Shown one piece after another: positions 1 to 64,000 of a DNA stretch of 64,000 nucleotides. The stretch covers positions 5,642,001-5,706,000 of the forward strand of contig NZ_CP107796.1 of assembly GCF_036345995.1 (NCBI RefSeq), read 5' to 3'. A model generated the notes under the pieces. That model saw only the letters and a program-made list of their open reading frames with translations. It was not told where the DNA came from and searched no databases. The stretch's first letter is position 1; every line of letters begins with the position of its first letter. The stretch comes from Streptomyces sp. NBC_00557. Lineage in GTDB: Bacteria > Actinomycetota > Actinomycetes > Streptomycetales > Streptomycetaceae. The translations under genes and the position numbers were made by a program.

Positions 1-158
<158 letters not shown>

Positions 159-202
159 GCAGAGCGGGCTGTCTGTCGACCGCTGAAGGGGTGGGCCTGA
201 GG

Positions 203-1186
203 TCAGAGGGCCCACCCACGTCGGTCGGCCAGCCATCGCAGTGTGACCTCTCCACACCAGGTCTGGTGCTGGCGAATGTGTGGTGACCAGTCTGCTGGGG
301 GCTGTCCGCCGGAGCTGAGGAAGAACCCTGAGAGGGCGGCGAGTGCCGCGTCGAGTTGCTCGCTGGCGACTCCGCGGGCGGTGGGGTGCCGTACGAACAG
401 GGACGTGGCATCGTGGCCGTCGGCGTAGGCGGTGGCCAGGAGCAGGACGAGGTCGAACCAGCTCGCCCCCAGGCAGGGCCAATTCCAGTCACAGATCCAC
501 GCGGCGCCGTACGCGTCGATCAGCACGTTGTCCTGGCGTAGGTCGTGGTGGAGGACGGCATTGCCTGCGACGGCCTGCCGCCATCCGCCTTCCAGGCTGG
601 CCAGCACGTCCAGCAGGTCGAGCGGCACCCAGGAAGGCAGTGTGCCCGTGGGTGTGCCGCCTCTGGCGAGGGCGCGCCAGTCGGCGAAGTCACCGCCGTC
701 ACCCACGGGCTTGAGACCCACTTGTTGGAGTGCTGTGGATGGGGTGGAGAGTGCCTCGGCCGTGATCGTGTAGGCATCGAGGGTGGCCGTGAGCTCATCA
801 GGCTTCCATGGCGAGGCGGGCATCCGTCCACCGGGGACAGCGTCGATGCCGAGAACGACCCATCCGTCGTGCTCCTCAATCCACTGCAGGCGGGGCGCCG
901 GAATCTCTGCCGGGAGTGCCTGGTTGATCAACGCTTCCCTGCGGTAGGAGTCGGCGACCACGCTGTTGTCCAGGCTGTTGACCGCCTTGACGAACAGAGG
1001 TCCAAGGGCGCCGCGGAGTACTGCGGCGAAGCCGCTGGTAAATCCGCTCCCTGCGCTGCGCCCGGCCTGTACCGAGCCTCCGAGGCGTCGGGTGATGAGC
1101 TGGCGCACATTTTGTGGGAGGTCCTTCCAGTCTGGGCGTACCGCCGTGGCGTTGTACTGAAGGCGTGAGGTGATGACGTCAGGCAT
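203..1186 (-). CDS. Aminoglycoside phosphotransferase (APH)-fold kinase
   Basis: A 327-aa protein of the APH/choline kinase fold. The catalytic loop HHDLRQDN (about residues 213-220) holds the Brenner-type Asp215 and Asn220. A DFG-equivalent DWNWP follows, with Asp233 as the likely Mg ligand. A glycine-rich stretch (GSGFTSGFAA) near the N terminus can bind ATP. The family phosphorylates aminoglycosides, other small molecules or sugars; the substrate here is unknown. I chose ATG 1186 because MPDVITSRLQYNATA resembles the usual N terminus of Streptomyces members; an upstream GTG at 1234 is also in frame. A weak hairpin (191-215) separates it from serS on the other strand. Confidence 0.72.
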   Translation of the reverse strand: MPDVITSRLQYNATAVRPDWKDLPQNVRQLITRRLGGSVQAGRSAGSGFTSGFAAVLRGALGPLFVKAVNSLDNSVVADSYRREALINQALPAEIPAPRLQWIEEHDGWVVLGIDAVPGGRMPASPWKPDELTATLDAYTITAEALSTPSTALQQVGLKPVGDGGDFADWRALARGGTPTGTLPSWVPLDLLDVLASLEGGWRQAVAGNAVLHHDLRQDNVLIDAYGAAWICDWNWPCLGASWFDLVLLLATAYADGHDATSLFVRHPTARGVASEQLDAALAALSGFFLSSGGQPPADWSPHIRQHQTWCGEVTLRWLADRRGWAL

Positions 1187-1230
1187 GCGGTCAGGATGGC
1201 GGAGTTGTGTTTCCCGGCGCGATGGAATTG

Positions 1231-1464
1231 TCACGTGGATCCGTGTCCGTCCAAATCGCCGACTGAACCTGTATGCCTCCGGGTGGCGTCATCATCAGGG
1301 CGTCCGCCACTGTCGGCGAGCAGGTCTCGCGGGCCTTCCCACCGGCCCATGGAGGCGTCCTCGAGTACGCGGCGCAGTGCGTCGTCGTCCCTCGCTGGAT
1401 GCTTGTCGAGAAGTTGTCTGGTTCTCATTGCATCACGCGCCCATCCGTGCTGAGCCACGGCCAC
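1231..1464 (-). pseudogene. Short remnant of a Streptomyces hypothetical protein
   Basis: A 77-aa frame with codon use like a real gene. The stretch DDALRRVLEDASMGRWEGPR resembles the N-terminal part of larger helical or TPR-like proteins common in Streptomyces. The frame loses that resemblance after about residue 52 and stops early. Its TGA overlaps an in-frame GTG of the downstream kinase (GTGA, 1231-1234). I read it as a truncated gene, but it could be a small intact gene coupled to the kinase. Confidence 0.3.
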
Positions 1465-1889
1465 CGCTGTGGCGCAGGGCGGAGTGCTCGGGCTCGATGG
1501 CCGACACGGACGGCCCAGTCTTGAACAGGCCGATTATCGATGTTCTGGACACGCGAGTGGCGGGAGAGAGGCGTTTCTCGATTGCGTACCTGCTCGCGGT
1601 CTTCGTATCCTTCCGGACAACGCGTAGACGGAGACGAGTAGCCAGGGATCACGCGAGCAGAGAGAGCCGCCGGGAGCTGGGAAGGCGGTCTCGCGCCCCG
1701 AGGTGAAGACCCTCCCGAGCGCGGGGAGGAACGGCCCCATCTGGTGGCCCAATGCCCCGCCGGCCGGCCCCCGTCACCGGGCCCGAATGAGGCCGCCATC
1801 AGATGGCGGCGAAAGTGCGGTGGCACCGCGAGTTGCCCTTCTCGCCCGCACTCCCAAGGGATCATGACGACGTCCTTCGGAGGACCGCA
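1465..1889. other. Intergenic region upstream of the aspartyl-tRNA synthetase
   Basis: About 425 bases between divergent genes. I see no convincing gene, tRNA or T-box here. The last part carries the ribosome site CGGAGGA (about 1878-1884) five to six bases before the ATG of the synthetase. The promoters of both flanking transcripts must lie here, but no clear -35/-10 pair stands out. Confidence 0.4.
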
Positions 1890-3200
1890 ATGATCCAAAG
1901 CCGCGTACACGTCTCTGACCTGCGAGAACACGTCGGCCGTACCGTTACCGTCTGCGGCTGGGTGAACACCCTCCGCCTTCAGCGCAAGATGCAGTTCGTC
2001 ATCGTGCGGGACAACACCGGGCTCGTGCAGGTGACCCACAAGCGTGACGACGGACCGCTGGAAGCGCAGCTCGAAACCCTCACCCCTGAGTCCGCCGTCA
2101 AGATCACCGGACGCATCGTGGACGCCGCCCAGGTCAAACTCGGCGGCCTGGAACTCGTCCCTGAAGCCGTCGAGGTTCTGAACCTGGCCGCCACGCCGCT
2201 GCCGATTGACGAGCACACCGGGATCGAGCACCGGCTGGACTGGCGCTTCCTCGACGTGCGCCGGCGTCCTGCCACCCAGCTGATGTTCGCCGTGCAGACC
2301 ACCCTGGAGCAGGGGATGCGCGAATACGCCTACGCGCAGGGTGCCACGGAGATGCACACGCCCAAGCTCATGGGCACGGCCTCGGAGTCCGGCGCGGAGG
2401 TCTTCAAGCTCGGCTACTTCGGTCGCAACGCCTACCTCGCCCAGTCGCCGCAGTTCTACAAGCAGATGGCGATCTCCGCCGGCGTCGAGAAGGTCTTCGA
2501 GATCGGCCCCGTCTTCCGTGCGGAGCCTTCGTTCACCTCCCGGCACGCCACCGAGTTCACCGGCGTCGACGTTGAGCTGGCCTGGATCGATGGCGTCGAG
2601 GACGTCATGGCGTTCGAGGAGCAGATGCTCGCCCACGCGATCGCCAAGGTGGCCGACGCCCACGGCGAGGCCATCCGGGAACAGTTCGGTGTGGAGATCA
2701 CCGTCCCCACAACGCCTTTCCCGCGCATCACGATGGCCGAGGCGCACGACATCCTGCGCAAGAGCGGCTGGGACCCGGAAGGCATCAAGGAAGACCTGGA
2801 CCCGGAGGGCGAGCGGAACATCAGTGCCCACATCCAGCAGGCGACCGGCCACGAGTTCGTGTTCATCACGCACTACCCGGTGAGCATCCGGCCCTTTTAC
2901 CACATGCGGCCGGCCGACGACCCGAGTGTGACCCTGAGCTTCGACCTGCTGTGGAAGGGGCTGGAGGTCACCACGGGGGCTCAGCGCGAGCACCGCTACG
3001 ACGTGCTGCTGAAGCAAGCAGCCGAGAAGGGCATGAGTACCGAGCCGATGCAGGACTACCTGAACGCGTTCCGGTACGGGTGCCCGCCGCATGGCGGTCT
3101 GGGCATGGGCCTTGGACGGGTGCTGATGGTGATGCTCGGCCTGGAGTCGATCCGTGAGGCCACCTTCCTCTTCCGCGGGCCGAACCGGCTCACCCCGTAA
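1890..3200 (+). CDS. Archaeal/eukaryal-type aspartyl-tRNA synthetase (probably non-discriminating)
   Basis: A 436-aa class IIb synthetase that charges tRNA with aspartate. An N-terminal OB fold (about residues 1-105, with VTVCGWVNTLR) binds the anticodon. The catalytic core shows QSPQFYKQM, motif 2 FEIGPVFRAEPS and motif 3 GLGMGLGRVLMVMLG. The length matches the short archaeal AspRS (about 430-440 aa) rather than the bacterial enzyme (about 590 aa, with a GAD insertion), which Streptomyces normally uses. AsnRS is a less likely alternative. ATG 1890 is chosen for its CGGAGGA ribosome site. The gene is monocistronic and ends at a strong hairpin. A second copy may be a resistant variant or serve the adjoining cluster; that is inference. 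Confidence 0.88.
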   Translation: MIQSRVHVSDLREHVGRTVTVCGWVNTLRLQRKMQFVIVRDNTGLVQVTHKRDDGPLEAQLETLTPESAVKITGRIVDAAQVKLGGLELVPEAVEVLNLAATPLPIDEHTGIEHRLDWRFLDVRRRPATQLMFAVQTTLEQGMREYAYAQGATEMHTPKLMGTASESGAEVFKLGYFGRNAYLAQSPQFYKQMAISAGVEKVFEIGPVFRAEPSFTSRHATEFTGVDVELAWIDGVEDVMAFEEQMLAHAIAKVADAHGEAIREQFGVEITVPTTPFPRITMAEAHDILRKSGWDPEGIKEDLDPEGERNISAHIQQATGHEFVFITHYPVSIRPFYHMRPADDPSVTLSFDLLWKGLEVTTGAQREHRYDVLLKQAAEKGMSTEPMQDYLNAFRYGCPPHGGLGMGLGRVLMVMLGLESIREATFLFRGPNRLTP

Positions 3201-3213
3201 CGGACCTTGGATG

Positions 3214-3254
3214 GTGCTCCACGGCACGGGCCGACGCCGCGTGCCGTGGAGCAC
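3214..3254. terminator. Bidirectional intrinsic terminator
   Basis: A perfect 15-bp stem, GTGCTCCACGGCACG (3214-3228) paired with its complement (3240-3254), around an 11-base loop. It lies between the convergent synthetase and oxygenase genes, so it can stop transcription from both sides. Confidence 0.85.
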
Positions 3255-3258
3255 CTGC

Positions 3259-4029
3259 TCAGTAGCGGACATTGCGCAGGTCATGCGTCCATGCCTCGCC
3301 GGGGTTCTTGTCCCAGTAGGCCCGCAGGGCCAGCTCCCTCTCCGAGAAGCGGCCCTGGTGGCACAGGCCGCCGTGGGACAGCGTCACGCTCATGGCCAGT
3401 GCCGACTCCGTGGTGACCCAATGGGGGGTCAGAGCGTGACTCCACAGATGGTCGCCGGGGCGCATGGTGATGGACTGGCGATCAGCCGCCTCGTGCTCGG
3501 GCGGCTCCTCAGCGGTGGTCTCGCCGACTACCGCCGCTTCCGGCGACAGGTGTTTGCCGGGGTCGAGGTAGCTGTGGAACGTCTTGATGCCATGCACCTG
3601 CCAGACCAGGCCGTGGGAGTTGTCGTTGTGGTACGTCGAGGACGCACCGGCTGTTGACAGGAAGAGGATCGGCGCGAGGCGCTGCCAGGTGAAGCCGCGA
3701 GCGGACAGGTGAGTCCGCCACGGGATCATGACCTCCTCCTGGAAGCCGCTGAGCAGATCGCCGTAGAAGCGGTTGAGGTTGAAGTGCACCAGCCGGAACG
3801 GCCAGGTGACGATCTCCTCGATCGGCGCGGTGCGGAAGGCGGCTGTGCGGTCCATGCGAACCTGCCAGTCGTCGTCGCCGAGGATCGTGAATCGGACCTC
3901 TTCGTCCTTGCGGATGTTGTCGAGGACATCGACAGCTGGGACGAACAGGTAGTCGAAGGAGACATCCAGCTCGAAGTTCGGCGGCTGCCGCCAGCGATCG
4001 GTGAAGTCGTCGGGCGTCTTGATCGTCAT
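3259..4029 (-). CDS. JmjC/cupin-like Fe(II)/2-oxoglutarate oxygenase
   Basis: A 256-aa protein whose pattern fits the JmjC/cupin_8 dioxygenases. STYHNDNSH holds a candidate HxD iron pair (His134, Asp136), and TPHWV a distal histidine (His203). GIKTFHSYLDP lies between them, as in cupin-like hydroxylases. Such enzymes hydroxylate protein or peptide side chains using iron, oxygen and 2-oxoglutarate. It is the last gene of a leftward cluster with two radical-SAM enzymes, 31 bases after the second, which suggests peptide or amino-acid modification. ATG 4029 is chosen because the longer frame would run into the upstream gene. The substrate is unknown. Confidence 0.68.
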   Translation of the reverse strand: MTIKTPDDFTDRWRQPPNFELDVSFDYLFVPAVDVLDNIRKDEEVRFTILGDDDWQVRMDRTAAFRTAPIEEIVTWPFRLVHFNLNRFYGDLLSGFQEEVMIPWRTHLSARGFTWQRLAPILFLSTAGASSTYHNDNSHGLVWQVHGIKTFHSYLDPGKHLSPEAAVVGETTAEEPPEHEAADRQSITMRPGDHLWSHALTPHWVTTESALAMSVTLSHGGLCHQGRFSERELALRAYWDKNPGEAWTHDLRNVRY

Positions 4030-4060
4030 AGAAGGGGTCCATCGAGTCGTGTGCGCGTCA

Positions 4061-4966
4061 TCAGGCCGGCGCGGCGCACTCCGCACCGGCGGTGTCGCAG
4101 GTGGTTGAGGGGCGGCAGATGGCGGCGCAGTCCGGGGTCACCCGGTCCTGCGCCGGCGCGGTCAGGAACTGCTTGATCGCGGACCGCGGTGCGTCGACGC
4201 TGACGGATGTCTGGCCGTAGGGGCAGCGGCGTATGTGGCCGTCGGGGGAGACGTACGCGGTCGCGGAGCGACACAACCACCGCTCGCCCCCGTCCACGGG
4301 GAACTGCAGGTTCTTCAGTTCGCCGAGATAGGCGTGGTAGCGGTCAGACAGATGGAAGTGGCGGCCCAATACCTCGGCGTCGATCAGTTGTTGCACCAGG
4401 TAGTCCTGGACCGACTTACCGTCCCGGCGCAGAGCCCGCTCGTCGAGGACGACCGGGCTGAACTGGACTTCCACGTCGGCTTGGGACACCAGGTCGGCCA
4501 GTTCTTCGCACTCACCGTCGCTCAAGCCCCAACAGGTGAGGTGAAGGATCTTCACCTCAGTGCTGATGGCGCGCAGCGTTTCCATGCCCGAGGCGGCAGA
4601 CCGCGTCGTGCGCCCCGCCAGCATCGCACCTCGGGAGTCGGCGGAAACGGTGACGTTGGTCAGCAGGTGCGCGACCTGAGAGAGGGCGACGACCTCAGCC
4701 ACTGTGCGTGCTGATGTGACTATCGACACGGACATGCCGAACTGGTGGGCCAGCCGTACGAGTTGCCGGAGTTCGGGGTGGTGGGTCGGTTCTCCGCCGG
4801 TCAGGCAGACCCCTTCGACACCCACCTCTTTCAGCCGCGACAGGGTGCGGGTGTAGGTGGCGGTGTCCAGGAAGCCGTGGGCTCGGTCGGCCCGGAAGCA
4901 GAAGCCGCAGGCCACCTTGCAGTGTCCAGCGGTGGAGATCAGTGCGGTGCGGACTCGGGTACTCAT
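4061..4966 (-). CDS. Radical SAM enzyme (second of pair)
   Basis: A 301-aa protein. The CxxxCxxC cluster motif is CKVACGFC (Cys16, Cys20, Cys23), and LTGGEPTHHPELR is the usual SAM-binding GGEP segment. It lacks a long SPASM domain but ends with several cysteines (RRCPYG, DCAAICRP, ACDTAG-like), which may hold an auxiliary cluster. The start ATG overlaps the stop of the upstream radical-SAM gene (ATGA, 4963-4966), so the two are translationally coupled. The protein resembles MoaA-like and RiPP-modifying enzymes. No substrate can be named. Confidence 0.82.
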   Translation of the reverse strand: MSTRVRTALISTAGHCKVACGFCFRADRAHGFLDTATYTRTLSRLKEVGVEGVCLTGGEPTHHPELRQLVRLAHQFGMSVSIVTSARTVAEVVALSQVAHLLTNVTVSADSRGAMLAGRTTRSAASGMETLRAISTEVKILHLTCWGLSDGECEELADLVSQADVEVQFSPVVLDERALRRDGKSVQDYLVQQLIDAEVLGRHFHLSDRYHAYLGELKNLQFPVDGGERWLCRSATAYVSPDGHIRRCPYGQTSVSVDAPRSAIKQFLTAPAQDRVTPDCAAICRPSTTCDTAGAECAAPA

Positions 4967-6264
4967 TGCACCCCCGTGTTGTCCCAGACGGCGATCTCCA
5001 CGCTGGTCCTGTAGAACTCGCACATTTCGGGGTCCGGACGGTCGCCGCCGATGAGAGCCTGCTCGTTGCGGGACGGCCCGCCGCAGATGGCCAACGCCGG
5101 GCAGTTCCCACAATCGGTGATAGGGGCGACCTTCTTGGCCACGCCGGCCATGAGGCTGGGGTTTGCGCGCAGCGCGTCAAGGGTGTGCAGGAAGGACGGC
5201 TCGGTGAAATTGATGTCACACAGGCTGACCCGGTTGCCCGGCAGTAGGGCTGCGTTCAGGCTGCGGTCGCCCTGCATGTGGTCGAACAGCATGGGCCGGC
5301 GGGTGTCGAGCGCCTGGAAGGCACGGTCCAGGACGGAGAAGAGCATTCCGCCCCGCCCCAAGGCTGCCAGCCGTGCCTCGTAGAGTTCGCGGGCGAGGTC
5401 GGCGCCCTGTACCCGCCACTGGCCCCCGGTGGGGATGGGGGTGTTGACGTAGATGAACTTCAGCCCGAGGTCATCGATGATCCACCTGACCGTCTCGGCA
5501 AGGCGACCGATGTTGGCGGCCGTCGGGGTGAGGTTGCACCCCACGTGCAGTCCCTCAGCGGCGACGAACCGGGCGACGTTGCGGCGAATCCGGTCGTCAG
5601 CGGGCTGGCCACCGAGAAGTAAGCGGTGGGCGGAGTTGACGCCCGGGGGGCCGTCGATGGAGATACCGACCCCGTACTGGTACGCCACGAAGTGACTGAG
5701 GGCATCGTCGGTCAAGCGGGCACCGTTGGTGACGACCGTACGCCGCACTCGGGCTACGTCGTAGCGGTCGGCCAGCGTATCGGCGAGTTGGTCGCCGTAC
5801 TGCATAAGGTCGAAGCGGATGGTCGGCTCGCCGCCGAACCACTGGATGGACACTTCCTCCTGCCCGGCGTTCTGCTCGAACAGGAACTCCAGCCCCTCCG
5901 ACAGTTCTTCCTTCGTCATGTCCGGCTTGCCGCTGTTCGTGTCGACGAAGCAGTAGGTGCAGGCCATGTTGCAGCGATCGGTGAGGACTACTCGCAATCC
6001 GCTGATTCGGCTGGGGGCGGCGTCGAGGCCGAGGAGTCGAAGACGTTCATGGAGTGCTTCACGTCGGTCGACGACAGGGCCGTCGGGGGTGAAGCCGAGC
6101 CCGGCGAGGGCTTCATGTGTCGCGGTCGGGGGGACCCCGGCGAGGTCGTGGACCTCGCCGGAGTCGATGAACACACTGTCCAGTCCGACAGGGTCGAGGA
6201 GAACCGCTTCCCCGCCCCGCTCGTACTGGAAGTACTTCCCCCACAGCATCCGGGGGGCGGCCAT
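4963..6264 (-). CDS. SPASM-type radical SAM enzyme
   Basis: A 433-aa protein of the anSME/peptide-maturase group. An N-terminal segment of about 85 residues precedes the core motif CNMACTYC (Cys98, Cys102, Cys105). WFGGEPTIR follows, and a C-terminal cysteine set (DCGNCPALAICGG, later CEFY) forms a SPASM-like auxiliary Fe-S domain. These enzymes usually modify residues of a ribosomal peptide or protein. The start lies 5 bases after the stop of the 119-aa gene, and the gene is coupled to the next radical-SAM gene. The order (small protein, two radical SAMs, oxygenase) suggests a modification pathway acting on that small protein or an unseen peptide. Confidence 0.85.
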   Translation of the reverse strand: MAAPRMLWGKYFQYERGGEAVLLDPVGLDSVFIDSGEVHDLAGVPPTATHEALAGLGFTPDGPVVDRREALHERLRLLGLDAAPSRISGLRVVLTDRCNMACTYCFVDTNSGKPDMTKEELSEGLEFLFEQNAGQEEVSIQWFGGEPTIRFDLMQYGDQLADTLADRYDVARVRRTVVTNGARLTDDALSHFVAYQYGVGISIDGPPGVNSAHRLLLGGQPADDRIRRNVARFVAAEGLHVGCNLTPTAANIGRLAETVRWIIDDLGLKFIYVNTPIPTGGQWRVQGADLARELYEARLAALGRGGMLFSVLDRAFQALDTRRPMLFDHMQGDRSLNAALLPGNRVSLCDINFTEPSFLHTLDALRANPSLMAGVAKKVAPITDCGNCPALAICGGPSRNEQALIGGDRPDPEMCEFYRTSVEIAVWDNTGVQ

Positions 6265-6269
6265 GAGCG

Positions 6270-6629
6270 TCAGGCCGCCGTTTCCTCTTCGGCGATGCCG
6301 AGCTCGCCCATGACCTCGCGCACCTGCCGCTCGGCGGTGGCCTGGAGCTCCGCCGAGGCAGCCGGGGAGCCACCGTCGGCGAGCACGATCACCCCGGGCA
6401 GGGACGGGTTGGGGGCGATCACCGTGATGCCGGCCGGGTCGGTGCTGATGACCATGACCGCGTCCTTCAGCTCCACCCAGTCGGTCCGTTCCTTCAGGGC
6501 CTCCATGATGCGGCCCTGCTTCTCCTGGAACGAGGCCCGCTCGCCCATCCACACGCCCGCCTTGGACTTGGAGTCCACGACGTCCGCGTAGATCAGGTGG
6601 TCCTTCTTCTCTCGCCTGGCTTGAGGCAC
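6270..6629 (-). CDS. 119-aa protein heading the radical-SAM cluster
   Basis: I do not recognise this family. The protein has a charged N terminus, a central hydrophobic stretch VMVISTDPAGITVIAP resembling beta strands, and an acidic helical end (VREVMGELGIAEEETAA). A GTG start with GAGAGG upstream fits. It is the first gene of the leftward operon and lies five bases before the SPASM radical-SAM gene. Its position would suit a substrate, leader-binding partner or scaffold, but it has no cysteine and no repeated core typical of a RiPP precursor. The function is open. Confidence 0.6.
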   Translation of the reverse strand: MPQARREKKDHLIYADVVDSKSKAGVWMGERASFQEKQGRIMEALKERTDWVELKDAVMVISTDPAGITVIAPNPSLPGVIVLADGGSPAASAELQATAERQVREVMGELGIAEEETAA

Positions 6630-6764
6630 AGCTGATCCTCTCGTTGGGTGTCGGGATGTGCTGGTACAACCACTTGCATCCGCCGGAACCCGGCGGGTGC
6701 CGTCCCACGGGGAGTTGGTGAGACGGCGCCGCTCTGCCGCAAGCGAGTACGGTCCTGCAGGCCC

Positions 6765-7220
6765 TTACAGGCCACCGCGCTCGGGCGGCGGAGCGAGTCT
6801 TAGGGGGGTGCCTTCGCGCTCCCTGCGTGCCTTGATCAAGGCTCGAAGCAGCCCGTCAGCAGAAGTGAGGGTGCGGGAACCGGTGGGCAGCCGGTACCAG
6901 TGCAGCCCGAGCCCCGACGTTCGCTTCGCCGGGGGAACCAGGACGTGGCAGGACGTCCCCAGCGCAACTGTGCCCGGTTCGTCCCAGCGCGCAGCTGTGC
7001 CGACGGGCGTCATGAAGTACATACGCGGCGCGCGTCCGCCGTCGTCCAGTACGACGGACCCGGCAGGTAGTCCTTGCTCTTCGATGAGCTCTACCGCCCT
7101 GCGACCAACCTGTTCGGGCGCACGGATGGCGTCCCACCACGTACCGGCGGGACACAACTCCGGCTCGCTGCCGATGGGCATCCACCTCGGCAGTCGAGCA
7201 GTCGGGATCGCGTCCGGCAT
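6765..7220 (-). CDS. Conserved Streptomyces small protein next to XRE regulator
   Basis: A 151-aa protein. MPDAIPTARLPRWMPIGSEP and ALGTSCHVLVPPAKR resemble a family often found beside XRE regulators in Streptomyces, frequently annotated hypothetical or bifunctional primase-like. No catalytic motif is visible. It is rich in proline and tryptophan, cytoplasmic, with no signal peptide. The start at 7220 follows family usage; the frame stays open to an ATG at 7313. It lies 119 bases downstream of the XRE gene on the same strand and is probably co-transcribed and controlled by it. Confidence 0.55.
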   Translation of the reverse strand: MPDAIPTARLPRWMPIGSEPELCPAGTWWDAIRAPEQVGRRAVELIEEQGLPAGSVVLDDGGRAPRMYFMTPVGTAARWDEPGTVALGTSCHVLVPPAKRTSGLGLHWYRLPTGSRTLTSADGLLRALIKARREREGTPLRLAPPPERGGL

Positions 7221-7339
7221 AGGAAAGGCCCCCTCACAACTGAGTGTGAGAGGACCATTCCACTCTGGAAGCGGGTCTGCGCGGACAAACTGTCCGTACC
7301 CAATTCCGGCCAACTAGCGCCCGGTTGAGGCGAGTTGTG

Positions 7340-8569
7340 CTAAGCGACTCCAGCCCAAGCACCGAAGGCGGAGAGTTCCACGGACGGATGTGTGTCCATA
7401 CGCAGGAGGGCGCCGAGCGTTTCGCGTACAGATGGGTGGAATCGCGTGTGATTCGGCGCGATCTTCCGGGCTCGCTTCAGCTCCGCGAACGCTCCACCGC
7501 GGTCGCCTTCCGCGAGTCGCGCGGAGGCCACGTCGATGTGGTGGTGGCTGGATCGCTCGCCAACCGTCGTGCTCGGCGGCGCCCACTCTGTCCCGCCCTG
7601 TCCCCACTCGGTGAGTCGAGCCAGAGCCTGCTCGCTGTCACCGGTGTCGATCAGCGTGTGCACCGCGTGAATCTTGATGTTCGTCGGCCCAAAGCTCATC
7701 TTGTAGGCAAGGCTGTCTCGGCTGCCGGCGATGAGCGCGACCTGCTCGGCCTCACGGAGGAACTCGTCAGCTCCGTCGGGGTTGTTGTCCCGAGACTCCA
7801 CTACCGCGAGCTTCAGCAGCAGCGCCCCATCGACTGCCAGCGCGTCGTGGGTGTACGAACGTTCCGGCTGGAGCCGCTCCAGCTCGCCGCGCAACCCCTT
7901 GAGCTTGCGGCGCGCAGACTCGGTCGCGCCCTGGCGCAGCATCGACCCCGCCACCAGGAAGCCGGCCGTGACCTGCATGAGCGGATCGCCGCTGCGGTCA
8001 GACGCCCAGCGAACTCGCTCCAGAGCGGTGTTGCCCAGGTCGTGGTGGCCCATCTTGTGGGCGAGGCTGTTCACGGCGCGGTAGGCGCGGGCCAGGTGCC
8101 AGAAGGCCTTCTGCTGTTCATCGCCGCGGGCATCGAGGGCAACGTGGGTGAGTTCGGTGATCACCGGAGGCAGCAGCGGCCCCATGGGCACGTACCGTGC
8201 GTCGCGCCGAAGAGCCGCGATCTGGTCGACTTCGGAGGCCAGAACCGCCAGCGGGCGTGGACGGGTCTCCAACTCGTCGGGTGTGTCGAAGCACAGCAGA
8301 ATCCGCCTCAGTTCCGGGATGACGGCGTGCACCCCGTCCTCGGCCTCCGGATCCCCGTAGTACGGCTGACCGGTCAGCACCTCCGGGCCGAAGTGCAGTG
8401 CCCGCGCCAAGGCCAACATCAGACTCGGCGTCGCCTTCCGGGCGCCCGACTCCAGCTTCTGTATGAGGCTTGGCGAGACCGCGACCCGCTGGGCAAGCTG
8501 CGCGGCGGACAGCCCGCGCGTCTTGCGTGCCACCCGGAGCCGGTCTCCCAGCGTCAAGCTTTCACCCAC
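7340..8569 (-). CDS. XRE-family regulator with C-terminal helical repeat region
   Basis: A 409-aa regulator. The N-terminal helix-turn-helix (GDRLRVARKTRGLSAAQLAQ, then VSPSLIQKLESG, about residues 7-45) binds DNA. The rest is a long helical region of TPR type (for example ARRKLKGLRGELERLQ), probably for ligand sensing or dimerisation. This layout is very common in Streptomyces beside a small partner protein. GTG 8569 is preferred for the AGGGG eight to nine bases upstream; an ATG at 8647 is in frame but lacks a ribosome site. It probably controls itself and the small gene downstream. Confidence 0.82.
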   Translation of the reverse strand: MGESLTLGDRLRVARKTRGLSAAQLAQRVAVSPSLIQKLESGARKATPSLMLALARALHFGPEVLTGQPYYGDPEAEDGVHAVIPELRRILLCFDTPDELETRPRPLAVLASEVDQIAALRRDARYVPMGPLLPPVITELTHVALDARGDEQQKAFWHLARAYRAVNSLAHKMGHHDLGNTALERVRWASDRSGDPLMQVTAGFLVAGSMLRQGATESARRKLKGLRGELERLQPERSYTHDALAVDGALLLKLAVVESRDNNPDGADEFLREAEQVALIAGSRDSLAYKMSFGPTNIKIHAVHTLIDTGDSEQALARLTEWGQGGTEWAPPSTTVGERSSHHHIDVASARLAEGDRGGAFAELKRARKIAPNHTRFHPSVRETLGALLRMDTHPSVELSAFGAWAGVA

Positions 8570-8867
8570 GTTGGCATCCCCTCGCTGATTCTGTGCAATG
8601 TGGCCAGAGTACGTACTGCCGACCATGCCCAGAAGGTTCGTCGCCAAGAGTTAACTGGCCGACTGAGTGAGGGCGGTCATGAACCCTGCTCCAGGGCGGG
8701 CGGGACACGGCTCGACCCACAGGCCGCTGTGGTCTCGATTTTGATCATTGTCGTCGAACCGTGATGATCACGGGGGGCATGCTGCCCAAGTTTGACCGAC
8801 CTCGGAGCGTGGGTTCAGCACTTCGCCACTGATCAAGCAGGGTCGGGCGCGTCACTCCGATTCCCTG
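8570..8867. other. Intergenic region between regulator and HNH-like gene
   Basis: About 300 bases with no gene that I can support. The 5' part must hold the promoter of the XRE gene. A short inverted sequence, CCGTGATGATCACGG (8760-8774), could be an operator. Nothing else stands out. Confidence 0.3.
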
Positions 8868-9524
8868 TCATTGAGCAGCCCACCTCGGCATGCTGAAGAC
8901 GGCTATGTCTCCTCGGTGCACTTTCGTATGGTCGCCTTGCTCTATGGCCTGCGCCGCGGCCCGGCAGCGTGCCTCGAAGGCCCTCACGATCGGCTGGACG
9001 TCGGTGGCATGGTCGTGGCGGAGGTACTCGGCTGCCATGAGTAAGTTCGTGTTCTCAGTTTGATGGCCAGAGCGCGCCTCCACGGTCGCGCGCAGGTACT
9101 GCAAGAGCGGTCCACGTGCCCCCGGGTGTGTCCAGGTTAGGCGTGCTGCCGTCTGCATCAGGTCTGTGCTGAATATGCCAGCGCCGTCGTACAGATCATG
9201 CGCTTCTGGGCAGAGCAGCACCACGTTGTCCAGACAGTGAAAGCGACGTTCGGCTATCAGCCGTGGATACGAACGGCTGAGGTCCTTGGTGGCAGGCCAG
9301 GTACGTACGTGCGCGATCTGGAGTCGTCCTTCAGTCAGGTGGTCAAAGCCTTCCGTGCGGTCAGCCTCGTGCTTGCCGCGATGCCAGGCGAGAGCCTCAA
9401 GTTGGGGATCGTCAATGATCTGCCACTTGGTCAGCTCGGGATGTTGGAGAGCGCATCCTGTGTGCCGCATCGCATAGAGCAGATCTCGCAACGGTCGCGA
9501 CATGGGAGGACGGTCATCAGCCAC
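8868..9524 (-). CDS. HNH-endonuclease-like protein
   Basis: A 218-aa protein. The block IAHVRTWP...NVVLLCPEAHDLYDGA (about residues 70-117) resembles the core of HNH nucleases that read IAH...N-x-LLC-x-x-H-x-x-ID, with candidate metal ligands His72 and the His of CPEAH. The upstream CxxC zinc pair usual in the family is reduced to TGCALQHPE. It lies just left of the phage tail module, transcribed away from it. Tailed phages often place an HNH gene beside terminase, so it may be all that remains of a lost packaging region; that is inference. An ATG at 9503 is an alternative start. Confidence 0.45.
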   Translation of the reverse strand: MADDRPPMSRPLRDLLYAMRHTGCALQHPELTKWQIIDDPQLEALAWHRGKHEADRTEGFDHLTEGRLQIAHVRTWPATKDLSRSYPRLIAERRFHCLDNVVLLCPEAHDLYDGAGIFSTDLMQTAARLTWTHPGARGPLLQYLRATVEARSGHQTENTNLLMAAEYLRHDHATDVQPIVRAFEARCRAAAQAIEQGDHTKVHRGDIAVFSMPRWAAQ

Positions 9525-9600
9525 GAAGCATCTCTATCAGCAGCCACTGACAGCGCCGCCTTCCTGCACTGTGTCCGACACCCCTCCTAACGTCGGCTGA

Positions 9601-9978
9601 ATGGATCACACGACCGACCAGAACAACGTCCGGCGCGTGGCGATCACTGCGCGGGGTGATCGAGCCGACATCGAGATCGACGGCACGCGGATCGACCCGA
9701 GTGCCGTCAAGGCGTACTCGGTCAACTACTTCGCCGGGGAATGGCCCGAGGTCCTGCTGCAGGTTGCCGACCGAGGCGACACCCGTTGGTCGGGGATGGC
9801 CCGCGTTGCTGTCGCCGACCTTCCGGACCCTGGCCCGGCAGCGGCACTCTTCCTCGACGCCATCGACCCGGAGGCTCTGGAACGCGCGGCTCTTTCCCGC
9901 CCCGACCTGGGCATCGAGCCGTACTCGCTGACGAAGGCGATGCTCACCCAACTCGGGGAGTGGGCCCGTGGCCTTTGA
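9601..9978 (+). CDS. Phage protein at the head of the connector/tail operon
   Basis: A 125-aa acidic protein of unrecognised family, beta-rich in its first half and helical in its second (PGPAAALFLDAIDPEALERA). It opens a rightward operon of connector and tail genes and overlaps the next gene by 11 bases, so it belongs to virion morphogenesis or its control. In complete siphoviruses the genes before this point are terminase, portal, protease and capsid. Here an oppositely oriented HNH-like gene lies upstream instead. Confidence 0.6.
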   Translation: MDHTTDQNNVRRVAITARGDRADIEIDGTRIDPSAVKAYSVNYFAGEWPEVLLQVADRGDTRWSGMARVAVADLPDPGPAAALFLDAIDPEALERAALSRPDLGIEPYSLTKAMLTQLGEWARGL

Positions 9979-10399
9979 CGTGGACGGCGCCCGCCGCGTC
10001 GTCGGCCGCATCCTCGACGACAAGCTGGAGGTATGGCGTGATAGCGCCGGCCGTACGGACGACGTGTTGGACGAGACCACGGGCAAGCTGGTGCCACCCG
10101 CACCGGACGAGGAGCTGGTCTGGGACGGGCTCGGCGCGGTGATGCCGCTCGGCCGCCCTGCCATCACCCAGCCCGTCGGCGGGTCGGTCGCCGTCGAGCC
10201 GCCGACCACCGACTACCAAGCCGTACTGCCCGTAGACGCCCCCGTGCTGCGGCGCGACGACGTAATCCGCGTGGCCGGCTCCGTCCGCCCCAGAGGCCCC
10301 CGCGACCCGCAGTTGGTCGGCCGCCGGTTCCGCGTCTCCGACGAAGCGGTAGGCACCTACAGCGTGGTGCGCATCGTCCGGGTCCAGGTGATCGACTGA
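9968..10399 (+). CDS. Head-tail connector-like protein (DUF6093-type)
   Basis: A 143-aa protein starting at GTG. The second half (DVIRVAGSVRPRGPRDPQLV, then RRFRVSDEAVGTYSVVRIVRVQ) is a beta-rich domain like the small head-completion proteins of actinophages grouped as DUF6093. Such proteins form a ring between portal and tail. It overlaps the upstream gene, and its stop overlaps the next start (TGATG). With no portal gene in the window, its usual partner is missing. Confidence 0.6.
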   Translation: MAFDVDGARRVVGRILDDKLEVWRDSAGRTDDVLDETTGKLVPPAPDEELVWDGLGAVMPLGRPAITQPVGGSVAVEPPTTDYQAVLPVDAPVLRRDDVIRVAGSVRPRGPRDPQLVGRRFRVSDEAVGTYSVVRIVRVQVID

Positions 10400-10827
10400 T
10401 GGCCCCGGCGAACCCGCACCCCAACGCCCACCCGGACGCGACGGCCTTCCGGGACCCGATCGCGCTGGCCGCCGCGCTCGCCAGGATGGGTCCCGCTGCC
10501 CGCGCCCGCACGCGGACGATCACGCGGCATCACGCCATGCTGCTGCGGGTCCGCATCCAGCGGAACGCCAGCGGCAGGCCCGGCCCGAACGTGATCACCG
10601 GGCAGTATCGTGCCTCCTGGGACGTGCGGATGCGCATCAGCGGCGGCGAGGCCACGGCCGAGGTGTTCTCCGATGCCCCGCAGGCGCGGCGGCTGGAGTA
10701 CGGCTTCGTCGGCGTCGACTCGCTCGGACGGCACTACCGGCAGCCGCCGTTTCCGCATGTCGAACCAGCATTCCGGCAGACCGAACCAGGGTTCATCCAG
10801 GCCCTGGCCGAAGGGGTGCTGCCGTGA
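10399..10827 (+). CDS. HK97 gp10-like neck/tail-completion protein
   Basis: A 142-aa protein. The central GPNVITGQYRASWDVRM, the segment AQARRLEYGF, and the end PHVEPAFRQTEPGFIQALAE match the HK97 gp10 family: a substrate-like strand region, an ExG turn, and a proline-flanked C-terminal helix. The family helps join head and tail. The gene sits in canonical order (connector, gp10-like, tail terminator, major tail) and overlaps both neighbours by a few bases. Confidence 0.7.
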   Translation: MAPANPHPNAHPDATAFRDPIALAAALARMGPAARARTRTITRHHAMLLRVRIQRNASGRPGPNVITGQYRASWDVRMRISGGEATAEVFSDAPQARRLEYGFVGVDSLGRHYRQPPFPHVEPAFRQTEPGFIQALAEGVLP

Positions 10828-11267
10828 CCGCCCGCCTTCCGGTTACCCGCGCGCTCGCCACCCTCATTGAGCACACCACCGGCCGCCCGTGCGGCATAGG
10901 GGAACTCCCGCGTGTGCAGGGCAAGTCCGGCTGGGAACCCCCACTCGCCCCGTACACGATCCTCGATTCGCTGCCGGCTGAGTTCGGTGGCCCGCCCCTG
11001 TGGGACTGGCATGCGGACGCGGCCTGGTCCTATCAGGTCACCTCGGTCGGGGAGCGGGCCGATCAGGTCGAGTGGCTGGCCGACCGGGTACGCGCCGGCG
11101 TCGTCGGCCGGATCGACGGCCATTGGTCCCACGACCTGCACGTACCCGAAGCCCGCGTGATCGACCGGGAGTTGACCTACGACGCCGGAGGAGAACCTTC
11201 CGTGTCGGCGGTAGGCGCTATCGTGTCCTACGTGCAACGCGTCACGATCACCGTGACACCTGCCTGA
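10824..11267 (+). CDS. Tail terminator-like protein
   Basis: A 147-aa protein located just before the major tail gene, the usual place of the tail terminator (lambda gpU-like). The frame reads LWDWHADAAWSYQVTSVGER, then a helix around ADQVEWLADRVRAGVVGR, then a strand-rich end, consistent with the alpha/beta fold of such proteins. They cap the tail tube and define the head-proximal end. Its start overlaps the previous stop by four bases. Confidence 0.62.
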   Translation: MTARLPVTRALATLIEHTTGRPCGIGELPRVQGKSGWEPPLAPYTILDSLPAEFGGPPLWDWHADAAWSYQVTSVGERADQVEWLADRVRAGVVGRIDGHWSHDLHVPEARVIDRELTYDAGGEPSVSAVGAIVSYVQRVTITVTPA

Positions 11268-11397
11268 AGACTCGGTTCTTCACCCTCACCGCGGAGGCCC
11301 GCGCGGACGCTAGGCCCCAGGCCAGGCGAACCCCCTTTGAACCTCAAGGGGCAGGGCCTCGGCACCGGTGCGCTGCCCCAGAAGTGGGAGCGGACCT

Positions 11398-12036
11398 GTG
11401 TCCACCAGCACGAAGAAGACCCAGACCCGTTTTCTGCGGCGCGGCATCTCCAAGATCCTGTGGTCGAAGGACCTGGGCAACCCGAAGTACCCCAGCCGCC
11501 ACGAGATCAACAGCGCGTTCGGCCTGACCGACGCCGTCTCGGACATCGAGGGCTGGGCCCTGCAGAACGACCCCATCGAAACCCCCGATATGGGCTCGAC
11601 GTTCAACTCCTCGATCCCGGGCAACGACAAGGCCGAGAACTCCAGCCTGACCTTCTACGAGGACCGGTTCTCCGACGCGATCGAGCAGCAGCTCCCCAAG
11701 GGGGCGAAGGGCTACGTCATCCTGCTCCGTAAGGGCGACCTGCCCGGCTCCCGCTCGGTCGACGTGTTCCCGGTCCAGGTCGCCACCCGCGCTGCCACCT
11801 ACTCCACCGGCAACGAGGCCGCGAAGTTCAAGGTGGACTTCACCATCACCGACGAGCCTTCGCTCGACCGTCCGGTACCGCAGGCACACCCCCACCCGAT
11901 GCCGGACGAGGACTGCGACACCCCCGGCCGCGGGCACGGCCACCACGAGCACGACGAGGTCGACGTGACCGTGGTCAGCACCACCAAGACCAAGACCGAG
12001 GCCACGGTCCGCGAGCACGACGCCGACGAGGCCTGA
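11398..12036 (+). CDS. Major tail tube protein
   Basis: A 212-aa protein. It contains GWALQNDPIETPDMGSTF and SSLTFYEDRFSDAIEQQLPKG, followed by a strand-rich half ending in FKVDFTITDEPSLD, a layout typical of actinophage siphovirus tube subunits. The C terminus is unusual: a His/Asp-rich linker (HPHPMPDEDCDTPGRGHGHH) and a charged tail. GTG 11398 is chosen for the GGGAG upstream. A 130-base gap before it may hold a stronger promoter or ribosome signal for this abundant protein. Confidence 0.78.
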   Translation: MSTSTKKTQTRFLRRGISKILWSKDLGNPKYPSRHEINSAFGLTDAVSDIEGWALQNDPIETPDMGSTFNSSIPGNDKAENSSLTFYEDRFSDAIEQQLPKGAKGYVILLRKGDLPGSRSVDVFPVQVATRAATYSTGNEAAKFKVDFTITDEPSLDRPVPQAHPHPMPDEDCDTPGRGHGHHEHDEVDVTVVSTTKTKTEATVREHDADEA

Positions 12037-12593
12037 TGATGTCGCGCCCCGCACAGGCCAAGCGCCCGTCCCCCTCCGCCAGCCCGGGGGAGGGGGCGTG
12101 GTCGGCCAAGATGGAACGACTGCGCCGCCGAGCCCGCCCACAGAACCGGCTGCGGATCTGCGATGACACCGGGCTGCGCCGACGGTACGACGATGCTGAG
12201 CAGGCAGCCCGCCGGGCCCGGTTCGTCGCCGAGGCCAACCCGGGTGACGAGCTGGCCGCGTGCCAGGCCACCGAGGCCGACGCCGCGCGGGACCAGTCCC
12301 TGGCGGCGCTCGACGCTGCCTCGGAGTTCCTGACCTTCCGCGCGCTGCCGCGCCCGGTGCTGGAGGAGCTGATCTCCGAGCATCCGCCCACCGAACAGCA
12401 GGCGGAGGAGGGGGCGATCTTCAACCCCGACACCTTCCCCGCCGCGCTGGTGGCGGCGGCCTCCGTGGACGGCATGAGCCGCGAGGAGGCCGAGGAGCTG
12501 CTGAACGGCTGGTCGGCGCCGGATGCGAACGCCCTGTGGGACGCGGCCTGGCAGGTTCAGCAGGAGAGCCGGGTCGAGCTGGGAAAAGGCTGA
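12036..12593 (+). CDS. Tail assembly chaperone (short form, gpG-like)
   Basis: A 185-aa protein just upstream of the tape measure gene, the invariant place of the tail assembly chaperone. It is helical and charged, with DTFPAALVAAASVDGMSREE resembling other actinophage chaperones. The last codons contain the slippery heptamer G GGA AAA followed by GGC TGA, so a fraction of ribosomes should shift -1 and make the longer form. The start overlaps the major tail stop (TGATG). Confidence 0.8.
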   Translation: MMSRPAQAKRPSPSASPGEGAWSAKMERLRRRARPQNRLRICDDTGLRRRYDDAEQAARRARFVAEANPGDELAACQATEADAARDQSLAALDAASEFLTFRALPRPVLEELISEHPPTEQQAEEGAIFNPDTFPAALVAAASVDGMSREEAEELLNGWSAPDANALWDAAWQVQQESRVELGKG

Positions 12594-12934
12594 GCCGTGA
12601 CGCCAGCCTGCGCGCCGAACTGGAGCTATGCGAGAAGTTCCGCATCCCGCACTCGCAGTTCCTCGGAGGCGACGGCCGCTGGTCCGATCTCGACCGGGCC
12701 AAGGCGCTGGCCTGGGCGGAATGGCAGCGGTCGGTGTGCCCGGAGTGCCGCACACGGCTCCAGGAGTGGGACCGCGAACGTGGCGGCGACCCCCACGCCT
12801 ACGTCACCGACACCCTGCGCTGCCCCGGCTGCGAGCTGATCGAGCAGGAACGCGATCACGTCCCCCAGGACCGGTCCGGCTACGGCGTGAAGATCCAGCT
12901 CATCCCGCGCGAGCAGTACCAGCCGCGCCCCTGA
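12036..12934 (+). CDS. Tail assembly chaperone, -1 frameshift form (gpGT-like)
   Basis: Slippage at G GGA AAA (12581-12587) joins the first 184 codons to the -1 frame. That frame continues with KRLSRDASLRAELELCEKFR and ends at 12934, giving about 299 aa. The extension carries CPECRTRLQEWDRE and LRCPGCELIEQERD, two CxxC pairs that may bind zinc. The second frame has no suitable start codon of its own, which supports frameshifting. In phage lambda the same arrangement gives gpG and gpGT in a set ratio, and both load the tape measure protein. Confidence 0.75.
12581..12587 (+). promoter_or_regulatory. Programmed -1 ribosomal frameshift site
   Basis: The heptamer GGGAAAA is in the correct phase (G GGA AAA) two codons before the stop of the short chaperone. 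Lambda uses GGGAAAG in the same gene pair. Only the -1 frame stays open across the downstream 340 bases. Confidence 0.78.
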
Positions 12935-12968
12935 TCCACCCCCGCACGATGTAAGGAGGCCGCCCGCG

Positions 12969-15900
12969 GTGGCTGGGTTCACCCTCACGGTCGCGATGCG
13001 CGCCGAGGTCCGCGACCTCATCGCGGGAACCCGCGCTGCCTCCGTACAGATGCGGACCCTGGGGGAGCGGACCGACGCGGCGAACCGGTCCCTGGCCCGG
13101 CTGGACGCCAATGGGGCCCGGCTCGCTGCGCAGTTCGCCTCGCTGAATCGTTCCTCCCGCGCCGCCGTCGGGGAACTGAACCGAATCACCGCCCGCGCCG
13201 CCGCAGCACGCACGGCCCTGCGCACGGCGGGCGAGGACGGGGGACGGTCGATGTCCCGGCTCCAGCGGGCGACCGCCGGGGCCGGTCGGCGTGGCCTGAC
13301 CGGCGCCAACATGCTCGCCGGCGGTGCCCTCCTCCTGGGTACCGGGCAGATCATCGAGGAGGGCAACCGCTACCAGCGGCAGATGAACCTCTTCCGTGCG
13401 GTGACCGGCGCGACCGCCGCACAGATGAAGAGGGCGGCCGTGGTCGCCCAGGAACTCGGTAACGACCTGACGCTGCCCACCACGACGTCGGCGGATGCCG
13501 CCGAGGGCATGGTCGAGCTGAGCAAGGCCGGTTTCCGCGCGGACCAGTCGATCGACGCTGTACGCGCCTCGCTCCAGCTCGCCGCGGCGGCCGACGTCAA
13601 CGCTGCCACTTCGGCCAAGTACTTGGGCGACATCATGGATCAGTACGGTCTCGGTGCTGATCAGGCGGCCAAGGCGTCCGACACCCTCGCCGCCACGGCC
13701 AACAGCGCCTCCGGGTCCATCACCGACATCTACTACTCGATGCGGTACGCGGGCCCGGTCGCCCACGCGCTCGGCGTCAGCCTCCAAGACACCGCCGCCG
13801 CAGTCGGCATGCTCGGCAAGAGCGGCATCCTCGGCCAGACCGCCGGCACGAGCCTGCGCGGTATCTTCGCCAACCTCGCAGCGCCCACACCACAGATGCG
13901 GGGCGCCCTGAAGGACCTGGGGATCGAAGCATTCGACACTCAGGGGCGTTTCCGAGGCCTGCGCACGGTGATCGACGGGCTGTCGAAGGCCGAACGCACC
14001 ATGTCACAGCAGGACTTCGCGGCCGCGGTCACCCGCGCGTTCGGCAAGCCCGCGCTCAGTGGCGCGGTGGCGCTCGCACACCAGGGAACCGAGACGTTCG
14101 ACGCCCTGTCGATGGCCGTACGACAGACCGGGGCCGCGGCGTCCATCACCGCCTCCCGCGGACAGGGCCTGACCGGTGCGATGACGCAGCTGCGTACCCA
14201 GGCGCGGCAGACGGGCATCGCCCTGTACGAGGGGATGGCGCCCGGCCTGGAGTGGGTGACCCGGCTGCTCACCCGCGGGATGGCCGGGGCCACGCCGTAC
14301 CTGACCACGGCCCTCGAATACGGCCGCGACCTCGCCACGCTGTACGGGCCAGACCTGAAGGCCAGGACCGAGGCCGGACTGGGCGGGCTCATCGAGGAAG
14401 CCCGGCAACTGGTCGGTCCGCTCAAGGAGATCGGCGAGCACTCCCTGGCCACCGGTCTCAATCTGCTGATCAACGCGGGCACCACCCTGGGCGATGTCCT
14501 GTCCAACGCCGCCGACGGTGCCGAGCCGCTGTTGAAGGCTGTCGCGGGCCTGGGCCAGGAGGGCGGCGCGGCGGCCGGCACGCTCGACATCGTCGCGACC
14601 GTCGCCAACGCCGCCATGGATGCGGTCTCCGGCCTGTCCCTGGTTCTCGTGCCGATCGGGCACGTCGTCGGCGGCCTCGTCACGGCGTTCGGCGCCCTCC
14701 CGGCCCCCATCCAGTCGGCCGCGCTGGCGATGCTCCTGTTCCGCCGGGCGCAGCCCGCCCTGACGAACCTGGCCACCACCGTCAGCGGGCCGGTCCGCTC
14801 CGGTATCCGGTCGTTCAACGACGAGATGCGGGTCCAGCAGTCCTTGGCCGCCACGTCCGGCGTCGCCCTGTCCCGGTACGGCGCCGCCTGGGCAGCAGTC
14901 CAGGCCCGCATTGGATTCCTCGGCAACATGACGGCCGCGTTCCGCAGCGCGAGCGGCGCCGGAGTCACCTTCACCGGCACGCTCAACGGAATCGGCCGGG
15001 CAGCCGGATCGGGGCTGCGCTCTGCGCTCGGCGGTGTGACCAACGCCCTCGGCGGCCCGTTCGGTGTCGTCATGGCGGGCGTGTCGGTCGGCCTCGGGCT
15101 GCTCGCCGCACGCCAGCAGAAGGCCGCCCAGGCCGCCGCTGAACACCAGCAGCGCATCTCCTCGCTCACCTCCGCGCTGCGCGAGTCTGGCGGCCAGATC
15201 GACAGCAACGTCCGCCAGCAGGCGGCCCAGTCCCTCCTGGACACCAAGACCGAGCAAGGCCAGCTCACAAAGGTCATGGAGCAGGCCGGCGTGCCCCTGG
15301 CCGCCCTCACCGACGCCTACCTCGGGCAGGGAACGTCCCTGGACGCCCTGCAAAAGCAGCTGCAGGCGACCGCTGACAAGCACAAGATCTGGAAGGACGT
15401 CGCCGGCGGCAAGGCGACCGTCCGGGACTACTCGGACGTCGGGCAGCGGTACAAGGACGCCGCCGACGCGCTCGGCAGCGTCAAGGGCGAGATGGCCGAC
15501 GCGGTCAAGAACGCCAAGGAACTCGCCAACGCCACGAAGGGTGCCGGGGACGGCACCTCCGCGTACGACCGGCTGAAGGCGGCCGTCGGCGGTCTCGCCG
15601 ACGAGACGGCCGACGCCGACACCCGCACCCGTTCGCTCAAGTCGGCACTCGACCTGCTGTCCGGTGGCCAGATCTCCCTCCAGGCCGCCAAGGCCAAGGT
15701 GAACAGCGCCGTCCTGGACCTGCAGGAGGGCAGCAAGAACGTCAACCGCGGACAGGGCTACGGCGGCAAGCAGCTCGTCAACGAGGACAAGACCCTCAAC
15801 ACCACCACCCGCAACGGCCAGCAGCTGTACACCCAGCTCACCGCCCTGTCCGACGCGGCGGCCGACGCCTCGGTGGCGACGTTCGACCTGGCCAAGCGCA

Positions 15901-17237
15901 ACGGCGAGACGCTGCCCGCGGCGCTCGCGAAGGCACGCGAGCAGATGAGCCGCGCCCGCGCCGAGGCGATCAAGGCCGCCCAAGGCTACGGCCTGACCAA
16001 GGCCCAGGCCGAAGGCGTGGCCGACAGCCTTGGCCTGTTGCCGTCGAAGGTGTCGCTGCTGCTCCAGACCAAGGGCATGGACTCCACCCTGGCCAACCTG
16101 ATCGCCGTCCAGGCCGAGTTCCACCGTCTGCCGAAGCAGCGGACCATCAAGGTCGACTCCCTCAGCGACGGCGCGCAGAAGAAGCTGCGCGACCTCGGGT
16201 TCACGGTGAAGACGGTGCCGGGCACCCGTCAGATCAAGATCACGGCGCCGACTGCGGCGGCGAAGAAGAACCTGGACACTTTGATCGACAAACTCGGCCG
16301 CACGCCGAGCAGCAAGAAGGTCACCGTCTCCGCGTCGACCGCCGCGGCGATCAAGAGCCTGGAGGCCGTCCAGGCCAAGATCCGCGCGACGCCGGGCGCG
16401 AAGTACGTCGTGGTGCAGGCGCCGACGGCCGAGGCGCGCAAGCAGTTGCAGGCGCTCGGCTTCCGGATCGAGAAGGTGCCTGGGTCGAAGAACGTCAAGG
16501 TCATCGTGCCGACCAGCGGCCCGCGCAAGGCCGCGGACGCCATTCAGCAGCGCATCAACGCCTTGCGTGGTAAGGAGGTGACGGTCACCACCCGGCACGT
16601 CTCGATCTTCAGCCAGCTTGCCGAGCAGAACACCAACATCGCGGACGTCATCGAGAAGCAGGCCGAGGCACAGGCCCGCGCCGCCAAGCGGCATGCCGAC
16701 GGCGCGGTGGTCGACTACTTCGCCGACGGCGGGCTCACCGGTGGCCAGCGCCGCGAGCGGCACGTCGCACAGATCGCCCCGGCCGGCAGCTACCGCATCT
16801 GGGGTGAGCGGGAAACCGGTGGGGAGGCCTACGTGCCTCTGGCTGCCTCCAAGCGCGCGCGCAGCAAAGCGATCGTGGAAGAAGTCGTTGACCGCTTCGG
16901 CGGCCAGGTCGAGTGGTACGCCAATGGCGGCGTCCGCGGCGCCCGTAGCCGTGACTACACGCCGATGCTCGCCAGCTCCTTCAAACAGGCCCGCAGCGTC
17001 GAGGCCATCGCCGGTGTTGTGCGCTCCTTCGACATCCGCACCAGCAGCGACCGCGCCCGCACCCGCGTGGTCGATGCGCGCGCCGGCGGCCGGGTCCAGG
17101 TCGTCGTCGTGCGCGAGCAGCAGCCGCTGATCGGCTCCATGCCCATCAGCGTCACCGACAGCGCCGCCATCCCCGAGCAGATCGGCAACGAGATGATGCG
17201 CACCCTGCGCAACGCGCAGCGGGGCGGGAGAGTGTGA
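12969..17237 (+). CDS. Phage tail tape measure protein
   Basis: A 1422-aa protein, the longest gene of the window, placed after the chaperone pair. The first part is the TP901-type core (a heptad-rich helix, then SADAAEGMVELSKAGF and GQTAGTSLRGIFANLA). Hydrophobic segments lie mid-protein. Near residues 1050-1210 there are tandem units of about 35-45 residues built on K-V-x-V-x-APT-x-x-A...L...PG-x-K. At roughly 1.5 angstrom per residue it predicts a tail of about 200 nm. The start is GTG after GTAAGGAGG. The protein sets tail length and is ejected with the DNA. Confidence 0.93.
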   Translation: MAGFTLTVAMRAEVRDLIAGTRAASVQMRTLGERTDAANRSLARLDANGARLAAQFASLNRSSRAAVGELNRITARAAAARTALRTAGEDGGRSMSRLQRATAGAGRRGLTGANMLAGGALLLGTGQIIEEGNRYQRQMNLFRAVTGATAAQMKRAAVVAQELGNDLTLPTTTSADAAEGMVELSKAGFRADQSIDAVRASLQLAAAADVNAATSAKYLGDIMDQYGLGADQAAKASDTLAATANSASGSITDIYYSMRYAGPVAHALGVSLQDTAAAVGMLGKSGILGQTAGTSLRGIFANLAAPTPQMRGALKDLGIEAFDTQGRFRGLRTVIDGLSKAERTMSQQDFAAAVTRAFGKPALSGAVALAHQGTETFDALSMAVRQTGAAASITASRGQGLTGAMTQLRTQARQTGIALYEGMAPGLEWVTRLLTRGMAGATPYLTTALEYGRDLATLYGPDLKARTEAGLGGLIEEARQLVGPLKEIGEHSLATGLNLLINAGTTLGDVLSNAADGAEPLLKAVAGLGQEGGAAAGTLDIVATVANAAMDAVSGLSLVLVPIGHVVGGLVTAFGALPAPIQSAALAMLLFRRAQPALTNLATTVSGPVRSGIRSFNDEMRVQQSLAATSGVALSRYGAAWAAVQARIGFLGNMTAAFRSASGAGVTFTGTLNGIGRAAGSGLRSALGGVTNALGGPFGVVMAGVSVGLGLLAARQQKAAQAAAEHQQRISSLTSALRESGGQIDSNVRQQAAQSLLDTKTEQGQLTKVMEQAGVPLAALTDAYLGQGTSLDALQKQLQATADKHKIWKDVAGGKATVRDYSDVGQRYKDAADALGSVKGEMADAVKNAKELANATKGAGDGTSAYDRLKAAVGGLADETADADTRTRSLKSALDLLSGGQISLQAAKAKVNSAVLDLQEGSKNVNRGQGYGGKQLVNEDKTLNTTTRNGQQLYTQLTALSDAAADASVATFDLAKRNGETLPAALAKAREQMSRARAEAIKAAQGYGLTKAQAEGVADSLGLLPSKVSLLLQTKGMDSTLANLIAVQAEFHRLPKQRTIKVDSLSDGAQKKLRDLGFTVKTVPGTRQIKITAPTAAAKKNLDTLIDKLGRTPSSKKVTVSASTAAAIKSLEAVQAKIRATPGAKYVVVQAPTAEARKQLQALGFRIEKVPGSKNVKVIVPTSGPRKAADAIQQRINALRGKEVTVTTRHVSIFSQLAEQNTNIADVIEKQAEAQARAAKRHADGAVVDYFADGGLTGGQRRERHVAQIAPAGSYRIWGERETGGEAYVPLAASKRARSKAIVEEVVDRFGGQVEWYANGGVRGARSRDYTPMLASSFKQARSVEAIAGVVRSFDIRTSSDRARTRVVDARAGGRVQVVVVREQQPLIGSMPISVTDSAAIPEQIGNEMMRTLRNAQRGGRV

Positions 17238-18193
17238 TGACCACAGCACCGAACAAGCACAGCCGCCCTGAACTTGCCCCCTGGCAGTACGAGATCGGCG
17301 GCGTCGTCCTCGGCACCGGCACCTACGTCCCGGTCGGCAACGTCGAAGGGCTCGGATCGCCCGCCACCCGGCCGCAGGACGCCGACAACGCCAACAGCGA
17401 CGGCACCACTCCGGGCCGGGACTTCTACGGCCCGCGCTCCCTGCGCTTCGAGGCCGGCATCAAGACCCCCGGCGACCCGGTGAAGGCCGCCGACATCCTC
17501 GCCCGGCTGGAGCGGGCCCTGGACACCCCCGATGCCCGCACCAGCCCCGACGGCCGCCACATCCTGCGCGGACGGTGGCCAGGACACGCCACCCGCCGCA
17601 TGTACGGGCGACTTCGCCGTATGGAAGCGACCAGCACAGCCAACGCCGTGCACGGCTGGATACCCCTAGACATTGAGTTCGTCGGCCTGGACGACCCGCG
17701 CTGGTACGACGACGAGCTGTCCACGCTGACGCTCGGCCTCGACCAGGCGGCCCGCACCGACCGCGCGGACCGCACCGTCGACGAGGCAATGGGCCGCCCC
17801 GCCGCGGGCCGCCGGCCGCCCGAGTCGGAACATTGCCCGGCCGACGACCGGCCCGGATGGGTCACCAACCACGGCGACGTGCCCACTCACCCCAGCCTGC
17901 GGGTACACGGCCCGGTCACCAACCCGCGGATCTGGAACACCGCCACCCGCCACGTTCTCGAACTCGGCCTATCGCTGCGCGAGGGTGAGTGGGTGGAGAT
18001 GGAGACGCGACCCGGCACCTGCTGGGCGCTGCGCAACGGCACCGTCAACGTCGCAAACGACCTCAGCCCCGCCTCCCGTCTCGACCTGTTCACCCTCCCG
18101 CCCGGACGGTCCGAGATCGCCTGGAGCGCGAACGACCCGTCCGGCACCGCGCGCCTCGAGGTCGCGTGGCGGTCCGCGTACACCACCTTGTGA
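17237..18193 (+). CDS. Distal tail protein-like
   Basis: A 318-aa protein immediately after the tape measure gene, the usual place of the distal tail (Dit) hub protein. The N-terminal half (PWQYEIGGVVLGTGTYVPVG, then RGRWPGHATRRMYGRLRRME) fits an actinophage Dit/tail-domain protein. The C-terminal half (WVEMETRPGTCWALRNG, RLDLFTLPPGRSEIAWS) is the beta-sandwich seen in these proteins. The start overlaps the preceding stop (TGATG). It probably forms the ring at the tail tip. Confidence 0.68.
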   Translation: MTTAPNKHSRPELAPWQYEIGGVVLGTGTYVPVGNVEGLGSPATRPQDADNANSDGTTPGRDFYGPRSLRFEAGIKTPGDPVKAADILARLERALDTPDARTSPDGRHILRGRWPGHATRRMYGRLRRMEATSTANAVHGWIPLDIEFVGLDDPRWYDDELSTLTLGLDQAARTDRADRTVDEAMGRPAAGRRPPESEHCPADDRPGWVTNHGDVPTHPSLRVHGPVTNPRIWNTATRHVLELGLSLREGEWVEMETRPGTCWALRNGTVNVANDLSPASRLDLFTLPPGRSEIAWSANDPSGTARLEVAWRSAYTTL

Positions 18194-18205
18194 ACGGAGA
18201 GACTC

Positions 18206-19132
18206 GTGACGCTGCAACCCCCGATGATGGTGCGCGGGGCCGACCACTCCGCCCGCGCGATGCGCCTGATGATCCGCGACCTGGCCCGAGGCCGGCAGGG
18301 TGTCGCGGGCGGTGAGGACCTGAAGGTTCGCCCCCTGGAGACACCGGGCCCCGGCGTCCGCGTCGGCGACGGCTCCGCTCTCATCCACGGTGCCCAGCCG
18401 TGGCAAGGGGCCTACACCCAGTCCAACATCGGCGACACCGTGGTCGACGTGCCGCCGACCGGGCCGGTCGCCCGCACCGACCTGCTCGTGCTGCGCATCG
18501 AGGACCCGGAGTTCGAAGGCGACCGCGACCCGCGCCGCCAGGAGATCGGCTACTTCCACCTCATCGAGAACATCGGCTCACAGGGCACCGCCGCGCTGCG
18601 GGCGATGACGGCGATCCCCCTGGCCCGCCTCACCATCCCTCGCAACACCGCGACGATCACCGCCGAGATGATCACCGACCTGCGGCGGCTGGCCAACCCG
18701 CGCACCGAGCGCACGCTGCGCACCGTGCACCCCGAGACCACGGAGAAGGTGGCGGGCAAGCACGGCCAGTGGGCGGCCTGGCCCAAGGAAGCCGCCTGGG
18801 ACGTGGACATCCCCGCATGGGCGACGGAGGCCGCCATCGTCGTTACCCTTTCCGGCCTGCGTGCCGAGGCGGGGCCGGTCTACGCCGAACTGCGCACGCG
18901 GTTCGGGGAACGCGCTGCGAAGCCGACCGTCGTAGACGACGAGGGGACGACCACCCGCCGCGCCAGCGTCACCCTGGCCGACACCCTCTCCGTGCCGCCC
19001 GCCTACCGCGGCACCCGCCAACACCTGGCCGTCGAGATCAACCAGAACGATAAATACGGGGACGGGGACCTGACCGTCGCCAAGGGCACGACGGTCACCC
19101 TCGACGTCGCCTTTACGGAAGGACCCGTGTGA
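18206..19132 (+). CDS. Minor tail/baseplate protein
   Basis: A 308-aa protein. The middle segment (LIHGAQPWQGAYTQSN, then ARTDLLVLRIEDPEFEGDRD) resembles baseplate-upper or tail-tip proteins of actinophages, and the last 130 residues form a strand-rich domain that may bind the host surface. The start is GTG after ACGGAGAGA. It overlaps the next gene by four bases. It may serve as the receptor-binding protein because no longer fibre gene follows. Confidence 0.6.
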   Translation: MTLQPPMMVRGADHSARAMRLMIRDLARGRQGVAGGEDLKVRPLETPGPGVRVGDGSALIHGAQPWQGAYTQSNIGDTVVDVPPTGPVARTDLLVLRIEDPEFEGDRDPRRQEIGYFHLIENIGSQGTAALRAMTAIPLARLTIPRNTATITAEMITDLRRLANPRTERTLRTVHPETTEKVAGKHGQWAAWPKEAAWDVDIPAWATEAAIVVTLSGLRAEAGPVYAELRTRFGERAAKPTVVDDEGTTTRRASVTLADTLSVPPAYRGTRQHLAVEINQNDKYGDGDLTVAKGTTVTLDVAFTEGPV

Positions 19133-20238
19133 GGATGGCCGACTACCGCTACATCGTCGCGCGGGCCGCGACCGGCGACATCCTGCACTGGAACCTGCCG
19201 CTGAGCGAAGTGGAGTACGGCCCGGAAATCTCCGGGCCAGGCGCGCTGAAGGCGACCCTGCCGACTTCGTTTCGCCGCCAGCTCAGCGACACACTCGACG
19301 CCGGCGACACCGTGCTCCTCGTCGAGCGCAACGCCCGCCTGCACTGGGGCGGGCTGCTGTGGCGCGCCGAACCGGAGGGCAACACCCTGCCCATCGAAGC
19401 CTCCGGGTTCGGCAGCTACCTCCACCGGCGCTTCGACCTGCACGGCAACCTCGACGGCCGCGGCCCCTACATCGACGCCGACCCATGCCAGGTCATCCGC
19501 GACGTGTGGGCCTACGCCCAGGCCCAGCCGGACGGCGACCTCGGCGTGGTCGTGGACGACACCACGTCCCAGGCGAAGACCGGCACCGCGAAGGACCCTT
19601 ACACCACTTCCAAGACCGACCCGCGCAACCTCGGCGACATGGTGGACGAGATGGCCGATATCCATGACGGCCTGGAGTGGTCCGAGGCTGTGACCTGGCG
19701 CGGGCGGCGCGCCGAGCGGCGCATCATCCTCGGCGCACCCCGCCTCGGACGGCGCCGGGAGGACCTGACGTTCACCACCGGCGCCAACGTCGTCGGCACA
19801 CCGCACGTCATCAAGGACGCCGACTCCTACGCCCAGTGGGTCATCGGGCTCGGCGCGGGCGAGGGCAAGAAGCGCAAGGTCGTCGTGGACGGCGTATGCA
19901 ACGGACGTCTGCGCCTGGAACACCGGCTGGAGACGAGCGAAAGGGACGAGGCCAAGCTGAAGCGGCGCGCCCGCCGCGAACGCCTGGCCCGCCAGGTCCT
20001 GCCCACGCTGACCGAACTGGAGATCATCGACCACCCGGCCGCCCCGATCGAGGCGCTGCGTATCGGGGACGACGTACGGATCCGCCTGTTCGAGCCGCAC
20101 ACCGAGTACGACGGCTGGTGCCGGATCGTCGGCTGGACCGTACGGCCCGGCGAGGGCGAGACCGCCGAGCGCGTGACGCTGAAGCTGGAGCGCACCAACA
20201 AGCCCGAGGACGAGACGGGCGAGGGAGAGGAGCAGTAG
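19129..20238 (+). CDS. Minor tail protein (Gp37-like tail hub/tail-associated)
   Basis: A 369-aa protein resembling the siphovirus ReqiPepy6 Gp37-like family: IVARAATGDILHWNLPLSEV opens a strand-rich hub domain, and the C-terminal half has the charged helix RDEAKLKRRARRERLARQ. Such proteins form the tail-tip hub below Dit. GTG 19129 and ATG 19135 are both possible starts; GGAAGG lies just upstream of the first. Confidence 0.65.
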   Translation: MRMADYRYIVARAATGDILHWNLPLSEVEYGPEISGPGALKATLPTSFRRQLSDTLDAGDTVLLVERNARLHWGGLLWRAEPEGNTLPIEASGFGSYLHRRFDLHGNLDGRGPYIDADPCQVIRDVWAYAQAQPDGDLGVVVDDTTSQAKTGTAKDPYTTSKTDPRNLGDMVDEMADIHDGLEWSEAVTWRGRRAERRIILGAPRLGRRREDLTFTTGANVVGTPHVIKDADSYAQWVIGLGAGEGKKRKVVVDGVCNGRLRLEHRLETSERDEAKLKRRARRERLARQVLPTLTELEIIDHPAAPIEALRIGDDVRIRLFEPHTEYDGWCRIVGWTVRPGEGETAERVTLKLERTNKPEDETGEGEEQ

Positions 20239-20676
20239 ATGCCGGACACCATCGCCGCCCTCGGCCGCCGACTGGCCCGCCTGGAGAAGCGGGTCACCAC
20301 CCTGGAACGCGCCAGCCACGCGCCCTACCCGGAGTGGCATGACCTCCCCCTGACCGGCGACACTACTGTCCCGGACCCGGAGCAGCCGCCGCAGTTCCGC
20401 GCCAACCCCTGGGACACCACCGAGTTCTCCGGCCGCATAGGGCTGGCCGGCGGGCGGGCAACCGACGAACAGCTGGTCGCGCTGCTGCCCGAGGGCTACT
20501 GGCCGGAGGCGCCGCGTACGGTCGACGTCGCCTCCGACGCCCCACGCCGCAACCTCCAGCTCGACATCGACCCCAAAGGCCTGGTGCGGCTGCGTGTGCA
20601 GGGCGGGGGTAGCGTCCGCGCGACCTGGGTCAGCCTCGACAGCACCTCGTTCCGGACCGACCACGATGAGGCTTGA
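20239..20676 (+). CDS. Small tail-region protein with N-terminal coiled coil
   Basis: A 145-aa protein starting directly after the TAG of the hub gene. Residues 3-26 (TIAALGRRLARLEKRVTTLE) form a clear coiled coil. The remainder is proline- and glycine-rich with a strand-rich end (LVRLRVQGGGSVRATWVSL). It may be a trimeric tail-tip or fibre-like component, but the family is not recognised. Confidence 0.6.
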   Translation: MPDTIAALGRRLARLEKRVTTLERASHAPYPEWHDLPLTGDTTVPDPEQPPQFRANPWDTTEFSGRIGLAGGRATDEQLVALLPEGYWPEAPRTVDVASDAPRRNLQLDIDPKGLVRLRVQGGGSVRATWVSLDSTSFRTDHDEA

Positions 20677-20822
20677 CCAGCGCACGCCCCGGCCACCAGC
20701 CGGGCACCGCCGGTAGCATGACGCCCGGGTGACCCTCCACCCGCTTCGCAACCCCGAGGGACCGGACCGCAGCGGCGGCCACGGCCGACTGCCATCCGGC
20801 GCAGGGGAGAAGGACGAAGCGC
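20677..20822 (+). other. Gap before lysis genes
   Basis: 146 bases without a supportable gene, a likely place for a lysis promoter. The sequence GGGAGAAGGACGAAGCGC just before 20823 provides the ribosome site of the endolysin. No terminator is obvious. Confidence 0.3.
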
Positions 20823-22025
20823 GTGGCTACACCGCTGAGCGCGGACAGGTTCCTGTCCGCGCTGAAGGGCGCCGGCCTCGGCGTGGTCGAGCACGGCAAC
20901 TGGCGCACCCACAACCGCAACACCCACGGCAACTGGGGCCCCGTCAACGGGGTCATGATCCACCACACCGGCCCGTACAGCTCCGAGAAGGACATGGTGG
21001 AGCTGTGCCGGACCGGCTACCAGGACTTGCCCGGCCCCCTGTGCCAGGGGGTGATCGACCGCTCCGGCACCGTGCATCTGATCGGCTACGGACGCTGCAA
21101 TCACGCCGGGATGGGCGACACCGACGTTCTGCTCGCCGTCATCGCTGAGAAGGCCACCCTCCCGCGCGACAACGAGGCCGACACCGACGGAAACCGGCAC
21201 TTCTACGGCTTCGAGTGCATCAACACCGGCAGCCAGCCGTGGCCGGCCGCGCAGCTCGACGCCATGGCGCGCGCGGCGGCGGCGCTCTGCCACGCGCATG
21301 GCTGGAACGAGCACAGTGTCATCGGCCACAAGGAGTGGCAGCCGGGCAAGCCGGACCCGGGCGGCATCGACATGGACGACTTCCGTGCCCGCGTCGCCCG
21401 TCACCTCAAAGGCGGTGGCGACAAGCCGAAGCCGCACCCGAAGCCCACGCCACACCCCAAGCCGAAGCCCAGGCCGACGCCGAGGTACGCGGCGTACCCG
21501 GGTGCCCAGTTCTTCCGCGAGGGCCGCTCCTCGCCGCTGATCGCCGCGATGGCCAAGCGCCTGATCGCTGAGGGCTGCGACTCCTACGACACGCCACCCG
21601 GCCCGGTCTGGAACGAGGCGCACCGCCGCTCGTTCGCCGCCTACCAGATCAAGCGCGGCTTCCACGGCGCCGACGCCAACGGCATCCCCGGACCCGAGAC
21701 CTGGGCGGACCTGCGCGTCCCGCACCAGGCCGGCACCACCGAACCGACCCCCACCACCCAGCACCAGGAGCACGACCCGATGCCGCAGTCCCTCGCCGAC
21801 ATCGCCGAGCGCACCCTCGCCACCTACCTCCAGGCGCTACTGGGCCTGATGGCCGCCTCCAGCGCGACCGACATGGTGTCCCTGTCGGCGTGGCAGGCCG
21901 CGGCCGTCGCCTCGATACCCGCCGCGCTCAGCGCACTGAAGTCCACCCTCGGCACCGCCCTGGGCAGGCAGGGCACAGCCTCCTGGCTGCCGGCGAAGCA
22001 CGACCCGGCCACCCCGAAGTACTGA
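20823..22025 (+). CDS. Endolysin: amidase with peptidoglycan-binding domain and holin-like tail
   Basis: A 400-aa protein. An N-terminal amidase_2 domain (about residues 20-190) carries VMIHHTGPYSS (zinc ligand His48, with His47) and GHKEWQPGKPDPGGID, holding the distal zinc ligand and catalytic residues. A Pro/Lys/His linker follows (KPKPHPKPTPHPKPKP). A PG_binding_1-like domain (FFREGRSSPLIAAMAKRLIA, then FQ-like FAAYQIKRGF) spans about 225-300. The last 80 residues are hydrophobic and holin-like. The enzyme cuts the bond between muramic acid and the peptide stem. The holin-like part has its own ribosome site and start (see next entry). Confidence 0.9.
   Translation: MATPLSADRFLSALKGAGLGVVEHGNWRTHNRNTHGNWGPVNGVMIHHTGPYSSEKDMVELCRTGYQDLPGPLCQGVIDRSGTVHLIGYGRCNHAGMGDTDVLLAVIAEKATLPRDNEADTDGNRHFYGFECINTGSQPWPAAQLDAMARAAAALCHAHGWNEHSVIGHKEWQPGKPDPGGIDMDDFRARVARHLKGGGDKPKPHPKPTPHPKPKPRPTPRYAAYPGAQFFREGRSSPLIAAMAKRLIAEGCDSYDTPPGPVWNEAHRRSFAAYQIKRGFHGADANGIPGPETWADLRVPHQAGTTEPTPTTQHQEHDPMPQSLADIAERTLATYLQALLGLMAASSATDMVSLSAWQAAAVASIPAALSALKSTLGTALGRQGTASWLPAKHDPATPKY
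21780..22025 (+). CDS. Holin-like protein from an internal start within the endolysin gene
   Basis: An in-frame ATG at 21780 has AGGAG at 21766-21770, nine bases upstream, and encodes 81 aa. MPQSLADIAERTLATYLQ is followed by two hydrophobic helices (ALLGLMAASSATDMVSL; AAAVASIPAALSALKSTLG) and an end GTASWLPA typical of actinophage holins. The full-length product would be a lysin-holin fusion; the internal start would give a free holin from the same mRNA. Holins open the membrane so that the lysin can reach the wall. Confidence 0.6.
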   Translation: MPQSLADIAERTLATYLQALLGLMAASSATDMVSLSAWQAAAVASIPAALSALKSTLGTALGRQGTASWLPAKHDPATPKY

Positions 22026-22056
22026 CCCGCCGGTGACGGAAGGGAAGGAGGAAGCC

Positions 22057-22302
22057 GTGCCCGAGGGACAGGTGGCTCTCGCCCTGGCAGAACTCCGGTC
22101 GGCGCTGGAGGTGGGATTCGCGCGCATCGACGGCCAGCTTGCCCTGCTTGTCCAGCGCAGCGACCAGACGGACAAGGCACTTGAGGAGCTGGAAGAACGA
22201 GTGAGCGCGCTGGAGAAGACCCGATGGCCGCTGCCGACCATCGCCGTGCTGGCCAGCGTCACCGCGGTGGCGCTCACCCTCGTCAGCCTGACGATGAGGT
22301 GA
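22057..22302 (+). CDS. Small membrane protein with coiled coil (second holin-like/lysis accessory)
   Basis: An 81-aa protein. Residues 1-55 are helical and charged with a heptad pattern (DQTDKALEELEERVSALEK). One transmembrane segment, PTIAVLASVTAVALTLVSLT, ends the protein. GTG 22057 follows the excellent AAGGAGG (22045-22051) and is preferred to the upstream GTG at 22033. Its place right after the lysin suits a holin regulator or spanin-like accessory. Confidence 0.65.
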   Translation: MPEGQVALALAELRSALEVGFARIDGQLALLVQRSDQTDKALEELEERVSALEKTRWPLPTIAVLASVTAVALTLVSLTMR

Positions 22303-22381
22303 ACACCCTCTCCGTCAAAAGGCGTTGTCCGACAGTGTGCATAGCGTGAGGGCGCAATGTACCTGCGGCCTGGGGGTCTTG

Positions 22382-22831
22382 ATGGATACGACAAACCTGC
22401 TAGTCACCGACCTGGAGGTGGACACCGCGCTCGCGGACCTTGCGGTTCCGGCCGCCGTCCGCGCGGTGTGGCAGCTGCTGTGGGAGTCGGAGGTGACGGT
22501 GGACGAGGTCCTGGCCCTCGACGTGCCGGACGCGGAGCTGGAGGACCACCTTGTCGTCGTCCGGGAGGCGAAGGAGCCCGGCGTCTTCGAGGTGCGCATC
22601 ACCCCGTCGGCCGCCGGCGCGCTGCGCGAGCTGATCGGGGCGCGCACCGACGGGCCCCTTTTCCAGATGGACGGGCGGCGGCTGAGCAAGGCGAAGGTGG
22701 CGGCTGCCTTCCGTGCGGCGACCGGCGGGCGCAGCGTTCACGCCCTGCGGTTCACGCGGCAGGCCAAGGAGCGCGGCTCGATCCGGCTCGGCTCCGTCGC
22801 CGCCGACGCACACCAGGAGAAGACCGCGTAG
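22382..22831 (+). CDS. Degenerate tyrosine-recombinase-fold protein
   Basis: A 149-aa protein that follows the layout of a tyrosine recombinase catalytic domain. LLWESEVTVDEVLALDVPD matches the usual ATGLRxSELLALxxxD block, then RITPSAAGALRELIG, GPLFQMDGRRLSKAKV and SVHALRFTRQA (the HxLR box, His120 and Arg123). The first catalytic arginine is replaced by threonine, and no tyrosine lies in the C-terminal part, so it should be unable to cut DNA. It may be a DNA-binding relic or regulator. It is followed by a strong terminator. Confidence 0.5.
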   Translation: MDTTNLLVTDLEVDTALADLAVPAAVRAVWQLLWESEVTVDEVLALDVPDAELEDHLVVVREAKEPGVFEVRITPSAAGALRELIGARTDGPLFQMDGRRLSKAKVAAAFRAATGGRSVHALRFTRQAKERGSIRLGSVAADAHQEKTA

Positions 22832-22851
22832 CCTGCGCGGGCAAGCACACA

Positions 22852-22873
22852 GGCCCCCGCCGAAGCGGGGGCC
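22852..22873 (+). terminator. Intrinsic terminator ending the late region
   Basis: The stem GGCCCCCGC (22852-22860), loop CGAA, and stem GCGGGGGCC (22865-22873) are followed by TTTAG. It closes the late operon. Confidence 0.85.
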
Positions 22874-22880
22874 TTTAGCC

Positions 22881-22890
22881 CTCTTGGAGA
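22881..22890 (+). other. Orphan CTCTTGGAGA leader without a gene
   Basis: This is the same ten-base leader that precedes many early genes of the element. Here only a run to CCACCATAG follows and no start codon is placed to use it. It may mark a deletion junction that removed a gene. Confidence 0.4.
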
Positions 22891-22988
22891 GAAGACCGCC
22901 GCCACCATAGCAGCGACCGTCGCTCACGCCGGCGTGATGCCGCCGATACGCTGCCGTCTGCATCCAGGACAGACAGCGGAGGACGGGA

Positions 22989-23558
22989 ATGAGTCGGCGC
23001 AAGCCGTATCTGGTCGGGCATCAGGAGTTCGCCGCCCTGTACCGCGTCGATCCAAAGATGGTCGGGCAGTGGCTGGCTCCCAGCCGCGGTGTCCTGGACC
23101 CGTCCACGGCCATCGTCGTCAGCGGGGTGCGGTACTGGCCGCTGGGCTTCGCCGTCCGCTTTGGAACCACGACGAAGCGTTTCCGCCAAGTCGACCTCGA
23201 CGTCAAGGCGCGCATCATCGCCGAACAGGGCGAGGGCTGGGAACCGGACCTGGGGGACGAGTTGCCGCCGATTGTCGGACAGCAGGAGATCATCGAGATG
23301 TTCCACCTGCCCGCGCAGGGGAACCTGGCTATGTCGATCACGACCGGACGGTTCCCGCAGCACGACTGGCTGCTGTCCGGGTCGATGCTCTGGCTGCTGG
23401 ACACCGTGCTGGACGCCGCTCCGAGTCTGCGCGAGAGCGCGCGGAGTGTGCCGTGGGAAGTGGATGAGACGGTTGTCGCCGCGTTGCGGGACGGCACCTA
23501 CGACGGGCCTGGAAGCCGTGTTCTCACCCGCGGTCGTCACGCCGGAAAGGTGCTCTGA
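22989..23558 (+). CDS. Protein with two tandem helix-turn-helix-like units
   Basis: A 189-aa protein. Two similar segments can be aligned: LVGHQEFAALYRVDPKMVGQ with RYWPLGFAVRF, and IVGQQEIIEMFHLPAQGNLA with MLWLLDTVLD. Each looks like the winged helix of excisionase/AlpA-type DNA-binding proteins. It starts at ATG after GGAGGACGGGA. It may bind DNA as an internal dimer. The family is not otherwise recognised, and it stands alone between the late terminator and the early region. Confidence 0.55.
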   Translation: MSRRKPYLVGHQEFAALYRVDPKMVGQWLAPSRGVLDPSTAIVVSGVRYWPLGFAVRFGTTTKRFRQVDLDVKARIIAEQGEGWEPDLGDELPPIVGQQEIIEMFHLPAQGNLAMSITTGRFPQHDWLLSGSMLWLLDTVLDAAPSLRESARSVPWEVDETVVAALRDGTYDGPGSRVLTRGRHAGKVL

Positions 23559-23572
23559 CCTGGGCAAATACT

Positions 23573-23608
23573 GTACTTAGCCTCGAATTGCGAATAAGAT
23601 ATATGTAA
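23573..23608 (+). promoter_or_regulatory. Element promoter, weak family member
   Basis: AATAAGATATATGTAA (23593-23608) matches the -10 segment of the element's promoter family. The position for the -35 (GTACTT, 23573-23578, 16-base spacer) is poor. GC-rich inverted sequence follows at about 23613-23624. It would drive the 67-aa gene at 23648. Confidence 0.45.
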
Positions 23609-23647
23609 TCCCATTCGCGGGGCCGCAATTCACCAAGGAGGCAAGCA

Positions 23648-23851
23648 GTGCAGTTCATCACCACGTCAGGCGGCGACGAAGTTGCCGTCATGGACGCCCG
23701 TGAGGCGCTGATCATGGAAGGCGCCCTCTCGCTCTACGTGATGAAGAACCCCGACTCCAACGTCGCGATCGATGCCCTGCGGGACTTCTCGCAGCTGAAC
23801 GAGGCCCGCGAGGCGCGCATGGATGACACCGCCGAAAGCGCCTGCGGCTGA
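23648..23851 (+). CDS. 67-aa early protein, unknown
   Basis: A GTG start follows AAGGAGGCAAGCA, a strong ribosome site. The product (MQFITTSGGDEVAVMDARE at its start) is small, acidic and helical, with one cysteine near the end. It is the first gene after a member of the element's promoter family, so it is probably made early. I do not recognise it; small anti-host proteins are often placed like this. Confidence 0.6.
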   Translation: MQFITTSGGDEVAVMDAREALIMEGALSLYVMKNPDSNVAIDALRDFSQLNEAREARMDDTAESACG

Positions 23852-23916
23852 CCTGGGTCGAAGTGTGAAGTCGCCCTTGTCCTCGATGGGGTTGATCATC
23901 TGCACGCCAGCCCGCA

Positions 23917-23946
23917 AGATAGGTGACATTCTTGAAACATGTCACC
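23917..23946 (+). promoter_or_regulatory. Operator-like palindrome, best copy of the GATAGGTGACAT family
   Basis: AGATAGGTGACATT is followed after a 9-base centre by the complement ATGTCACC: GGTGACAT (23922-23929) and ATGTCACC (23939-23946) form a perfect 8-bp inverted repeat. It ends 11 bases before the ATG of the next gene, so a bound protein would block transcription or translation. Confidence 0.6.
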
Positions 23947-23957
23947 AGGGGGTGGAT

Positions 23958-24302
23958 ATGGCAGCCGTCCAGGACGAGATACCGGGCCTGGTCATCCACG
24001 CCGTGCGGCAGCCCGAAGGCCAAGCACCGTCGATCCAGGCCCAGTTCGAGACGTTCCACCAGCTCAACCCTTGGGTGCTCCGCGCTCTGGAGGCCCTGAC
24101 AGCCGACTACCTCAAGCGCGGCTCGAGCCGCATCGGCATCGGGATGCTCTTCGAGGTCCTGCGCTGGCGATACGTCACGGCGACCGAGGGCGACGAGTTC
24201 CGCCTCAACAACAACTTCCGCAGCCGGTACGTCCGGCTCCTCATCGAGCGCCACCCCGAATGGGCGGGCGCCTTCGAGGTCCGCAGCTTGCGGACCGACT
24301 GA
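23958..24302 (+). CDS. Conserved phage/plasmid protein, unknown function
   Basis: A 114-aa protein. NPWVLRALEALTADYLKRG and IGMLFEVLRWRYVTATEG, then FRLNNNFRSRYVRLLIERHP, form a pattern seen in many actinophage and plasmid proteins without known function. It is helical with basic patches, suggesting nucleic-acid contact. ATG 23958 follows GGGGGTGG. It lies directly under an operator-like palindrome and ahead of the recombination genes. Confidence 0.65.
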   Translation: MAAVQDEIPGLVIHAVRQPEGQAPSIQAQFETFHQLNPWVLRALEALTADYLKRGSSRIGIGMLFEVLRWRYVTATEGDEFRLNNNFRSRYVRLLIERHPEWAGAFEVRSLRTD

Positions 24303-24318
24303 CTTCTTGGAGAGAAGA

Positions 24319-25299
24319 GTGAGCGACGAACAACCTGCCGAGCCTGCCACCGTCGAGGGCGCGGTGGTCGAAACGGACAAGGCGGCACAGCCCGTCGTGC
24401 GGCCGAGCGCCATCGTCCTGCGCGCCGATCAGGAAGAGTTCGACCACAAGCAGCTCTCGACACTGAACCTGATCAGCCCCGGCCTGGCCAGCGCCCCGCG
24501 CGGTCACCTGGCCATGTTCTTCCACTACTGCGTCCGCACCGGCCTCGACCCGTTCGCGCGGCAGATCTACATGATCGGCCGCACCAACTGGAAGGCGGCC
24601 GACAACCCCGACGAGCCCGAGAAGACCTGGACCATCCAGACTGGCATCGACGGGTTCCGCACCGTCGCCCACCGGGCGGCGGCGAGGGCCGGGGAGTCCA
24701 TCTCCTACGAGGACACCGTCTACTACGACTCCGAGGGCAACGCCCACGACGTCTGGCTGTCCAAGGCGTACCCGGCCGCGGTCAAGGTCACCGTCGTGCG
24801 CGGCACCGCGCGCTTCCCGTTCATCGCCCGCTGGGACGAGTTCGCCCCGACGTACTACGACCGCAAGCAGGGCGCCTACGTCGTGGCGAAGATGTGGCAG
24901 CAGATGCCCGCCCACATGCTGCGCAAGTGCGCCGAGGCCGGGTCGCTGCGCATGGCCGCGCCGCAGGACCTGTCCGGCGTGTATGTGGACGAGGAGATGG
25001 AGCGGGCTGACGCCGAAGCCGTCGTGCGTGAGGCGGAGGAGGCCACGCGGCGCCTGCGCGAGGCCGCCGGTCTCGAAGCGGGCGACGGCGACGGCAAGGA
25101 CGAGCCGGCCGACGAATCGGCGACCGCGGCACAGGACGCGAGCGCGGCGAAGCCCGCGCCGACGAAGCGGGCGCGTCCCGCGAAGAAGTCGGCTGCGGCG
25201 CCACCGCAGGACGCCGACGTCGATTCCGGCGAGGCCCCGACACCGGCGAAGCGCGCGCCGCGAAAGCGTGCCGCCGCGACCCGCCGCGCCGCCTCCTGA
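24319..25299 (+). CDS. recT: RecT-family single-strand annealing protein
   Basis: A 326-aa protein that anneals complementary DNA strands during phage recombination. The RecT/Bet core is clear: FFHYCVRTGLDPFARQIYMI, TWTIQTGIDGFRTVAHRAAA, and WQQMPAHMLRKCAEAGSLRM. The C-terminal 100 residues are an Ala/Lys/Pro-rich tail (KRAPRKRAAATRRAAS), like histone H1, probably DNA-binding and not seen in most RecT proteins. The start is GTG after CTTGGAGAGAA. The partner exonuclease follows. Confidence 0.92.
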   Translation: MSDEQPAEPATVEGAVVETDKAAQPVVRPSAIVLRADQEEFDHKQLSTLNLISPGLASAPRGHLAMFFHYCVRTGLDPFARQIYMIGRTNWKAADNPDEPEKTWTIQTGIDGFRTVAHRAAARAGESISYEDTVYYDSEGNAHDVWLSKAYPAAVKVTVVRGTARFPFIARWDEFAPTYYDRKQGAYVVAKMWQQMPAHMLRKCAEAGSLRMAAPQDLSGVYVDEEMERADAEAVVREAEEATRRLREAAGLEAGDGDGKDEPADESATAAQDASAAKPAPTKRARPAKKSAAAPPQDADVDSGEAPTPAKRAPRKRAAATRRAAS

Positions 25300-25360
25300 C
25301 CCTGCGACACCGGGTGCCGCCGCGCCAGCGGGCGGCACCCCCATCCTCTTGGAGAAATTC

Positions 25361-26503
25361 GTGACCACCCTGTCCATCACGCCCGAGCGGCCCGTCAGCC
25401 TGTGGCCAGCCGCCCATGCGGCGGACGCACGCCGTCCCCGCTCCCAGCAAACGAAACTGGGCGCCAGCGACACCGTGTGCGCACGCCGTGCCGGATACCT
25501 CCTGCACGGCCGACCCCCGACCGACACCGGCGAGAAGCGCAAGGCCATCCTCGGCACCTGGCTGCACGCAGGGATACTCGAAGCGGCCCGCGAGGAGTAC
25601 GGCTGGCTCGTCGAGCGCCAGGTCGAGGACCACACCGTCCGGGGCCACATCGATGCCGTCCAGCTCGACAGCACCACCGCCGCCCGGCTCCCGAAGCGGC
25701 TGCGCCCCGCACTCCCGGCCGAGGCGACGACGGTCGAGGACGTGAAGACCAAGAGCACGTACCAGTGGGACAGCGTCCTGCGGTACGGCGCGAGCGAAGC
25801 CGAACTGCGGCAGGTCTACCTGTACGCCGATCTGCTGCGCACCGAAGGATTCGCCGGCGTCCGGGGCCAGCGGCAGCTCGCCCGCCTTGGACCTGTCCCG
25901 GTCACCCGCATCCGCTTCCGGTTCATCAACCGCGACAACGGCGACGACCACGTGCAGGAGATCGCCTACGACGCCGAGCGCGCCCGCCGGGCCCGCTGGT
26001 GGGTCCAGCAGGTGCGGGCCGCGGCCTCCCCGGAGGAACTGCCGCGCACCTTCCAGGGGCCGGGCATCTCCGCGATCTGCGACCACTGCCCGTTCCGCAC
26101 GGCGTGCTGGGGGCCGCTGGTCGCCGGCCGCTCCCCGCAGAGCCAGCTCATCCACGACGACGAGGAACGCGCCAAGGTGCTGGCCGAGTACGCCGAGGTC
26201 TCCGAGCAGATCAAGCCGCTCAAGGAGAAGCTGAAGTTCCTGCGGGCCAAGCTCGACGGCTCCGAGCCGGGCGTCTACGGCGACAACGTCCTGAAGTGGA
26301 GTGGCGGCAACCCGACGAAGGTAGATGACGTCGAGGCGATGGTCGCGCTGTACCGCCGCGCTGGTCTGCAGGTGCCCATGGTGCCGGACGCGGCGGCGAT
26401 GAAGGCGACGCTCAAGGAGGTAGGCATCCCCGTGCCCACGCGCCTCGACCACGACCGGCGCACCGCGGTGAGCATCAACGTCACCGCGTACAAGAAGCCC
26501 TGA
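25361..26503 (+). CDS. PD-(D/E)XK exonuclease with Cas4/AddB-like iron-sulfur cysteines
   Basis: A 380-aa protein. The nuclease core shows His69 (GTWLHAGI), Asp98 (GHIDAV) and Asp127-x-Lys129 (VEDVKTKS). One N-terminal cysteine (Cys40) and the later set CDHCPFRTAC fit the 4Fe-4S layout of Cas4 and AddB nucleases. A coiled coil (SEQIKPLKEKLKFLRAKLDG) follows. It probably resects DNA ends and hands the strand to RecT, as RecE or Exo do. The start is GTG after CTCTTGGAGA. Confidence 0.8.
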   Translation: MTTLSITPERPVSLWPAAHAADARRPRSQQTKLGASDTVCARRAGYLLHGRPPTDTGEKRKAILGTWLHAGILEAAREEYGWLVERQVEDHTVRGHIDAVQLDSTTAARLPKRLRPALPAEATTVEDVKTKSTYQWDSVLRYGASEAELRQVYLYADLLRTEGFAGVRGQRQLARLGPVPVTRIRFRFINRDNGDDHVQEIAYDAERARRARWWVQQVRAAASPEELPRTFQGPGISAICDHCPFRTACWGPLVAGRSPQSQLIHDDEERAKVLAEYAEVSEQIKPLKEKLKFLRAKLDGSEPGVYGDNVLKWSGGNPTKVDDVEAMVALYRRAGLQVPMVPDAAAMKATLKEVGIPVPTRLDHDRRTAVSINVTAYKKP

Positions 26504-26590
26504 CCGCGCCACCCGGCGGGGGGCGGGGCCGAGATGTGCCTCGTACCCGCCCAACACGGCAGGAAACGGACGGAACACGGAGAGGTGCTG

Positions 26591-27562
26591 GTGAGCATCC
26601 AGCTGATGGTGGTGGCCGCCTACCTGCCCAAGGAGGTGATCAACACCACCCAGAAGTTGGTCCTCATGAAGATCGCGGACTCGGCCGACGATCAGACGCG
26701 GCTGGCCCGGCCGGGCTTGGAGCGGATGATGGCCTGGGCCGGCGTGGGGGAGAAGCAAGTGATCACGGTTGTCACACAGCTCGTCGGCCTCGGCCTGGTC
26801 GAACGGGTCTCGGTCGGCCGCGTCGGACGCCGCGCCGAGTACAGGGTCTTCCCGTACGGTGTGCCGCCCATCCCATCGACGGAGGAGCTGATCGAGCGGC
26901 GCCGCGCGGCGCAGAGCGCACCGACGAATCCCCGGCTGGCCCGCAAGACCTCCCGCCGCAAGCCGTCCTCGGCGGCCCGCACGCAGCAGGACGTCGTCGC
27001 TCGTGAGGAGGCGCGCGCGAGCGAGGGCGCCGAGGCGGAGCGAGGATTTCCCCAGGGGAACGTGCCGGACGCAGGGTTTCCCCACGGGAACCCTCATGAG
27101 TCTCAGGGCAGGGTTTCCCCAGGGGAACCCAGTGGGTTGCCGCAGGGAAACCGAGCGGGTTCCCCTGGGGAAACCCCTTCTCTTCCCCCTTCTTCCTCTT
27201 CTCTTCCTCACCCCCCTACCCCCACGGCTGACGCCGCAGGGCAGCCGGGCGCGCCGCGAGGGGAGCAGTCGCGGGTGCGCTGTCCTAAGCATGCTGAGCC
27301 GGTGGGGAACTGCCGGGGGTGCGGTACGAACCCGCGTGCCGGGCGGGAGGAAGCGCGCCGCGAGGCGGCCGACCGCGAGCACCGCGAGCAGCAGGACTGG
27401 CTGCGGGAGTTCTTCGCCGAGCAGGAGCGCCGTGTGGCCCAGACGGACCCGCAGGCGTTGGAGATGGCCCGCCAGAGGACTCGGGAACTGGCGCGCATGG
27501 GGCGGGAGAAGATGGCCAACTCCCGGCGCAAGCAAGGGGCTTCAGCAGATCAGCAACATTGA
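26591..27562 (+). CDS. Replication initiator-like winged-helix protein carrying iterons in its gene
   Basis: A 323-aa protein. The first 90 residues are a winged helix-turn-helix (TQKLVLMKIADSADDQTRLA, then LERMMAWAGVGEKQVITVV and the wing RVGRRAEYRVF), like phage and plasmid initiators. The middle encodes Gly-Phe-Pro-rich repeats (GFPQGN, GFPHGN, GLPQGN). This arises because the DNA there consists of iterons. A CxxHxxxxxxCxxC segment (CPKHAEPVGNCRGC) may bind zinc. The end is a long charged helix. The layout recalls lambda O, whose gene contains the origin. The start is GTG 26591, after GGAGAG. Confidence 0.72.
   Translation: MSIQLMVVAAYLPKEVINTTQKLVLMKIADSADDQTRLARPGLERMMAWAGVGEKQVITVVTQLVGLGLVERVSVGRVGRRAEYRVFPYGVPPIPSTEELIERRRAAQSAPTNPRLARKTSRRKPSSAARTQQDVVAREEARASEGAEAERGFPQGNVPDAGFPHGNPHESQGRVSPGEPSGLPQGNRAGSPGETPSLPPSSSSLPHPPTPTADAAGQPGAPRGEQSRVRCPKHAEPVGNCRGCGTNPRAGREEARREAADREHREQQDWLREFFAEQERRVAQTDPQALEMARQRTRELARMGREKMANSRRKQGASADQQH
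27047..27225 (+). repeat. Candidate replication origin: five iterons and a pyrimidine tract inside the initiator gene
   Basis: Five copies of a near-palindrome related to GGGTTTCCCCAGGGGAACCC lie at about 27044-27063, 27074-27093, 27111-27130, 27134-27152 and 27157-27176, the last in inverted orientation. Copy 3 is the exact consensus; copies 2 and 5 differ little, and copy 4 is the most degenerate. A strand-asymmetric run of almost only C and T follows (about 27175-27225). Iterons followed by an easily melted tract within the initiator gene is the lambda-O arrangement. Confidence 0.65.
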
Positions 27563-27617
27563 CGCCTCGGTGTTCGCTATTAAGATATAAGTAGGAGTTC
27601 GGAACTGGCCGAACTCC
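27559..27617 (+). promoter_or_regulatory. Strong element promoter with 5' stem-loop
   Basis: TTGACG (27559-27564), a 16-base spacer, and TAAGAT (27581-27586) form a consensus promoter within the family motif ATTAAGATATAAGTA. A perfect hairpin, GGAGTTCGG (27594-27602) with CCGAACTCC (27609-27617), begins at the expected first transcribed base. It drives the 92-aa gene. Confidence 0.75.
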
Positions 27618-27638
27618 ACGACCTCTTGGAGACCATCA

Positions 27639-27917
27639 GTGACCGACACGCTCACCCCTGCCCCCGACGTCTACGTCGTGGTCGCCGAAGTGATCCACGG
27701 CCCCGTCGTCGCCCCCCGGCTCGGCAGCGGCCTCTACTGCTCGGCCGAGTGCGCCGAACACGGCGTCCGTGAACTCGTCGCCGACCTGAGCAAGGAGGAG
27801 AGTGGCAGCGGCTTCGTCCTCCCGTACCGTGGGCGCGCGATCGGCTGCGTCGTCACGCACGGCGGGCGGATGTGGGCGGTTCAGGTCCTGGCCAGCAGTG
27901 AACTGCCCCCCGTCTGA
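27639..27917 (+). CDS. 92-aa early protein, unknown
   Basis: A GTG start after CTCTTGGAGA, directly downstream of the best promoter of the element. The product is small and strand-rich, with a possible CxxxC pair (YCSAECAEHG). No family is recognised. Strong promoter, stabilising stem-loop and good ribosome site together suggest high early expression. Confidence 0.6.
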   Translation: MTDTLTPAPDVYVVVAEVIHGPVVAPRLGSGLYCSAECAEHGVRELVADLSKEESGSGFVLPYRGRAIGCVVTHGGRMWAVQVLASSELPPV

Positions 27918-27925
27918 CATTTCCT

Positions 27926-27949
27926 TCACCTGAGATAGGTGACATTTTT
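27926..27949 (+). promoter_or_regulatory. Operator-like motif, second copy
   Basis: GATAGGTGACAT (27934-27945) followed by TTTT. TCACCT (27926-27931) lies just before it and is the complement of AGGTGA, giving a short inverted repeat TCACCT-gagat-AGGTGA. It precedes the 206-aa gene. Confidence 0.5.
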
Positions 27950-28007
27950 CAATGACCGGCGAGATCCCTGTCCGCCCGTCATTGCACACACTCTTGGAGA
28001 CCAGACC

Positions 28008-28628
28008 ATGACCACCACCATCGCGGCCCTGCCCGACCACAACCTCCTCAGCGACCCGCTGTGGCAGCGACTGTTCCACGCCTACCGGCACGTCATCACC
28101 CCCCTGCGGTACGCGGGCCGGGTCACCGACCTGGAGACCAGCGGCGGCCAGTACCACGTCCGCGCCGACCTCGGTGACGGCACTGAGCTGATCATCGCTT
28201 CCGAGGACGGCCTTCCCGCCGACCCCGCCGAGGTGAACGGCTGGCACGCCCTGCGGCAGCACACACAGGACCCGGACCGCCACACCGTCCTGTACGACTC
28301 CACGCCCAACGGGCCGCAGCGCCACCACGGCAACACCCTCATCCCGCTGTTCGCCCGCATCGACGGCCTCGACGCCCCCCGCCGCGCACCCCAGCTGATC
28401 GTCTCGGCCACGCACACCTCGCCGTACGGCGCGAACCACAACCAGACCGCCGGAATCGAGGGCCCGGCCACCGCCGTCGCCCGCTTCTCAGAGTGGTCGA
28501 AGCGGCTCACCGACCACGAGGGCTATCGCCGCGTCTGGCAGCGGTCCGAACGCGACGGCTACCCGCTGGCGCTGTTCGAAAGCGCCGGACACATCACCAC
28601 CGTCCGCGTCACCGCCAGCGATGGCTGA
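28008..28628 (+). CDS. 206-aa protein, unknown
   Basis: An ATG start after CTCTTGGAGA. The product is strand-rich at first (YHVRADLGDGTELIIASEDG) and ends in a charged helix (RFSEWSKRLTDHEGYRRVWQ). It resembles uncharacterised proteins of Streptomyces phages and plasmids, but no function is known to me. It lies under an operator-like motif. Confidence 0.55.
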   Translation: MTTTIAALPDHNLLSDPLWQRLFHAYRHVITPLRYAGRVTDLETSGGQYHVRADLGDGTELIIASEDGLPADPAEVNGWHALRQHTQDPDRHTVLYDSTPNGPQRHHGNTLIPLFARIDGLDAPRRAPQLIVSATHTSPYGANHNQTAGIEGPATAVARFSEWSKRLTDHEGYRRVWQRSERDGYPLALFESAGHITTVRVTASDG

Positions 28629-28670
28629 CCGGCCGCGCCGCGCACTGCGCCCCACCGGGGGCGCGGACCG

Positions 28671-28778
28671 GTGATCTGGCTGCTGATCGTGTGCGCCCTC
28701 GTCCTGCTGGGGTTCACCGCCCTCGGCATCGAGGACAGCCGCCACCACCGCGCATTACGCGCCCGAGACCAGTCCTGA
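28671..28778 (+). CDS. 35-aa single-pass membrane peptide
   Basis: GTG 28671 to TGA 28776-28778. The sequence IWLLIVCALVLLGFTALGI is one transmembrane helix, followed by a short polar tail (EDSRHHRALRARDQS). A 17-codon frame (28621-28674) links the preceding gene to this one by overlapping starts and stops (GATGGCTGA, GTGA), so it can be translated by coupling. Function unknown; small holin-like or toxin-like peptides look similar. Confidence 0.45.
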   Translation: MIWLLIVCALVLLGFTALGIEDSRHHRALRARDQS

Positions 28779-28835
28779 CCGAAGGCCGCCCGGCCCAGCC
28801 GGGCCGGGCGGCCCCGCCTCCTGGAGACCCACCCC

Positions 28836-30326
28836 GTGCCCCGATCCATCCACCTGCTCTGCGGGGCGGGCGGAGATGCAACCGGCCTGCTTGAAGCCGG
28901 ATTCGAACCCATCCTGGGCATCAACCACTGGCAGACCGCCGTCGACACCTTCGAGCTCAACCACCCCACCGCAGCCGCGCGCTGCGCCGACATCCAGAAC
29001 TACCCCATGCGCTGGCTCCCCAAGGCCCTCGTGCTGTGGGCCAGCGTCATCTGCACCGAGATCAGCCCCGCCGGCGGCAAGAAGCGCCCCGACCCCGTGC
29101 AGGACGCCCTCTTCGAAGAAGAGGAGCAGTGGCGCGAACTTCCGCCGGAAGCCTTCGAGATGACTCGGGTGACCGCCTGGTGCGTGCTGCGCGCCGCCGA
29201 GGCCAAGCGGTTCCCCTGCGTCGTCGTGGAGAACGTGGTCGAGTTCGTCACGGACTGGATCCTGTTCCCCGAGTGGATCCGCGCCATGAAGAAGCTCGGC
29301 TACCGGGTCCAGATCGTCTCCGTGTCCTCCGCGCACATCGGCTCGGAGACCAACCCGTACGCCCCGCAGTGGCGCGACCGTGTGTACCTGGTCTTCACCC
29401 TCACGGGCGTGCGCCGCCCCGACCTCGCGCCGCGACCGCTGGCGTACTGCGTCGAGTGCGGGCGGGACGTCAAGGCGCGCCAGAGCTGGCGCGACCCGCG
29501 GGTGAAGGTCGGCAAGTACGGCGTCCAGTACGACTACCGCTGCCCGAACACCCGCTGCGGCCACGCGCTCGTGGAGCCGTACGTCCGGCCCGCCTCCGAC
29601 GTGATCATGTGGGACGACATCGGCCAGCGGATCGGGGATCGCGCCAAGCCACTGGTGCCCAACACCATGCGGCGGATCGAGGCCGGGCTGGCGAAGTTCC
29701 CCTACGACCCGTCTGTCGTCACCCTCACCCACGGCAAGGACGGCACCGACCGGGCCTTCGCCCCGCACACCCGGCCGCTGCCCACCCGCACGGCCAAGCT
29801 CGGCGAAGCCCTCCTGGTACCGGTTGGCGGCTCGTGGAACGACACCGCCTCCTCGGCCGCGGAGCCGATGCGTACCCGCACCACCCGCGAGAGCGAAGCC
29901 CTTGTCACGGTGGACCCGTTCATCGTGGAGTTCCGCAACAACTGCGACGCCGCGCCGATCGACGCTCCACTCAGCACCATCGCCACGGCCCGCCATCACG
30001 GCCTGGTCGTGCCCGACGGTGACATCCGCTCGCGGGCGCGCAACACGCTGGTCATCCCGTACCGGAAGGCCGCGCCGAAGACGACGGCCGGGCCGCTGCA
30101 CACCCTGTCCACCCGCGACTCGGCGGCCGTCCTACGCAGCGCGCCCGCCATCGAGGACTGCTACTTCCGGATGCTCCAGCCACGCGAGCAGCTGTCGGCC
30201 CAGCGGTTCCCCGGGACCTACGAAGTCGTCGGCTCCAAGGCCGCCCAGACCCAGCAGGCCGGCAACGCCGTGTCGGTGAACGTCGCCCGCTGGATCGGCG
30301 AGCGCCTCAAGCCCGTCCTGGCCTGA
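28836..30326 (+). CDS. C5-cytosine DNA methyltransferase with divergent motif IV
   Basis: A 496-aa protein. Motif I is LLCGAGGDATGLLEAGF, motif VI VVVENVVEF (Glu132, Asn133), motif VIII PQWRDRVYLVF, and motif X QAGNAVSVNVA. Motif IV, normally PCQ, reads SVICTEISPAGG: the nucleophile cysteine (Cys73) is kept but the proline is lost, a variation known in some actinophage enzymes. A zinc-ribbon-like insert (CVECGRD...CPNTRCG) lies in the target-recognition region. It probably protects phage DNA from host restriction. The start is GTG after CTCCTGGAGA. Confidence 0.85.
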   Translation: MPRSIHLLCGAGGDATGLLEAGFEPILGINHWQTAVDTFELNHPTAAARCADIQNYPMRWLPKALVLWASVICTEISPAGGKKRPDPVQDALFEEEEQWRELPPEAFEMTRVTAWCVLRAAEAKRFPCVVVENVVEFVTDWILFPEWIRAMKKLGYRVQIVSVSSAHIGSETNPYAPQWRDRVYLVFTLTGVRRPDLAPRPLAYCVECGRDVKARQSWRDPRVKVGKYGVQYDYRCPNTRCGHALVEPYVRPASDVIMWDDIGQRIGDRAKPLVPNTMRRIEAGLAKFPYDPSVVTLTHGKDGTDRAFAPHTRPLPTRTAKLGEALLVPVGGSWNDTASSAAEPMRTRTTRESEALVTVDPFIVEFRNNCDAAPIDAPLSTIATARHHGLVVPDGDIRSRARNTLVIPYRKAAPKTTAGPLHTLSTRDSAAVLRSAPAIEDCYFRMLQPREQLSAQRFPGTYEVVGSKAAQTQQAGNAVSVNVARWIGERLKPVLA

Positions 30327-30353
30327 CCCACCAAGAAGAAGGAGTACACCGTC

Positions 30354-31079
30354 ATGACCCCTGTCACCTCCGAGCAGATGGCCGTCCTCGCGCAACAGCG
30401 CGCGGAGCTGGACGCCGAGCGGCGCCTCATCCAAAAGGCGCACTGCCTGGCCGTCCTTGACCACGTTGCGGCCAAGGTCCGCCAGGCGTGCCCAGAGGCC
30501 GCGTACATCGGCGTCGCCTACGACGGCAAGACGCGGGAGCTGGACCTGCTCGGCGTGCTCGGCGAGCAGACCAGTCCGCTCGGCGGCCTGCCCTGGGTCT
30601 GGGAGGCCAGCGACGAAGAGCATCCCCTCGCGGAGCTCGCCATAGAGATCGAAGCTGACGTCGAGACCGCCCTGGAGCCCTACGACTCCCCGGCCTGGGC
30701 CACCGTGCGACGCAACAGCGCCAGCGACGGAAACCTCTGGCTGGTGGAGCTGCCCCCGCTCGACCGGGCCGCGCGCATTGCCCAACTGGTGCGCGAGCAC
30801 CATCCCGTGGCCACCGCAGTCGTCATCGACGGCCGAAGGGGAGGCCGGATCATCGAGGTCTTCGAAGGCGTCGCCGACAACGGCACGCCGGTCCGTGCCC
30901 CGCGCCCGAAATGGCCGGCCGCCTGTGACACCGTCCTGACTCGGCTTCTGGGTCAGGTGCTCGCCCTCCCGGCTCTGGCCGACCGGCACCTGATGCCCCT
31001 GCCCGGTGACTACGCCCACCCGTACGGCGTCAGCACCAGCGATCAGGTGCGCCTGATGCCGCTGCCGCCGACCGCTTAG
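30354..31079 (+). CDS. 241-aa protein, unknown
   Basis: An ATG start after AAGAAGGAGTACACC. The N-terminal 40 residues are helical (ERRLIQKAHCLAVLDHVAAK), followed by an acidic strand-rich domain. No family is recognised. It lies between the cytosine methyltransferase and the WhiB gene in the same operon. Confidence 0.55.
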   Translation: MTPVTSEQMAVLAQQRAELDAERRLIQKAHCLAVLDHVAAKVRQACPEAAYIGVAYDGKTRELDLLGVLGEQTSPLGGLPWVWEASDEEHPLAELAIEIEADVETALEPYDSPAWATVRRNSASDGNLWLVELPPLDRAARIAQLVREHHPVATAVVIDGRRGGRIIEVFEGVADNGTPVRAPRPKWPAACDTVLTRLLGQVLALPALADRHLMPLPGDYAHPYGVSTSDQVRLMPLPPTA

Positions 31080-31097
31080 CGCACGGAGGAGGAGCAG

Positions 31098-31517
31098 ATG
31101 AGCGGCAACGGGTGGGTCGCTGAGGCCCCCTGCGCCGGGGATTCCCGCTTCACGTCCGAGGAGACGGCGGCCGGAGCCCCGACACAGCCGCTGGTCCTCC
31201 AGCTCCTCTCCGTCTGCCAGGTCTGCCCGTTCCGATCGCAGTGCATCGACTTGGTTCTGCCCAGCCAGAGCCTCTTCGACGGCGTGTGCGGCGGGCGACT
31301 CTGGCGTAACGGACAGGCCCTCGCCGCCTGCGAGGGCGCACGGCCCGGAGAGTTGCGCGAACGCGGGCGCCGCCCAATCACCCACGGCACCGAAGCCGGA
31401 GCCCGTGCTCACAACCGACGCGGAGAGCCCGCCTGCTCCCTGTGCCGGGAAGCCGGACGGCTCGCCCAGCAGGCCCGCCGCGCCCGCAAGCGCGCTAACT
31501 CCTCGGACGAGAAATAG
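31098..31517 (+). CDS. WhiB-like iron-sulfur regulator
   Basis: A 139-aa protein with the four cluster cysteines of the WhiB family: Cys12 (APCAG), and CQVCPFRSQC giving Cys40, Cys43 and Cys49. The usual G(V/I)WGG turn reads GVCGGRLW, so the tryptophan is replaced by an extra cysteine. The C-terminal half (HNRRGEPACSLCREAGRLAQ, then basic residues) adds a possible zinc knuckle and a DNA-binding tail. WhiB proteins bind the primary sigma factor and change promoter choice; phage versions can act against host WhiB proteins. The start has GGAGGAGGAGC upstream. Confidence 0.82.
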   Translation: MSGNGWVAEAPCAGDSRFTSEETAAGAPTQPLVLQLLSVCQVCPFRSQCIDLVLPSQSLFDGVCGGRLWRNGQALAACEGARPGELRERGRRPITHGTEAGARAHNRRGEPACSLCREAGRLAQQARRARKRANSSDEK

Positions 31518-31525
31518 GTGACATC
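31515..31525 (+). promoter_or_regulatory. Operator-like motif, third copy
   Basis: ATAGGTGACAT lies just after the WhiB stop and about 145 bases before the HU gene, within a 150-base gap that probably holds the HU promoter. Confidence 0.45.
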
Positions 31526-31669
31526 TGTGAAAAACGAAGAAGCAGCTTCTCCAGTCAGGGCCTGTGAGCGCCAGGAGGAATCCGGCTTCGCGCTCAGGCC
31601 CCTGCCGGTCGCCTGGCGCACCCGCACTCAACTCCTGCGGCCCAGCCCGCGAATCGAAAGGAAGACGCA

Positions 31670-32011
31670 GTGAACAAGGCACAGCTCATCAAGGTCGTGG
31701 CCGAGGCGATCGGGAGCCGCGCCCAGGCGACGCTGGCCGTGGAGACCACCTTCGACACCATGGTCCGGGCCGTCGCCGCCGGCGAAGCCGTCTCCATCAC
31801 CGGCTTCGGCAGCCTCACCCCCGCGGTGCGCGTGGCCCGCACCGGCCGCAACCCGCAGACCGGCAAGCCGGTGCATATCGCCGCCCGCCGCGTGGTGAAG
31901 TTCCGCCCCGGCGTCCGCTTCCAGGACCTCGTCGCAGGCCGCCGGGCCATGCCCGCCTCCGGCAACTGCATCCAGAAGGACCCCAAGACCCCCAAGGCCG
32001 GCCGCCCGTAA
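31670..32011 (+). CDS. HU-family nucleoid-associated protein
   Basis: A 113-aa protein. MNKAQLIKVVAEAIG opens the HU helical dimer. ITGFGSLTPAVRVARTGRNP and QTGKPVHIAARRVVKFRPG form the beta saddle and arm with the conserved RNPxTG turn. A short Lys/Pro tail follows. HU bends and wraps DNA and may aid replication or packing of the element. The start is GTG after GAAAGGAAGACGC. Confidence 0.93.
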   Translation: MNKAQLIKVVAEAIGSRAQATLAVETTFDTMVRAVAAGEAVSITGFGSLTPAVRVARTGRNPQTGKPVHIAARRVVKFRPGVRFQDLVAGRRAMPASGNCIQKDPKTPKAGRP

Positions 32012-32072
32012 CCGCCGCACACTACGGGCCGTCCGGTCGTGTGCCGGGCGGCCCGCCGAAGGAGATCGACAG

Positions 32073-32567
32073 ATGAACGACCGTTCTGTGGGGGTCGAGA
32101 TCGACGCCACCGTGAGGTGGTTGGAGGAGCGCGGCATAGCCGGCGCTGCCGCCCTGCTGCGGCGCGTTGCCCGCCAGAGGGACGACGCCGTCCGGCAGCT
32201 CGGCCTTCGCCCCACCTCGCCCGCGTACACGCAGGGCGGTGCTGAACGCATCCGGGACCTGGACGCCGCGGCCGAAGCGGCGATGCTGCGCACCGAGCTG
32301 GCCCGCTTCCAGGCCCTGGCCGAGCGGGCCGGCTGGGTGAGCGACGCGGACGCCAAGCGCCTGTGGCGCTGGCGCGACGGCTGGTGGGAGCTGAGCTACC
32401 GCCGCCGGAACCCGAAGGACGGCTACCCCGACACCGGCTGGTACCTGTGGGGACCGCTCGGCAGCTACGACGGCGAGTGGGCCCACCGCAACAAGCGCCC
32501 AGCCATGGCCGAGGCCGACCGGCTGATCACCAAGCACCGCGCGGTGACCGGTGGGGGCGGCCGGTGA
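32073..32567 (+). CDS. 164-aa protein, unknown
   Basis: An ATG start after GAAGGAGATCGAC. The first half is helical and charged (ATVRWLEERGIAG, RDLDAAAEAAMLRTELARF); the second half is Trp/Tyr-rich (RLWRWRDGWWELSYRRRNPK). A 13-codon frame (32567-32608) overlaps its stop and the next start (TGATG, GTGA), linking translation to the resolvase gene. No function is recognised. Confidence 0.5.
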   Translation: MNDRSVGVEIDATVRWLEERGIAGAAALLRRVARQRDDAVRQLGLRPTSPAYTQGGAERIRDLDAAAEAAMLRTELARFQALAERAGWVSDADAKRLWRWRDGWWELSYRRRNPKDGYPDTGWYLWGPLGSYDGEWAHRNKRPAMAEADRLITKHRAVTGGGGR

Positions 32568-32604
32568 TGATGATCGAGGTCATCCGGTCGGCGGGAGGTG
32601 CCGC

Positions 32605-33234
32605 GTGACCGCCGAGCTGCAGAGCGCCCCCGTGACCCTGCCCAGCGTCCAGGACGCGGGAGAGTGGCAACCGCGCGTCATCGGCCTCGACCTGTCGCTG
32701 ACCTCGACCGGCGTCGCGGGAACCGACTGGGCGCGCGCCTACCGGCCCGGCCGGCGCCGCAGCCACGAGCGGCTGGACTGGCTCCTGACGGCCGTCGCGC
32801 TGAGCGTGCGGGACGGCGCGGACCTGGTGGTGGTCGAGGGCGCCGCGTACGCCCAGGGCGGTCAGGCCGGCCATCACGAGCTGGCCGGACTGTGGTGGCT
32901 GGTCACCCAGCACCTGTGGCGCAACGGCATTCCGTACGCCGTCGTCACGCCGCACGGGCGCACGATCTACGCGACCGGCCGGGCAAACCCCGCTCAGGAC
33001 TACCCGCGCAAGGACCGGGCGCGGATCGCGAAGGGCATGGTGCGCGCGGTGGCAGTCGAGCGGTACGGCGTGGAGTGCGAAGGGCCGGGCCGCTACGACC
33101 AGGCGGACGCCACGATCCTGGCCGCGATGGGGCTGGACTGGCTCGGTTATCCCACCGTTCCGGTGCCGGACAGTCACCGGCGGGCCTTGGAAGCGGTGCG
33201 CTGGCCAGATCTCATTCCCGTGGCCGCAAATTAG
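32605..33234 (+). CDS. RuvC-like Holliday junction resolvase
   Basis: A 209-aa RNase H-fold nuclease. Acidic residues are in the expected blocks: Asp29 (VIGLDLSLTSTGVA), Glu78 (LVVVEGAAYAQGG) and the C-terminal YDQADATILAAMG. Lys/Arg-rich KDRARIAKGMVRAV lies between them. Such phage enzymes cut branched DNA left by recombination, which suits the RecT/exonuclease pair upstream. The start is GTG after GGGAGGTGCC. Confidence 0.8.
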   Translation: MTAELQSAPVTLPSVQDAGEWQPRVIGLDLSLTSTGVAGTDWARAYRPGRRRSHERLDWLLTAVALSVRDGADLVVVEGAAYAQGGQAGHHELAGLWWLVTQHLWRNGIPYAVVTPHGRTIYATGRANPAQDYPRKDRARIAKGMVRAVAVERYGVECEGPGRYDQADATILAAMGLDWLGYPTVPVPDSHRRALEAVRWPDLIPVAAN

Positions 33235-33279
33235 GGAATTGAATTGCGGAAATTAAATGCACATTTGTTTGCGTGTACC

Positions 33280-33336
33280 TTGCTTTTGGGATATTTGCCA
33301 TTAAGATATAAGTAACGAATTCGGGAAATGCCCGAA
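33280..33336 (+). promoter_or_regulatory. Element promoter with 5' stem-loop
   Basis: TTGCTT (33280-33285), a 16-base spacer, and TAAGAT (33302-33307) within TATTTGCCATTAAGATATAA. A hairpin, TTCGGG (33320-33325) with CCCGAA (33331-33336), starts a few bases into the transcript. The upstream 60 bases are unusually AT-rich. It drives the Cys-rich peptide at 33354. Confidence 0.72.
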
Positions 33337-33353
33337 GAGGAAGGGGAATTGGA

Positions 33354-33446
33354 ATGGAAACCCAGAACCACGGATGCGGCTGCGAGTGCAACAGCGGCGG
33401 CTTCTGCGGCGGCTGCGGCCACGCCGGATGCGGCGGACGCCGCTAA
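33354..33446 (+). CDS. 30-aa cysteine/glycine-rich peptide
   Basis: ATG 33354 follows GGAAGGGGAATTGGA and a family promoter. The peptide has six cysteines in 30 residues: HGCGCECNSGG, then FCGGCGHAGCGGRR, with two histidines and nine glycines. The spacing would suit zinc or an iron-sulfur cluster, or disulfides. It has no hydrophobic segment or signal peptide. Placed first in its transcript, it is likely made in quantity. I know of no named family that fits. Confidence 0.6.
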   Translation: METQNHGCGCECNSGGFCGGCGHAGCGGRR

Positions 33447-33531
33447 CCATCCCCGAACCCCACCAACATCCCGCGCCCCCGGCCAACGCCGGGGGCGCAC
33501 CCATACGCGCAAGCGCCTCTTGGAGAACCCG

Positions 33532-34170
33532 ATGACCGACTACTCACCCGGAGTACGCCAACTGGCCCACGAAATAGGGCTCGACCCCGAACACGTCGCA
33601 CACGCCGTCCGCGTCGCCTCACGCACCTTCGCCCGCGTGCAGGTGACCACCGGCATGAGCCTCGAACAGTTCCGCCGCCTGTTCACCCAGGACCGGCACT
33701 CCATCGCGATCGTCGCGAACATCGCCATGCGTCACGCCGGCCGCCGCGACGACGCCCAGCTCCTCATGGACGTCTACAAGGCCGCCGTCGGACGCCTCCC
33801 GTACGAGCGGCCCCCGCACACCGGCGTCGGCACCCTGCCCGAGTACCACGGCCACCCGCAGGTCCAGGAGGCCGTGCGCATCCTGACCGCCGCTGGAATG
33901 CCGCCCATCCACACCGACGGCGTCCACGAACTGCGCCCCGGCTTCCAGGTCATGCCGGACGACACCGGCCACTTCCCCGGCTGGGTGTTCATCAAGCCCG
34001 ACCCCGGCGCCAAGGCGCGCACCGGCTTCGCGGGCGGTGACCTCGGCTACCTCGCCGTCATGCGCTGGGCCGGATGGGGCGTCATCCCCGAACGCCTCCC
34101 CGGCGACCTGTATGCCGCCTGCCACCCCGACCAGCGCGGCAACCCCTTCCCCGCCACCTCGGCCTCCTGA
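33532..34170 (+). CDS. 212-aa protein, unknown
   Basis: An ATG start after CTCTTGGAGA. The N-terminal half is helical (VRQLAHEIGLDPEHVAHAVR, SLEQFRRLFTQDRHSIAIVA). The C-terminal half is strand-rich (HELRPGFQVMPDDTGHFPGW). It lacks known catalytic motifs. It is the second gene of the 33.3-kb transcript. Confidence 0.55.
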   Translation: MTDYSPGVRQLAHEIGLDPEHVAHAVRVASRTFARVQVTTGMSLEQFRRLFTQDRHSIAIVANIAMRHAGRRDDAQLLMDVYKAAVGRLPYERPPHTGVGTLPEYHGHPQVQEAVRILTAAGMPPIHTDGVHELRPGFQVMPDDTGHFPGWVFIKPDPGAKARTGFAGGDLGYLAVMRWAGWGVIPERLPGDLYAACHPDQRGNPFPATSAS

Positions 34171-34230
34171 CTCCGTCCGTGCCCGGCCGCACCCGCGACC
34201 GGGCACGCCCCCTCTTGAAAGGCACAACTC

Positions 34231-34533
34231 GTGATACTCCCCGTCGACGACGCCACCCTCGCCTCCTGGTCCACCCTCCTCGGCCTCACCGAAGAACAGA
34301 CCACCGCCACCCTCGCCGACATCGAGCAGACCCTCCGCGTCGGCTACGACAACCGACCCGAGGAACTGCGTGACATGAGCTTCGAACAGCTCACCAGCGA
34401 CATGGACGCAGACGAGGCAGCCCTGATGTTCCTCATCGGCGGCCTGCGCCAGGCCGGACACCCCGAAGCCGCCTACGCCGTCGAAGTCCGCGGAATCTTC
34501 GCCACGCTCCGCTCCCTCCAGCAGACCAGCTGA
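34231..34533 (+). CDS. 100-aa acidic helical protein, unknown
   Basis: A GTG start after CTCTTGAAAGG, a variant of the element's usual leader. The product is acidic and helical (TEEQTTATLADIEQTLRVGY, DADEAALMFLIGGLRQAGHP). Small acidic phage proteins can mimic DNA or bind host enzymes, but nothing specific supports that here. Confidence 0.5.
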   Translation: MILPVDDATLASWSTLLGLTEEQTTATLADIEQTLRVGYDNRPEELRDMSFEQLTSDMDADEAALMFLIGGLRQAGHPEAAYAVEVRGIFATLRSLQQTS

Positions 34534-34622
34534 ACCAACCCCTCCACCCGCCCACGCCGCCCCGGCTGCGCCCGCGCACCGGGGCGGCCCCATGCGCGCC
34601 CGCAGAAAGGATTCCGCCCCGC

Positions 34623-35633
34623 ATGTCCGACGACTTCTTGCCCCGCGCGGCAGCTCCGGCCACCGCCGCGCGGCCCGCGCCCTCGTGGGTGAAGAAGCCC
34701 CCGCCCAAGTCGAAGGCGCGCCCCACCGGAAGGATCACCGCCCGCCGCTACGCCGCCCCGCGCGACCCGCACGAGCACGCCCGCAAGATCGCGGAGAACG
34801 TCCTCGACGCCTGGTACCAGTCCTTCGGCGGCAGCAGCATCGACGTACCCCTCGGCACGGTCGCCGGGCTCTGCCTGCTGCGCAACGTCCCCGGCCTGGC
34901 GGACTGGCTGCTCAACCTTCAGCCCGAACAACTCCCGCAGCTCCTCAAGGAGATCTACCTCGGCCACTGGATCAAGCGCCCCGACCTGATCAACCGCGCG
35001 ATACGCCTGCACGACTGGGCCTGGAACCCAGACCCCGACAGGCAGCAGCTCCGCGCTGTCCACGCCGTTACCCGCGCCGCCATCAACACCGGTCTACTCG
35101 ACCTGACCGGCCACGACGACCCCGGACAACGCGCCGAGGCCGACGTCCTCAGCCCCCTGCTCACCGGCCTGCGGCACAAGAGCGACAAGAAGTGGCGCGG
35201 CGAGTACCACACGCCGGCGTGCCTCACCGACCTGATGGCCAACATGACGCTGGCTAAGGACTTCGCCCAGCCCGGCATGTCCTTTCGGGAACCCGCCATC
35301 GGATCGGGCGGCATGTTCCGCTCCGTCGCCCAGCGCCTGCGCGACCTCGGCCTCAACCCCCACGACTTCCACTGGTACGGCAACGACGTCGACTCCCTGT
35401 CCGCCGGGTGCGCCGCCGTCAACGCGATCATCTGGGACCTCGGCCCCGGCTGCCTCATCGGCTGCGCCGACTCCCTCGCACCGGAAGACGACTACGCCAA
35501 GACCCGCGCCGAAGCCGCCGAAGCCTTCGAGCAGCGCGACCGGTACATGGAAACCGCCACCACGATCGTCGCCCACCGCCGCGCCCTCGCTCTCCTCGAC
35601 CAGCTCATGCCCAGCAAAGAGACAGCCGCGTGA
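34623..35633 (+). CDS. N6-adenine methylase-like protein lacking the catalytic NPPY motif
   Basis: A 336-aa protein. A helical region precedes the HsdM-like core: RGEYHTPACLTDLMANM, then motif I FREPAIGSGGMF (about 221-232), then WYGNDVDSLSAGCAAVNAII with the acidic residue that binds the SAM ribose. The sequence continues CLIGCADSLAP and then leaves the fold without an (N/D)PP(Y/F) motif. It may bind SAM or DNA without methylating, or act with another subunit. The stop overlaps the next start. Confidence 0.65.
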   Translation: MSDDFLPRAAAPATAARPAPSWVKKPPPKSKARPTGRITARRYAAPRDPHEHARKIAENVLDAWYQSFGGSSIDVPLGTVAGLCLLRNVPGLADWLLNLQPEQLPQLLKEIYLGHWIKRPDLINRAIRLHDWAWNPDPDRQQLRAVHAVTRAAINTGLLDLTGHDDPGQRAEADVLSPLLTGLRHKSDKKWRGEYHTPACLTDLMANMTLAKDFAQPGMSFREPAIGSGGMFRSVAQRLRDLGLNPHDFHWYGNDVDSLSAGCAAVNAIIWDLGPGCLIGCADSLAPEDDYAKTRAEAAEAFEQRDRYMETATTIVAHRRALALLDQLMPSKETAA

Positions 35634-36142
35634 CCGAACCCGACGACTTCGCCCGACCCAGCACGACACCGGCACCACGCCGTCGGCGTCCGTCCTTCGC
35701 CGCGCCCACCGACGAGATCGACGTGCCACCGCTCGACCAGATCGCTCCCACCCTCGAACCCCCCTGGCACAAGGAGGACACCGACACACCCGACCGCACC
35801 GCCAGCTACCACCACCCCGACGGCCACCGCCTCGGCCTCCGCATCCAGCCCCGCGGCCTCGCCATCCAGACCTGGATCACCGCTGGACCCGACCTGCCGC
35901 CGATCCCCGACGGCACCGACATCGAGCAGGCCGAAGCCCAAGCCGCGAACGACGCCCGGCTCCAGCCCGGCCGCACCTGGCACGCCGTCCTCTCCACACG
36001 CCGCAGCAAGGACCTGGCCGCCGACCTCGCCGCGCTCGTCCGCGACCACCTGCTTTCAGCACTCACCCGCAAGCCCAAGCACGTCAGCACAACCACCGAC
36101 GAGCAGAAGGCTGACACCACAACCGAAGGACCCACGACATGA
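35630..36142 (+). CDS. 170-aa protein, unknown
   Basis: A GTG start overlapping the methylase-like stop (GTGA). The Pro/Arg-rich N terminus (TTPAPRRRRPSFAAPTDE) looks disordered. A small strand-rich domain follows (HRLGLRIQPRGLAIQTWITA), then a helix and a polar tail. Coupled at both ends, it is probably translated with its neighbours. Not recognised. Confidence 0.5.
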   Translation: MTEPDDFARPSTTPAPRRRRPSFAAPTDEIDVPPLDQIAPTLEPPWHKEDTDTPDRTASYHHPDGHRLGLRIQPRGLAIQTWITAGPDLPPIPDGTDIEQAEAQAANDARLQPGRTWHAVLSTRRSKDLAADLAALVRDHLLSALTRKPKHVSTTTDEQKADTTTEGPTT

Positions 36143-37221
36143 CCGAGCCGCTGCGCATCGCCAGCCCCAGCGACTTCCTCGAACTGATGCCGTTCCTCCT
36201 CGGCTACACCCCGGAGAACGCCCTTGTGGTGCACGGCATCACCAACGTCGGCCTCGCCGGACCCGTCATGGCGCTGCCGCTCCCCGAAGACCCCACACAA
36301 TGGCGCCTCATCGCAGAAGCCGTCGCCCCCGAATTCATCCACTCCACCCGAGACCGCGGAATCGACATCCTCGACGTCGTCGTCTGCCTCTACCGCACGC
36401 CCCAGCCCGGACAGAGCCCGGAAGTGACCGCACACCTCCTCGGCCACATGGCCGACTGGATGATCGACGCCTTCGTCGACCTTCGCCACGCCCCGGTCAA
36501 GCTCGTCCTCGGCATCGTCGGCAATCAGTGGTGGGACTACACCTGCCACTGGCCCGGCTGCTGTGAAGGTGACCCCCTGCCCGCCGGCGACCACCCCGAG
36601 AGCGTCACCGCCCAACTCCGCGCCCACGGCCGCATACCCGGCCGCCCCAGCAGCAAGATCGCCAGCGAGTACCGGCCCACCCACACCAACGCGGCCCGCT
36701 ACCGGCGAGCCCTCGATGAGGCCAGCACCGACTTCCTCACCAACAGCCGCACTCCCAGTGGCCGACTCATCGCCCGGCAAGGCACCCTCAACATCATCGA
36801 CGGGGCCTTGAAGGACCTGCGCAACGGCACTCCCATCGCTGACGAGCCCGCCGCCCGCATCATCCTCGGCCTCCAGGACCGGCGTGCCCGCGACCGCGCC
36901 CTCTCCTGGGGACCGGAAGAGGACCTGCCGTACGAGCGGCAGCTCTGGGCAGACCTCGCCCGCCGCTGCGTGCCGCCCTACACCGATCTCGCCCCCGCCC
37001 TCCTCACCCTCCTCGCCTGGGTCGCCTGGCGACAGGAGGACACCCCCACCGCACGCCTCGCCCTCCGCGAGGCCATGACCATCGACAGCGACTACCTGCT
37101 GGCCCAGCACCTCCACCAAGGACTCAACCAGGACGTGCCGATAGACCGCTTCCTCGAGGTCTTCCGCACCACGGCCGTCCAGGACCAAGCCGAAGACGAA
37201 GCCGCGCTACGCACCCTCTGA
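36139..37221 (+). CDS. DUF4192-family protein
   Basis: A 360-aa protein matching DUF4192: IASPSDFLELMPFLLGYTPE at the start, VLGIVGNQWWDYTCHWPGCC in the middle, and ARRCVPPYTDLAPALLTLLA with AWVAWRQEDTPTARLALREA near the end. The family is widespread in actinobacteria and their mobile elements; its function is unknown. The start overlaps the preceding stop (ATGA). Confidence 0.85.
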   Translation: MTEPLRIASPSDFLELMPFLLGYTPENALVVHGITNVGLAGPVMALPLPEDPTQWRLIAEAVAPEFIHSTRDRGIDILDVVVCLYRTPQPGQSPEVTAHLLGHMADWMIDAFVDLRHAPVKLVLGIVGNQWWDYTCHWPGCCEGDPLPAGDHPESVTAQLRAHGRIPGRPSSKIASEYRPTHTNAARYRRALDEASTDFLTNSRTPSGRLIARQGTLNIIDGALKDLRNGTPIADEPAARIILGLQDRRARDRALSWGPEEDLPYERQLWADLARRCVPPYTDLAPALLTLLAWVAWRQEDTPTARLALREAMTIDSDYLLAQHLHQGLNQDVPIDRFLEVFRTTAVQDQAEDEAALRTL

Positions 37222-37391
37222 CCGCCACTGTGGCCCCGGCCCGTACGCCGGAGCCGCCCCGACCCGAAACGAACCGTGATCCACACGAACGAACCGCGCG
37301 GCGCTATCGCCCGACAGGCCATCCACCCGAGGACGGTGTCTCGAAGAGCAATCAGCCAGACGCTGCCCGCGGCAGACGAGAGCGAGGCAAT

Positions 37392-37865
37392 GTGAGCGAC
37401 TCCCAGGCCGTCACATGGCTCCGTCCTGAGTACAAGGGCCGCGAGGACGAGCTGATCAACCTCGCTGCAGGAGCAGCTCTCGTCGGTGTCAGTCGCTCGG
37501 CTGTCAGCAACTGGGCCAAGCGCCACTCGAATTTCCCCAAGATCGCCCTTCTCACGGGCATCGGTGATCGGCGCGTGAAGTACGTCCCGCGCGCCGAGTT
37601 CCTCGACTTCGCCCGAGCCCAGTTGAGCAAGAAGCCTGCCCCGAATCGACCTGCGGCACCGCGCCGCTCAGCTGCAACGCTTCGAGCCGAGGAGATCGCG
37701 TACTCCGAACGGCAGATTGCTCGCCTCGAGGAACTGGAAGCGCGGCAGGTCAAGGCTCTCGCCAACACTCGTCGCGCCCTGAAGAAGCACAGAGCACGGC
37801 TCCGGCGCGCTCAGCAGCGCCTGGCCGAAGAAGTGGCCGCCGCTGTACAACACGCGAGGAGGTAG
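37392..37865 (+). CDS. Helix-turn-helix protein with long C-terminal coiled coil
   Basis: A 157-aa protein. LINLAAGAALVGVSRSAVSN with WAKRHSNFPKIA and RRVKYVPRAEFLDFARAQ is a winged helix of the excisionase/MerR-like kind. Residues 85-155 form a basic coiled coil (QIARLEELEARQVKALANTR). It might be a partition-, silencing- or excision-type DNA-binding protein. GTG 37392 is chosen for the family-like start. A repeated small-RNA-like unit follows. Confidence 0.6.
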   Translation: MSDSQAVTWLRPEYKGREDELINLAAGAALVGVSRSAVSNWAKRHSNFPKIALLTGIGDRRVKYVPRAEFLDFARAQLSKKPAPNRPAAPRRSAATLRAEEIAYSERQIARLEELEARQVKALANTRRALKKHRARLRRAQQRLAEEVAAAVQHARR

Positions 37866-37901
37866 GAACACGAACGAAACAACAACGAGTAGCGTGTAAC
37901 C

Positions 37902-37958
37902 ACACGGCTGACCTGCGAGAATCCGCAAGGCTCCACCCTCGGATGAGAGGGTGGAGCC
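37902..37958 (+). ncRNA. Candidate small RNA unit, copy 1
   Basis: CGGCTGACCTGCG (37905-37917) is followed by a 12-bp hairpin (GGCTCCACCCTC, 37929-37940, with its complement 37947-37958). A -10-like TAGCGT lies at 37890-37895. The same order recurs at 39.63 kb and partly at 39.92 kb. Alternatively this is only a duplicated terminator. Confidence 0.35.
37929..37958 (+). terminator. Hairpin terminator after the HTH gene
   Basis: The stem GGCTCCACCCTC with GAGGGTGGAGCC around a six-base loop. It lacks a long U tract, as is common in Streptomyces. It separates the rightward early operons from the leftward 495-aa gene. Confidence 0.75.
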
Positions 37959-38009
37959 CTGCCGTCGCTTTGGGGTAAAGACAACGCTTGCGTTACCTCA
38001 CCTTCCGCG

Positions 38010-39497
38010 TCAGACGGAGTTCCACAGCGATGTGCGCGTTTCTGGCCCGTACGGACTCCACCCCTTCAGGTAGGGCTTGAGGTCTTCAGGCTCGAACGAA
38101 AGCCCGGACGGCATGGTCGGCAGTTGCGTCAGCGGGTCCAGCGCCTCCGCATAGTCGCGTGCCCACCGCAACCAGGAACGCGCCGACTCGAGGTCTGGAC
38201 CTTCTTCCGGCGCTGAGTCCAGCCGTCGCTCCAGAGCGTCGCAGTACCGGCGGAGCGCCTGCGCTTCCTGCCAATGCTCTACTTGCTCACGGAGAATCGT
38301 CCCGAAGCGAGCCTGAGCAGCCTTGTCTTTGGCGGCAGCCATGGCCGCTTCCCATTGGACGCGGCGCTCTTCCTTCGCTTGCTTCTCATCCAACTCCCTC
38401 TGCCGCTCCTCGACCGCGCGGGTCTCCAGTTCCCGAAGCACGATCCCCAGGACGTCCTCGAGTTTCGACCGCTTGCGGTCGCCCCAGTGGTGCTGCCTAT
38501 GGGATCGGCTGTAACCGATGTCCAGGGCGAGCTGCTGAGAGCGATCTGGGTCAGCAGACTGGGGAAATTCCTGCTTGATCGTGACGCTGCAGGTGAAGCC
38601 ATCGACGACGATGTCCAGCACCCCCTCGCGGCAGCTCGCCGGGAAGTACCGGCCGTCGTAGTAGTGCGCTGAACGATTGTCAGGCTCGGGGACGGGATGC
38701 TCTCGGACCTTGTACCCCCGGCGCTCAGCCTCTGCGGCCAGTCCCTGGAGCAGCAGCAGAGCTCGGCGGCGCAGGGCGGGTGGCATGAGAAGCCGGCGCT
38801 CACTATCTCGCAACCCCGCCACGACCCGGTGCGGTGAGCGCAGCTGCGCAGGCACTGGAACTCGCGGGTTGTCCACTGAGGACCTGCGCCCCGAGTTAGC
38901 GTGCGAGCCATCCACCAGCGATATCTGCAGGTCCCGACCCGCATTCCACAGTCGCTGCTTCTCGATGCGCTTGCCCGGCGGAGCAAGTCCGTGTCGCTTG
39001 GCGAAGTCGACGACACGCCGCCACTCGGTGATCTCAGCTTCGTCCGGCTCCGAGATGACAATATGACGCTCTGCGATCAATCGCTCGACGAGCTTGGTTG
39101 CCTGCGCCCGGCGCGCTGCAGGAATGGGCCTTTCGCTGTAGGGCGTCGGCGGCTTCTTCTGCGTGGTCCTGCCTTTGGGTCGGCGCGGTGTGGTTGTCGT
39201 CTCGGAGGCGCGGCCCTTGCCCGTCGCTGCAGCCACCGACGTCTTTGAGGCCTCACCCGGAGCGCCGCCAAGTGTCGGATGCTCTGGATGATGACCGTGC
39301 TCCAGGTAGAACTGACCAGCGTCGGTGACGTGTGTCCGCCAGCCGCCACCTTGGCGGCTGATCGTCACCAGACCTCGATCGCGCAGCGCATAGGCTGATC
39401 GCCGCATGCCCGGGTCCTGGGCGCTGGGATCCTTTCCGTCGGCGATGCTTCTGAGGAGAGTGAGCTGTCGGTCGTTCAACGCTGTCCAGCGGTGCAT
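38010..39497 (-). CDS. 495-aa basic/coiled-coil protein, unknown
   Basis: The N terminus is a winged-helix-like unit (LNDRQLTLLRSIADGKDPSA, MRRSAYALRDRGLVTISRQG). A disordered Thr/Lys linker follows, then a domain with VPVPAQLRSPHRVVAGLRDS and YYDGRYFPASCREGVLDIVV. A long coiled coil (ELDEKQAKEERRVQWEAAMA) and a helical end finish the protein. Proteins of this type occur in actinomycete genomes without a known role. It is leftward and lies between two copies of a repeated unit, so it may be a cargo cassette. Confidence 0.6.
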   Translation of the reverse strand: MHRWTALNDRQLTLLRSIADGKDPSAQDPGMRRSAYALRDRGLVTISRQGGGWRTHVTDAGQFYLEHGHHPEHPTLGGAPGEASKTSVAAATGKGRASETTTTPRRPKGRTTQKKPPTPYSERPIPAARRAQATKLVERLIAERHIVISEPDEAEITEWRRVVDFAKRHGLAPPGKRIEKQRLWNAGRDLQISLVDGSHANSGRRSSVDNPRVPVPAQLRSPHRVVAGLRDSERRLLMPPALRRRALLLLQGLAAEAERRGYKVREHPVPEPDNRSAHYYDGRYFPASCREGVLDIVVDGFTCSVTIKQEFPQSADPDRSQQLALDIGYSRSHRQHHWGDRKRSKLEDVLGIVLRELETRAVEERQRELDEKQAKEERRVQWEAAMAAAKDKAAQARFGTILREQVEHWQEAQALRRYCDALERRLDSAPEEGPDLESARSWLRWARDYAEALDPLTQLPTMPSGLSFEPEDLKPYLKGWSPYGPETRTSLWNSV

Positions 39498-39632
39498 GCC
39501 ACAAGTTCACCGGCAAATGAGGTGGCTCACAATAGTGGTCGTCGCGGTGCCCTCGACCACAATTGCCCAGGTCAGCAAGCGAGCAGGTTGCATGCCCACG
39601 TCATGTGGAGGGCTACTTTGCTACGCTGTGAA

Positions 39633-39692
39633 TAGGCGGCTGACCTGCGGAAACGTCGCGCGGCTCCACCCTCGGGCGAAGAGGGCGGAGCC
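39633..39692 (+). ncRNA. Candidate small RNA unit, copy 2
   Basis: TACGCT (39621-39626) could be a -10. CGGCTGACCTGCGGAAAC (39637-39654) matches copy 1 for its first 13 bases, and the hairpin GGCTCCACCCTC...GAGGGCGGAGCC (39662-39692) follows as in copy 1. The hairpin arms differ from copy 1 by a T-to-C change that keeps a G-U/G-C-type pair possible. It lies between the divergent side of the 495-aa gene and the attachment region. Confidence 0.35.
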
Positions 39693-39982
39693 CTTCTCGT
39701 CGGTAAGGCACTCCGCTGCGCCCAGGTTCAACCGGAGCGCATCTCGCGGTGGCGACCAGCGCCTTAGCGAATGAGGTGGCGCCGCGGCAATCTCATCGCG
39801 CGTCGAGGGGCCGGCGAAGGGGCCTTCCAGGGACCCGGAAGGCGCCCAGGGGCCAGCAAGGGACCGGAAGGACCCGGAAAGATCAGGAAGGGCACTGGCC
39901 TCAGGCGTATGGCAGCACGGCTCTGACCTGCGGAAACAGGAAGCGGAGGGCCGGATCAGGAAGATCGCGGAAGATCCTCAAA
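39693..39982 (+). other. Non-coding purine-rich region beside the attachment site
   Basis: No gene is supportable. The sequence holds short recurring words: GGGACCCGGAAGG, GGGACCGGAAGGACCCGGAA, and GATCAGGAAG at about 39892 and 39957. A third copy of CTGACCTGCGGAAAC lies at 39923-39937, without the hairpin. Direct repeats next to an attachment core are typical arm-type sites for a tyrosine integrase. Confidence 0.45.
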
Positions 39983-40030
39983 GGACTCATAATCCGTCGG
40001 CCGTGGGTTCGAGTCCCACCCGCCCCACCA
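39983..40030 (+). other. attP-like core: 3' half of a CAT-anticodon tRNA
   Basis: GGACTCATAATCC is an anticodon stem-loop with CAT. GTGGGTTCGAGTCCCAC is the T arm, and CCGCCCCACCA is the 3' acceptor strand with discriminator and CCA. The 5' half (which should begin near GGGGCGG) is absent, so no functional tRNA is encoded here. Integrases commonly use this part of a tRNA-Met or tRNA-Ile2 gene as their crossover site. The integrase gene starts 150 bases to the right. Confidence 0.75.
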
Positions 40031-40042
40031 GGCGCTCCACGC

Positions 40043-40070
40043 GCAGAAGCGTTTCTACCTGCAGAAACGT
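40043..40070. repeat. Short direct repeats, possible integrase arm sites
   Basis: GCAGAAGCGT (40043-40052) and GCAGAAACGT (40061-40070) lie 18 bases apart start to start, between the tRNA half and the terminator of the integrase gene. They also form part of an imperfect inverted repeat. Confidence 0.35.
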
Positions 40071-40072
40071 AT

Positions 40073-40110
40073 GAAGGAGGGCCGCCACACCAGCGTGGCG
40101 GCCCTCCTTC
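40073..40110. terminator. Intrinsic terminator downstream of the integrase
   Basis: A perfect 16-bp stem: GAAGGAGGGCCGCCAC (40073-40088) with its complement (40095-40110) around a 6-base loop. It ends the leftward integrase transcript and shields the attachment site. Confidence 0.85.
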
Positions 40111-40179
40111 ACTCCCTCAGACCAAGATCCAGGGGACACACAGGGGACACGGGGACCCGTTCAGGGGAACGGGCGGCGG

Positions 40180-42072
40180 TCAGGCGGTTTTCCGGCGTGA
40201 TCCACGTCCCCGACGCGTGCTCCCTGGCGAGCCGGACGGCAGCCCCTGCGGCAGCCCCCACCCGTCGATACCCGGGGCCTCGGAACGAGCGATCATGAAC
40301 CGGAGGAGCGAGAAGTACGGCCGCTGATCTTCCGGGTAGCGTTCGTTGAGGTTTTCCACCCGCACGAGTTCCAAGCCGTTGCTGGCGCAGTGCATCCTGA
40401 TCCACTCCAGAGCCGCGTTGGCCGCGTGCTCCTGGCCGTGGCCCTTGGTCCTGATCTCCCCGAGGAGGTCCGTGCCGGGCCGGGTCTGTGCCCCGATCGC
40501 CCAAGTGCTGCCGGTCTGCAGGGCGCCGTGGGCGAAGATCGTGGCCACGTCTCCGTGCCAGGCGTCGTCAGGGATCACCAGGGGGCTGTGGATCTCGTAC
40601 GAGACCTCCCGCGGGACGACCGTCATCATGGACTCCGCCTCGGCCCGCATCATCTCCGGCAGGACGCTGGTGTAGGTGTCCGAGGTGATCTGGCGCGAGG
40701 AGTGCCCCAGGCGCTCCTGGACGACCTTGATGTCGTTCTTCGCAAGCAGGGACAGCGTGGCGGACAGGTGCCGGAGATCGTGGAGGCGTACCGGAGGAAG
40801 GCCGGACAGCTCGATGAGCCGCTTGAAGCGCCTGGAGACCCAGTCGGGATGAAGGGGTTCGCCGTTCTCCTGCGTCCAGACGCGGTCGGACTCGACCCAG
40901 GCGTCTCCCCACTCCTCGCGCTTCTTCTGCTGCTTCTCCCGCCACCGGGCCAGGTTCTCGCCCGACTCCAGGCTCAGTGAGACGGTGCGTACGCTGTCGG
41001 CCTTCGGCGCCTCGCCGTACAGGCGGTAGGCCACTTCGACGATCTGTGCGGAGATCCGCATCCAGAGGCCGTCGATGCTGACCTCCGGCCAGGGCAGCGC
41101 GCACATCTCGCCGCGCCGGGGGCCGTTGAAGATGAACGAGTGCCACAGCTCGTAGAGCCAGTCGGTCTTGACGAAGTCAAGGAACTCCCCGGTGAGCTCG
41201 GGTGTCCAGACCATGACGGGTCCGGGTTTCTCTCCTGTGCGCTTCCAGTGTTCGACGCGCTCGGGGGTCCACACCAGGGGCTTTGGGCGGGTGGCCGGCG
41301 GCAGCTCGACGAGCCTGGCCCAGTTCTTCGCGAAGGCTCCCTCCCGCTTGATGCCCCAGCTGATGGCAGAGGAGAGCGTGTCGTTGATGCGGTGCATCGT
41401 TGCCGCAGACGTGACCTTCCGCAGGCCGCGGCGACCGTCGCGCAGGGCCTGGTTGGCTTCCAGGAACGCCTGGCGGGTGCGGCGTCGCTCCTCCCTCGTG
41501 GCGTAGCCGGCGGTCCTCACCCATGCTCGGTGGGCTTTGTCGCGGTCCTGTTGGAGTTCCTCGACGCGGAGGCGGTGGAGGACCCGCTCGGCGTTCTCCT
41601 TCTCGATCGCCTCGTACATCCGGTCGAGATGGCGGACATGCAGCTCGCGTCGCTTGATGTGGCCGAGGTGGGGGATGAGGTAGTTGTCGATGTGTTCTTG
41701 GTAACCGTGCCGGGTGGTGCGGGCCAGCGACTTCTTGGCACTGATCCAGCGGCGGAAGAAGTCGCTGCACAGCTCGTCGGAGAGGACGTCGGCGCCGCCG
41801 CTGGCGGCGTCATACATCTCCTTGGCCTTCTTCTTCGCGTCGTCCTTGGTGGCGAAGCCGCCGCGGCGGATGCGCTGACGCTTGCCGCGTTCGCCGCGCT
41901 CCAGCTCGAAGTAGAAGTACCAGGAGCCGTGTCCCTTCTGACCCAACTTGGAACAGGAAAGACCGATGTCGCCGATCTTCGGACTGCCATCCGGATTCAG
42001 AAGAGGCTTGCCCGTCTTGTCCTTCATCGGTCCCTTGCACTGGCATCGCCGGTAGTAGCTCGGCGAGAACAT
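40180..42072 (-). CDS. int: Tyrosine-type site-specific integrase
   Basis: A 630-aa recombinase. The N terminus has an arm-binding region (SWYFYFELERGERGKRQRIR). A core-binding helical domain covers about 95-260. The catalytic residues are all present: Arg320 (FNGPRRGEMCALPW), probably Lys358, His431-Arg434 (HDLRHLSAT), His457 (ERLGHSS) and nucleophile Tyr467 (SDTYTSV). About 160 residues follow the tyrosine, much longer than usual, with a C-terminal domain around RTKGHGQEHAANAALEWIRM. ATG 42072 has AGGGGGTCGG upstream. It faces a tRNA-derived core 150 bases away and probably inserts the element at a CAT-anticodon tRNA gene. Confidence 0.93.
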   Translation of the reverse strand: MFSPSYYRRCQCKGPMKDKTGKPLLNPDGSPKIGDIGLSCSKLGQKGHGSWYFYFELERGERGKRQRIRRGGFATKDDAKKKAKEMYDAASGGADVLSDELCSDFFRRWISAKKSLARTTRHGYQEHIDNYLIPHLGHIKRRELHVRHLDRMYEAIEKENAERVLHRLRVEELQQDRDKAHRAWVRTAGYATREERRRTRQAFLEANQALRDGRRGLRKVTSAATMHRINDTLSSAISWGIKREGAFAKNWARLVELPPATRPKPLVWTPERVEHWKRTGEKPGPVMVWTPELTGEFLDFVKTDWLYELWHSFIFNGPRRGEMCALPWPEVSIDGLWMRISAQIVEVAYRLYGEAPKADSVRTVSLSLESGENLARWREKQQKKREEWGDAWVESDRVWTQENGEPLHPDWVSRRFKRLIELSGLPPVRLHDLRHLSATLSLLAKNDIKVVQERLGHSSRQITSDTYTSVLPEMMRAEAESMMTVVPREVSYEIHSPLVIPDDAWHGDVATIFAHGALQTGSTWAIGAQTRPGTDLLGEIRTKGHGQEHAANAALEWIRMHCASNGLELVRVENLNERYPEDQRPYFSLLRFMIARSEAPGIDGWGLPQGLPSGSPGSTRRGRGSRRKTA

Positions 42073-42178
42073 CCGACCCCCTGCTGTCGACTGACGTGGA
42101 GCCAGTCGTCGTTGTGCGCACGTGTCTGTACGCGTCTTGCTTGCTCTCTCTCGATCTTGCTGGGGCTGTCGGACACTG

Positions 42179-42196
42179 TTGTAAAGTCGCCTACAA
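42179..42196. promoter_or_regulatory. Inverted repeat in the int-xis divergent region
   Basis: TTGTAAAGTCGCCTACAA has 5-bp arms TTGTA/TACAA and lies between the divergent integrase and excisionase genes. It shares TGTAAAG with the inverted repeat at 42532-42549, so one regulator may bind both. Confidence 0.45.
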
Positions 42197-42202
42197 GTTG
42201 GC

Positions 42203-42475
42203 GTGGGGGAGATTGCGACCAACGAGATGACTGCTCAGGAAGCGGGCGGGCAGGCTTCAGCCGGGGCGATGAGTCTGGAGGAGCTGCTGTCTCTTCCGGC
42301 GACGGTCAACGTGACAACTGCTGGGCGAGCCCTTGGCATCGGCCGTGACAAGGCGTACGAGCTGATCCGCAGCGGGTCCTTCCCGGTCCGTACCCTGATG
42401 TTGGGTAGGACGGTACGTGTGCCGACGGCGGAGCTGTGGAAGCTGCTCGGGGTAGACAGACGGCGCGGAGCGTGA
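42203..42475 (+). CDS. Excisionase-like helix-turn-helix protein
   Basis: A product of up to 90 aa. The winged helix reads NVTTAGRALGIGRDKAYELI, SGSFPVRTLMLGRTVRVPTA and ELWKLLGV, typical of MerR-like excisionases in actinomycete integrative elements. It is divergent from the integrase. GTG 42203, ATG 42227 and ATG 42269 are all possible starts; the last leaves only the folded domain. It would direct the integrase toward excision. Confidence 0.78.
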   Translation: MGEIATNEMTAQEAGGQASAGAMSLEELLSLPATVNVTTAGRALGIGRDKAYELIRSGSFPVRTLMLGRTVRVPTAELWKLLGVDRRRGA

Positions 42476-42517
42476 TCGGCAGTGCTGCGTCGAGAGGTGT
42501 TCGGGTGATTTAGCAAG

Positions 42518-42530
42518 ATTGTGACCTATC
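42518..42530 (-). promoter_or_regulatory. Operator-like motif, reverse copy
   Basis: On the minus strand it reads GATAGGTCACAAT, preceded by GGA and followed by CTTG, matching the 23.9-kb copy (GATAGGTGACATTCTTG) closely. It directly abuts an inverted repeat and precedes the truncated serine recombinase. Confidence 0.45.
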
Positions 42531-42531
42531 T

Positions 42532-42549
42532 CCTGTAAAGTTTGACAGG
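42532..42549. promoter_or_regulatory. Inverted repeat before the serine-recombinase-like gene
   Basis: CCTGTAAAGTTTGACAGG has 5-bp arms CCTGT/ACAGG and the shared word TGTAAAG. It lies 30 bases before the ATG, where a bound regulator would repress. Confidence 0.45.
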
Positions 42550-42578
42550 CCAGGGGGGTCGGTAGGAGGGGCGACGAG

Positions 42579-43568
42579 ATGCCAAGGCTGTACGGCTTCG
42601 ACGACATGGCGTACCGGCGTGTGCGCGAGAGTGAGGCCGAGGGCATTCGGGCTGCCGCTTCACGGCGGTTGCTCAAGCAGAGCTATCCCGCCATCTGCGA
42701 GTGGATGAACGACCAGGGTTACCGCACGACGCGCGGCGGCCTCTGGAAGCCGGATGTCCTGGCGAAGGTACTCGATCACCCCGCTATCGCCGGCCTTGCG
42801 GAAGACGACGATGGCGAGCTGGTCGAGACCGGCGGTCCGCAGATCATCCCCCGCGAGGACTTCGAGGCCATCCGCGCGCTGCGTCCCTCCAATGACCCGA
42901 ACGCTCAGCGGGCGCCGCAGAGGGAGTACCTCATCTCCGGGTTGCTGGGCGTCTGCGGCCTGTGTGCGAAGACACTCACCGCCTCGCCCTCGAACCGTGG
43001 CAGCCGCGGTTACCGCTGCGCTCCAAGCACTGCGCAGCATCCGGGAGGCTGCGGCAAGGTTCGCATCAAGGCGGACCTGTTGGAGGACTACGTCGCCGAG
43101 CACGTGCTGGCGGAGCTGGCCAAGCCGGAGGTCAGTGCGCTGATCGGACAGGCGCGCGACGACATGCTGGCCGAGGCGACTCGGCTGCGGAAGAAGGCGG
43201 CTGCCACGCGCCGCAGGCAGAAGAAGCTCGGCGCGGACTATGCGAGTTCGTCGGGTATGTCCCTCAAGGCGTTCAAAGCGGCGGACAAGGAACTGTCCCA
43301 GCAGATCCGAGAGGACTCGGCGCGGGCGAGGTTCCTGGAACAGGCCAAGCACGTCCCGGTCGGGGCCGTGCCGGATCTGGTGCGGTGGTGGAAGCACGCT
43401 CCGCTGGCCGCGAAGAAGGGCGTCTTGGTCCTCATGCTGGAGCAGGTGGCCGTGTACCCGGCCGCGTCCAGGGGCTCTCGCACCGTGGACGCGGACCGGG
43501 TGGCGCTGCGCTGGCGTCAGTGGGGTGGCGCCGAGCGGGACGAGGAAGCGGACGAGAAGTCCGCCTAG
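42579..43568 (+). CDS. Large serine recombinase without its catalytic domain
   Basis: A 329-aa protein that starts where the DNA-binding part of a large serine recombinase starts. A Recombinase domain comes first (YRRVRESEAEGIRAAASRRL, then YRTTRGGLWKPDVLAKVLDH). A zinc ribbon follows (GVCGLCAKTL...YRCAPSTAQHPGGCGK), then a coiled coil and the usual C-terminal part. The resolvase domain with the serine nucleophile (about 150 residues) is missing, and the DNA upstream does not encode it. The gene has a good ribosome site (GGTAGGAGGGG), so it is not simply a 5' truncation by chance. It could bind att-like DNA without cutting. Confidence 0.75.
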   Translation: MPRLYGFDDMAYRRVRESEAEGIRAAASRRLLKQSYPAICEWMNDQGYRTTRGGLWKPDVLAKVLDHPAIAGLAEDDDGELVETGGPQIIPREDFEAIRALRPSNDPNAQRAPQREYLISGLLGVCGLCAKTLTASPSNRGSRGYRCAPSTAQHPGGCGKVRIKADLLEDYVAEHVLAELAKPEVSALIGQARDDMLAEATRLRKKAAATRRRQKKLGADYASSSGMSLKAFKAADKELSQQIREDSARARFLEQAKHVPVGAVPDLVRWWKHAPLAAKKGVLVLMLEQVAVYPAASRGSRTVDADRVALRWRQWGGAERDEEADEKSA

Positions 43569-44332
43569 GATCTCCTGCCCGAGGTCCTGCGGTCGGCGTC
43601 GGCACTGACGGTGGCCAGCGACAGCCCTATGGTGACGCCACCGATACACAGCCCTGCCAAGACGGGGCTGATACCGCTCTCCACGTACGCCGGCCAAGTG
43701 TGGCCGGTATGGACAGCGACCAGGTAACCGCCGCGACTCACGGCGTAGGCAAGGCCGAACGCGGCGCCTGCCGCACAGATACCCAGACCGACGGCGGATG
43801 CGTGACCTCGTAGCCAAGTGCGGCGGGCGAGGAAGGCGGAAACGGTGCCCACCTCCAGCGCCGCGACAGTGGAGAACGCCAGGTAGGTCAGCAGATACAC
43901 GGTCACCTGACGATCACGGCCGTCAACGGGGGACAGGTCGAAGTGTGCCCTGTCGATGCGCTGGAACTCCCAGATCAAGAGCACGACGACAGCGCCCAGC
44001 GCCGCCACGCGCTTGGTGACACTGGCATTGATGCGTTCTCTGGGGTGCCTCCAGTCCACCACCATGACCTGAAGCCCGGCGCAGAAGACGACCGCGGCGA
44101 GGTCCGATGACAGTGTGGCCAGCTCATTGCAGCCGGTCATGCGGTCGACTGCGTCGGCGACGATAGGGATCGCCAGGAGCGAGCCGATGCACGCGCTCAG
44201 GGAGGCGACGGTTCGGGCGCTCCGAGCCAGGCGGTAGTCGGGTCTGTGCCGACGCCGAAGGGTGACGTACAGGCACAACGCGCTGGTGAGCGCCGAGAGC
44301 AGGGCACAGGCGCCGAAGATCGGGCCGTCCAA
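43565..44332 (-). CDS. MAB_1171c-type membrane protein, short
   Basis: A 255-aa protein with about seven hydrophobic segments, for example FGACALLSALTSALCLYVTL, KRVAALGAVVVLLIWEF and SAVGLGICAAGAAFGLAYAV. It resembles the membrane part of the MAB_1171c family, which in Streptomyces follows an XRE regulator. Family members are usually longer (near 400 aa, with a soluble end), so this copy may be truncated where it meets the serine-recombinase gene tail to tail (4-base overlap). Its role is unknown; a transporter or sensor is often guessed. Confidence 0.62.
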   Translation of the reverse strand: MDGPIFGACALLSALTSALCLYVTLRRRHRPDYRLARSARTVASLSACIGSLLAIPIVADAVDRMTGCNELATLSSDLAAVVFCAGLQVMVVDWRHPRERINASVTKRVAALGAVVVLLIWEFQRIDRAHFDLSPVDGRDRQVTVYLLTYLAFSTVAALEVGTVSAFLARRTWLRGHASAVGLGICAAGAAFGLAYAVSRGGYLVAVHTGHTWPAYVESGISPVLAGLCIGGVTIGLSLATVSADADRRTSGRRS

Positions 44333-44336
44333 CGGG

Positions 44337-44879
44337 TCAACGTCCTTCCAGATCTGCCGCTGCCCTCTCAGCGGCTTCGTCCCAGCTCAGATGGCGTCGC
44401 GGTCGCCCCTCGCGGGGCTGGTCGACGCCGGGGGGAGGTGGGGGGATCGAGGGGACATCGTCGGACAGCCCCCTACGACCGCGGATCTCCCGGAGCCTTC
44501 TATTGATTTCAAGAATGTCCTGCACCTCAAGGCCCCGCATTAAACGCAGAGTCTCACGGGCCTCGGGGCGCTCCTGGTACACCGTGAGCGCGGTCAGGTC
44601 ATCCCACTCGGCTCCGGGCAGCATGAACGCTGCCGGAGCACCAAGTGCCCGAGCAAGAGCGGCAATTGTAGACGACGTGGGGTTCGTGCTCGTGCCGTTC
44701 AGCAGATTGCTGACCTGGCCGTGGGACAGAACTGGTTTGCGCCGTCCCGGCGTCACGGTTGCCTGTGCAACGTCGCGGGCGCTGGGCGTGAACCCGTCTG
44801 GGTCGCGGCGCAGACGCAGCAAGGTGAGCAACTTCGCGCTCAGGCTCCTTGGTTGGGGTGCACCGGGGGTGTCTTCCAT
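44337..44879 (-). CDS. XRE-family regulator
   Basis: A 180-aa protein. The helix-turn-helix spans about residues 35-80 (RDVAQATVTPGRRKPVLSHG, VSNLLNGTSTNPTSSTIAAL). A helix around VQDILEINRRLREIRGRRG and a proline-rich segment follow. Such regulators pair with MAB_1171c-type membrane proteins, and here the two genes are four bases apart. It probably controls its own operon and perhaps the nearby divergent small gene. Confidence 0.75.
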   Translation of the reverse strand: MEDTPGAPQPRSLSAKLLTLLRLRRDPDGFTPSARDVAQATVTPGRRKPVLSHGQVSNLLNGTSTNPTSSTIAALARALGAPAAFMLPGAEWDDLTALTVYQERPEARETLRLMRGLEVQDILEINRRLREIRGRRGLSDDVPSIPPPPPGVDQPREGRPRRHLSWDEAAERAAADLEGR

Positions 44880-45125
44880 GTCCTGTCAACTCTGCTGTGT
44901 CGTATGCTCGCCGGAAGGCGACTGGCCAGTGATGAGGTCCTGCCTCTCACCGTACCTCGCAGGTCGGAGGGGTTATAAGGTTTATTGGACAGTTCCTCGG
45001 GGAGCGGTGGCGGGTGCATGGCGGGCGCCGCGGCGTTTCTCGTGCCTGCCTGCCGGCAGGCGTGTACGGGGGAGTTGCAGAGGGCGGGCGGTGGCGGCGC
45101 GCTTGCCGTTCACGGGAGGAATCGC
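44880..45125. other. Intergenic region with divergent promoters
   Basis: About 245 bases. GGTTATAAGGTTTATTGG (about 44970-44987) is the only AT-rich patch and may be a rightward -10 region. A palindrome, GCCTGCCGGCAGGC, lies at about 45045-45059. No gene is supportable. Confidence 0.35.
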
Positions 45126-45299
45126 ATGTCTGGGATAGACGAGCGGCGAGTCGCTGCGCTGGCGAACGCGCCCTCCAAGGTCTTGCGAGGGCGGGGAGGC
45201 GACAGGGCCGCGGAGGAAGCGCGCAAGGTCGTGGAGTGCCAAGCCCTGATGCGCCGGGAGAGGCCAAGCACCAACCCCCAGGAGGGTGGCCATGCTTGA
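45126..45299 (+). CDS. 57-aa protein, unknown
   Basis: ATG 45126 follows GGGAGGAATCGC, a strong ribosome site. The product is basic and helical (GIDERRVAALANAPSKVLRG, EEARKVVECQALMRRERPS) and cytoplasmic. Not recognised. It lies just upstream of an operator-like motif. Confidence 0.5.
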   Translation: MSGIDERRVAALANAPSKVLRGRGGDRAAEEARKVVECQALMRRERPSTNPQEGGHA

Positions 45300-45330
45300 A
45301 CGGCCGCGGCGTCGCCGCCATCACTCCTGA

Positions 45331-45347
45331 AGTAGGTGACATTTTTG
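45331..45347 (+). promoter_or_regulatory. Operator-like motif, fourth forward copy
   Basis: AGTAGGTGACATTTTTG lies about 20 bases before the small frame at 45367. It matches the 27.9-kb copy for TAGGTGACATTTTT. Confidence 0.5.
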
Positions 45348-45366
45348 ATGAGCTGAGGTAAGTTCT

Positions 45367-45537
45367 ATGGCGCCGAGGCGGGTACAGCAGCCGCAGGAAC
45401 CCCGCACGGCAACGTCGCGCAAGCGGCGTCCTTCCCTGCTCCTCGCCGGGTGGCCGAACCCCCCGCGCCCCGCCCGGCGAGGAGCCGGCCGTCCGGTGCG
45501 GCCGTCGGGGTGTGTGACGGGAGCCAGCCCGCCGTGA
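45367..45537 (+). CDS. Possible 56-aa basic peptide
   Basis: ATG 45367 follows GAGGTAAGTTCT and lies under an operator-like motif. The product is Arg/Pro-rich (MAPRRVQQPQEPRTATSRKR at its start) with low complexity. Its stop falls within the first arm of a strong hairpin. It may be a leader or non-coding RNA instead of a protein gene. Confidence 0.3.
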   Translation: MAPRRVQQPQEPRTATSRKRRPSLLLAGWPNPPRPARRGAGRPVRPSGCVTGASPP

Positions 45538-45557
45538 CCGCTCGGTCGCGGCGGGCT
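45526..45557 (+). terminator. Intrinsic terminator upstream of the parB promoter
   Basis: AGCCCGCC (45526-45533) pairs with GGCGGGCT (45550-45557); the inner GTGACCG/CGGTCGC extends the stem. CTCTTGTG follows. It isolates the parB promoter from upstream transcription. Confidence 0.7.
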
Positions 45558-45640
45558 CTCTTGTGTCCGCATCCGCAAGGAACTTAAGAAAGCGAGATCA
45601 ATTCCCTTTCTGAATTCCCTTGAATTAAAGGGGGTTTCAC

Positions 45641-45698
45641 TTGCATTGGTGGTATTTGCCATTAAGATATAAGTGTAAGAACAAGGGGAAACACCCCT
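45641..45698 (+). promoter_or_regulatory. Element promoter with 5' stem-loop for parB
   Basis: TTGCAT (45641-45646), a 16-base spacer, and TAAGAT (45663-45668). The stretch TATTTGCCATTAAGATATAA is identical to the 33.3-kb promoter. The hairpin AGGGG/CCCCT (45684-45698) lies near the transcript start. The upstream 80 bases are AT-rich. Confidence 0.72.
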
Positions 45699-45724
45699 AT
45701 CGGAATACGTGAAAGGCGCGGGAA

Positions 45725-46873
45725 ATGACCGACACTAACAAGGTCGCTTTCATTAACCTCAAGATCAGCGAGATCGCCCCCAACCCGGAGCAGCCCCGCA
45801 AGTTCTTCTCCGAGCAGGCCCAGGAGGAACTGACCGCCAGCATCAAGGAGAACGGCCTCCTCCAGCCGGTCGTCGTCCGGCCGGTCGAGGGTGCCAAGGT
45901 CCCCTACATGCTGATTGCGGGCGAGCGGCGTTGGCGCTCCTGCCAGGCGGCCGGCCTGGAGGTCATCCCGGCCAAGGTCGTCGAGGGCGCCTCCGAAGAG
46001 GAGGCGTACGTGCTGAGCATCGCGGAGAACGTGAACCGCGCCGACATGACAATCATGGAGGAGGCCGGCGCGTACGCCGACCTCAAGGCTGCCGGTTGGA
46101 CCCCGGCGAAGATTGCCAAGCAGTTCGGCAAGACGGAAACCCACATCACGTGGCGGCTCGGCCTGCTCACCCTGCGCCCCGAGGTGGCTGAAATGGTCGA
46201 CAACGGCCAGATCAAGAACAACCTGGCCTGGCACATCGCCCAGCTGAACCCGGCCAACCAGATGGTGGCCGCCATGCGATACGTGCGCGGCGATTTCGAC
46301 AGCGAGGCTGAGGCGCAGCACTTCGCCAATGGCCTCAAGCTGATGGAGCAGCAGACCTCCCTGACCAACGAAACGGCTCCAACGGCCGAGGAGCACGAGA
46401 CGCGGAAGAAGGCCAAGGCCAAGGCGAAGGACGGGCTCGGAAAGGCCGAGGAAGTCCTGATCCCGCTGCTGGAGGAACTGGCCGAGAAGAAGCCCGAGGA
46501 CCTGGCAGTCATCCTCGGCGACGACCTCAGCCGTCACGTGCGCGTCGTCGGCCGCCTGTACGCCAAGGTGCAGATGGTGCGGAACCTGTTGAGCAAGGCG
46601 CAGGGCATCCAGCGGGCCATGGAAGCGGAGTTCAACAAGGCCGCGGTCGAGGTTCAGCGGGAGGCCGCCGCCAAGAAGGCCGAGGCTGAGGCCAAGCCGG
46701 AGACGGCCGAGGTGGAGAAGCCCAAGGCGAAGGATGCGGCCAAGCCGCAGCCGACGGCGAAGAAGACGGCAGCGAAGTCCGCCACCGCGAAGCCCGTGGC
46801 GCCGACGACCGCGACGGCCAAGGCCCCGACGCGCCGGACGGCCGCCAAGAAGGCCGCAGCGGCGGCGAAGTAG
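45725..46873 (+). CDS. parB: ParB-family partition protein with histone-like tail
   Basis: A 382-aa protein. The N-terminal CTP-binding ParB domain is clear: IAPNPEQPRKFF, GLLQPVVVRPVEG, LIAGERRWRSCQAAG (the GERR box) and AENVNRADMTIMEEAGAY. A helix-turn-helix follows (WTPAKIAKQFGKTETHITWR). The last 90 residues are Lys/Ala/Pro-rich, like histone H1. No parA gene is nearby, so it may borrow the host ParA, or it may act as a KorB-like regulator. It suggests that the element can exist as a replicon. The start is ATG after AAAGGCGCGGGAA. Confidence 0.9.
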   Translation: MTDTNKVAFINLKISEIAPNPEQPRKFFSEQAQEELTASIKENGLLQPVVVRPVEGAKVPYMLIAGERRWRSCQAAGLEVIPAKVVEGASEEEAYVLSIAENVNRADMTIMEEAGAYADLKAAGWTPAKIAKQFGKTETHITWRLGLLTLRPEVAEMVDNGQIKNNLAWHIAQLNPANQMVAAMRYVRGDFDSEAEAQHFANGLKLMEQQTSLTNETAPTAEEHETRKKAKAKAKDGLGKAEEVLIPLLEELAEKKPEDLAVILGDDLSRHVRVVGRLYAKVQMVRNLLSKAQGIQRAMEAEFNKAAVEVQREAAAKKAEAEAKPETAEVEKPKAKDAAKPQPTAKKTAAKSATAKPVAPTTATAKAPTRRTAAKKAAAAAK

Positions 46874-46882
46874 CTCCAACGG

Positions 46883-46913
46883 GGAGGGGGCCCGCACTCA
46901 GCGGGCCCCCTCC
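46883..46913 (+). terminator. Strong intrinsic terminator after parB
   Basis: A perfect 13-bp stem, GGAGGGGGCCCGC (46883-46895), with its complement (46901-46913) around ACTCA. Confidence 0.88.
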
Positions 46914-46938
46914 CTGCTGGCGTGTATGGCCCGTCGCC

Positions 46939-47008
46939 GTGCCCGCAGGAGCTGCTCCCCCTGCGGACACGGTGCCGCTCAGGTTCTTTGCGGCCTGAGC
47001 GGGGCACC
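46939..47008 (+). other. Two tandem hairpins before the DUF488-like gene
   Basis: Hairpin 1: CCGCAGG with CCTGCGG (about 46943-46966). Hairpin 2: GGTGCCGCTCAGG (46971-46983) with CCTGAGCGGGGCACC (46994-47008), one bulged base. They lie in the leader of the following gene and could be a structured 5' UTR, an attenuator or a small RNA. Confidence 0.4.
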
Positions 47009-47082
47009 GATGGCATCCGGGCGCGCCGCCGGCGGCGCCGACGAGGGCGCCCGACCGCTGAGCACAGACGAAAGGAAGTTAC

Positions 47083-47496
47083 GTGCTCACTCTGTTCACC
47101 AATCGGTTCCAGGCTTTCCAGCCTCCGCAAGGAGTGCCGGTGCGCATCACGCTGGGCGCCCCCCGCTTCAAACTCCCCTACTCCCTCACCCACTCGGTGC
47201 GGGAGCTCGCGCCGCGTCGGGACTACCTCTCCAGCCCCGAGCCTGAGTTCACCGAGGCCTACCGGGCAGACCTCGATCAGCTCGGACCTGAGCAAATCGC
47301 CGCACGGCTACGGCAGATCACCCAGGCGGAGAGCGACCACCGTCTGGTGCTGCTCTGCTTCGAAGACTTGGCCAAGCCGGGCCTGTGGTGCCACCGCCGG
47401 GTATTCGCCGCCTGGTGGAAGGACGTCACAGGGGACAACGTGCGGGAGCTGTCCCCGATGGAGGACGGCCACTACCAACAGGGAACCTTGATGTGA
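47083..47496 (+). CDS. DUF488-like protein
   Basis: A 137-aa protein. LGAPRFKLPYSLTHSVRELA and LVLLCFEDLAKPGLWCHRRV match DUF488-type proteins; the segment LLCFEDLxxPGxWCHR holds the conserved Cys and His. The family is widespread and often called a predicted nucleotide- or DNA-associated enzyme, without proven activity. The start is GTG after AGGAAGTTAC. Confidence 0.68.
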   Translation: MLTLFTNRFQAFQPPQGVPVRITLGAPRFKLPYSLTHSVRELAPRRDYLSSPEPEFTEAYRADLDQLGPEQIAARLRQITQAESDHRLVLLCFEDLAKPGLWCHRRVFAAWWKDVTGDNVRELSPMEDGHYQQGTLM

Positions 47497-47517
47497 GCGT
47501 CGGAATCGCGCCTAAAA

Positions 47518-47529
47518 GATAGATGACAT
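47518..47529 (+). promoter_or_regulatory. Operator-like motif, variant copy
   Basis: GATAGATGACAT differs from the family word by one base (G to A). It lies in the 131-base gap before the methyltransferase-GNAT gene, which should hold that operon's promoter. Confidence 0.42.
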
Positions 47530-47627
47530 GATTCCAAGGGGCTACGTGCTCCTTGTGTTAGGTTCCAAGCGCAGCGCCCGGCCCGGCCCCGACGAGGCCG
47601 GGCGTTGTCGTACTCGGGAGGCGAGAG

Positions 47628-48962
47628 ATGTTCCAGGGCACCATCCCGGGCCCCATGCGCTCCATCGTGCGTGAGACCGCCAGCCAGTGGCCGGGCGGCC
47701 CAATGTACGTGCCCTGTTGCGGCAACTTCACGATCGAGCGCAGCGTGGCCGGCATGGGCTTCGCCCTGCACTCCTCCGACGTGTCCATCTACACTAGCGC
47801 GGTCGGCCGGTGGCTCACTCGCCAGCCGGTCGGCATCCAGCTCCTTGAGGAGAGCCGAGACAAACTCGGCTGGCTCGCCGACTCCTTGGACGACGGCGTA
47901 GGGACCGTGGCCACGCTCATGCTCGGCACACGGTTTCTCGCCAGCGTCGGCCGCGAGGGGCTGTGGCACGAACGGGTCGTCCGCTCCTACCGAGAGCAGT
48001 GGAAGGCCAAGCACGCGGAGACGATCGAGCGGCTGTCCGGCTCAGACATCGAACTCGCCTCGTACGCGGTGGAGGACGTGCGCTCCTGGCTCCAGAAGAT
48101 CCCCAGCGATGCCCCGGTGTGTTCCTTCCCTCCCTTCTATGGCGGCGGCTACGAGAAGCTGTACGAGCCGCTGGAGGCGCACTTCACCTGGGACGCGCCC
48201 GAGTACGAACCGTTGTCCGACGACGACGTGGTCAGTGTGCTGGGCGCGATCACGGACCGGCCATACTGGCTGACGGCCTCCAATCACGATGTTCCCGAGC
48301 TGCACCGCTACCTACGCGGGGTGATCAAGGCGACGCCGCGCGCCGCCCCGTTCTACGTGTACGCCAGCGAGGCCCGGACGAGGATCGTCGCCCCTCGCCA
48401 GCCGATCGAGCCAGTGAAGGCGCCCCGCCTGCGCCAGGGGGACGAACTGGTCGGCCCGCTGAGCCTGTCACTGCTGAAGCCGGGCCAGTTCAACGCCCTA
48501 CGCTCCCGGTATCTGAACCCGAAGATCGCACCGGGTGCGGCGAACCTGGCCATCGCGGTGAAGGACGGCAAGGGGCGGGTGCTCGGCGTCTTTGCAATGG
48601 CTCCCAGCTCGTACACGCCGGACGAGGCGTACGTGCTCTCGGACTTTGCCGTCGCGCCGACCGACTACCCGCGGCTGTCCAAGCTGATCGTGCTGGCGGC
48701 TACCAGTGCCGAGGCGCAGTTGCTTTGCCAGCGGGCGTTCTCGCGGCGAATCCGGCGGGTGTCCACGACGGCATTCAGCAACAACCCGGTGTCGATGAAG
48801 TACCGCGGGCTGCTGCGGCTGACCAAGCGCGGCCCGTCCAACGAGGACGGCTGGAAGTTCCAGCTCCAGTACCAGGGGGCGATGGGCGAGCACACGCTGG
48901 CCGATGCCCTGCAGATATGGGCGAAGCGGTGGGGCGCCCCGACGACGAAGACGGGAGTCTGA
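47628..48962 (+). CDS. Adenine methyltransferase-like protein fused to a GNAT/Mom-like domain
   Basis: A 444-aa protein. The N-terminal part resembles the putative antirestriction adenine methyltransferases of phages: motif I-like MYVPCCGNFTIERSVAGMGF, an acidic residue in SSDVSIYTSAVGRWL, and a catalytic-type SFPPFYGGGYE (about 166-176) in place of (N/D)PPY. From about residue 270 a second domain looks like an acyl-CoA N-acyltransferase fold (AIAVKDGKGRVLGVFAM, DFAVAPTDYPRLSKLIVLAA, TTAFSNNPVSMKYRGLLRL). Phage Mu Mom, which adds a carbamoylmethyl-type group to adenine, is a GNAT-fold enzyme, so adenine hypermodification is possible. It is coupled to a ParB-like gene two bases downstream. Confidence 0.65.
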   Translation: MFQGTIPGPMRSIVRETASQWPGGPMYVPCCGNFTIERSVAGMGFALHSSDVSIYTSAVGRWLTRQPVGIQLLEESRDKLGWLADSLDDGVGTVATLMLGTRFLASVGREGLWHERVVRSYREQWKAKHAETIERLSGSDIELASYAVEDVRSWLQKIPSDAPVCSFPPFYGGGYEKLYEPLEAHFTWDAPEYEPLSDDDVVSVLGAITDRPYWLTASNHDVPELHRYLRGVIKATPRAAPFYVYASEARTRIVAPRQPIEPVKAPRLRQGDELVGPLSLSLLKPGQFNALRSRYLNPKIAPGAANLAIAVKDGKGRVLGVFAMAPSSYTPDEAYVLSDFAVAPTDYPRLSKLIVLAATSAEAQLLCQRAFSRRIRRVSTTAFSNNPVSMKYRGLLRLTKRGPSNEDGWKFQLQYQGAMGEHTLADALQIWAKRWGAPTTKTGV

Positions 48963-48964
48963 CC

Positions 48965-49867
48965 ATGGAGGAGACCACTCGCCTCGCCCCACCGCAGATG
49001 GTGCAGGGCGACCCGCGCACGCTGACGCTCCTCGACGTGAACGCGCGGTTCCTGCCGCATGAGCAGTTCCGGCAGCTCGTGGCGAACATCGAGCGGGACG
49101 GCTGCCTCACTTCGACGCCGCTGGTGTGGAACGACCGCGAGGCCGGACGGCTGGTCGTGCTGTCGGGCAACCACCGCACGCTCGCCGCCATCGAGGCAGG
49201 CCTCTCGCAGATCTGGTGGATGCAGATAGACGAGCCGTTGCCCCGCCAGCGGCAGATCGCGCTTCAGCTCTCGCACAACGCCATCGCAGGCCAGGATGAT
49301 CCGGCGATCCTCAAGGAGCTGTACGACGAGCTGGAGTCGGTGGAGTGGAGGCAGTACACGGGCCTGGATGACAAGGCTCTGGATCTACTGGAGAAGGTGG
49401 ACGTCGCCTCCTTGGGCGAGGCGAACCTCGACTTCGCCAGCGTGCAGTTCATGTTCCTGCCCAATGAGCTGGAGCGGGCGGAGGCCGCGTTCGACGCGGC
49501 GCGGTCTGCGGCGACGGCGGACCGGCGGTGGATCGCAGGCCTGGAGCAGTACGAGCCAGTGCTTGATGCGCTGGAGACCTCCCGAGCCGCGTACAAGATC
49601 GGCAACAGTGCGACGGCGCTTGGCGTGATCCTCACCGTGTTCGAGCGGCACCTTGGCGAGCTGGCCGAGGGCTGGTTCGACGCGGACTCCGGGGAGCCGA
49701 CCCGGTCGGGAACTGCGCCGTTGGAGGCGGTGTTCGGCGTGCGGGAGATCCCGGTGGAAACAGCGGTGGCCGTACGGACGTTGATCGACCGGTTGGTCAA
49801 AGACGGCATCGTGCCGGCGGCTGAGCCGTGGCGTGCCCTGGATGTGCTGGCAGGGGAGGCGGCGTAG
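48965..49867 (+). CDS. ParB-like nuclease-domain protein
   Basis: A 300-aa protein. The N-terminal ParB/sulfiredoxin-like domain is seen in HEQFRQLVANIERDGCLTST, RLVVLSGNHRTLAAIEAGLS and LQLSHNAIAGQDDPAILKEL. The helix-turn-helix of true ParB proteins is not evident, and the C-terminal half is helical. Such proteins accompany DNA-modifying enzymes in actinophages and may guide or couple the modification using nucleotide hydrolysis. It starts two bases after the methyltransferase stop, so the two act together. Confidence 0.75.
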   Translation: MEETTRLAPPQMVQGDPRTLTLLDVNARFLPHEQFRQLVANIERDGCLTSTPLVWNDREAGRLVVLSGNHRTLAAIEAGLSQIWWMQIDEPLPRQRQIALQLSHNAIAGQDDPAILKELYDELESVEWRQYTGLDDKALDLLEKVDVASLGEANLDFASVQFMFLPNELERAEAAFDAARSAATADRRWIAGLEQYEPVLDALETSRAAYKIGNSATALGVILTVFERHLGELAEGWFDADSGEPTRSGTAPLEAVFGVREIPVETAVAVRTLIDRLVKDGIVPAAEPWRALDVLAGEAA

Positions 49868-49891
49868 GCAGTGGCACCTATGGTGTCGCGA

Positions 49892-51838
49892 TCACATCTC
49901 GTGCGGCGTGATGCGGTTCCCCGGCACCCGGACGACGACTGCCCACCGGCCTCGCTCGTCGGAGGAGGGAGCGGCGACGTGTTCCGCCCACATGCTGTCG
50001 CGAATGTTCGGAATCCAGTCCTTCTTGGGGCGGAGATCAAGGACGACGAGCATGCCCAGGGTGATGCCACTCGCTTGGTAGGCGACGGTCTGGCCGAGGT
50101 AGCGGCGTAGCCCCTTGCGGGTGGTCTTACCCTTGGTCCGCTTGCATTCGATGATGATCGAGAACCCATGGAAGCGGACCTCGATGTCTGCTCGGCCGCC
50201 GCTGCGGTCGGTGAGTTCGATGTCGACGTCTTCGAGGTTGCCGTCCAGGTAGTCCTGCAGGTCTTCTTGGACGGTGTTCTCCTTGGGAAGATCCTCGTCC
50301 GGGCCCGGGGCGTAGAGGTACGCGAAGCGTGGCGTGTGGTGGGCGCGGGCGCGGTTGGTGCGACTGTCCAGGAAGCGGATCGTCTGGGAGACCAGTCGAA
50401 CGGTTCCCTGTCTGATGACGGGGTTGTGGAAGTCGGGGCAGTCGTTGAGGACGGTGAGGATGTCGTTGAAGACGTGTTGCTGCGCGATCGGGAGCCGTGT
50501 GGCCAGGGCTGCTTCGTCGTCTGAGAGGCGGTCTTGGAGGCTCTGGAGCATCTCGGCCGGTAGGCCTGCGAGAACGTGGCTACCGATGATGGCGGCGAGG
50601 TCCGGGTAGGCCGCCTGCGGGGCTTTTCCCGGGGCTCCGAGGGCGGACTGGTGGCTTTGGGCGTGCAGACGTTCGTCGACGGCCTGGAGAAGTTGTCGGG
50701 CAGCGGGGGCGTCCCAGTCCGCTGGCGCTTCGGCGAGGAGGCCGCGCAGGTGGAGCAGCAGGCCTTCACGGCGGGCGAATGCCTCTTCGATGCGTGGGGC
50801 GACCATGACCTGGAGGCCCGCGGCGGCGTTGGCCGGCTGGAGACGCACACTGCGGTGGGCGGTGTAGACGGCGAGGACGTGTTGGATGGTCTGGTTCGGC
50901 CAGGCGGGCAGAGGCTGGTCGAGATGGGCGTCTGTGTGTTCGAGGTCGGCGCTGAGGGCGTACCAGACGGCTTCGGTGTCGTAGCGGCCGGCGCGCCAGT
51001 GAGTGCGGGTACCGCTCAGCCACATGGCGTGTTCGTTGAGCGAGTGGCGGAGCTGTTGTGTAGCGGTGCGCAGAGTGTCGGCGTGGCCGGTGTCGAAGGC
51101 GAGGACGGCTTCAAGGGCGGCGAGATAGGCGGTGGCGTCGGGGCGGTCTTCGTCGGCGTCGACGGCCTGCTGTAGGAGTTCTCGTGCGGCCGAGAATGCG
51201 CCGAGAAGGGTGGCGCGGTCGGGGGCGTTGAAGGCGTCGGCGAGGTGGCACATGGCCAGTTCGTAGACGGCGTCCCCATGGACCGGGCCGCCGACAAAGC
51301 GTTGCAGGGCGCTGAACAGGTCCTGGTCGCGCCAGTGTTCGTAGGCGGTGCCGAGGGAGCGGACGGTGCGGCGGGCGTAGGCAGCCGGTGCGCTGGTGGC
51401 GGTTGGATCGACGAGGCGGTCGAGGACGCCGTAGCGGCGCGTGGTTCCGGGGAGGGCGAGGCGGAGTGCGGCTTCGAGGAAGATGCCGGCGAGTTCTGCG
51501 TCAAGGGGGGTGGCGTGGTGGCGGCTGCGGTCGAGAGCCAGGGCGTTGAGCTCGTTGGCCGCGTACTGGATGTAGCCGGGGTGCTCGACGAGCTGGTCGA
51601 GGATGTCGTCGGCGGCTGCGGGGCTGGTGGTTGTGGCCAGGGCGCGGGTGATGAAGGCGGCGGCTTGATCTGGGTGGGCGAGGGTGTCCCACTCTGCGAG
51701 GAGACTTTCGGCGGCGCGAAACCACAGGGGTGATGCGATCAGGGCGTCGATTTGCCGCCAGAGGGCGTCTTCGCCCCCGAGGGTGGTGAGCGTGGGCGGA
51801 TCACCGTCCTGGGCGAGGAGCGTCTCGAGTGGGGTCAC
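49892..51838 (-). CDS. Effector of a three-gene ABC-ATPase system: helical repeats plus PD-(D/E)XK nuclease
   Basis: A 648-aa protein. About 450 residues are all-helical and repeat-like (AAFITRALATTTSPAAADDI, AYLAALEAVLAFDTGHADTL), perhaps a sensor or scaffold. The last 150 residues hold a restriction-endonuclease fold: GGRADIEVRFHGFSIIIECK gives Asp551, Glu564 and Lys566, followed by the basic helix TRKGLRRYLGQTVAYQ. It is the last gene of a leftward three-gene operon behind the ATPase, the position of the effector in ABC-3C systems. It probably degrades DNA once activated. The start is GTG after GAAAGG. Confidence 0.65.
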   Translation of the reverse strand: MTPLETLLAQDGDPPTLTTLGGEDALWRQIDALIASPLWFRAAESLLAEWDTLAHPDQAAAFITRALATTTSPAAADDILDQLVEHPGYIQYAANELNALALDRSRHHATPLDAELAGIFLEAALRLALPGTTRRYGVLDRLVDPTATSAPAAYARRTVRSLGTAYEHWRDQDLFSALQRFVGGPVHGDAVYELAMCHLADAFNAPDRATLLGAFSAARELLQQAVDADEDRPDATAYLAALEAVLAFDTGHADTLRTATQQLRHSLNEHAMWLSGTRTHWRAGRYDTEAVWYALSADLEHTDAHLDQPLPAWPNQTIQHVLAVYTAHRSVRLQPANAAAGLQVMVAPRIEEAFARREGLLLHLRGLLAEAPADWDAPAARQLLQAVDERLHAQSHQSALGAPGKAPQAAYPDLAAIIGSHVLAGLPAEMLQSLQDRLSDDEAALATRLPIAQQHVFNDILTVLNDCPDFHNPVIRQGTVRLVSQTIRFLDSRTNRARAHHTPRFAYLYAPGPDEDLPKENTVQEDLQDYLDGNLEDVDIELTDRSGGRADIEVRFHGFSIIIECKRTKGKTTRKGLRRYLGQTVAYQASGITLGMLVVLDLRPKKDWIPNIRDSMWAEHVAAPSSDERGRWAVVVRVPGNRITPHEM

Positions 51839-51891
51839 GGTGGGCGGCCTTTCTCGAGGTCGGTGGGCGGTCGGTCACGTTAGCTGAGGGC

Positions 51892-53841
51892 TCACCACAC
51901 GGGTTCGCCCGGGGCTGCGGCGATGAGGCGGTCGGCTGGGATCACGTGAGTGGCGACGTCGCGTTTGGCGGTGGCGGTGATGACTTGTAGGCCGGGTGTT
52001 TCCTCGCAGATGCTCTTGAGCTGGCTGAGGACTTCTGCCAGGTCGACGTCGATTGTTTCCTGGGCGCCGGCCGAGTCCAGCAGAAGGAGACCAGGGTGGC
52101 GGCCCACGCCGGATGACTGGCCGACTCGCAGCAGGGCGAGGAGGGTGGCGATCCGCAGGCGGAGCTGTTCGCCGGGAGTGACGGCGGTGAAGGTGGTCCT
52201 GCTGTCCCCCTTGGTCACGTTCAGGGGGCCGTTGGCCTGCAGCTTGATCTGCTGGAGTTCTTTCATGCCCAGCCGTATGGCCAGACGGCAGATCTCCGCG
52301 CTGACCTCGCCCAGGAGCGCGGCAGAGGCGGCCTTGGTGCGCTTGTCGGCTTCCTTGGCAGCGGCTTCGAGTACGGCTTCCTCCGTGGACTTGGCCCGCG
52401 GCTGCTGTGCGCGGCGCTCGGCGGCACGGCGCTCTTCGAGAGCGCCTTCGAGGCGGGCGACCTCCAAGTGGACCCGGAGTGCTGACTCGGCAGGCATGGC
52501 CGTTTGAGCGACGCTGAGGGCAGTCCGCGCCTCGGTGATCTTGGTCTCGGAGGCAGTGACGGCTGAAACGGCCTGCTGGGCGGCCTTCTTGGCCTTCTGG
52601 TGGGCCTGCTTGAGCGTTTCGATCGAGGCGGCGAGGTCGTCGGCTGCAGAGGAGTCGACGGGCCCCTCGGGGGGCTCCGATCCGCAGATCCGGCAGTGCT
52701 GCTCGCTCAGTTCGGCGTGGGGGAGCTGGTCAAGTGAGGTCGAGCAGCGGGGACAGCAGGTGGGCTTCAGGGCGCCGAAGAAGCGTTGGGCCACGGATGT
52801 CTCGCGCAGGTCTCTCAGCCGGGCCTGGTCCAGGACGAGCGTCTCGTGCAGTTCCTCCTCCGCCTGCTGGGTTTGGTGCATCTCCTGCACCAGGTCGGCG
52901 TGTCGAGCGGTGAGCTCGGCCAAGCGTGCGGCGGCCTGCTCCACCGCATCGGCTGCGGCTTCCAGGCTGGGGCCGGCTTCGGCCTGGGCGGCTGATTCGC
53001 GGGCCCGGGCGAGCTGATTTTCCAGCTGTTCCAACGAGGCACCGCGGGCCTGTAGATCCTGCTGGGCTCGGCGGCGTTCACCTCTCGTCGACTGCTGCAG
53101 CAGATTCAGGGCGGCACCGGCGTCGCGTCGGGTCGTGGTCCAGGGCAGGCCCACGAACATCTGCAAGAGGCTCTGCATGGTCCCGCCGCCGGACGTTTCG
53201 CCCAGAAGTGCGTCGTTTTCGCGGTTGCGGCACAGCAGGGCGTGGCTGAAGGCGGGCCACGAGGTGACGATCACTTGGCCGTCCGGAGACTCGGCGTCGT
53301 TCTCGGCCTGGGCCGCGTTGTCCTTGCGCCAGCCGCGGAGGAATTCCAGTCCCAGGCGATCCATCATGAAGGCGCCCATGACGGACGAGAATTCCGGCTC
53401 TCCGGTGAACGGCGTGATGTGCCGCTGGGTGCCGACCGTCAGAGTGCCGGTCAGTTGATCTCCGGTCGTGTCGACGTAGACCGTGAATGGCTCCTCATCG
53501 ACCTCGGCATCCAGGCTGATTTGGTGGATCCAGTGCCGTACGTCGGCCTGCAGGGCGTCGGAGCCGCGCAGCAGCCACCAGATGATCTCCAGGATGGTGC
53601 TCTTGCCCCGCAGGTTGTCCGCCGTCACGCACCACAGGCCCGGTCCGAGGTCCCAAGAAAAGTCCACAGCCCCGGTCGACTTGCCGGTCTTCTCTCCGGT
53701 GAACGCGATCCTCCGGACAAGTAGCCGATGGGGCTTGGGCAGAATCCCGCTCTCCCTGACCCCGTGACGTGCCAGGATCTCCCCGGCCTGCTCGTCGCTG
53801 ATGCCGGCCTTTCGGGCCACCGCCTGCACGAAGTCGCTCAT
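51892..53841 (-). CDS. SMC/Rad50-like ABC ATPase of a three-gene conflict system
   Basis: A 649-aa protein. The Walker A region is TADNLRGKSTILEIIW (about 73-88). Two coiled-coil arms (about 255-350 and 400-505) flank a zinc-hook-like set, CCPRCSTSL and HCRICG (Cys363, Cys366, Cys383, Cys386). The ABC signature reads TPGEQLRLRIATL (about 555), and Walker B HPGLLLLDSAG. There the usual Asp-Glu pair is Asp-Ser, as in some ABC-3C/DUF3732-type ATPases. It would sense DNA ends or phage intermediates and release the effector. Its start overlaps the preceding stop (ATGA). Confidence 0.78.
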   Translation of the reverse strand: MSDFVQAVARKAGISDEQAGEILARHGVRESGILPKPHRLLVRRIAFTGEKTGKSTGAVDFSWDLGPGLWCVTADNLRGKSTILEIIWWLLRGSDALQADVRHWIHQISLDAEVDEEPFTVYVDTTGDQLTGTLTVGTQRHITPFTGEPEFSSVMGAFMMDRLGLEFLRGWRKDNAAQAENDAESPDGQVIVTSWPAFSHALLCRNRENDALLGETSGGGTMQSLLQMFVGLPWTTTRRDAGAALNLLQQSTRGERRRAQQDLQARGASLEQLENQLARARESAAQAEAGPSLEAAADAVEQAAARLAELTARHADLVQEMHQTQQAEEELHETLVLDQARLRDLRETSVAQRFFGALKPTCCPRCSTSLDQLPHAELSEQHCRICGSEPPEGPVDSSAADDLAASIETLKQAHQKAKKAAQQAVSAVTASETKITEARTALSVAQTAMPAESALRVHLEVARLEGALEERRAAERRAQQPRAKSTEEAVLEAAAKEADKRTKAASAALLGEVSAEICRLAIRLGMKELQQIKLQANGPLNVTKGDSRTTFTAVTPGEQLRLRIATLLALLRVGQSSGVGRHPGLLLLDSAGAQETIDVDLAEVLSQLKSICEETPGLQVITATAKRDVATHVIPADRLIAAAPGEPVW

Positions 53842-54527
53842 TCACTCGCCCCCACCGGCTGTCCCGTGATCCGGGCCAGCCGCTCGCGCACCCGCTCCGT
53901 GATGCCGCTGATGCTGGCCTTCCATACCGTCCGTTCGTACTCGGCCTGCCCGTACTGGATCTCCTTGAGCTGGCTGCCGCTGCGTTGCCCAGCCACGGAG
54001 AGGACGATCGCGGCTCGCTCGTCGTACCAGGCCAGATCCGGGGCGTCGGCGCGCAGTTCGGCAGCCAGGTCGCGGCCGGCGGTCAGGAGGTAGTAGTCCC
54101 ACCGCTCGACCTTGGCCGGAGGCTCGCCAACCGCCTCGACGGCGATCAGGTTGTGTGCGAACAACAGGGCCAGGGCATCGTCCAGCGGTTCCCAGGCCCC
54201 GAAACGCCAGCGGACCATCGGGTACCGGGACACGTCCGGCTCGTCCCCGTCCAGTAGGTCCCTGGCCTGGGTCAGCGCCGACTCCGGGTCCGGTGCCGAA
54301 CCGTTCTCGACCTGGTTGAGCAGCTCGTCGGCGAGGTAGTCAGGGTTGCGGAGCCAGAAGTCCAGTGCCTGCAACCGCTTCTGCCCTCGGATGACCCCGA
54401 CGGCCCCCTGCGGCAGGGCCTGGTCTTCATCGGTTCCGCACGACGCACCGCACCGGTCCAGGACGAACAGCAAGCGAACCGCGTCCTGTACTCGCGACGC
54501 CCGCCGTACCCCTTCCTGCTCTGCCAT
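53838..54527 (-). CDS. Middle component (winged-helix) of the ABC three-component system
   Basis: A 229-aa protein. RLQALDFWLRNPDYLADELL and RWRFGAWEPLDDALALLFAH, with YYLLTAGRDLAAEL, form the winged-helix-like pattern of ABC-3C middle components, which bridge ATPase and effector. It is the first gene of the operon and is coupled to the ATPase by ATGA. ATG 54527 is chosen because the protein then begins at MAEQEGVRRASRVQDAV; an upstream in-frame start at 54584 adds 19 residues without a better ribosome site. Confidence 0.6.
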   Translation of the reverse strand: MAEQEGVRRASRVQDAVRLLFVLDRCGASCGTDEDQALPQGAVGVIRGQKRLQALDFWLRNPDYLADELLNQVENGSAPDPESALTQARDLLDGDEPDVSRYPMVRWRFGAWEPLDDALALLFAHNLIAVEAVGEPPAKVERWDYYLLTAGRDLAAELRADAPDLAWYDERAAIVLSVAGQRSGSQLKEIQYGQAEYERTVWKASISGITERVRERLARITGQPVGASE

Positions 54528-54713
54528 GCCACCCCCGTCGACCGCTGCCTTTGCAACAAACCTGAAGATCCCCACAGATAACACACGGGTGAAGCGTTCC
54601 GTAACCGGTTGAGCACGATTCTTGGGGCAGCCGCCGGATTGCCTGGCCAGAGCTCACCGGAGCCCGAAGATCAGCCTCGGCGCGGTCGGTGAATCTCGCG
54701 CGCGGTTTGCGGG

Positions 54714-55313
54714 TCAACTGGTCTTGTGGCCCCATTTCGGCCCGACCAGGGTCCACTCCCTGTCCCACTGCGCGATGCGTCGCCGGTCGAGCCACCACCG
54801 CCCGGCGCTGCCGATGCCGAAGACCACGCCGCTCAGCGCGAGGGCGGCCGAGCCTCCGAAGAGTGCTGCCTCGACGGCCGCCTCGGTGGGGGGCGTCGGC
54901 TGGGTGCTCAGCTTCCCCTGGCCGTCGATCCAGATACTCACCGTTGAGCCGGCCTTCTTCCCGGTGGTCACCAGCGTCATACCACTGCGCGTGGAGCCGT
55001 CGGAGTTCGTCCAGCGGACCCTTGCCGAGGCAAGATCCCTGCCCATCCCCGAGGTCGCGGGACGCGGGACGTCATCGAGCAGAACGGCGCGGACGGGTAT
55101 CCGGTCGGCCCGCTGCTGGGCGAAGACCTGGTCGGCTGCATGGGCCGTCACCACACCGGCCGCCGTGCCCCCCACCGCGATGAGCACCCATATAGCCAGA
55201 ACGAGCCATGCCTCGAGGATGTCGTCGCGTCGCCGGATCGGGTTGTTCCGCCATCGCCACAGCGGCACCCTCGTTCGTTTGCGCTTCCTGTTCGCGGGCC
55301 TGTCCTCGCGCAT
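54714..55313 (-). CDS. Rv1733c-family membrane protein
   Basis: A 199-aa protein. NNPIRRRDDILEAWLVLAIW begins a first transmembrane helix ending in GGTAAGVVTAHAADQVFAQQ. The outside loop has ARVRWTNSDGSTRSGMTLV and AGSTVSIWIDGQGKLSTQP, and a second helix is ALFGGSAALALSGVVFGIGS. This is the layout of the Rv1733c family. In mycobacteria the family belongs to the DosR hypoxia regulon, and the adjacent block here is of hypoxia type. ATG 55313 follows CGAGGAGGTGCGGAGAG. Confidence 0.8.
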   Translation of the reverse strand: MREDRPANRKRKRTRVPLWRWRNNPIRRRDDILEAWLVLAIWVLIAVGGTAAGVVTAHAADQVFAQQRADRIPVRAVLLDDVPRPATSGMGRDLASARVRWTNSDGSTRSGMTLVTTGKKAGSTVSIWIDGQGKLSTQPTPPTEAAVEAALFGGSAALALSGVVFGIGSAGRWWLDRRRIAQWDREWTLVGPKWGHKTS

Positions 55314-55519
55314 CTCTCCGCACCTCCTCGGCGTCACACACGAAGGTGACAGCCCAGGCGCGCCGTGACATGGGCCGATCAGGCGGAAGCCGAGGGCCGA
55401 TCGGGCCAAGCCCGGGCCGGTGCTGGGCGGTTCGGCCCAGCACACGCACGGGTTGTGGACTCACCGTGGTTCTGTACCCGTGCGTAGTGGGCCAGTGTGC
55501 CCTGCACGGGCCTGGCAAA

Positions 55520-55534
55520 GGGACCATCGGCCCC
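55520..55534. promoter_or_regulatory. DevR/OsdR-like box before the nitroreductase gene
   Basis: GGGACCATCGGCCCC, 75 bases upstream of the ATG, resembles the GGGACC-N3-GGCCC type of DosR/DevR half-site pair. Confidence 0.45.
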
Positions 55535-55609
55535 TCGCCGTTCTGCCGTGGTGCTCTCACGCTCGTAGGACATCCGCACCTGTCTGACTTCGTACGGGAG
55601 GAGGCCATC

Positions 55610-56590
55610 ATGCAAACCGCGCCTCTTGACGCCGCGACCCTGGAAGCTTGCATCTCGGCCGCAGGGGCCGCGCCCTCGATGTACAACACCCAGCCGTGGC
55701 GTTTCCGGCTCGACCCGGAGACCGGCGAGCTGGAGGTACGCGCCGTGCCCGAGCGTGGCCTGCGCCACGCGGATCCTGTAGGCCGGGCTCTGCATCTGTC
55801 TGTCGGTGCCGCTGTCTTCAACCTGCGCGTGGCTGCGGCCCACTTCGGCTGGGCGCCTGTGGTACGCCTGCTGCCGGATCCCGAGGACCCGAGCGTGCTG
55901 GCCAACCTCCGGCTGGCCGGGACGGCCCAGCGGCACACTGCGGGGCACCGCCCCGATCTCTACTCGATGATCTGGCGCAGGCACAGCAGCAGGTTCCCCT
56001 TCTCCGGCAGGCCGCTTCCGCCGAACGTTCGAGTCGAGCTCGCCGATGCCGCTCAAACGGAAGGCGCCACCATGACCTTCCCCGGGCCCACCGAGACGGC
56101 TCGGCTGCTGCGCGTGGTCGCGGCGGCGGAGCGCCGCAACCGCGCCGACCCGGACCGGGCAGTGGAGAGCCGCCGATGGGTACACCGGGATCCAGACGAC
56201 TCTGCCAACGTTGGCATCCCCCAAGCGGCGCTGGGGCTGCAGGACGCGCACGAGAAGCTGCCCATGCGTGACTTCACCGCACAACGGCATCCTGAGCGGC
56301 TCCCAGCCCAGCCCTTCGAGTCCCTGCCGGTGGTTGCCCTGCTGACCACCGAGCACGACCGCCGCAGCGACTGGCTGCGCGCCGGACAGGCGCTGGAGCA
56401 CCACCTGTTGGTGGCCACAGCGCACGGTCTGCGTGCCTCCCTGCTGCACCAGCCGATGGAGTGGCCCGACCTGCGCCGAGATGTGAGCCCCGTGCCGGAC
56501 CTCACCGGGCATGCGCAGATGCTGATTCGCCTCGGGTACGGACCGGAGGGACCGTCCACTCCGAGACGTGCACCGGATCAGGTGTGCTGA
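55610..56590 (+). CDS. Acg-type nitroreductase-family protein
   Basis: A 326-aa flavin-fold protein. AAGAAPSMYNTQPWRFRLDP is the signature N-terminal segment of the Acg/DosR-regulated nitroreductases, and SMIWRRHSSRFPFSGRPLPP, PFESLPVVALLTT and GLRASLLHQPMEW follow. Acg proteins of mycobacteria bind flavin, sequester it, and appear in dormancy. ATG 55610 follows GGGAGGAGG. A DevR-like box lies upstream. Confidence 0.88.
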   Translation: MQTAPLDAATLEACISAAGAAPSMYNTQPWRFRLDPETGELEVRAVPERGLRHADPVGRALHLSVGAAVFNLRVAAAHFGWAPVVRLLPDPEDPSVLANLRLAGTAQRHTAGHRPDLYSMIWRRHSSRFPFSGRPLPPNVRVELADAAQTEGATMTFPGPTETARLLRVVAAAERRNRADPDRAVESRRWVHRDPDDSANVGIPQAALGLQDAHEKLPMRDFTAQRHPERLPAQPFESLPVVALLTTEHDRRSDWLRAGQALEHHLLVATAHGLRASLLHQPMEWPDLRRDVSPVPDLTGHAQMLIRLGYGPEGPSTPRRAPDQVC

Positions 56591-56682
56591 CGCTCAACGA
56601 CCAGGCCGTCTGGGTGGCCGTGATCCTGGGCCCGCGGCCACTCCGAAGGCCCCATGTGGTCGCTGGTTGCGCCCCGGCCTTA

Positions 56683-57072
56683 TCAGCCCGCTGCGGCGGT
56701 GAGGTCCCTGCAGGGCACAGCAGCCATGGCTTCGGGCAGGTGGTCGTAGATCTCGAACACGCCATCCAGCCCCGCACCACGAAGAATTCGAAGGAATTGG
56801 TTGCTGTCAGTGACGACACGCAGCCGGCCGTGCCGTTCCATGACCCTGTTCCGCGCCCGGCACAGCACCCCCAGTCCGGCGCAGTCGATGAAGGACACGG
56901 CGCGAAGGTCCACCACGAGGTCAGGGAGGACGACCGCCGTCAGACCGTCCAGGCGCGCCCCAAGCGACGGTGCCGTGAGGATGTCGATCTCACCGCGCAG
57001 CTCCACGACGGTCGTCCCGTTAGCGGCACGCTCGGTGTGGCGGGGTGCGGAGGTGACGAGGGTTTCGACCAT
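56683..57072 (-). CDS. STAS-domain anti-sigma factor antagonist
   Basis: A 129-aa protein. VVELRGEIDILTAPSLGARL and LVVDLRAVSFIDCAGLGVLC form the STAS fold. At the usual phosphorylation site (DSSG) it reads DCAG, so it cannot be switched by serine phosphorylation in the standard way, a variation seen in many Streptomyces paralogues. It would bind an anti-sigma kinase and free a stress sigma factor. ATG 57072 is chosen; longer in-frame starts exist. It is convergent with the nitroreductase gene. Confidence 0.82.
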   Translation of the reverse strand: MVETLVTSAPRHTERAANGTTVVELRGEIDILTAPSLGARLDGLTAVVLPDLVVDLRAVSFIDCAGLGVLCRARNRVMERHGRLRVVTDSNQFLRILRGAGLDGVFEIYDHLPEAMAAVPCRDLTAAAG

Positions 57073-57108
57073 GGTCCGAGGAAACCCGGGCCGATGGGCG
57101 CGCCGGAA

Positions 57109-57123
57109 GGGCCGTACGGCCCC
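57109..57123. promoter_or_regulatory. DevR/OsdR-like palindrome between the STAS and PPOX genes
   Basis: GGGCCGTACGGCCCC is a near-perfect palindrome in the divergent region, related to the GGGACC-N3-GGCCC boxes of the neighbours. Confidence 0.35.
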
Positions 57124-57249
57124 CCTTCGCCGCCGCGTTTCCTCGGGCCGCTCTCCGGTCAGGGCGGGACCCGTGGCCCTCACCCGAGTCCACTCGCGGT
57201 CTCAGCATGGACTGTGACCCCCTCCACCGGGCGAAAGACGGGCTGACTC

Positions 57250-57690
57250 ATGTACCCGAACGATGGTTTCCGCGAACTCGGTCGTCACGAGTGCCTGCGC
57301 CTGCTGGCGACGGCTCCCATCGGCCGTATCGTCTTCACGCGCCAGGCGCTGCCCGCGGTCGTGCCGGTGAATTTCGGCCTGGACGCCGACGGAGCGGTGC
57401 TGCTGCGCACCTCCACGGCCTCGGAGCTGGCCCGCGCGGTCGACGGCGCGGTCGTCGCCTTCGAGGCGGACGCGGCCGACGTGGAGACGCACTCTGGCTG
57501 GAGTGTCGTCGTGACCGGTCGTGCGGAGATCGTGACGGATCCGGCCGAGGCGGCACGCCTGGAGCGGGTCGGCCTGCACTCCTGGGTTCCCTCGCCCGAG
57601 GAGGTCTTCGTGCGCATCGAGTCTGAACTGGTCACCGGGCGTGAACTCGTTGGCGGCCGCACCGTGTACGGCCTGCACCTCTCCGCCTGA
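57250..57690 (+). CDS. Pyridoxamine 5'-phosphate oxidase-family (PPOX) protein
   Basis: A 146-aa split-barrel protein: RLLATAPIGRIVFTRQALPA, VVPVNFGLDADGAVLLRTS and GWSVVVTGRAEIVTD. These small flavin- or F420-binding proteins are common in mycobacterial and Streptomyces hypoxia regulons. A similar protein lies at 62 kb. ATG 57250 is preceded by AAAGACGGGCTGACTC, so the ribosome site is weak. Substrate unknown. Confidence 0.85.
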   Translation: MYPNDGFRELGRHECLRLLATAPIGRIVFTRQALPAVVPVNFGLDADGAVLLRTSTASELARAVDGAVVAFEADAADVETHSGWSVVVTGRAEIVTDPAEAARLERVGLHSWVPSPEEVFVRIESELVTGRELVGGRTVYGLHLSA

Positions 57691-57715
57691 CCGCTGGGCA
57701 CCACGTGCCCGCGGC

Positions 57716-57733
57716 TTGGACCGAAGGGCCCAA
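57716..57733. promoter_or_regulatory. DevR/OsdR-like box before pflB
   Basis: TTGGACCGAAGGGCCCAA is close to the DosR consensus TTSGGGACTWWAGTCCCSAA in symmetry and ends, 134 bases before the pflB ATG. Confidence 0.5.
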
Positions 57734-57867
57734 CGGTGCGGGGCCGGACGGCGCGGCGACGGGTTCCCGCAGGCCCTGCCCCGCCCAGGGGCGCGTGAGG
57801 ACCATCGTCAGTGGAGCCGCGCACGGAACCGTCCGTGTGCGGTGTCGCGAACGATGCGGAGGCAGTG

Positions 57868-60129
57868 ATGATCGTGGCAACCCGTCCCGACGTGGACGCT
57901 CCCGCCGATGCCTGGCGTGGCTTCGCCGGCCGGGGCTGGCGCGACCGGATCGACGTACGCGACTTCATCCAGGCCAACTACACGCCGTACGAAGGCGGCC
58001 CGGAGTTCCTGACCGGCCCGACCGAGCGCACGCGCGCCGTCTGGCACAAGGTCAGCGCCCTGTTCCCCGAGGAGCGGCGCAAGGGCATCCTCGACGTGGA
58101 CACCGCCACCCCCTCCACGATCACCTCGCACGCCCCCGGCTACATCGACCGGGACCGTGAGCTGATCGTCGGCCTGCAGACCGACGCCCCGCTGAAACGC
58201 GCGATCATGCCCAACGGCGGGCTGCGCATGGTCGAGAACGGCTTGAAGGCGTACGGCTACGAGCCCGACCCGTTCGTCACCAAGGTCTTCGGCACTTACC
58301 GCAAGACCCACAACGACGGCGTCTTCGACGCCTACACCCCGGAGATGCGCGCCGCCCGCAAGGCCGGCGTCATCACCGGACTGCCCGACGCCTACGGCCG
58401 CGGCCGGATCATCGGCGACTACCGGCGCGTCGCTCTGTACGGAACCGACCGCCTGATCCAGGCCAAGAAGGCCGAGCGTGCCCTGCTCGATGCCTGCGCA
58501 TCCTCCACCGAGGTCATCCGTGACCGGGAGGAACTCGCCGAACAGATGAAGGCGTTGGAAGAGCTGACGCGGATGGCGGCGTCGTACGGCTGCGACGTCT
58601 CCCGCCCCGCCGCCACCGCCCAGGAGGCCGTGCAGTGGCTCTACCTCGGCTATCTGGCTGCGGTGAAGGAACAGAACGGCGCGGCCATGTCGCTCGGCCG
58701 CACCTCCACCTTCCTCGACGTCTACCTCCAGCGGGACCTGGCAGACGGGACCATCGACGAGAGGCGGGCCCAGGAGCTGATCGACGACTTCGTGATCAAG
58801 CTGCGGATCGTGCGCTTCCTGCGCACACCCGAGTACGACGCCCTGTTCTCCGGCGACCCGACCTGGGTGACGGAGTCCATCGGCGGCATGGGTGCCGACG
58901 GACGCACCCTGGTCACCCGCAACTCCTTCCGCTTCCTGCAGACCCTCTACAACCTCGGCCCCGCCCCCGAACCCAACCTGACCGTTCTCTGGTCGCCCCG
59001 GCTGCCCGACGGCTTCAAGGAGTTCTGCGCCCAGGTCTCCATCGACACCAGCGCCGTCCAGTACGAGTCCGACGACCTGATGCGCCCACGCACCGGCGAC
59101 GACACCGCCATCGCCTGCTGCGTCTCCGCCATGGCGGTCGGCAAGCAGATGCAGTTCTTCGGCGCCCGCGTCAACCTCGCCAAGGCGCTGCTCTATGCGG
59201 TCAACGGCGGCCGCGACGAGATGACCGGCGAACAGATCGCGCCCGCAGCGCCCCCGCTGACCGGGGAGTATCTCGACTACGAGGAACTGATCGAGGCCTA
59301 CGACCACGTCCTGGACTGGCTGGCCCGGACGTACGTCAACGCGCTCAACGTCATCCACTACATGCACGACAAGTACGCCTACGAACGTCTGGAGATGGCC
59401 CTGCACGACTACCCCGTGCACCGGTTCATGGCCTGCGGGATCGCCGGTCTGTCGGTGGCCGCTGACAGCCTGTCCGCCGTGAAGTACGCACGGGTGAAGG
59501 TGTTCCGGGACGCCACCGGACTCGCCGTCGACTTCCGCACCGAGGGCGACTTCCCGGCGTACGGCAACAACGACGACCGCGCCGACGGCATCGCCGTCGA
59601 CCTGGTGGAGTCCTTCATGGAGAAGGTGCGCCAATACCCCACCTACCGTGGCGCCGAGCACACCCAGTCCGTCCTCACCATCACCTCGAACGTCGTCTAC
59701 GGCAAGCACACCGGCAACACCCCCGACGGCCGCCGCGCCGGACAGCCCTTCGCGCCCGGTGCCAACCCGATGAACGGCCGGGACCGGCACGGTGTCGTCG
59801 CCTCGGCCCTGTCGGTGGCGAAGCTGCCGTACGAGCAGGCCCGCGACGGAATCTCCCTGACCACGACCATCACGCCCGAGGGGCTCGGGCACAACCCCTC
59901 AGAGCGTGCAGGCAACCTGGTCGGCATCCTCGACGGGTACATGACCTTCGGCGGTTTCCACATGAACGTCAACGTCCTGAACCGGGCGACGCTCGAGGAC
60001 GCCATGGAACACCCCGAGAAGTACCCCGAGTTGACGATCCGGGTCTCCGGCTACGCCGTCAACTTCGTCCGTCTCACGCGTGAGCAGCAGCTCGACGTGA
60101 TCAGCCGCACCTTCCACGGGTCGCTGTGA
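57868..60129 (+). CDS. pflB: Formate C-acetyltransferase (pyruvate formate-lyase)
   Basis: A 753-aa glycyl radical enzyme that converts pyruvate and CoA to acetyl-CoA and formate without oxygen. The catalytic Cys417-Cys418 pair lies in [20 protein letters not shown]. The radical glycine, Gly728, lies in [18 protein letters not shown] near the C terminus. Length and cysteine positions match the E. coli enzyme (760 aa, Cys418-Cys419). ATG 57868 has GGAGG five bases upstream. The activase gene overlaps its stop. Such a strictly anaerobic enzyme is unexpected in an aerobic Streptomyces. Confidence 0.96.
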
Positions 60130-60875
60130 ACGTCACCTCGGCGCCGGCGGTGACCGGTCGGGTGCACTCCTGGGACCTGTCCACCGGCGTGGACGGTCCC
60201 GGGACCCGGTTCGTCCTGTTCGTCAGCGGCTGCCCGCTGCGCTGCCTGTACTGCGCCAACCCCGACACCTGGCACATGCGCGACGGCCGTGAGACCTCGG
60301 TGGACGAGGTCATGGGGGAGATCGAGAAGTACCGGGGTTTCCTGGCCACGGCCGGGGGAGGGGTGACCGTCACGGGCGGGGAGCCGCTGCTCCAGCCGGC
60401 GTTCACCGGCTCCCTCCTGCACCGCTGCAAGGAGGCTGGACTGCACACGGCGCTGGACACCTCCGGCTTCCTGGGCCACCGCGCCTCCGACCGGCTCCTC
60501 GCCGACACCGACCTGGTGCTGCTGGACATCAAGTCGTTCGACGCCACCACCTACCGCAGGCTCACCGGCGGCCGGCTGGCCCCCACGCTCAACTTCGCCA
60601 CCCGCTTGGACCGGCTGGCCGTCCCCGTGTACATCCGTTACGTCCTTGTCCCCGGTTGGACAGACGATGCGTCCGCGGTGGACGGTCTCGGCGCCTTCCT
60701 GGCCGGGCTGAGCAACGTCGACCGGGTGGACGTCCTGCCCTTCCACAAACTCGGCGCCCACAAGTACGACGCCCTCGGCATCGACTTCCCGCTGCGCGAC
60801 ACGCCCGTGCCCGATCCGGAGCTGACGGAACGCGTGCGCGAGCAGTTCCGGGAGCACGGGCTGCGGGCGTTGTGA
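60126..60875 (+). CDS. pflA: Pyruvate formate-lyase activating enzyme
   Basis: A 249-aa radical-SAM enzyme. [18 protein letters not shown] holds the three cluster cysteines (Cys36, Cys40, Cys43), and [12 protein letters not shown] is the SAM-binding motif. It abstracts the hydrogen from the PflB glycine to make the radical. GTG 60126 overlaps the pflB stop (GTGA), so both are made together. Confidence 0.95.
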
Positions 60876-60931
60876 GTCGGCCGACGCCCATCGAACGTTC
60901 ATCCGCGCGTGGGCCGGACGGCCTCCGCGCA

Positions 60932-60946
60932 GGGACCTGAGGCCTC
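60932..60946. promoter_or_regulatory. DevR/OsdR-like box before the Usp gene
   Basis: GGGACCTGAGGCCTC lies 56 bases before the ATG; GGGCCGGACGGCC at 60911-60923 may be a second, weaker half. Confidence 0.42.
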
Positions 60947-61002
60947 TCCTGTCCCAAGTACACGGCATCGACACTGAATTCGTGACTTTGAAGGAGGCCG
61001 AG

Positions 61003-61902
61003 ATGCCCCGCACCATCACCGCAGGCCTGGACGGGTCCCCGGAGAGCCTGACCGCCGCCGACTGGGCGGCCAGGGAAGCCCTGCTCCGGGACCTCCCGCT
61101 GCACTTGGTCCACGCCCTTGGGCGGCAGCTCTACGCGCCCCTGGGCGGGGCAACCCAGCCGTCCCTGAGCCCGGGCGAGCAGATTCGCCGGGCGGACCGC
61201 ATGCTTCGCGAGACCGAAGCTGTGATCGCGCGGCGCCACCCGGGCCTGCAGATCACCACCGACAGTCTTACCGAAGAACCCGTCACCGCCTTGCTCGGCG
61301 CGGCTGGAACAGCAGACCTACTGGTGCTGGGCTCTCGCGGTCTGGGCGGCGTGACCGGATTCCTGGTCGGGTCCGTCGCCCAGGCAGTCGTGGCGGACAG
61401 CCGGCGGCCTGTCGTCCTCGTGCGGGGCGGCCTGCGCTCCGAGGACGAACGCCAGCCTGGCGGCTTCGGGTCCGGGGCCGCGCCGTTCCGTGACGTCGTC
61501 CTGGGCCTCAACTCGACGGCGCCGAACGACACCGTGATGGGATTCGCCTTCGAGGCCGCCTCTCAGCGTGCCGCGAGGCTGCGCGTCGTCCATGGCCGGA
61601 GCCCGGAACTGCCCTACTACGACAATGGCGGCGACCTCAACGCCGAACTGCACGATGAACTCACCGGGGAGATGCACCGCGCCCTGGCCGAGGCGCTGGA
61701 GCCCTGGCGGCACAAGTTCCCCGGCGTCGAGGTGACGGAGCAGGCCGTGATCGGCAAGGCGGGCTCCCACCTCGTGGAGGCCTCGCGCGACGCGTCCCTG
61801 GTCGTGGTCGGTCGCCGCCGGCGCCGGACGCCGATCGGCCCGGTCACCCACGCGGTGCTGCACCACGCCACCGCACCGGTCGCGGTGGTCCCGCACGCTT
61901 GA
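61003..61902 (+). CDS. Tandem universal stress protein
   Basis: A 299-aa protein with two Usp domains. The first opens with TITAGLDGSPESLTAADWAA and ends with the ATP-binding loop LGSRGLGGVTGFLVGSVAQA. The second opens with DVVLGLNSTAPNDTVMGFAF and ends with VGRRRRRTPIGPVTHAVLHH, a degenerate form of the same loop. Two-domain Usps of this kind are DosR-regulon members in mycobacteria. ATG 61003 follows GAAGGAGGCCGAG. Confidence 0.92.
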   Translation: MPRTITAGLDGSPESLTAADWAAREALLRDLPLHLVHALGRQLYAPLGGATQPSLSPGEQIRRADRMLRETEAVIARRHPGLQITTDSLTEEPVTALLGAAGTADLLVLGSRGLGGVTGFLVGSVAQAVVADSRRPVVLVRGGLRSEDERQPGGFGSGAAPFRDVVLGLNSTAPNDTVMGFAFEAASQRAARLRVVHGRSPELPYYDNGGDLNAELHDELTGEMHRALAEALEPWRHKFPGVEVTEQAVIGKAGSHLVEASRDASLVVVGRRRRRTPIGPVTHAVLHHATAPVAVVPHA

Positions 61903-61996
61903 CGTGCCACCCGGCGAGCGGAGCCGGCATCGGGCTGAACGCGGCGTGAGAACCCGGACGGTTCTCACGCCGCATGGCTTTGCAGTCGGACTGCGA

Positions 61997-62488
61997 TCAG
62001 GCGCCGCCGGACTCGTCGTCGGCGGTGGGCCGCGCGCCGGTTACGTCAGCGGTGAGCCGCACGCCGGTTATGAGGTCCGGGCGGATGCGCACCGCGTAGT
62101 CCATGGTCCGGTGCACCCACGGGGTGAGCAGTGCCTGGTACCGGGCCAGTTCCTCCGCGTCGGTCACCAGGTGCGCGTAGCCGGTGACCACCACGCTCCA
62201 GCCGAGGTGCGTGTCGGGATCGATGGCGTCGGCCTCGTAGGCCACCACGACGCCTTGACCGTCGGCCTGCCCGGCACGCGCGGTCAGGGCCGCGCCCTCG
62301 TGGGTGCGGATGACGATGTCGCCGTTGTCCAGGACGTGGTTGACCGGGCGGACGGTCGGCAGCGCGTGGCGGGTGAAGACAATCCGTCCGAAGGACACGC
62401 TGCCCAACAGCCGGAGGGCTTCGTCGCTGTCCAGCTCGATGCTTCGGCGTGGCCCGACAGGGAGGTCCTGTGCGGTGTCGATGGTCAT
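61997..62488 (-). CDS. PPOX-family flavin-binding protein
   Basis: A 163-aa split-barrel protein similar to the one at 57.25 kb: RLLGSVSFGRIVFTRHALPT, VRPVNHVLDNGDIVIRTHEG and GWSVVVTGYAHLVTD. The first 25 residues and the acidic end differ. ATG 62488 follows CGGAAGCCCGCC. It is convergent with the Usp gene. Probable redox or cofactor-binding role in the hypoxia block. Confidence 0.85.
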   Translation of the reverse strand: MTIDTAQDLPVGPRRSIELDSDEALRLLGSVSFGRIVFTRHALPTVRPVNHVLDNGDIVIRTHEGAALTARAGQADGQGVVVAYEADAIDPDTHLGWSVVVTGYAHLVTDAEELARYQALLTPWVHRTMDYAVRIRPDLITGVRLTADVTGARPTADDESGGA

Positions 62489-62697
62489 GGCGGGCTTCCG
62501 TACGGTCTCGTTGCTCACTGCTGCGTTTCTTCGACTGGGGCGGCGAGGCGGCTGCACGGCCTTTCGCCGTGGTCGCGGCCGGTGCGCCGGTACGGCATGT
62601 GCGTCGTCCCCTCAAGACGTGGTGGTTGCGTGTCCGTGGCACCCGGCTTGGAACCGCGGGCAGGCTGATCAGGTCATTGGAACGGCACCGAAGCTCT

Positions 62698-64000
62698 TCA
62701 CGCCAGGGCCGTTCGGCCCTTGTCGGCGTTCGGTCGGCCCAGCGCACCCCCGTAGTAGGCCGTGCGCATGATCTCCTGCATGTCGTCGAGCATCGGCATG
62801 CGCGGGTTCGCCGGCGCGCACTGGTCCTCGTAGGCGTTCAGGGCCTGCTGCGGCAGAGCGTCCAGGAACGTGCGCTCGTCGATGCCGAGGGCCTGGAACG
62901 ACGGCTCGATGCCCACGGCGTCGCGCAGCCGCTCCACTGCGCGGGCCAGCGACTCCACGCCCTCCTGCGCGGTGGAGGCGGGCAGGCCGAGGGCTCGGGC
63001 GATGTCCTGGAAGCGTTCCGGGGCGCGGTAGTGCTCGTACTTGGGCCAGCCCGTGAGCTTCGCCGGAATGGTGCCGTTGTAGCGGATGACGTGCGGCAGC
63101 AGAACCGCGTTGGTACGGCCGTGTGCGACGTGGAAGGTGGCGCCCAGGGTGTGCGACATGGCGTGGACGATGCCGAGGAAGGCGTTGCCGAAGGCCATGC
63201 CGGCGATCGTGCCGGCGTTGTGCATCCTCTCCCGTGCGTCGGGACGGCCCTTGCGGTCGTTCACCGCTGCTTCGATGTTGTCGAAGATCAGCCGGATCGC
63301 GTGCAGGGCCGGGCCGTCGGTGAAGTCGTTGGCGTAGACGGACACGTACGCCTCTATGGCGTGGGTGAGGGCGTCGAAGCCGCTGTCGGCCGCCAGCGCC
63401 GGGGGCAGGTCCGCGGTGAGCAGCGGGTCGACGATGGCCACGCTCGGGGTGAGCGCGTAGTCGGCGAGCGGGTACTTCTTGCCGCTGGTGGGGTCGGAGA
63501 TCACCGCGAAGGGGGTGACCTCCGCGCCGGTGCCGGAGGTGGTGGGCACGCACACCAGGCGGGCCCGGGTGCCGAGGACCGGGAAGCGGAAGGCGCGCTT
63601 GCGGATGTCGGAGAACTTCTGCCGCATGTCGGCGAAGTCGATGTCCGGGTGCTCGTAGAGGAGCCACATCACCTTGGCGGCGTCCATCGGCGAGCCGCCA
63701 CCGAGCGCGATGATCGTGTCCGGGCGGAAGTCGCGCATGAGCTGGGCACCGCGCCGGACGGAGTCGATGCTCGGCTCCGGTTCGACGTTGTCGATGATCT
63801 GGAGGGTGACCGGTTCGTGGCGCCGCTGCAGGACCCTGCTGACGCGGTCGACGAAGCCGAGGCGGGTCATGGTGGCGTCGGTGACGACTGTGACGCGGTG
63901 GACGTCCGGCATGGAGGTCAGGTAGCGCAGGGACTGCGGCTCGAAGTAGATCTTCGGCGGGACCTTGAACCACTGCAGGTTGTTGCGGCGCGTGCTGACC
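62698..64000 (-). CDS. adhE: Bifunctional aldehyde-alcohol dehydrogenase, alcohol dehydrogenase part (partial)
   Basis: The frame runs off the right edge, so only the last 434 residues are seen. It begins within STRRNNLQWFKVPPKIYFEP, the linker typical of AdhE. The iron-dependent alcohol dehydrogenase domain follows, with IIALGGGSPMDAAKVMWLLY (NAD), the iron ligand region GFDALTHAIEAYVS and GIVHAMSHTLGATFHVAHGR. AdhE reduces acetyl-CoA to ethanol, regenerating NAD; it is the natural partner of pyruvate formate-lyase in mixed-acid fermentation. Confidence 0.93.
   Translation of the reverse strand, partial: VSTRRNNLQWFKVPPKIYFEPQSLRYLTSMPDVHRVTVVTDATMTRLGFVDRVSRVLQRRHEPVTLQIIDNVEPEPSIDSVRRGAQLMRDFRPDTIIALGGGSPMDAAKVMWLLYEHPDIDFADMRQKFSDIRKRAFRFPVLGTRARLVCVPTTSGTGAEVTPFAVISDPTSGKKYPLADYALTPSVAIVDPLLTADLPPALAADSGFDALTHAIEAYVSVYANDFTDGPALHAIRLIFDNIEAAVNDRKGRPDARERMHNAGTIAGMAFGNAFLGIVHAMSHTLGATFHVAHGRTNAVLLPHVIRYNGTIPAKLTGWPKYEHYRAPERFQDIARALGLPASTAQEGVESLARAVERLRDAVGIEPSFQALGIDERTFLDALPQQALNAYEDQCAPANPRMPMLDDMQEIMRTAYYGGALGRPNADKGRTALA

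What the first reader, a model, noticed from the sequence alone, without database searches (positions are those of the whole stretch)
49892..54527. Three-gene ABC-ATPase conflict system with an unusual nuclease effector
A leftward operon encodes a winged-helix middle component (229 aa), an SMC/Rad50-like ATPase with zinc-hook cysteines and an Asp-Ser Walker B (649 aa), and a 648-aa effector made of about 450 helical residues plus a C-terminal PD-(D/E)XK nuclease (Asp551, Glu564, Lys566). This is the plan of ABC-3C and Lamassu anti-phage systems. The gene order (middle, ATPase, effector) and the long helical front of the effector do not match the Lamassu forms I know. It sits at the edge of a phage-derived element, a usual place for defence cargo.
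Basis: partly seen in the sequence, partly recalled or inferred. Interest (0 to 1): 0.78.

Follow-up and report, generated by a model that had tools for sequence, protein, structure and literature searches.

The report
Lamassu defence operon with reversed effector
Three neighbouring genes beside an old prophage in a Streptomyces chromosome form a member of the known Lamassu family of anti-phage systems, from a branch whose DNA-cutting effector is built back to front compared with the best-studied ones.

Summary
The three genes are real, intact and under purifying selection. All three match PADLOC Lamassu models over nearly their whole length: effector LmuA PDLC03853 (5e-165), ATPase LmuB PDLC03864 (2e-193), middle protein LmuC PDLC03872 (1e-78). 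It belongs to a widespread branch in which the order LmuC-LmuB-LmuA is fixed (62 of 62 loci where all three genes were found), whereas 8 of 8 other Streptomyces Lamassu loci read are A-C-B. LmuB and LmuC are homologous to those of the A-C-B systems (99.8% and 98.2%), while LmuA is not detectably related. LmuA here has a helical-repeat front and a C-terminal PD-(D/E)XK-type nuclease with D551/E564/K566 kept, the reverse of the N-terminal effector described for Lamassu. In 6 of 63 loci LmuA is two genes, divided near the linker between these parts. The Asp-Ser Walker B is not special: 7 of 8 A-C-B comparators have it. Most likely it works as a DNA-sensing Lamassu complex that unleashes a nuclease. 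Defence was not tested. Interest is modest.

The parts
53838..54527 (-). LmuC, middle component, 229 aa, winged-helix fold; first gene of the operon
   Evidence: ORF; PDLC03872 1.2e-78; model and fold; 98.2% to A-C-B type LmuC
51892..53841 (-). LmuB, Rad50/SMC-like ATPase, 649 aa; Walker A K80, CxxC pairs 363/366 and 383/386, Walker B D589-S590
   Evidence: PDLC03864 1.9e-193; Rad50 3aux_A 2.3e-4
49892..51838 (-). LmuA, effector, 648 aa: helices 1-395 (repeat-like to about 305), disordered linker 396-408, helices 412-534, nuclease 537-640
   Evidence: (PDLC03853 5.1e-165)
49916..50230 (-). C-terminal PD-(D/E)XK-type nuclease domain of LmuA (about residues 537-641; D551, E564, K566, Q583, Y587)
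   Evidence: sub-threshold Pfam Mrr_cat; no fold search of this domain alone
45725..49867 (+). right end of the prophage core (ParB-like, DUF488, Dam-like/GNAT, ParB-like); DNA homology to sister elements stops at 49842-49851

Best explanation
A Lamassu anti-phage (possibly also anti-plasmid) operon of the PADLOC PDLC03853/03864/03872 branch. LmuB dimers with LmuC form the DNA-sensing, Rad50-like core. LmuA docks on it through its N-terminal helical-repeat part, which keeps the C-terminal nuclease off. When the core meets phage or plasmid DNA structures such as ends or hairpins, LmuA is let go or rearranged, its nuclease parts come together, and they cut DNA, stopping the infection at the cost of the cell. 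Shown here: the genes, their order, homology of LmuB and LmuC to other Lamassu, conserved ATP-binding and nuclease residues, the two-part build of LmuA with natural divisions near the linker. Inferred from other Lamassu: complex, trigger, release and killing. Inferred here only from anatomy: that the helical front is the docking and inhibiting part.
Confidence: 0.75

Rival explanations
1. The helical-repeat front of LmuA is itself a sensor (for a phage protein or peptide), not a docking and inhibiting part; LmuB/LmuC only scaffold it.
For: TPR/HEAT-like arrangement is common in protein- and peptide-binding modules (general knowledge). In L037, L040 and L047 the front scores 1e-7 to 1e-12 and the nuclease part 1e-33 to 1e-35.
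Against: In two other split loci the front scores better than the nuclease part (L021 2e-39 against 8e-32, L033 2e-38 against 1e-30). Fast change would also fit an interface that tracks LmuB/LmuC. LmuB and LmuC, the presumed DNA-sensing core of Lamassu, are kept.
Confidence: 0.15
2. The operon is mainly an anti-plasmid or replicon-maintenance system of linear Streptomyces replicons rather than anti-phage.
For: LmuB-like sequences (E up to 1e-5, any branch) are on 35 of 72,556 plasmids, 25 of the 35 from Streptomyces; G150 carries two copies near both ends of its chromosome; PMC10482375 (passages) reports 31% of Streptomyces Lamassu in the first or last 1% of the chromosome.
Against: The window copy lies in the chromosome interior beside a prophage (5.69 of 8.68 Mb); two IMG/VR contigs carry LmuB of this kind (not read further). 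A type II Lamassu protected E. coli against phages (PMC8565338, passages); whether that system is of this branch was not checked.
Confidence: 0.2
3. The Lamassu genes came as cargo of the prophage itself and protect it from rival phages.
For: The LmuA stop codon lies 24 bp from the end of the last prophage gene (convergent); sister elements (same genome at 89%, G006, G030) share DNA up to 49842-49851 and then differ from the window.
Against: In sister elements L118 and L119 terminase genes and then portal and head genes follow at this point, and none of these is found in the window, so the window prophage looks cut off here and the Lamassu may be an independent insertion or the old chromosomal flank. 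No attachment repeat was found and no phage record holds LmuA (0 of 50,697).
Confidence: 0.25
4. The divided effectors are assembly errors or pseudogenes and say nothing about modularity.
For: L024 is clearly decayed (four pieces), L022 is incomplete at a contig end and L026 has lost the nuclease part. In L033 and L040 the two ORFs overlap in different frames, so a frameshift cannot be excluded for each locus singly.
Against: Six loci are divided in the same region with both ORFs open and the nuclease residues kept; five of them, with decayed L024, form one LmuB clade with SH-aLRT 100.
Confidence: 0.1

Closest known systems
PADLOC-DB Lamassu models PDLC03853 (LmuA), PDLC03864 (LmuB), PDLC03872 (LmuC)
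   Same: All three window proteins match over nearly full length at 1e-78 to 1e-193, and so do 10 of 10 proteins scanned from 6 other loci of the branch
   Different: Nothing at the level of the models; PADLOC gives no description of the effector
Type II Lamassu / DdmABC (Cap4-type), here the A-C-B loci L123-L128, L130, L131 of Streptomyces
   Same: Homologous LmuB and LmuC, paired CxxC motifs in LmuB, three genes; Asp-Ser Walker B in 7 of 8
   Different: Order A-C-B against C-B-A; their effector has the enzymatic domain first (DUF4297/Cap4-like in L123), here it is last and the proteins are not detectably homologous
ABC-3C systems (named in PMC10586767 as part of the Lamassu superfamily)
   Same: ATPase, middle component, effector
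   Different: No ABC-3C Pfam model matched LmuA or LmuC at E up to 1 (that Pfam holds such models is recalled)
Rad50
   Same: Head domain by profile (3aux_A 2.3e-4) and cysteines in the middle of the coiled-coil stretch
   Different: Two CxxC pairs per chain, short coiled coils, Asp-Ser Walker B; no Mre11-like partner among the three genes (Rad50 features recalled)

Membership tests
Lamassu | SMC/Rad50-like ATPase LmuB, about 650 aa | tested here: met
   PDLC03864 1.9e-193; homologous to A-C-B type LmuB 99.8%; 649 aa
Lamassu | LmuC middle component (type II) | tested here: met
   PDLC03872 1.2e-78; 98.2% to A-C-B type LmuC
Lamassu | LmuA effector with an enzymatic domain, linked to LmuB | tested here: met
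   PDLC03853 5.1e-165; nuclease residues in 59 of 60 rows; next to LmuB in 62 of 62 loci with all three genes
Lamassu | Typical, not defining: effector domain at the N-terminus, docking domain at the C-terminus (PMC10586767 section 8) | tested here: not met
   Nuclease is C-terminal, helical part N-terminal
Lamassu | Typical, not defining: gene order A-C-B | tested here: not met
   C-B-A in 62 of 62; A-C-B in 8 of 8 other-branch loci read
Lamassu | Anti-phage or anti-plasmid activity needing ATP binding and effector | not testable with these tools
   No experiment possible
ABC-3C (Pfam MC and CTD families) | Match to Pfam ABC-3C middle-component or C-terminal-domain models | tested here: not met
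   No such family at E up to 1 for LmuA or LmuC; existence of the models recalled
PD-(D/E)XK nuclease superfamily | D...(D/E)xK on neighbouring strands of a beta-beta-beta-alpha-beta core | tested here: met
   In the predicted model D551 on strand 548-556, E564/K566 on strand 559-568, helix 578-586, strand 594-601
PD-(D/E)XK nuclease superfamily | Fold match of the isolated domain to a solved nuclease | not tested
Wadjet | JetABCD set | tested here: not met
   Only a JetC model at 0.11 for LmuB, none for the other two at E up to 1

The most novel reading that the evidence does not exclude
This branch of Lamassu has swapped the effector logic: an unrelated effector, joined the other way round (solenoid front, nuclease tail) and placed at the other end of the operon, works on the same LmuB-LmuC core. 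Since in some proteobacteria the two halves are separate genes, the solenoid would be a stand-alone adaptor that couples the DNA sensor to a nuclease acting in trans, so effector release by whole-LmuA tetramerisation would not be the general Lamassu mechanism.
Probability: 0.4. Interest if true: 0.5.

Novelty: new member of a known kind. Interest (0 to 1): 0.3.

Why it matters
The branch offers a natural experiment on how Lamassu effectors are controlled: the sensor core is kept while the effector is unrelated, reversed and sometimes divided into two genes. It would show whether docking and killing are separable. For the genome itself it is an ordinary, already catalogued defence operon.

Tried and rejected
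Asp-Ser Walker B as a special mark of this system: rejected, 7 of 8 A-C-B Lamassu loci have it, L130 has Asp-Gly. NCBIfam and Pfam gave no family above cut-off for the three proteins; the TOM20_plant hit is sub-threshold and read as a sign of TPR-like repeats only. PDB by sequence: no hit at E up to 1 for the LmuA profile, nothing meaningful for single sequences. Foldseek of LmuC and of LmuA gave no match at E under 0.001. That other Lamassu chains are not listed among fold matches is no evidence. tRNA scan of the window, Rfam scan of 44000-58000 and promoter/terminator scan of 49700-54900 gave nothing above chance. No direct repeat that could be an attachment site. Lamassu as a phage-genome gene: LmuA in 0 of 50,697 phage records. 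Papers: Li (NSMB), Haudiquet, Robins 2024, Krishnan 2020 and Millman 2022 are not held (the last two DOIs were recalled); one search tried a further recalled DOI, also not held; the Li M preprint cited in PMC12409362 was not looked up. So whether the reversed or divided effector is in print could not be settled. Papers seen: PMC10586767 (passages and section 8), PMC8565338, PMC12904381, PMC12409362, PMC12799240, PMC10482375 (passages only).

Rows dropped: of the 68 loci, 6 lack one of the genes (L018, L034, L065, L066: contig ends or broken; L067, L068: fragments) and are not in the 62; the 62 include loci with a divided, decayed or contig-cut gene. Near-duplicate or fragmentary loci (19 ids) were left out of the neighbour tally, and 140 of 179 neighbour proteins picked by my own ORF caller (110-900 aa, up to two a side) were scanned. 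Of the 9 Streptomyces genomes with only weaker LmuB matches, 8 were read (G248 was not fetched); L123/L125 and L126/L128 are near-copies, so the 8 are about 6 independent. Their genes were named by PADLOC for L123 and L131 only, by alignment or near-identity for the rest. G285 has a strong LmuA match with one TGA counted (the window's own LmuA is also listed with one) and no LmuB match at 1e-20; G082, G279, G109 and G143 have LmuA C-terminal pieces only.

Full report
What is there. LmuC and LmuB overlap by four bases. The window is G000:C1:5642001-5706000 of a genome rated 100% complete, with one LmuB match at E up to 0.001. That it is a Streptomyces is inferred from the nearest LmuB rows.

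What family. PADLOC identifies all three over nearly their full length as LmuA, LmuB and LmuC. Pfam and NCBIfam have no family above cut-off for them. The same three PADLOC models also hit remote members of the branch (10 of 10 proteins scanned, from 6 loci).

How far it spreads. A pattern-based scan of one genome per species (84,980) with an LmuB alignment returned 68 loci from actinobacteria, alpha-, beta- and gammaproteobacteria, acidobacteria, planctomycetes and a myxobacterium (a lower bound). In 62 of 68 all three genes were found, and in each of these 62 the order is C-B-A on one strand; some of the 62 have a divided, decayed or contig-cut gene. LmuC ends in ATGA, GTGA or TTGA in 57 of 62, as expected for a four-base overlap with the next start, though the starts were not verified one by one. 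In 295 sampled Streptomyces genomes the branch (LmuB E below 1e-170) is in 12 genomes with 14 loci, and a strong LmuA lies directly downstream in 14 of 14 (read from coordinates). One further genome (G285) has a strong LmuA match without LmuB at 1e-20, and four have only C-terminal LmuA pieces.

How it compares with the usual Lamassu. Eight other LmuB loci from Streptomyces were read, about six of them independent: all 8 are A-C-B, with effectors such as the DUF4297/Cap4-like LmuA of L123. Profile comparison against six of them gives 99.8% for LmuB, 98.2% for LmuC and 0.1% for LmuA. So the sensor core is shared and the effector is not detectably related. The effector here is also the other way round: the review PMC10586767 (section 8) places the enzymatic domain of LmuA at the N-terminus and a docking part at the C-terminus.

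Is it alive? dN/dS against five to six relatives is 0.07-0.29 for the three genes, with one saturated pair.

Surroundings. To the left is a prophage: tape measure, endolysin and two integrase-type genes match PHROGs, then a cluster of ParB-like, DUF488 and Dam-like genes. The same genome holds a sister copy of this right end at 89% identity, about 98 kb away, and G006 and G030 hold others. DNA homology stops at 49842-49851 in each, 41-50 bp before the LmuA stop codon. In two of the sisters (L118, L119) terminase genes follow, then portal and head genes; none of these is found in the window. The window prophage therefore seems truncated where the Lamassu begins. To the right, 54713-56563 matches DNA of G007, and parts of it G022; neither has LmuB of this family at 1e-20. 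Whether the Lamassu came with the prophage or separately is open. Among 140 sampled neighbour proteins in the branch are integrases, transposase-type proteins, conjugation proteins and other defence families, none in more than 3 of 140, so no fixed fourth component was seen.

Mechanism. The best-supported view is a Lamassu: an LmuB-LmuC core that senses aberrant DNA and unleashes LmuA. Release and tetramerisation of LmuA are reported for the Cap4 type (PMC12409362 addendum, passage; the primary papers were not held). Because the effector here is unrelated, only the outline carries over. The front as docking and inhibiting part is an inference from anatomy and from the natural divisions.

Verdict. 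It is an intact member of a catalogued Lamassu branch. The reversed and sometimes divided effector is the part worth a specialist's time; whether it has been described could not be checked in the papers held.

Noticed in passing
G000:C1:5587614-5593466 (L118, L122): The genome carries a sister copy of the prophage right end at 89% identity, about 98 kb from the window copy (start to start), followed by terminase, portal and head genes; the window copy lacks these.
   Followed up: partly
window 12969-17237, 20823-22025, 40180-42222, 42579-43568: Prophage genes by PHROGs: tape measure, endolysin and two different integrase-type genes close together.
   Followed up: partly
L129 (G161:C15), 6850-8892: A second LmuB-like gene of another Lamassu branch (PDLC03862 7.6e-65) sits 360 bp after the C-B-A operon, with no LmuC of its own noticed.
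   Followed up: no
G150:C1 37240-39297, 8067092-8069149, 2473911-2475890: Three C-B-A type LmuB/LmuA pairs in one Streptomyces genome, two at mirror positions near both ends of the chromosome, which would fit terminal inverted repeats.
   Followed up: no
L130 (G094:C1), 8219-11899: Two Cap4-like effector ORFs lie before LmuC and LmuB; Walker B there is Asp-Gly.
   Followed up: no
P0020 (1105 aa): A single metagenome protein joins LmuB residues 222-635 to LmuA from residue 1 in one frame; its tail departs from LmuA after residue 513, so it may be a sequencing artefact.
   Followed up: partly
L024 10290-11849, L026 4653-6080: Decayed effectors: L024 LmuA is in four pieces, L026 LmuA stops before the nuclease while its LmuB and LmuC ORFs look full length.
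   Followed up: partly
window 45725-49867: Two ParB-like genes flank a DUF488 gene and a Dam-like/GNAT gene; the last three of these recur in sister prophages and their role is unknown.
   Followed up: no
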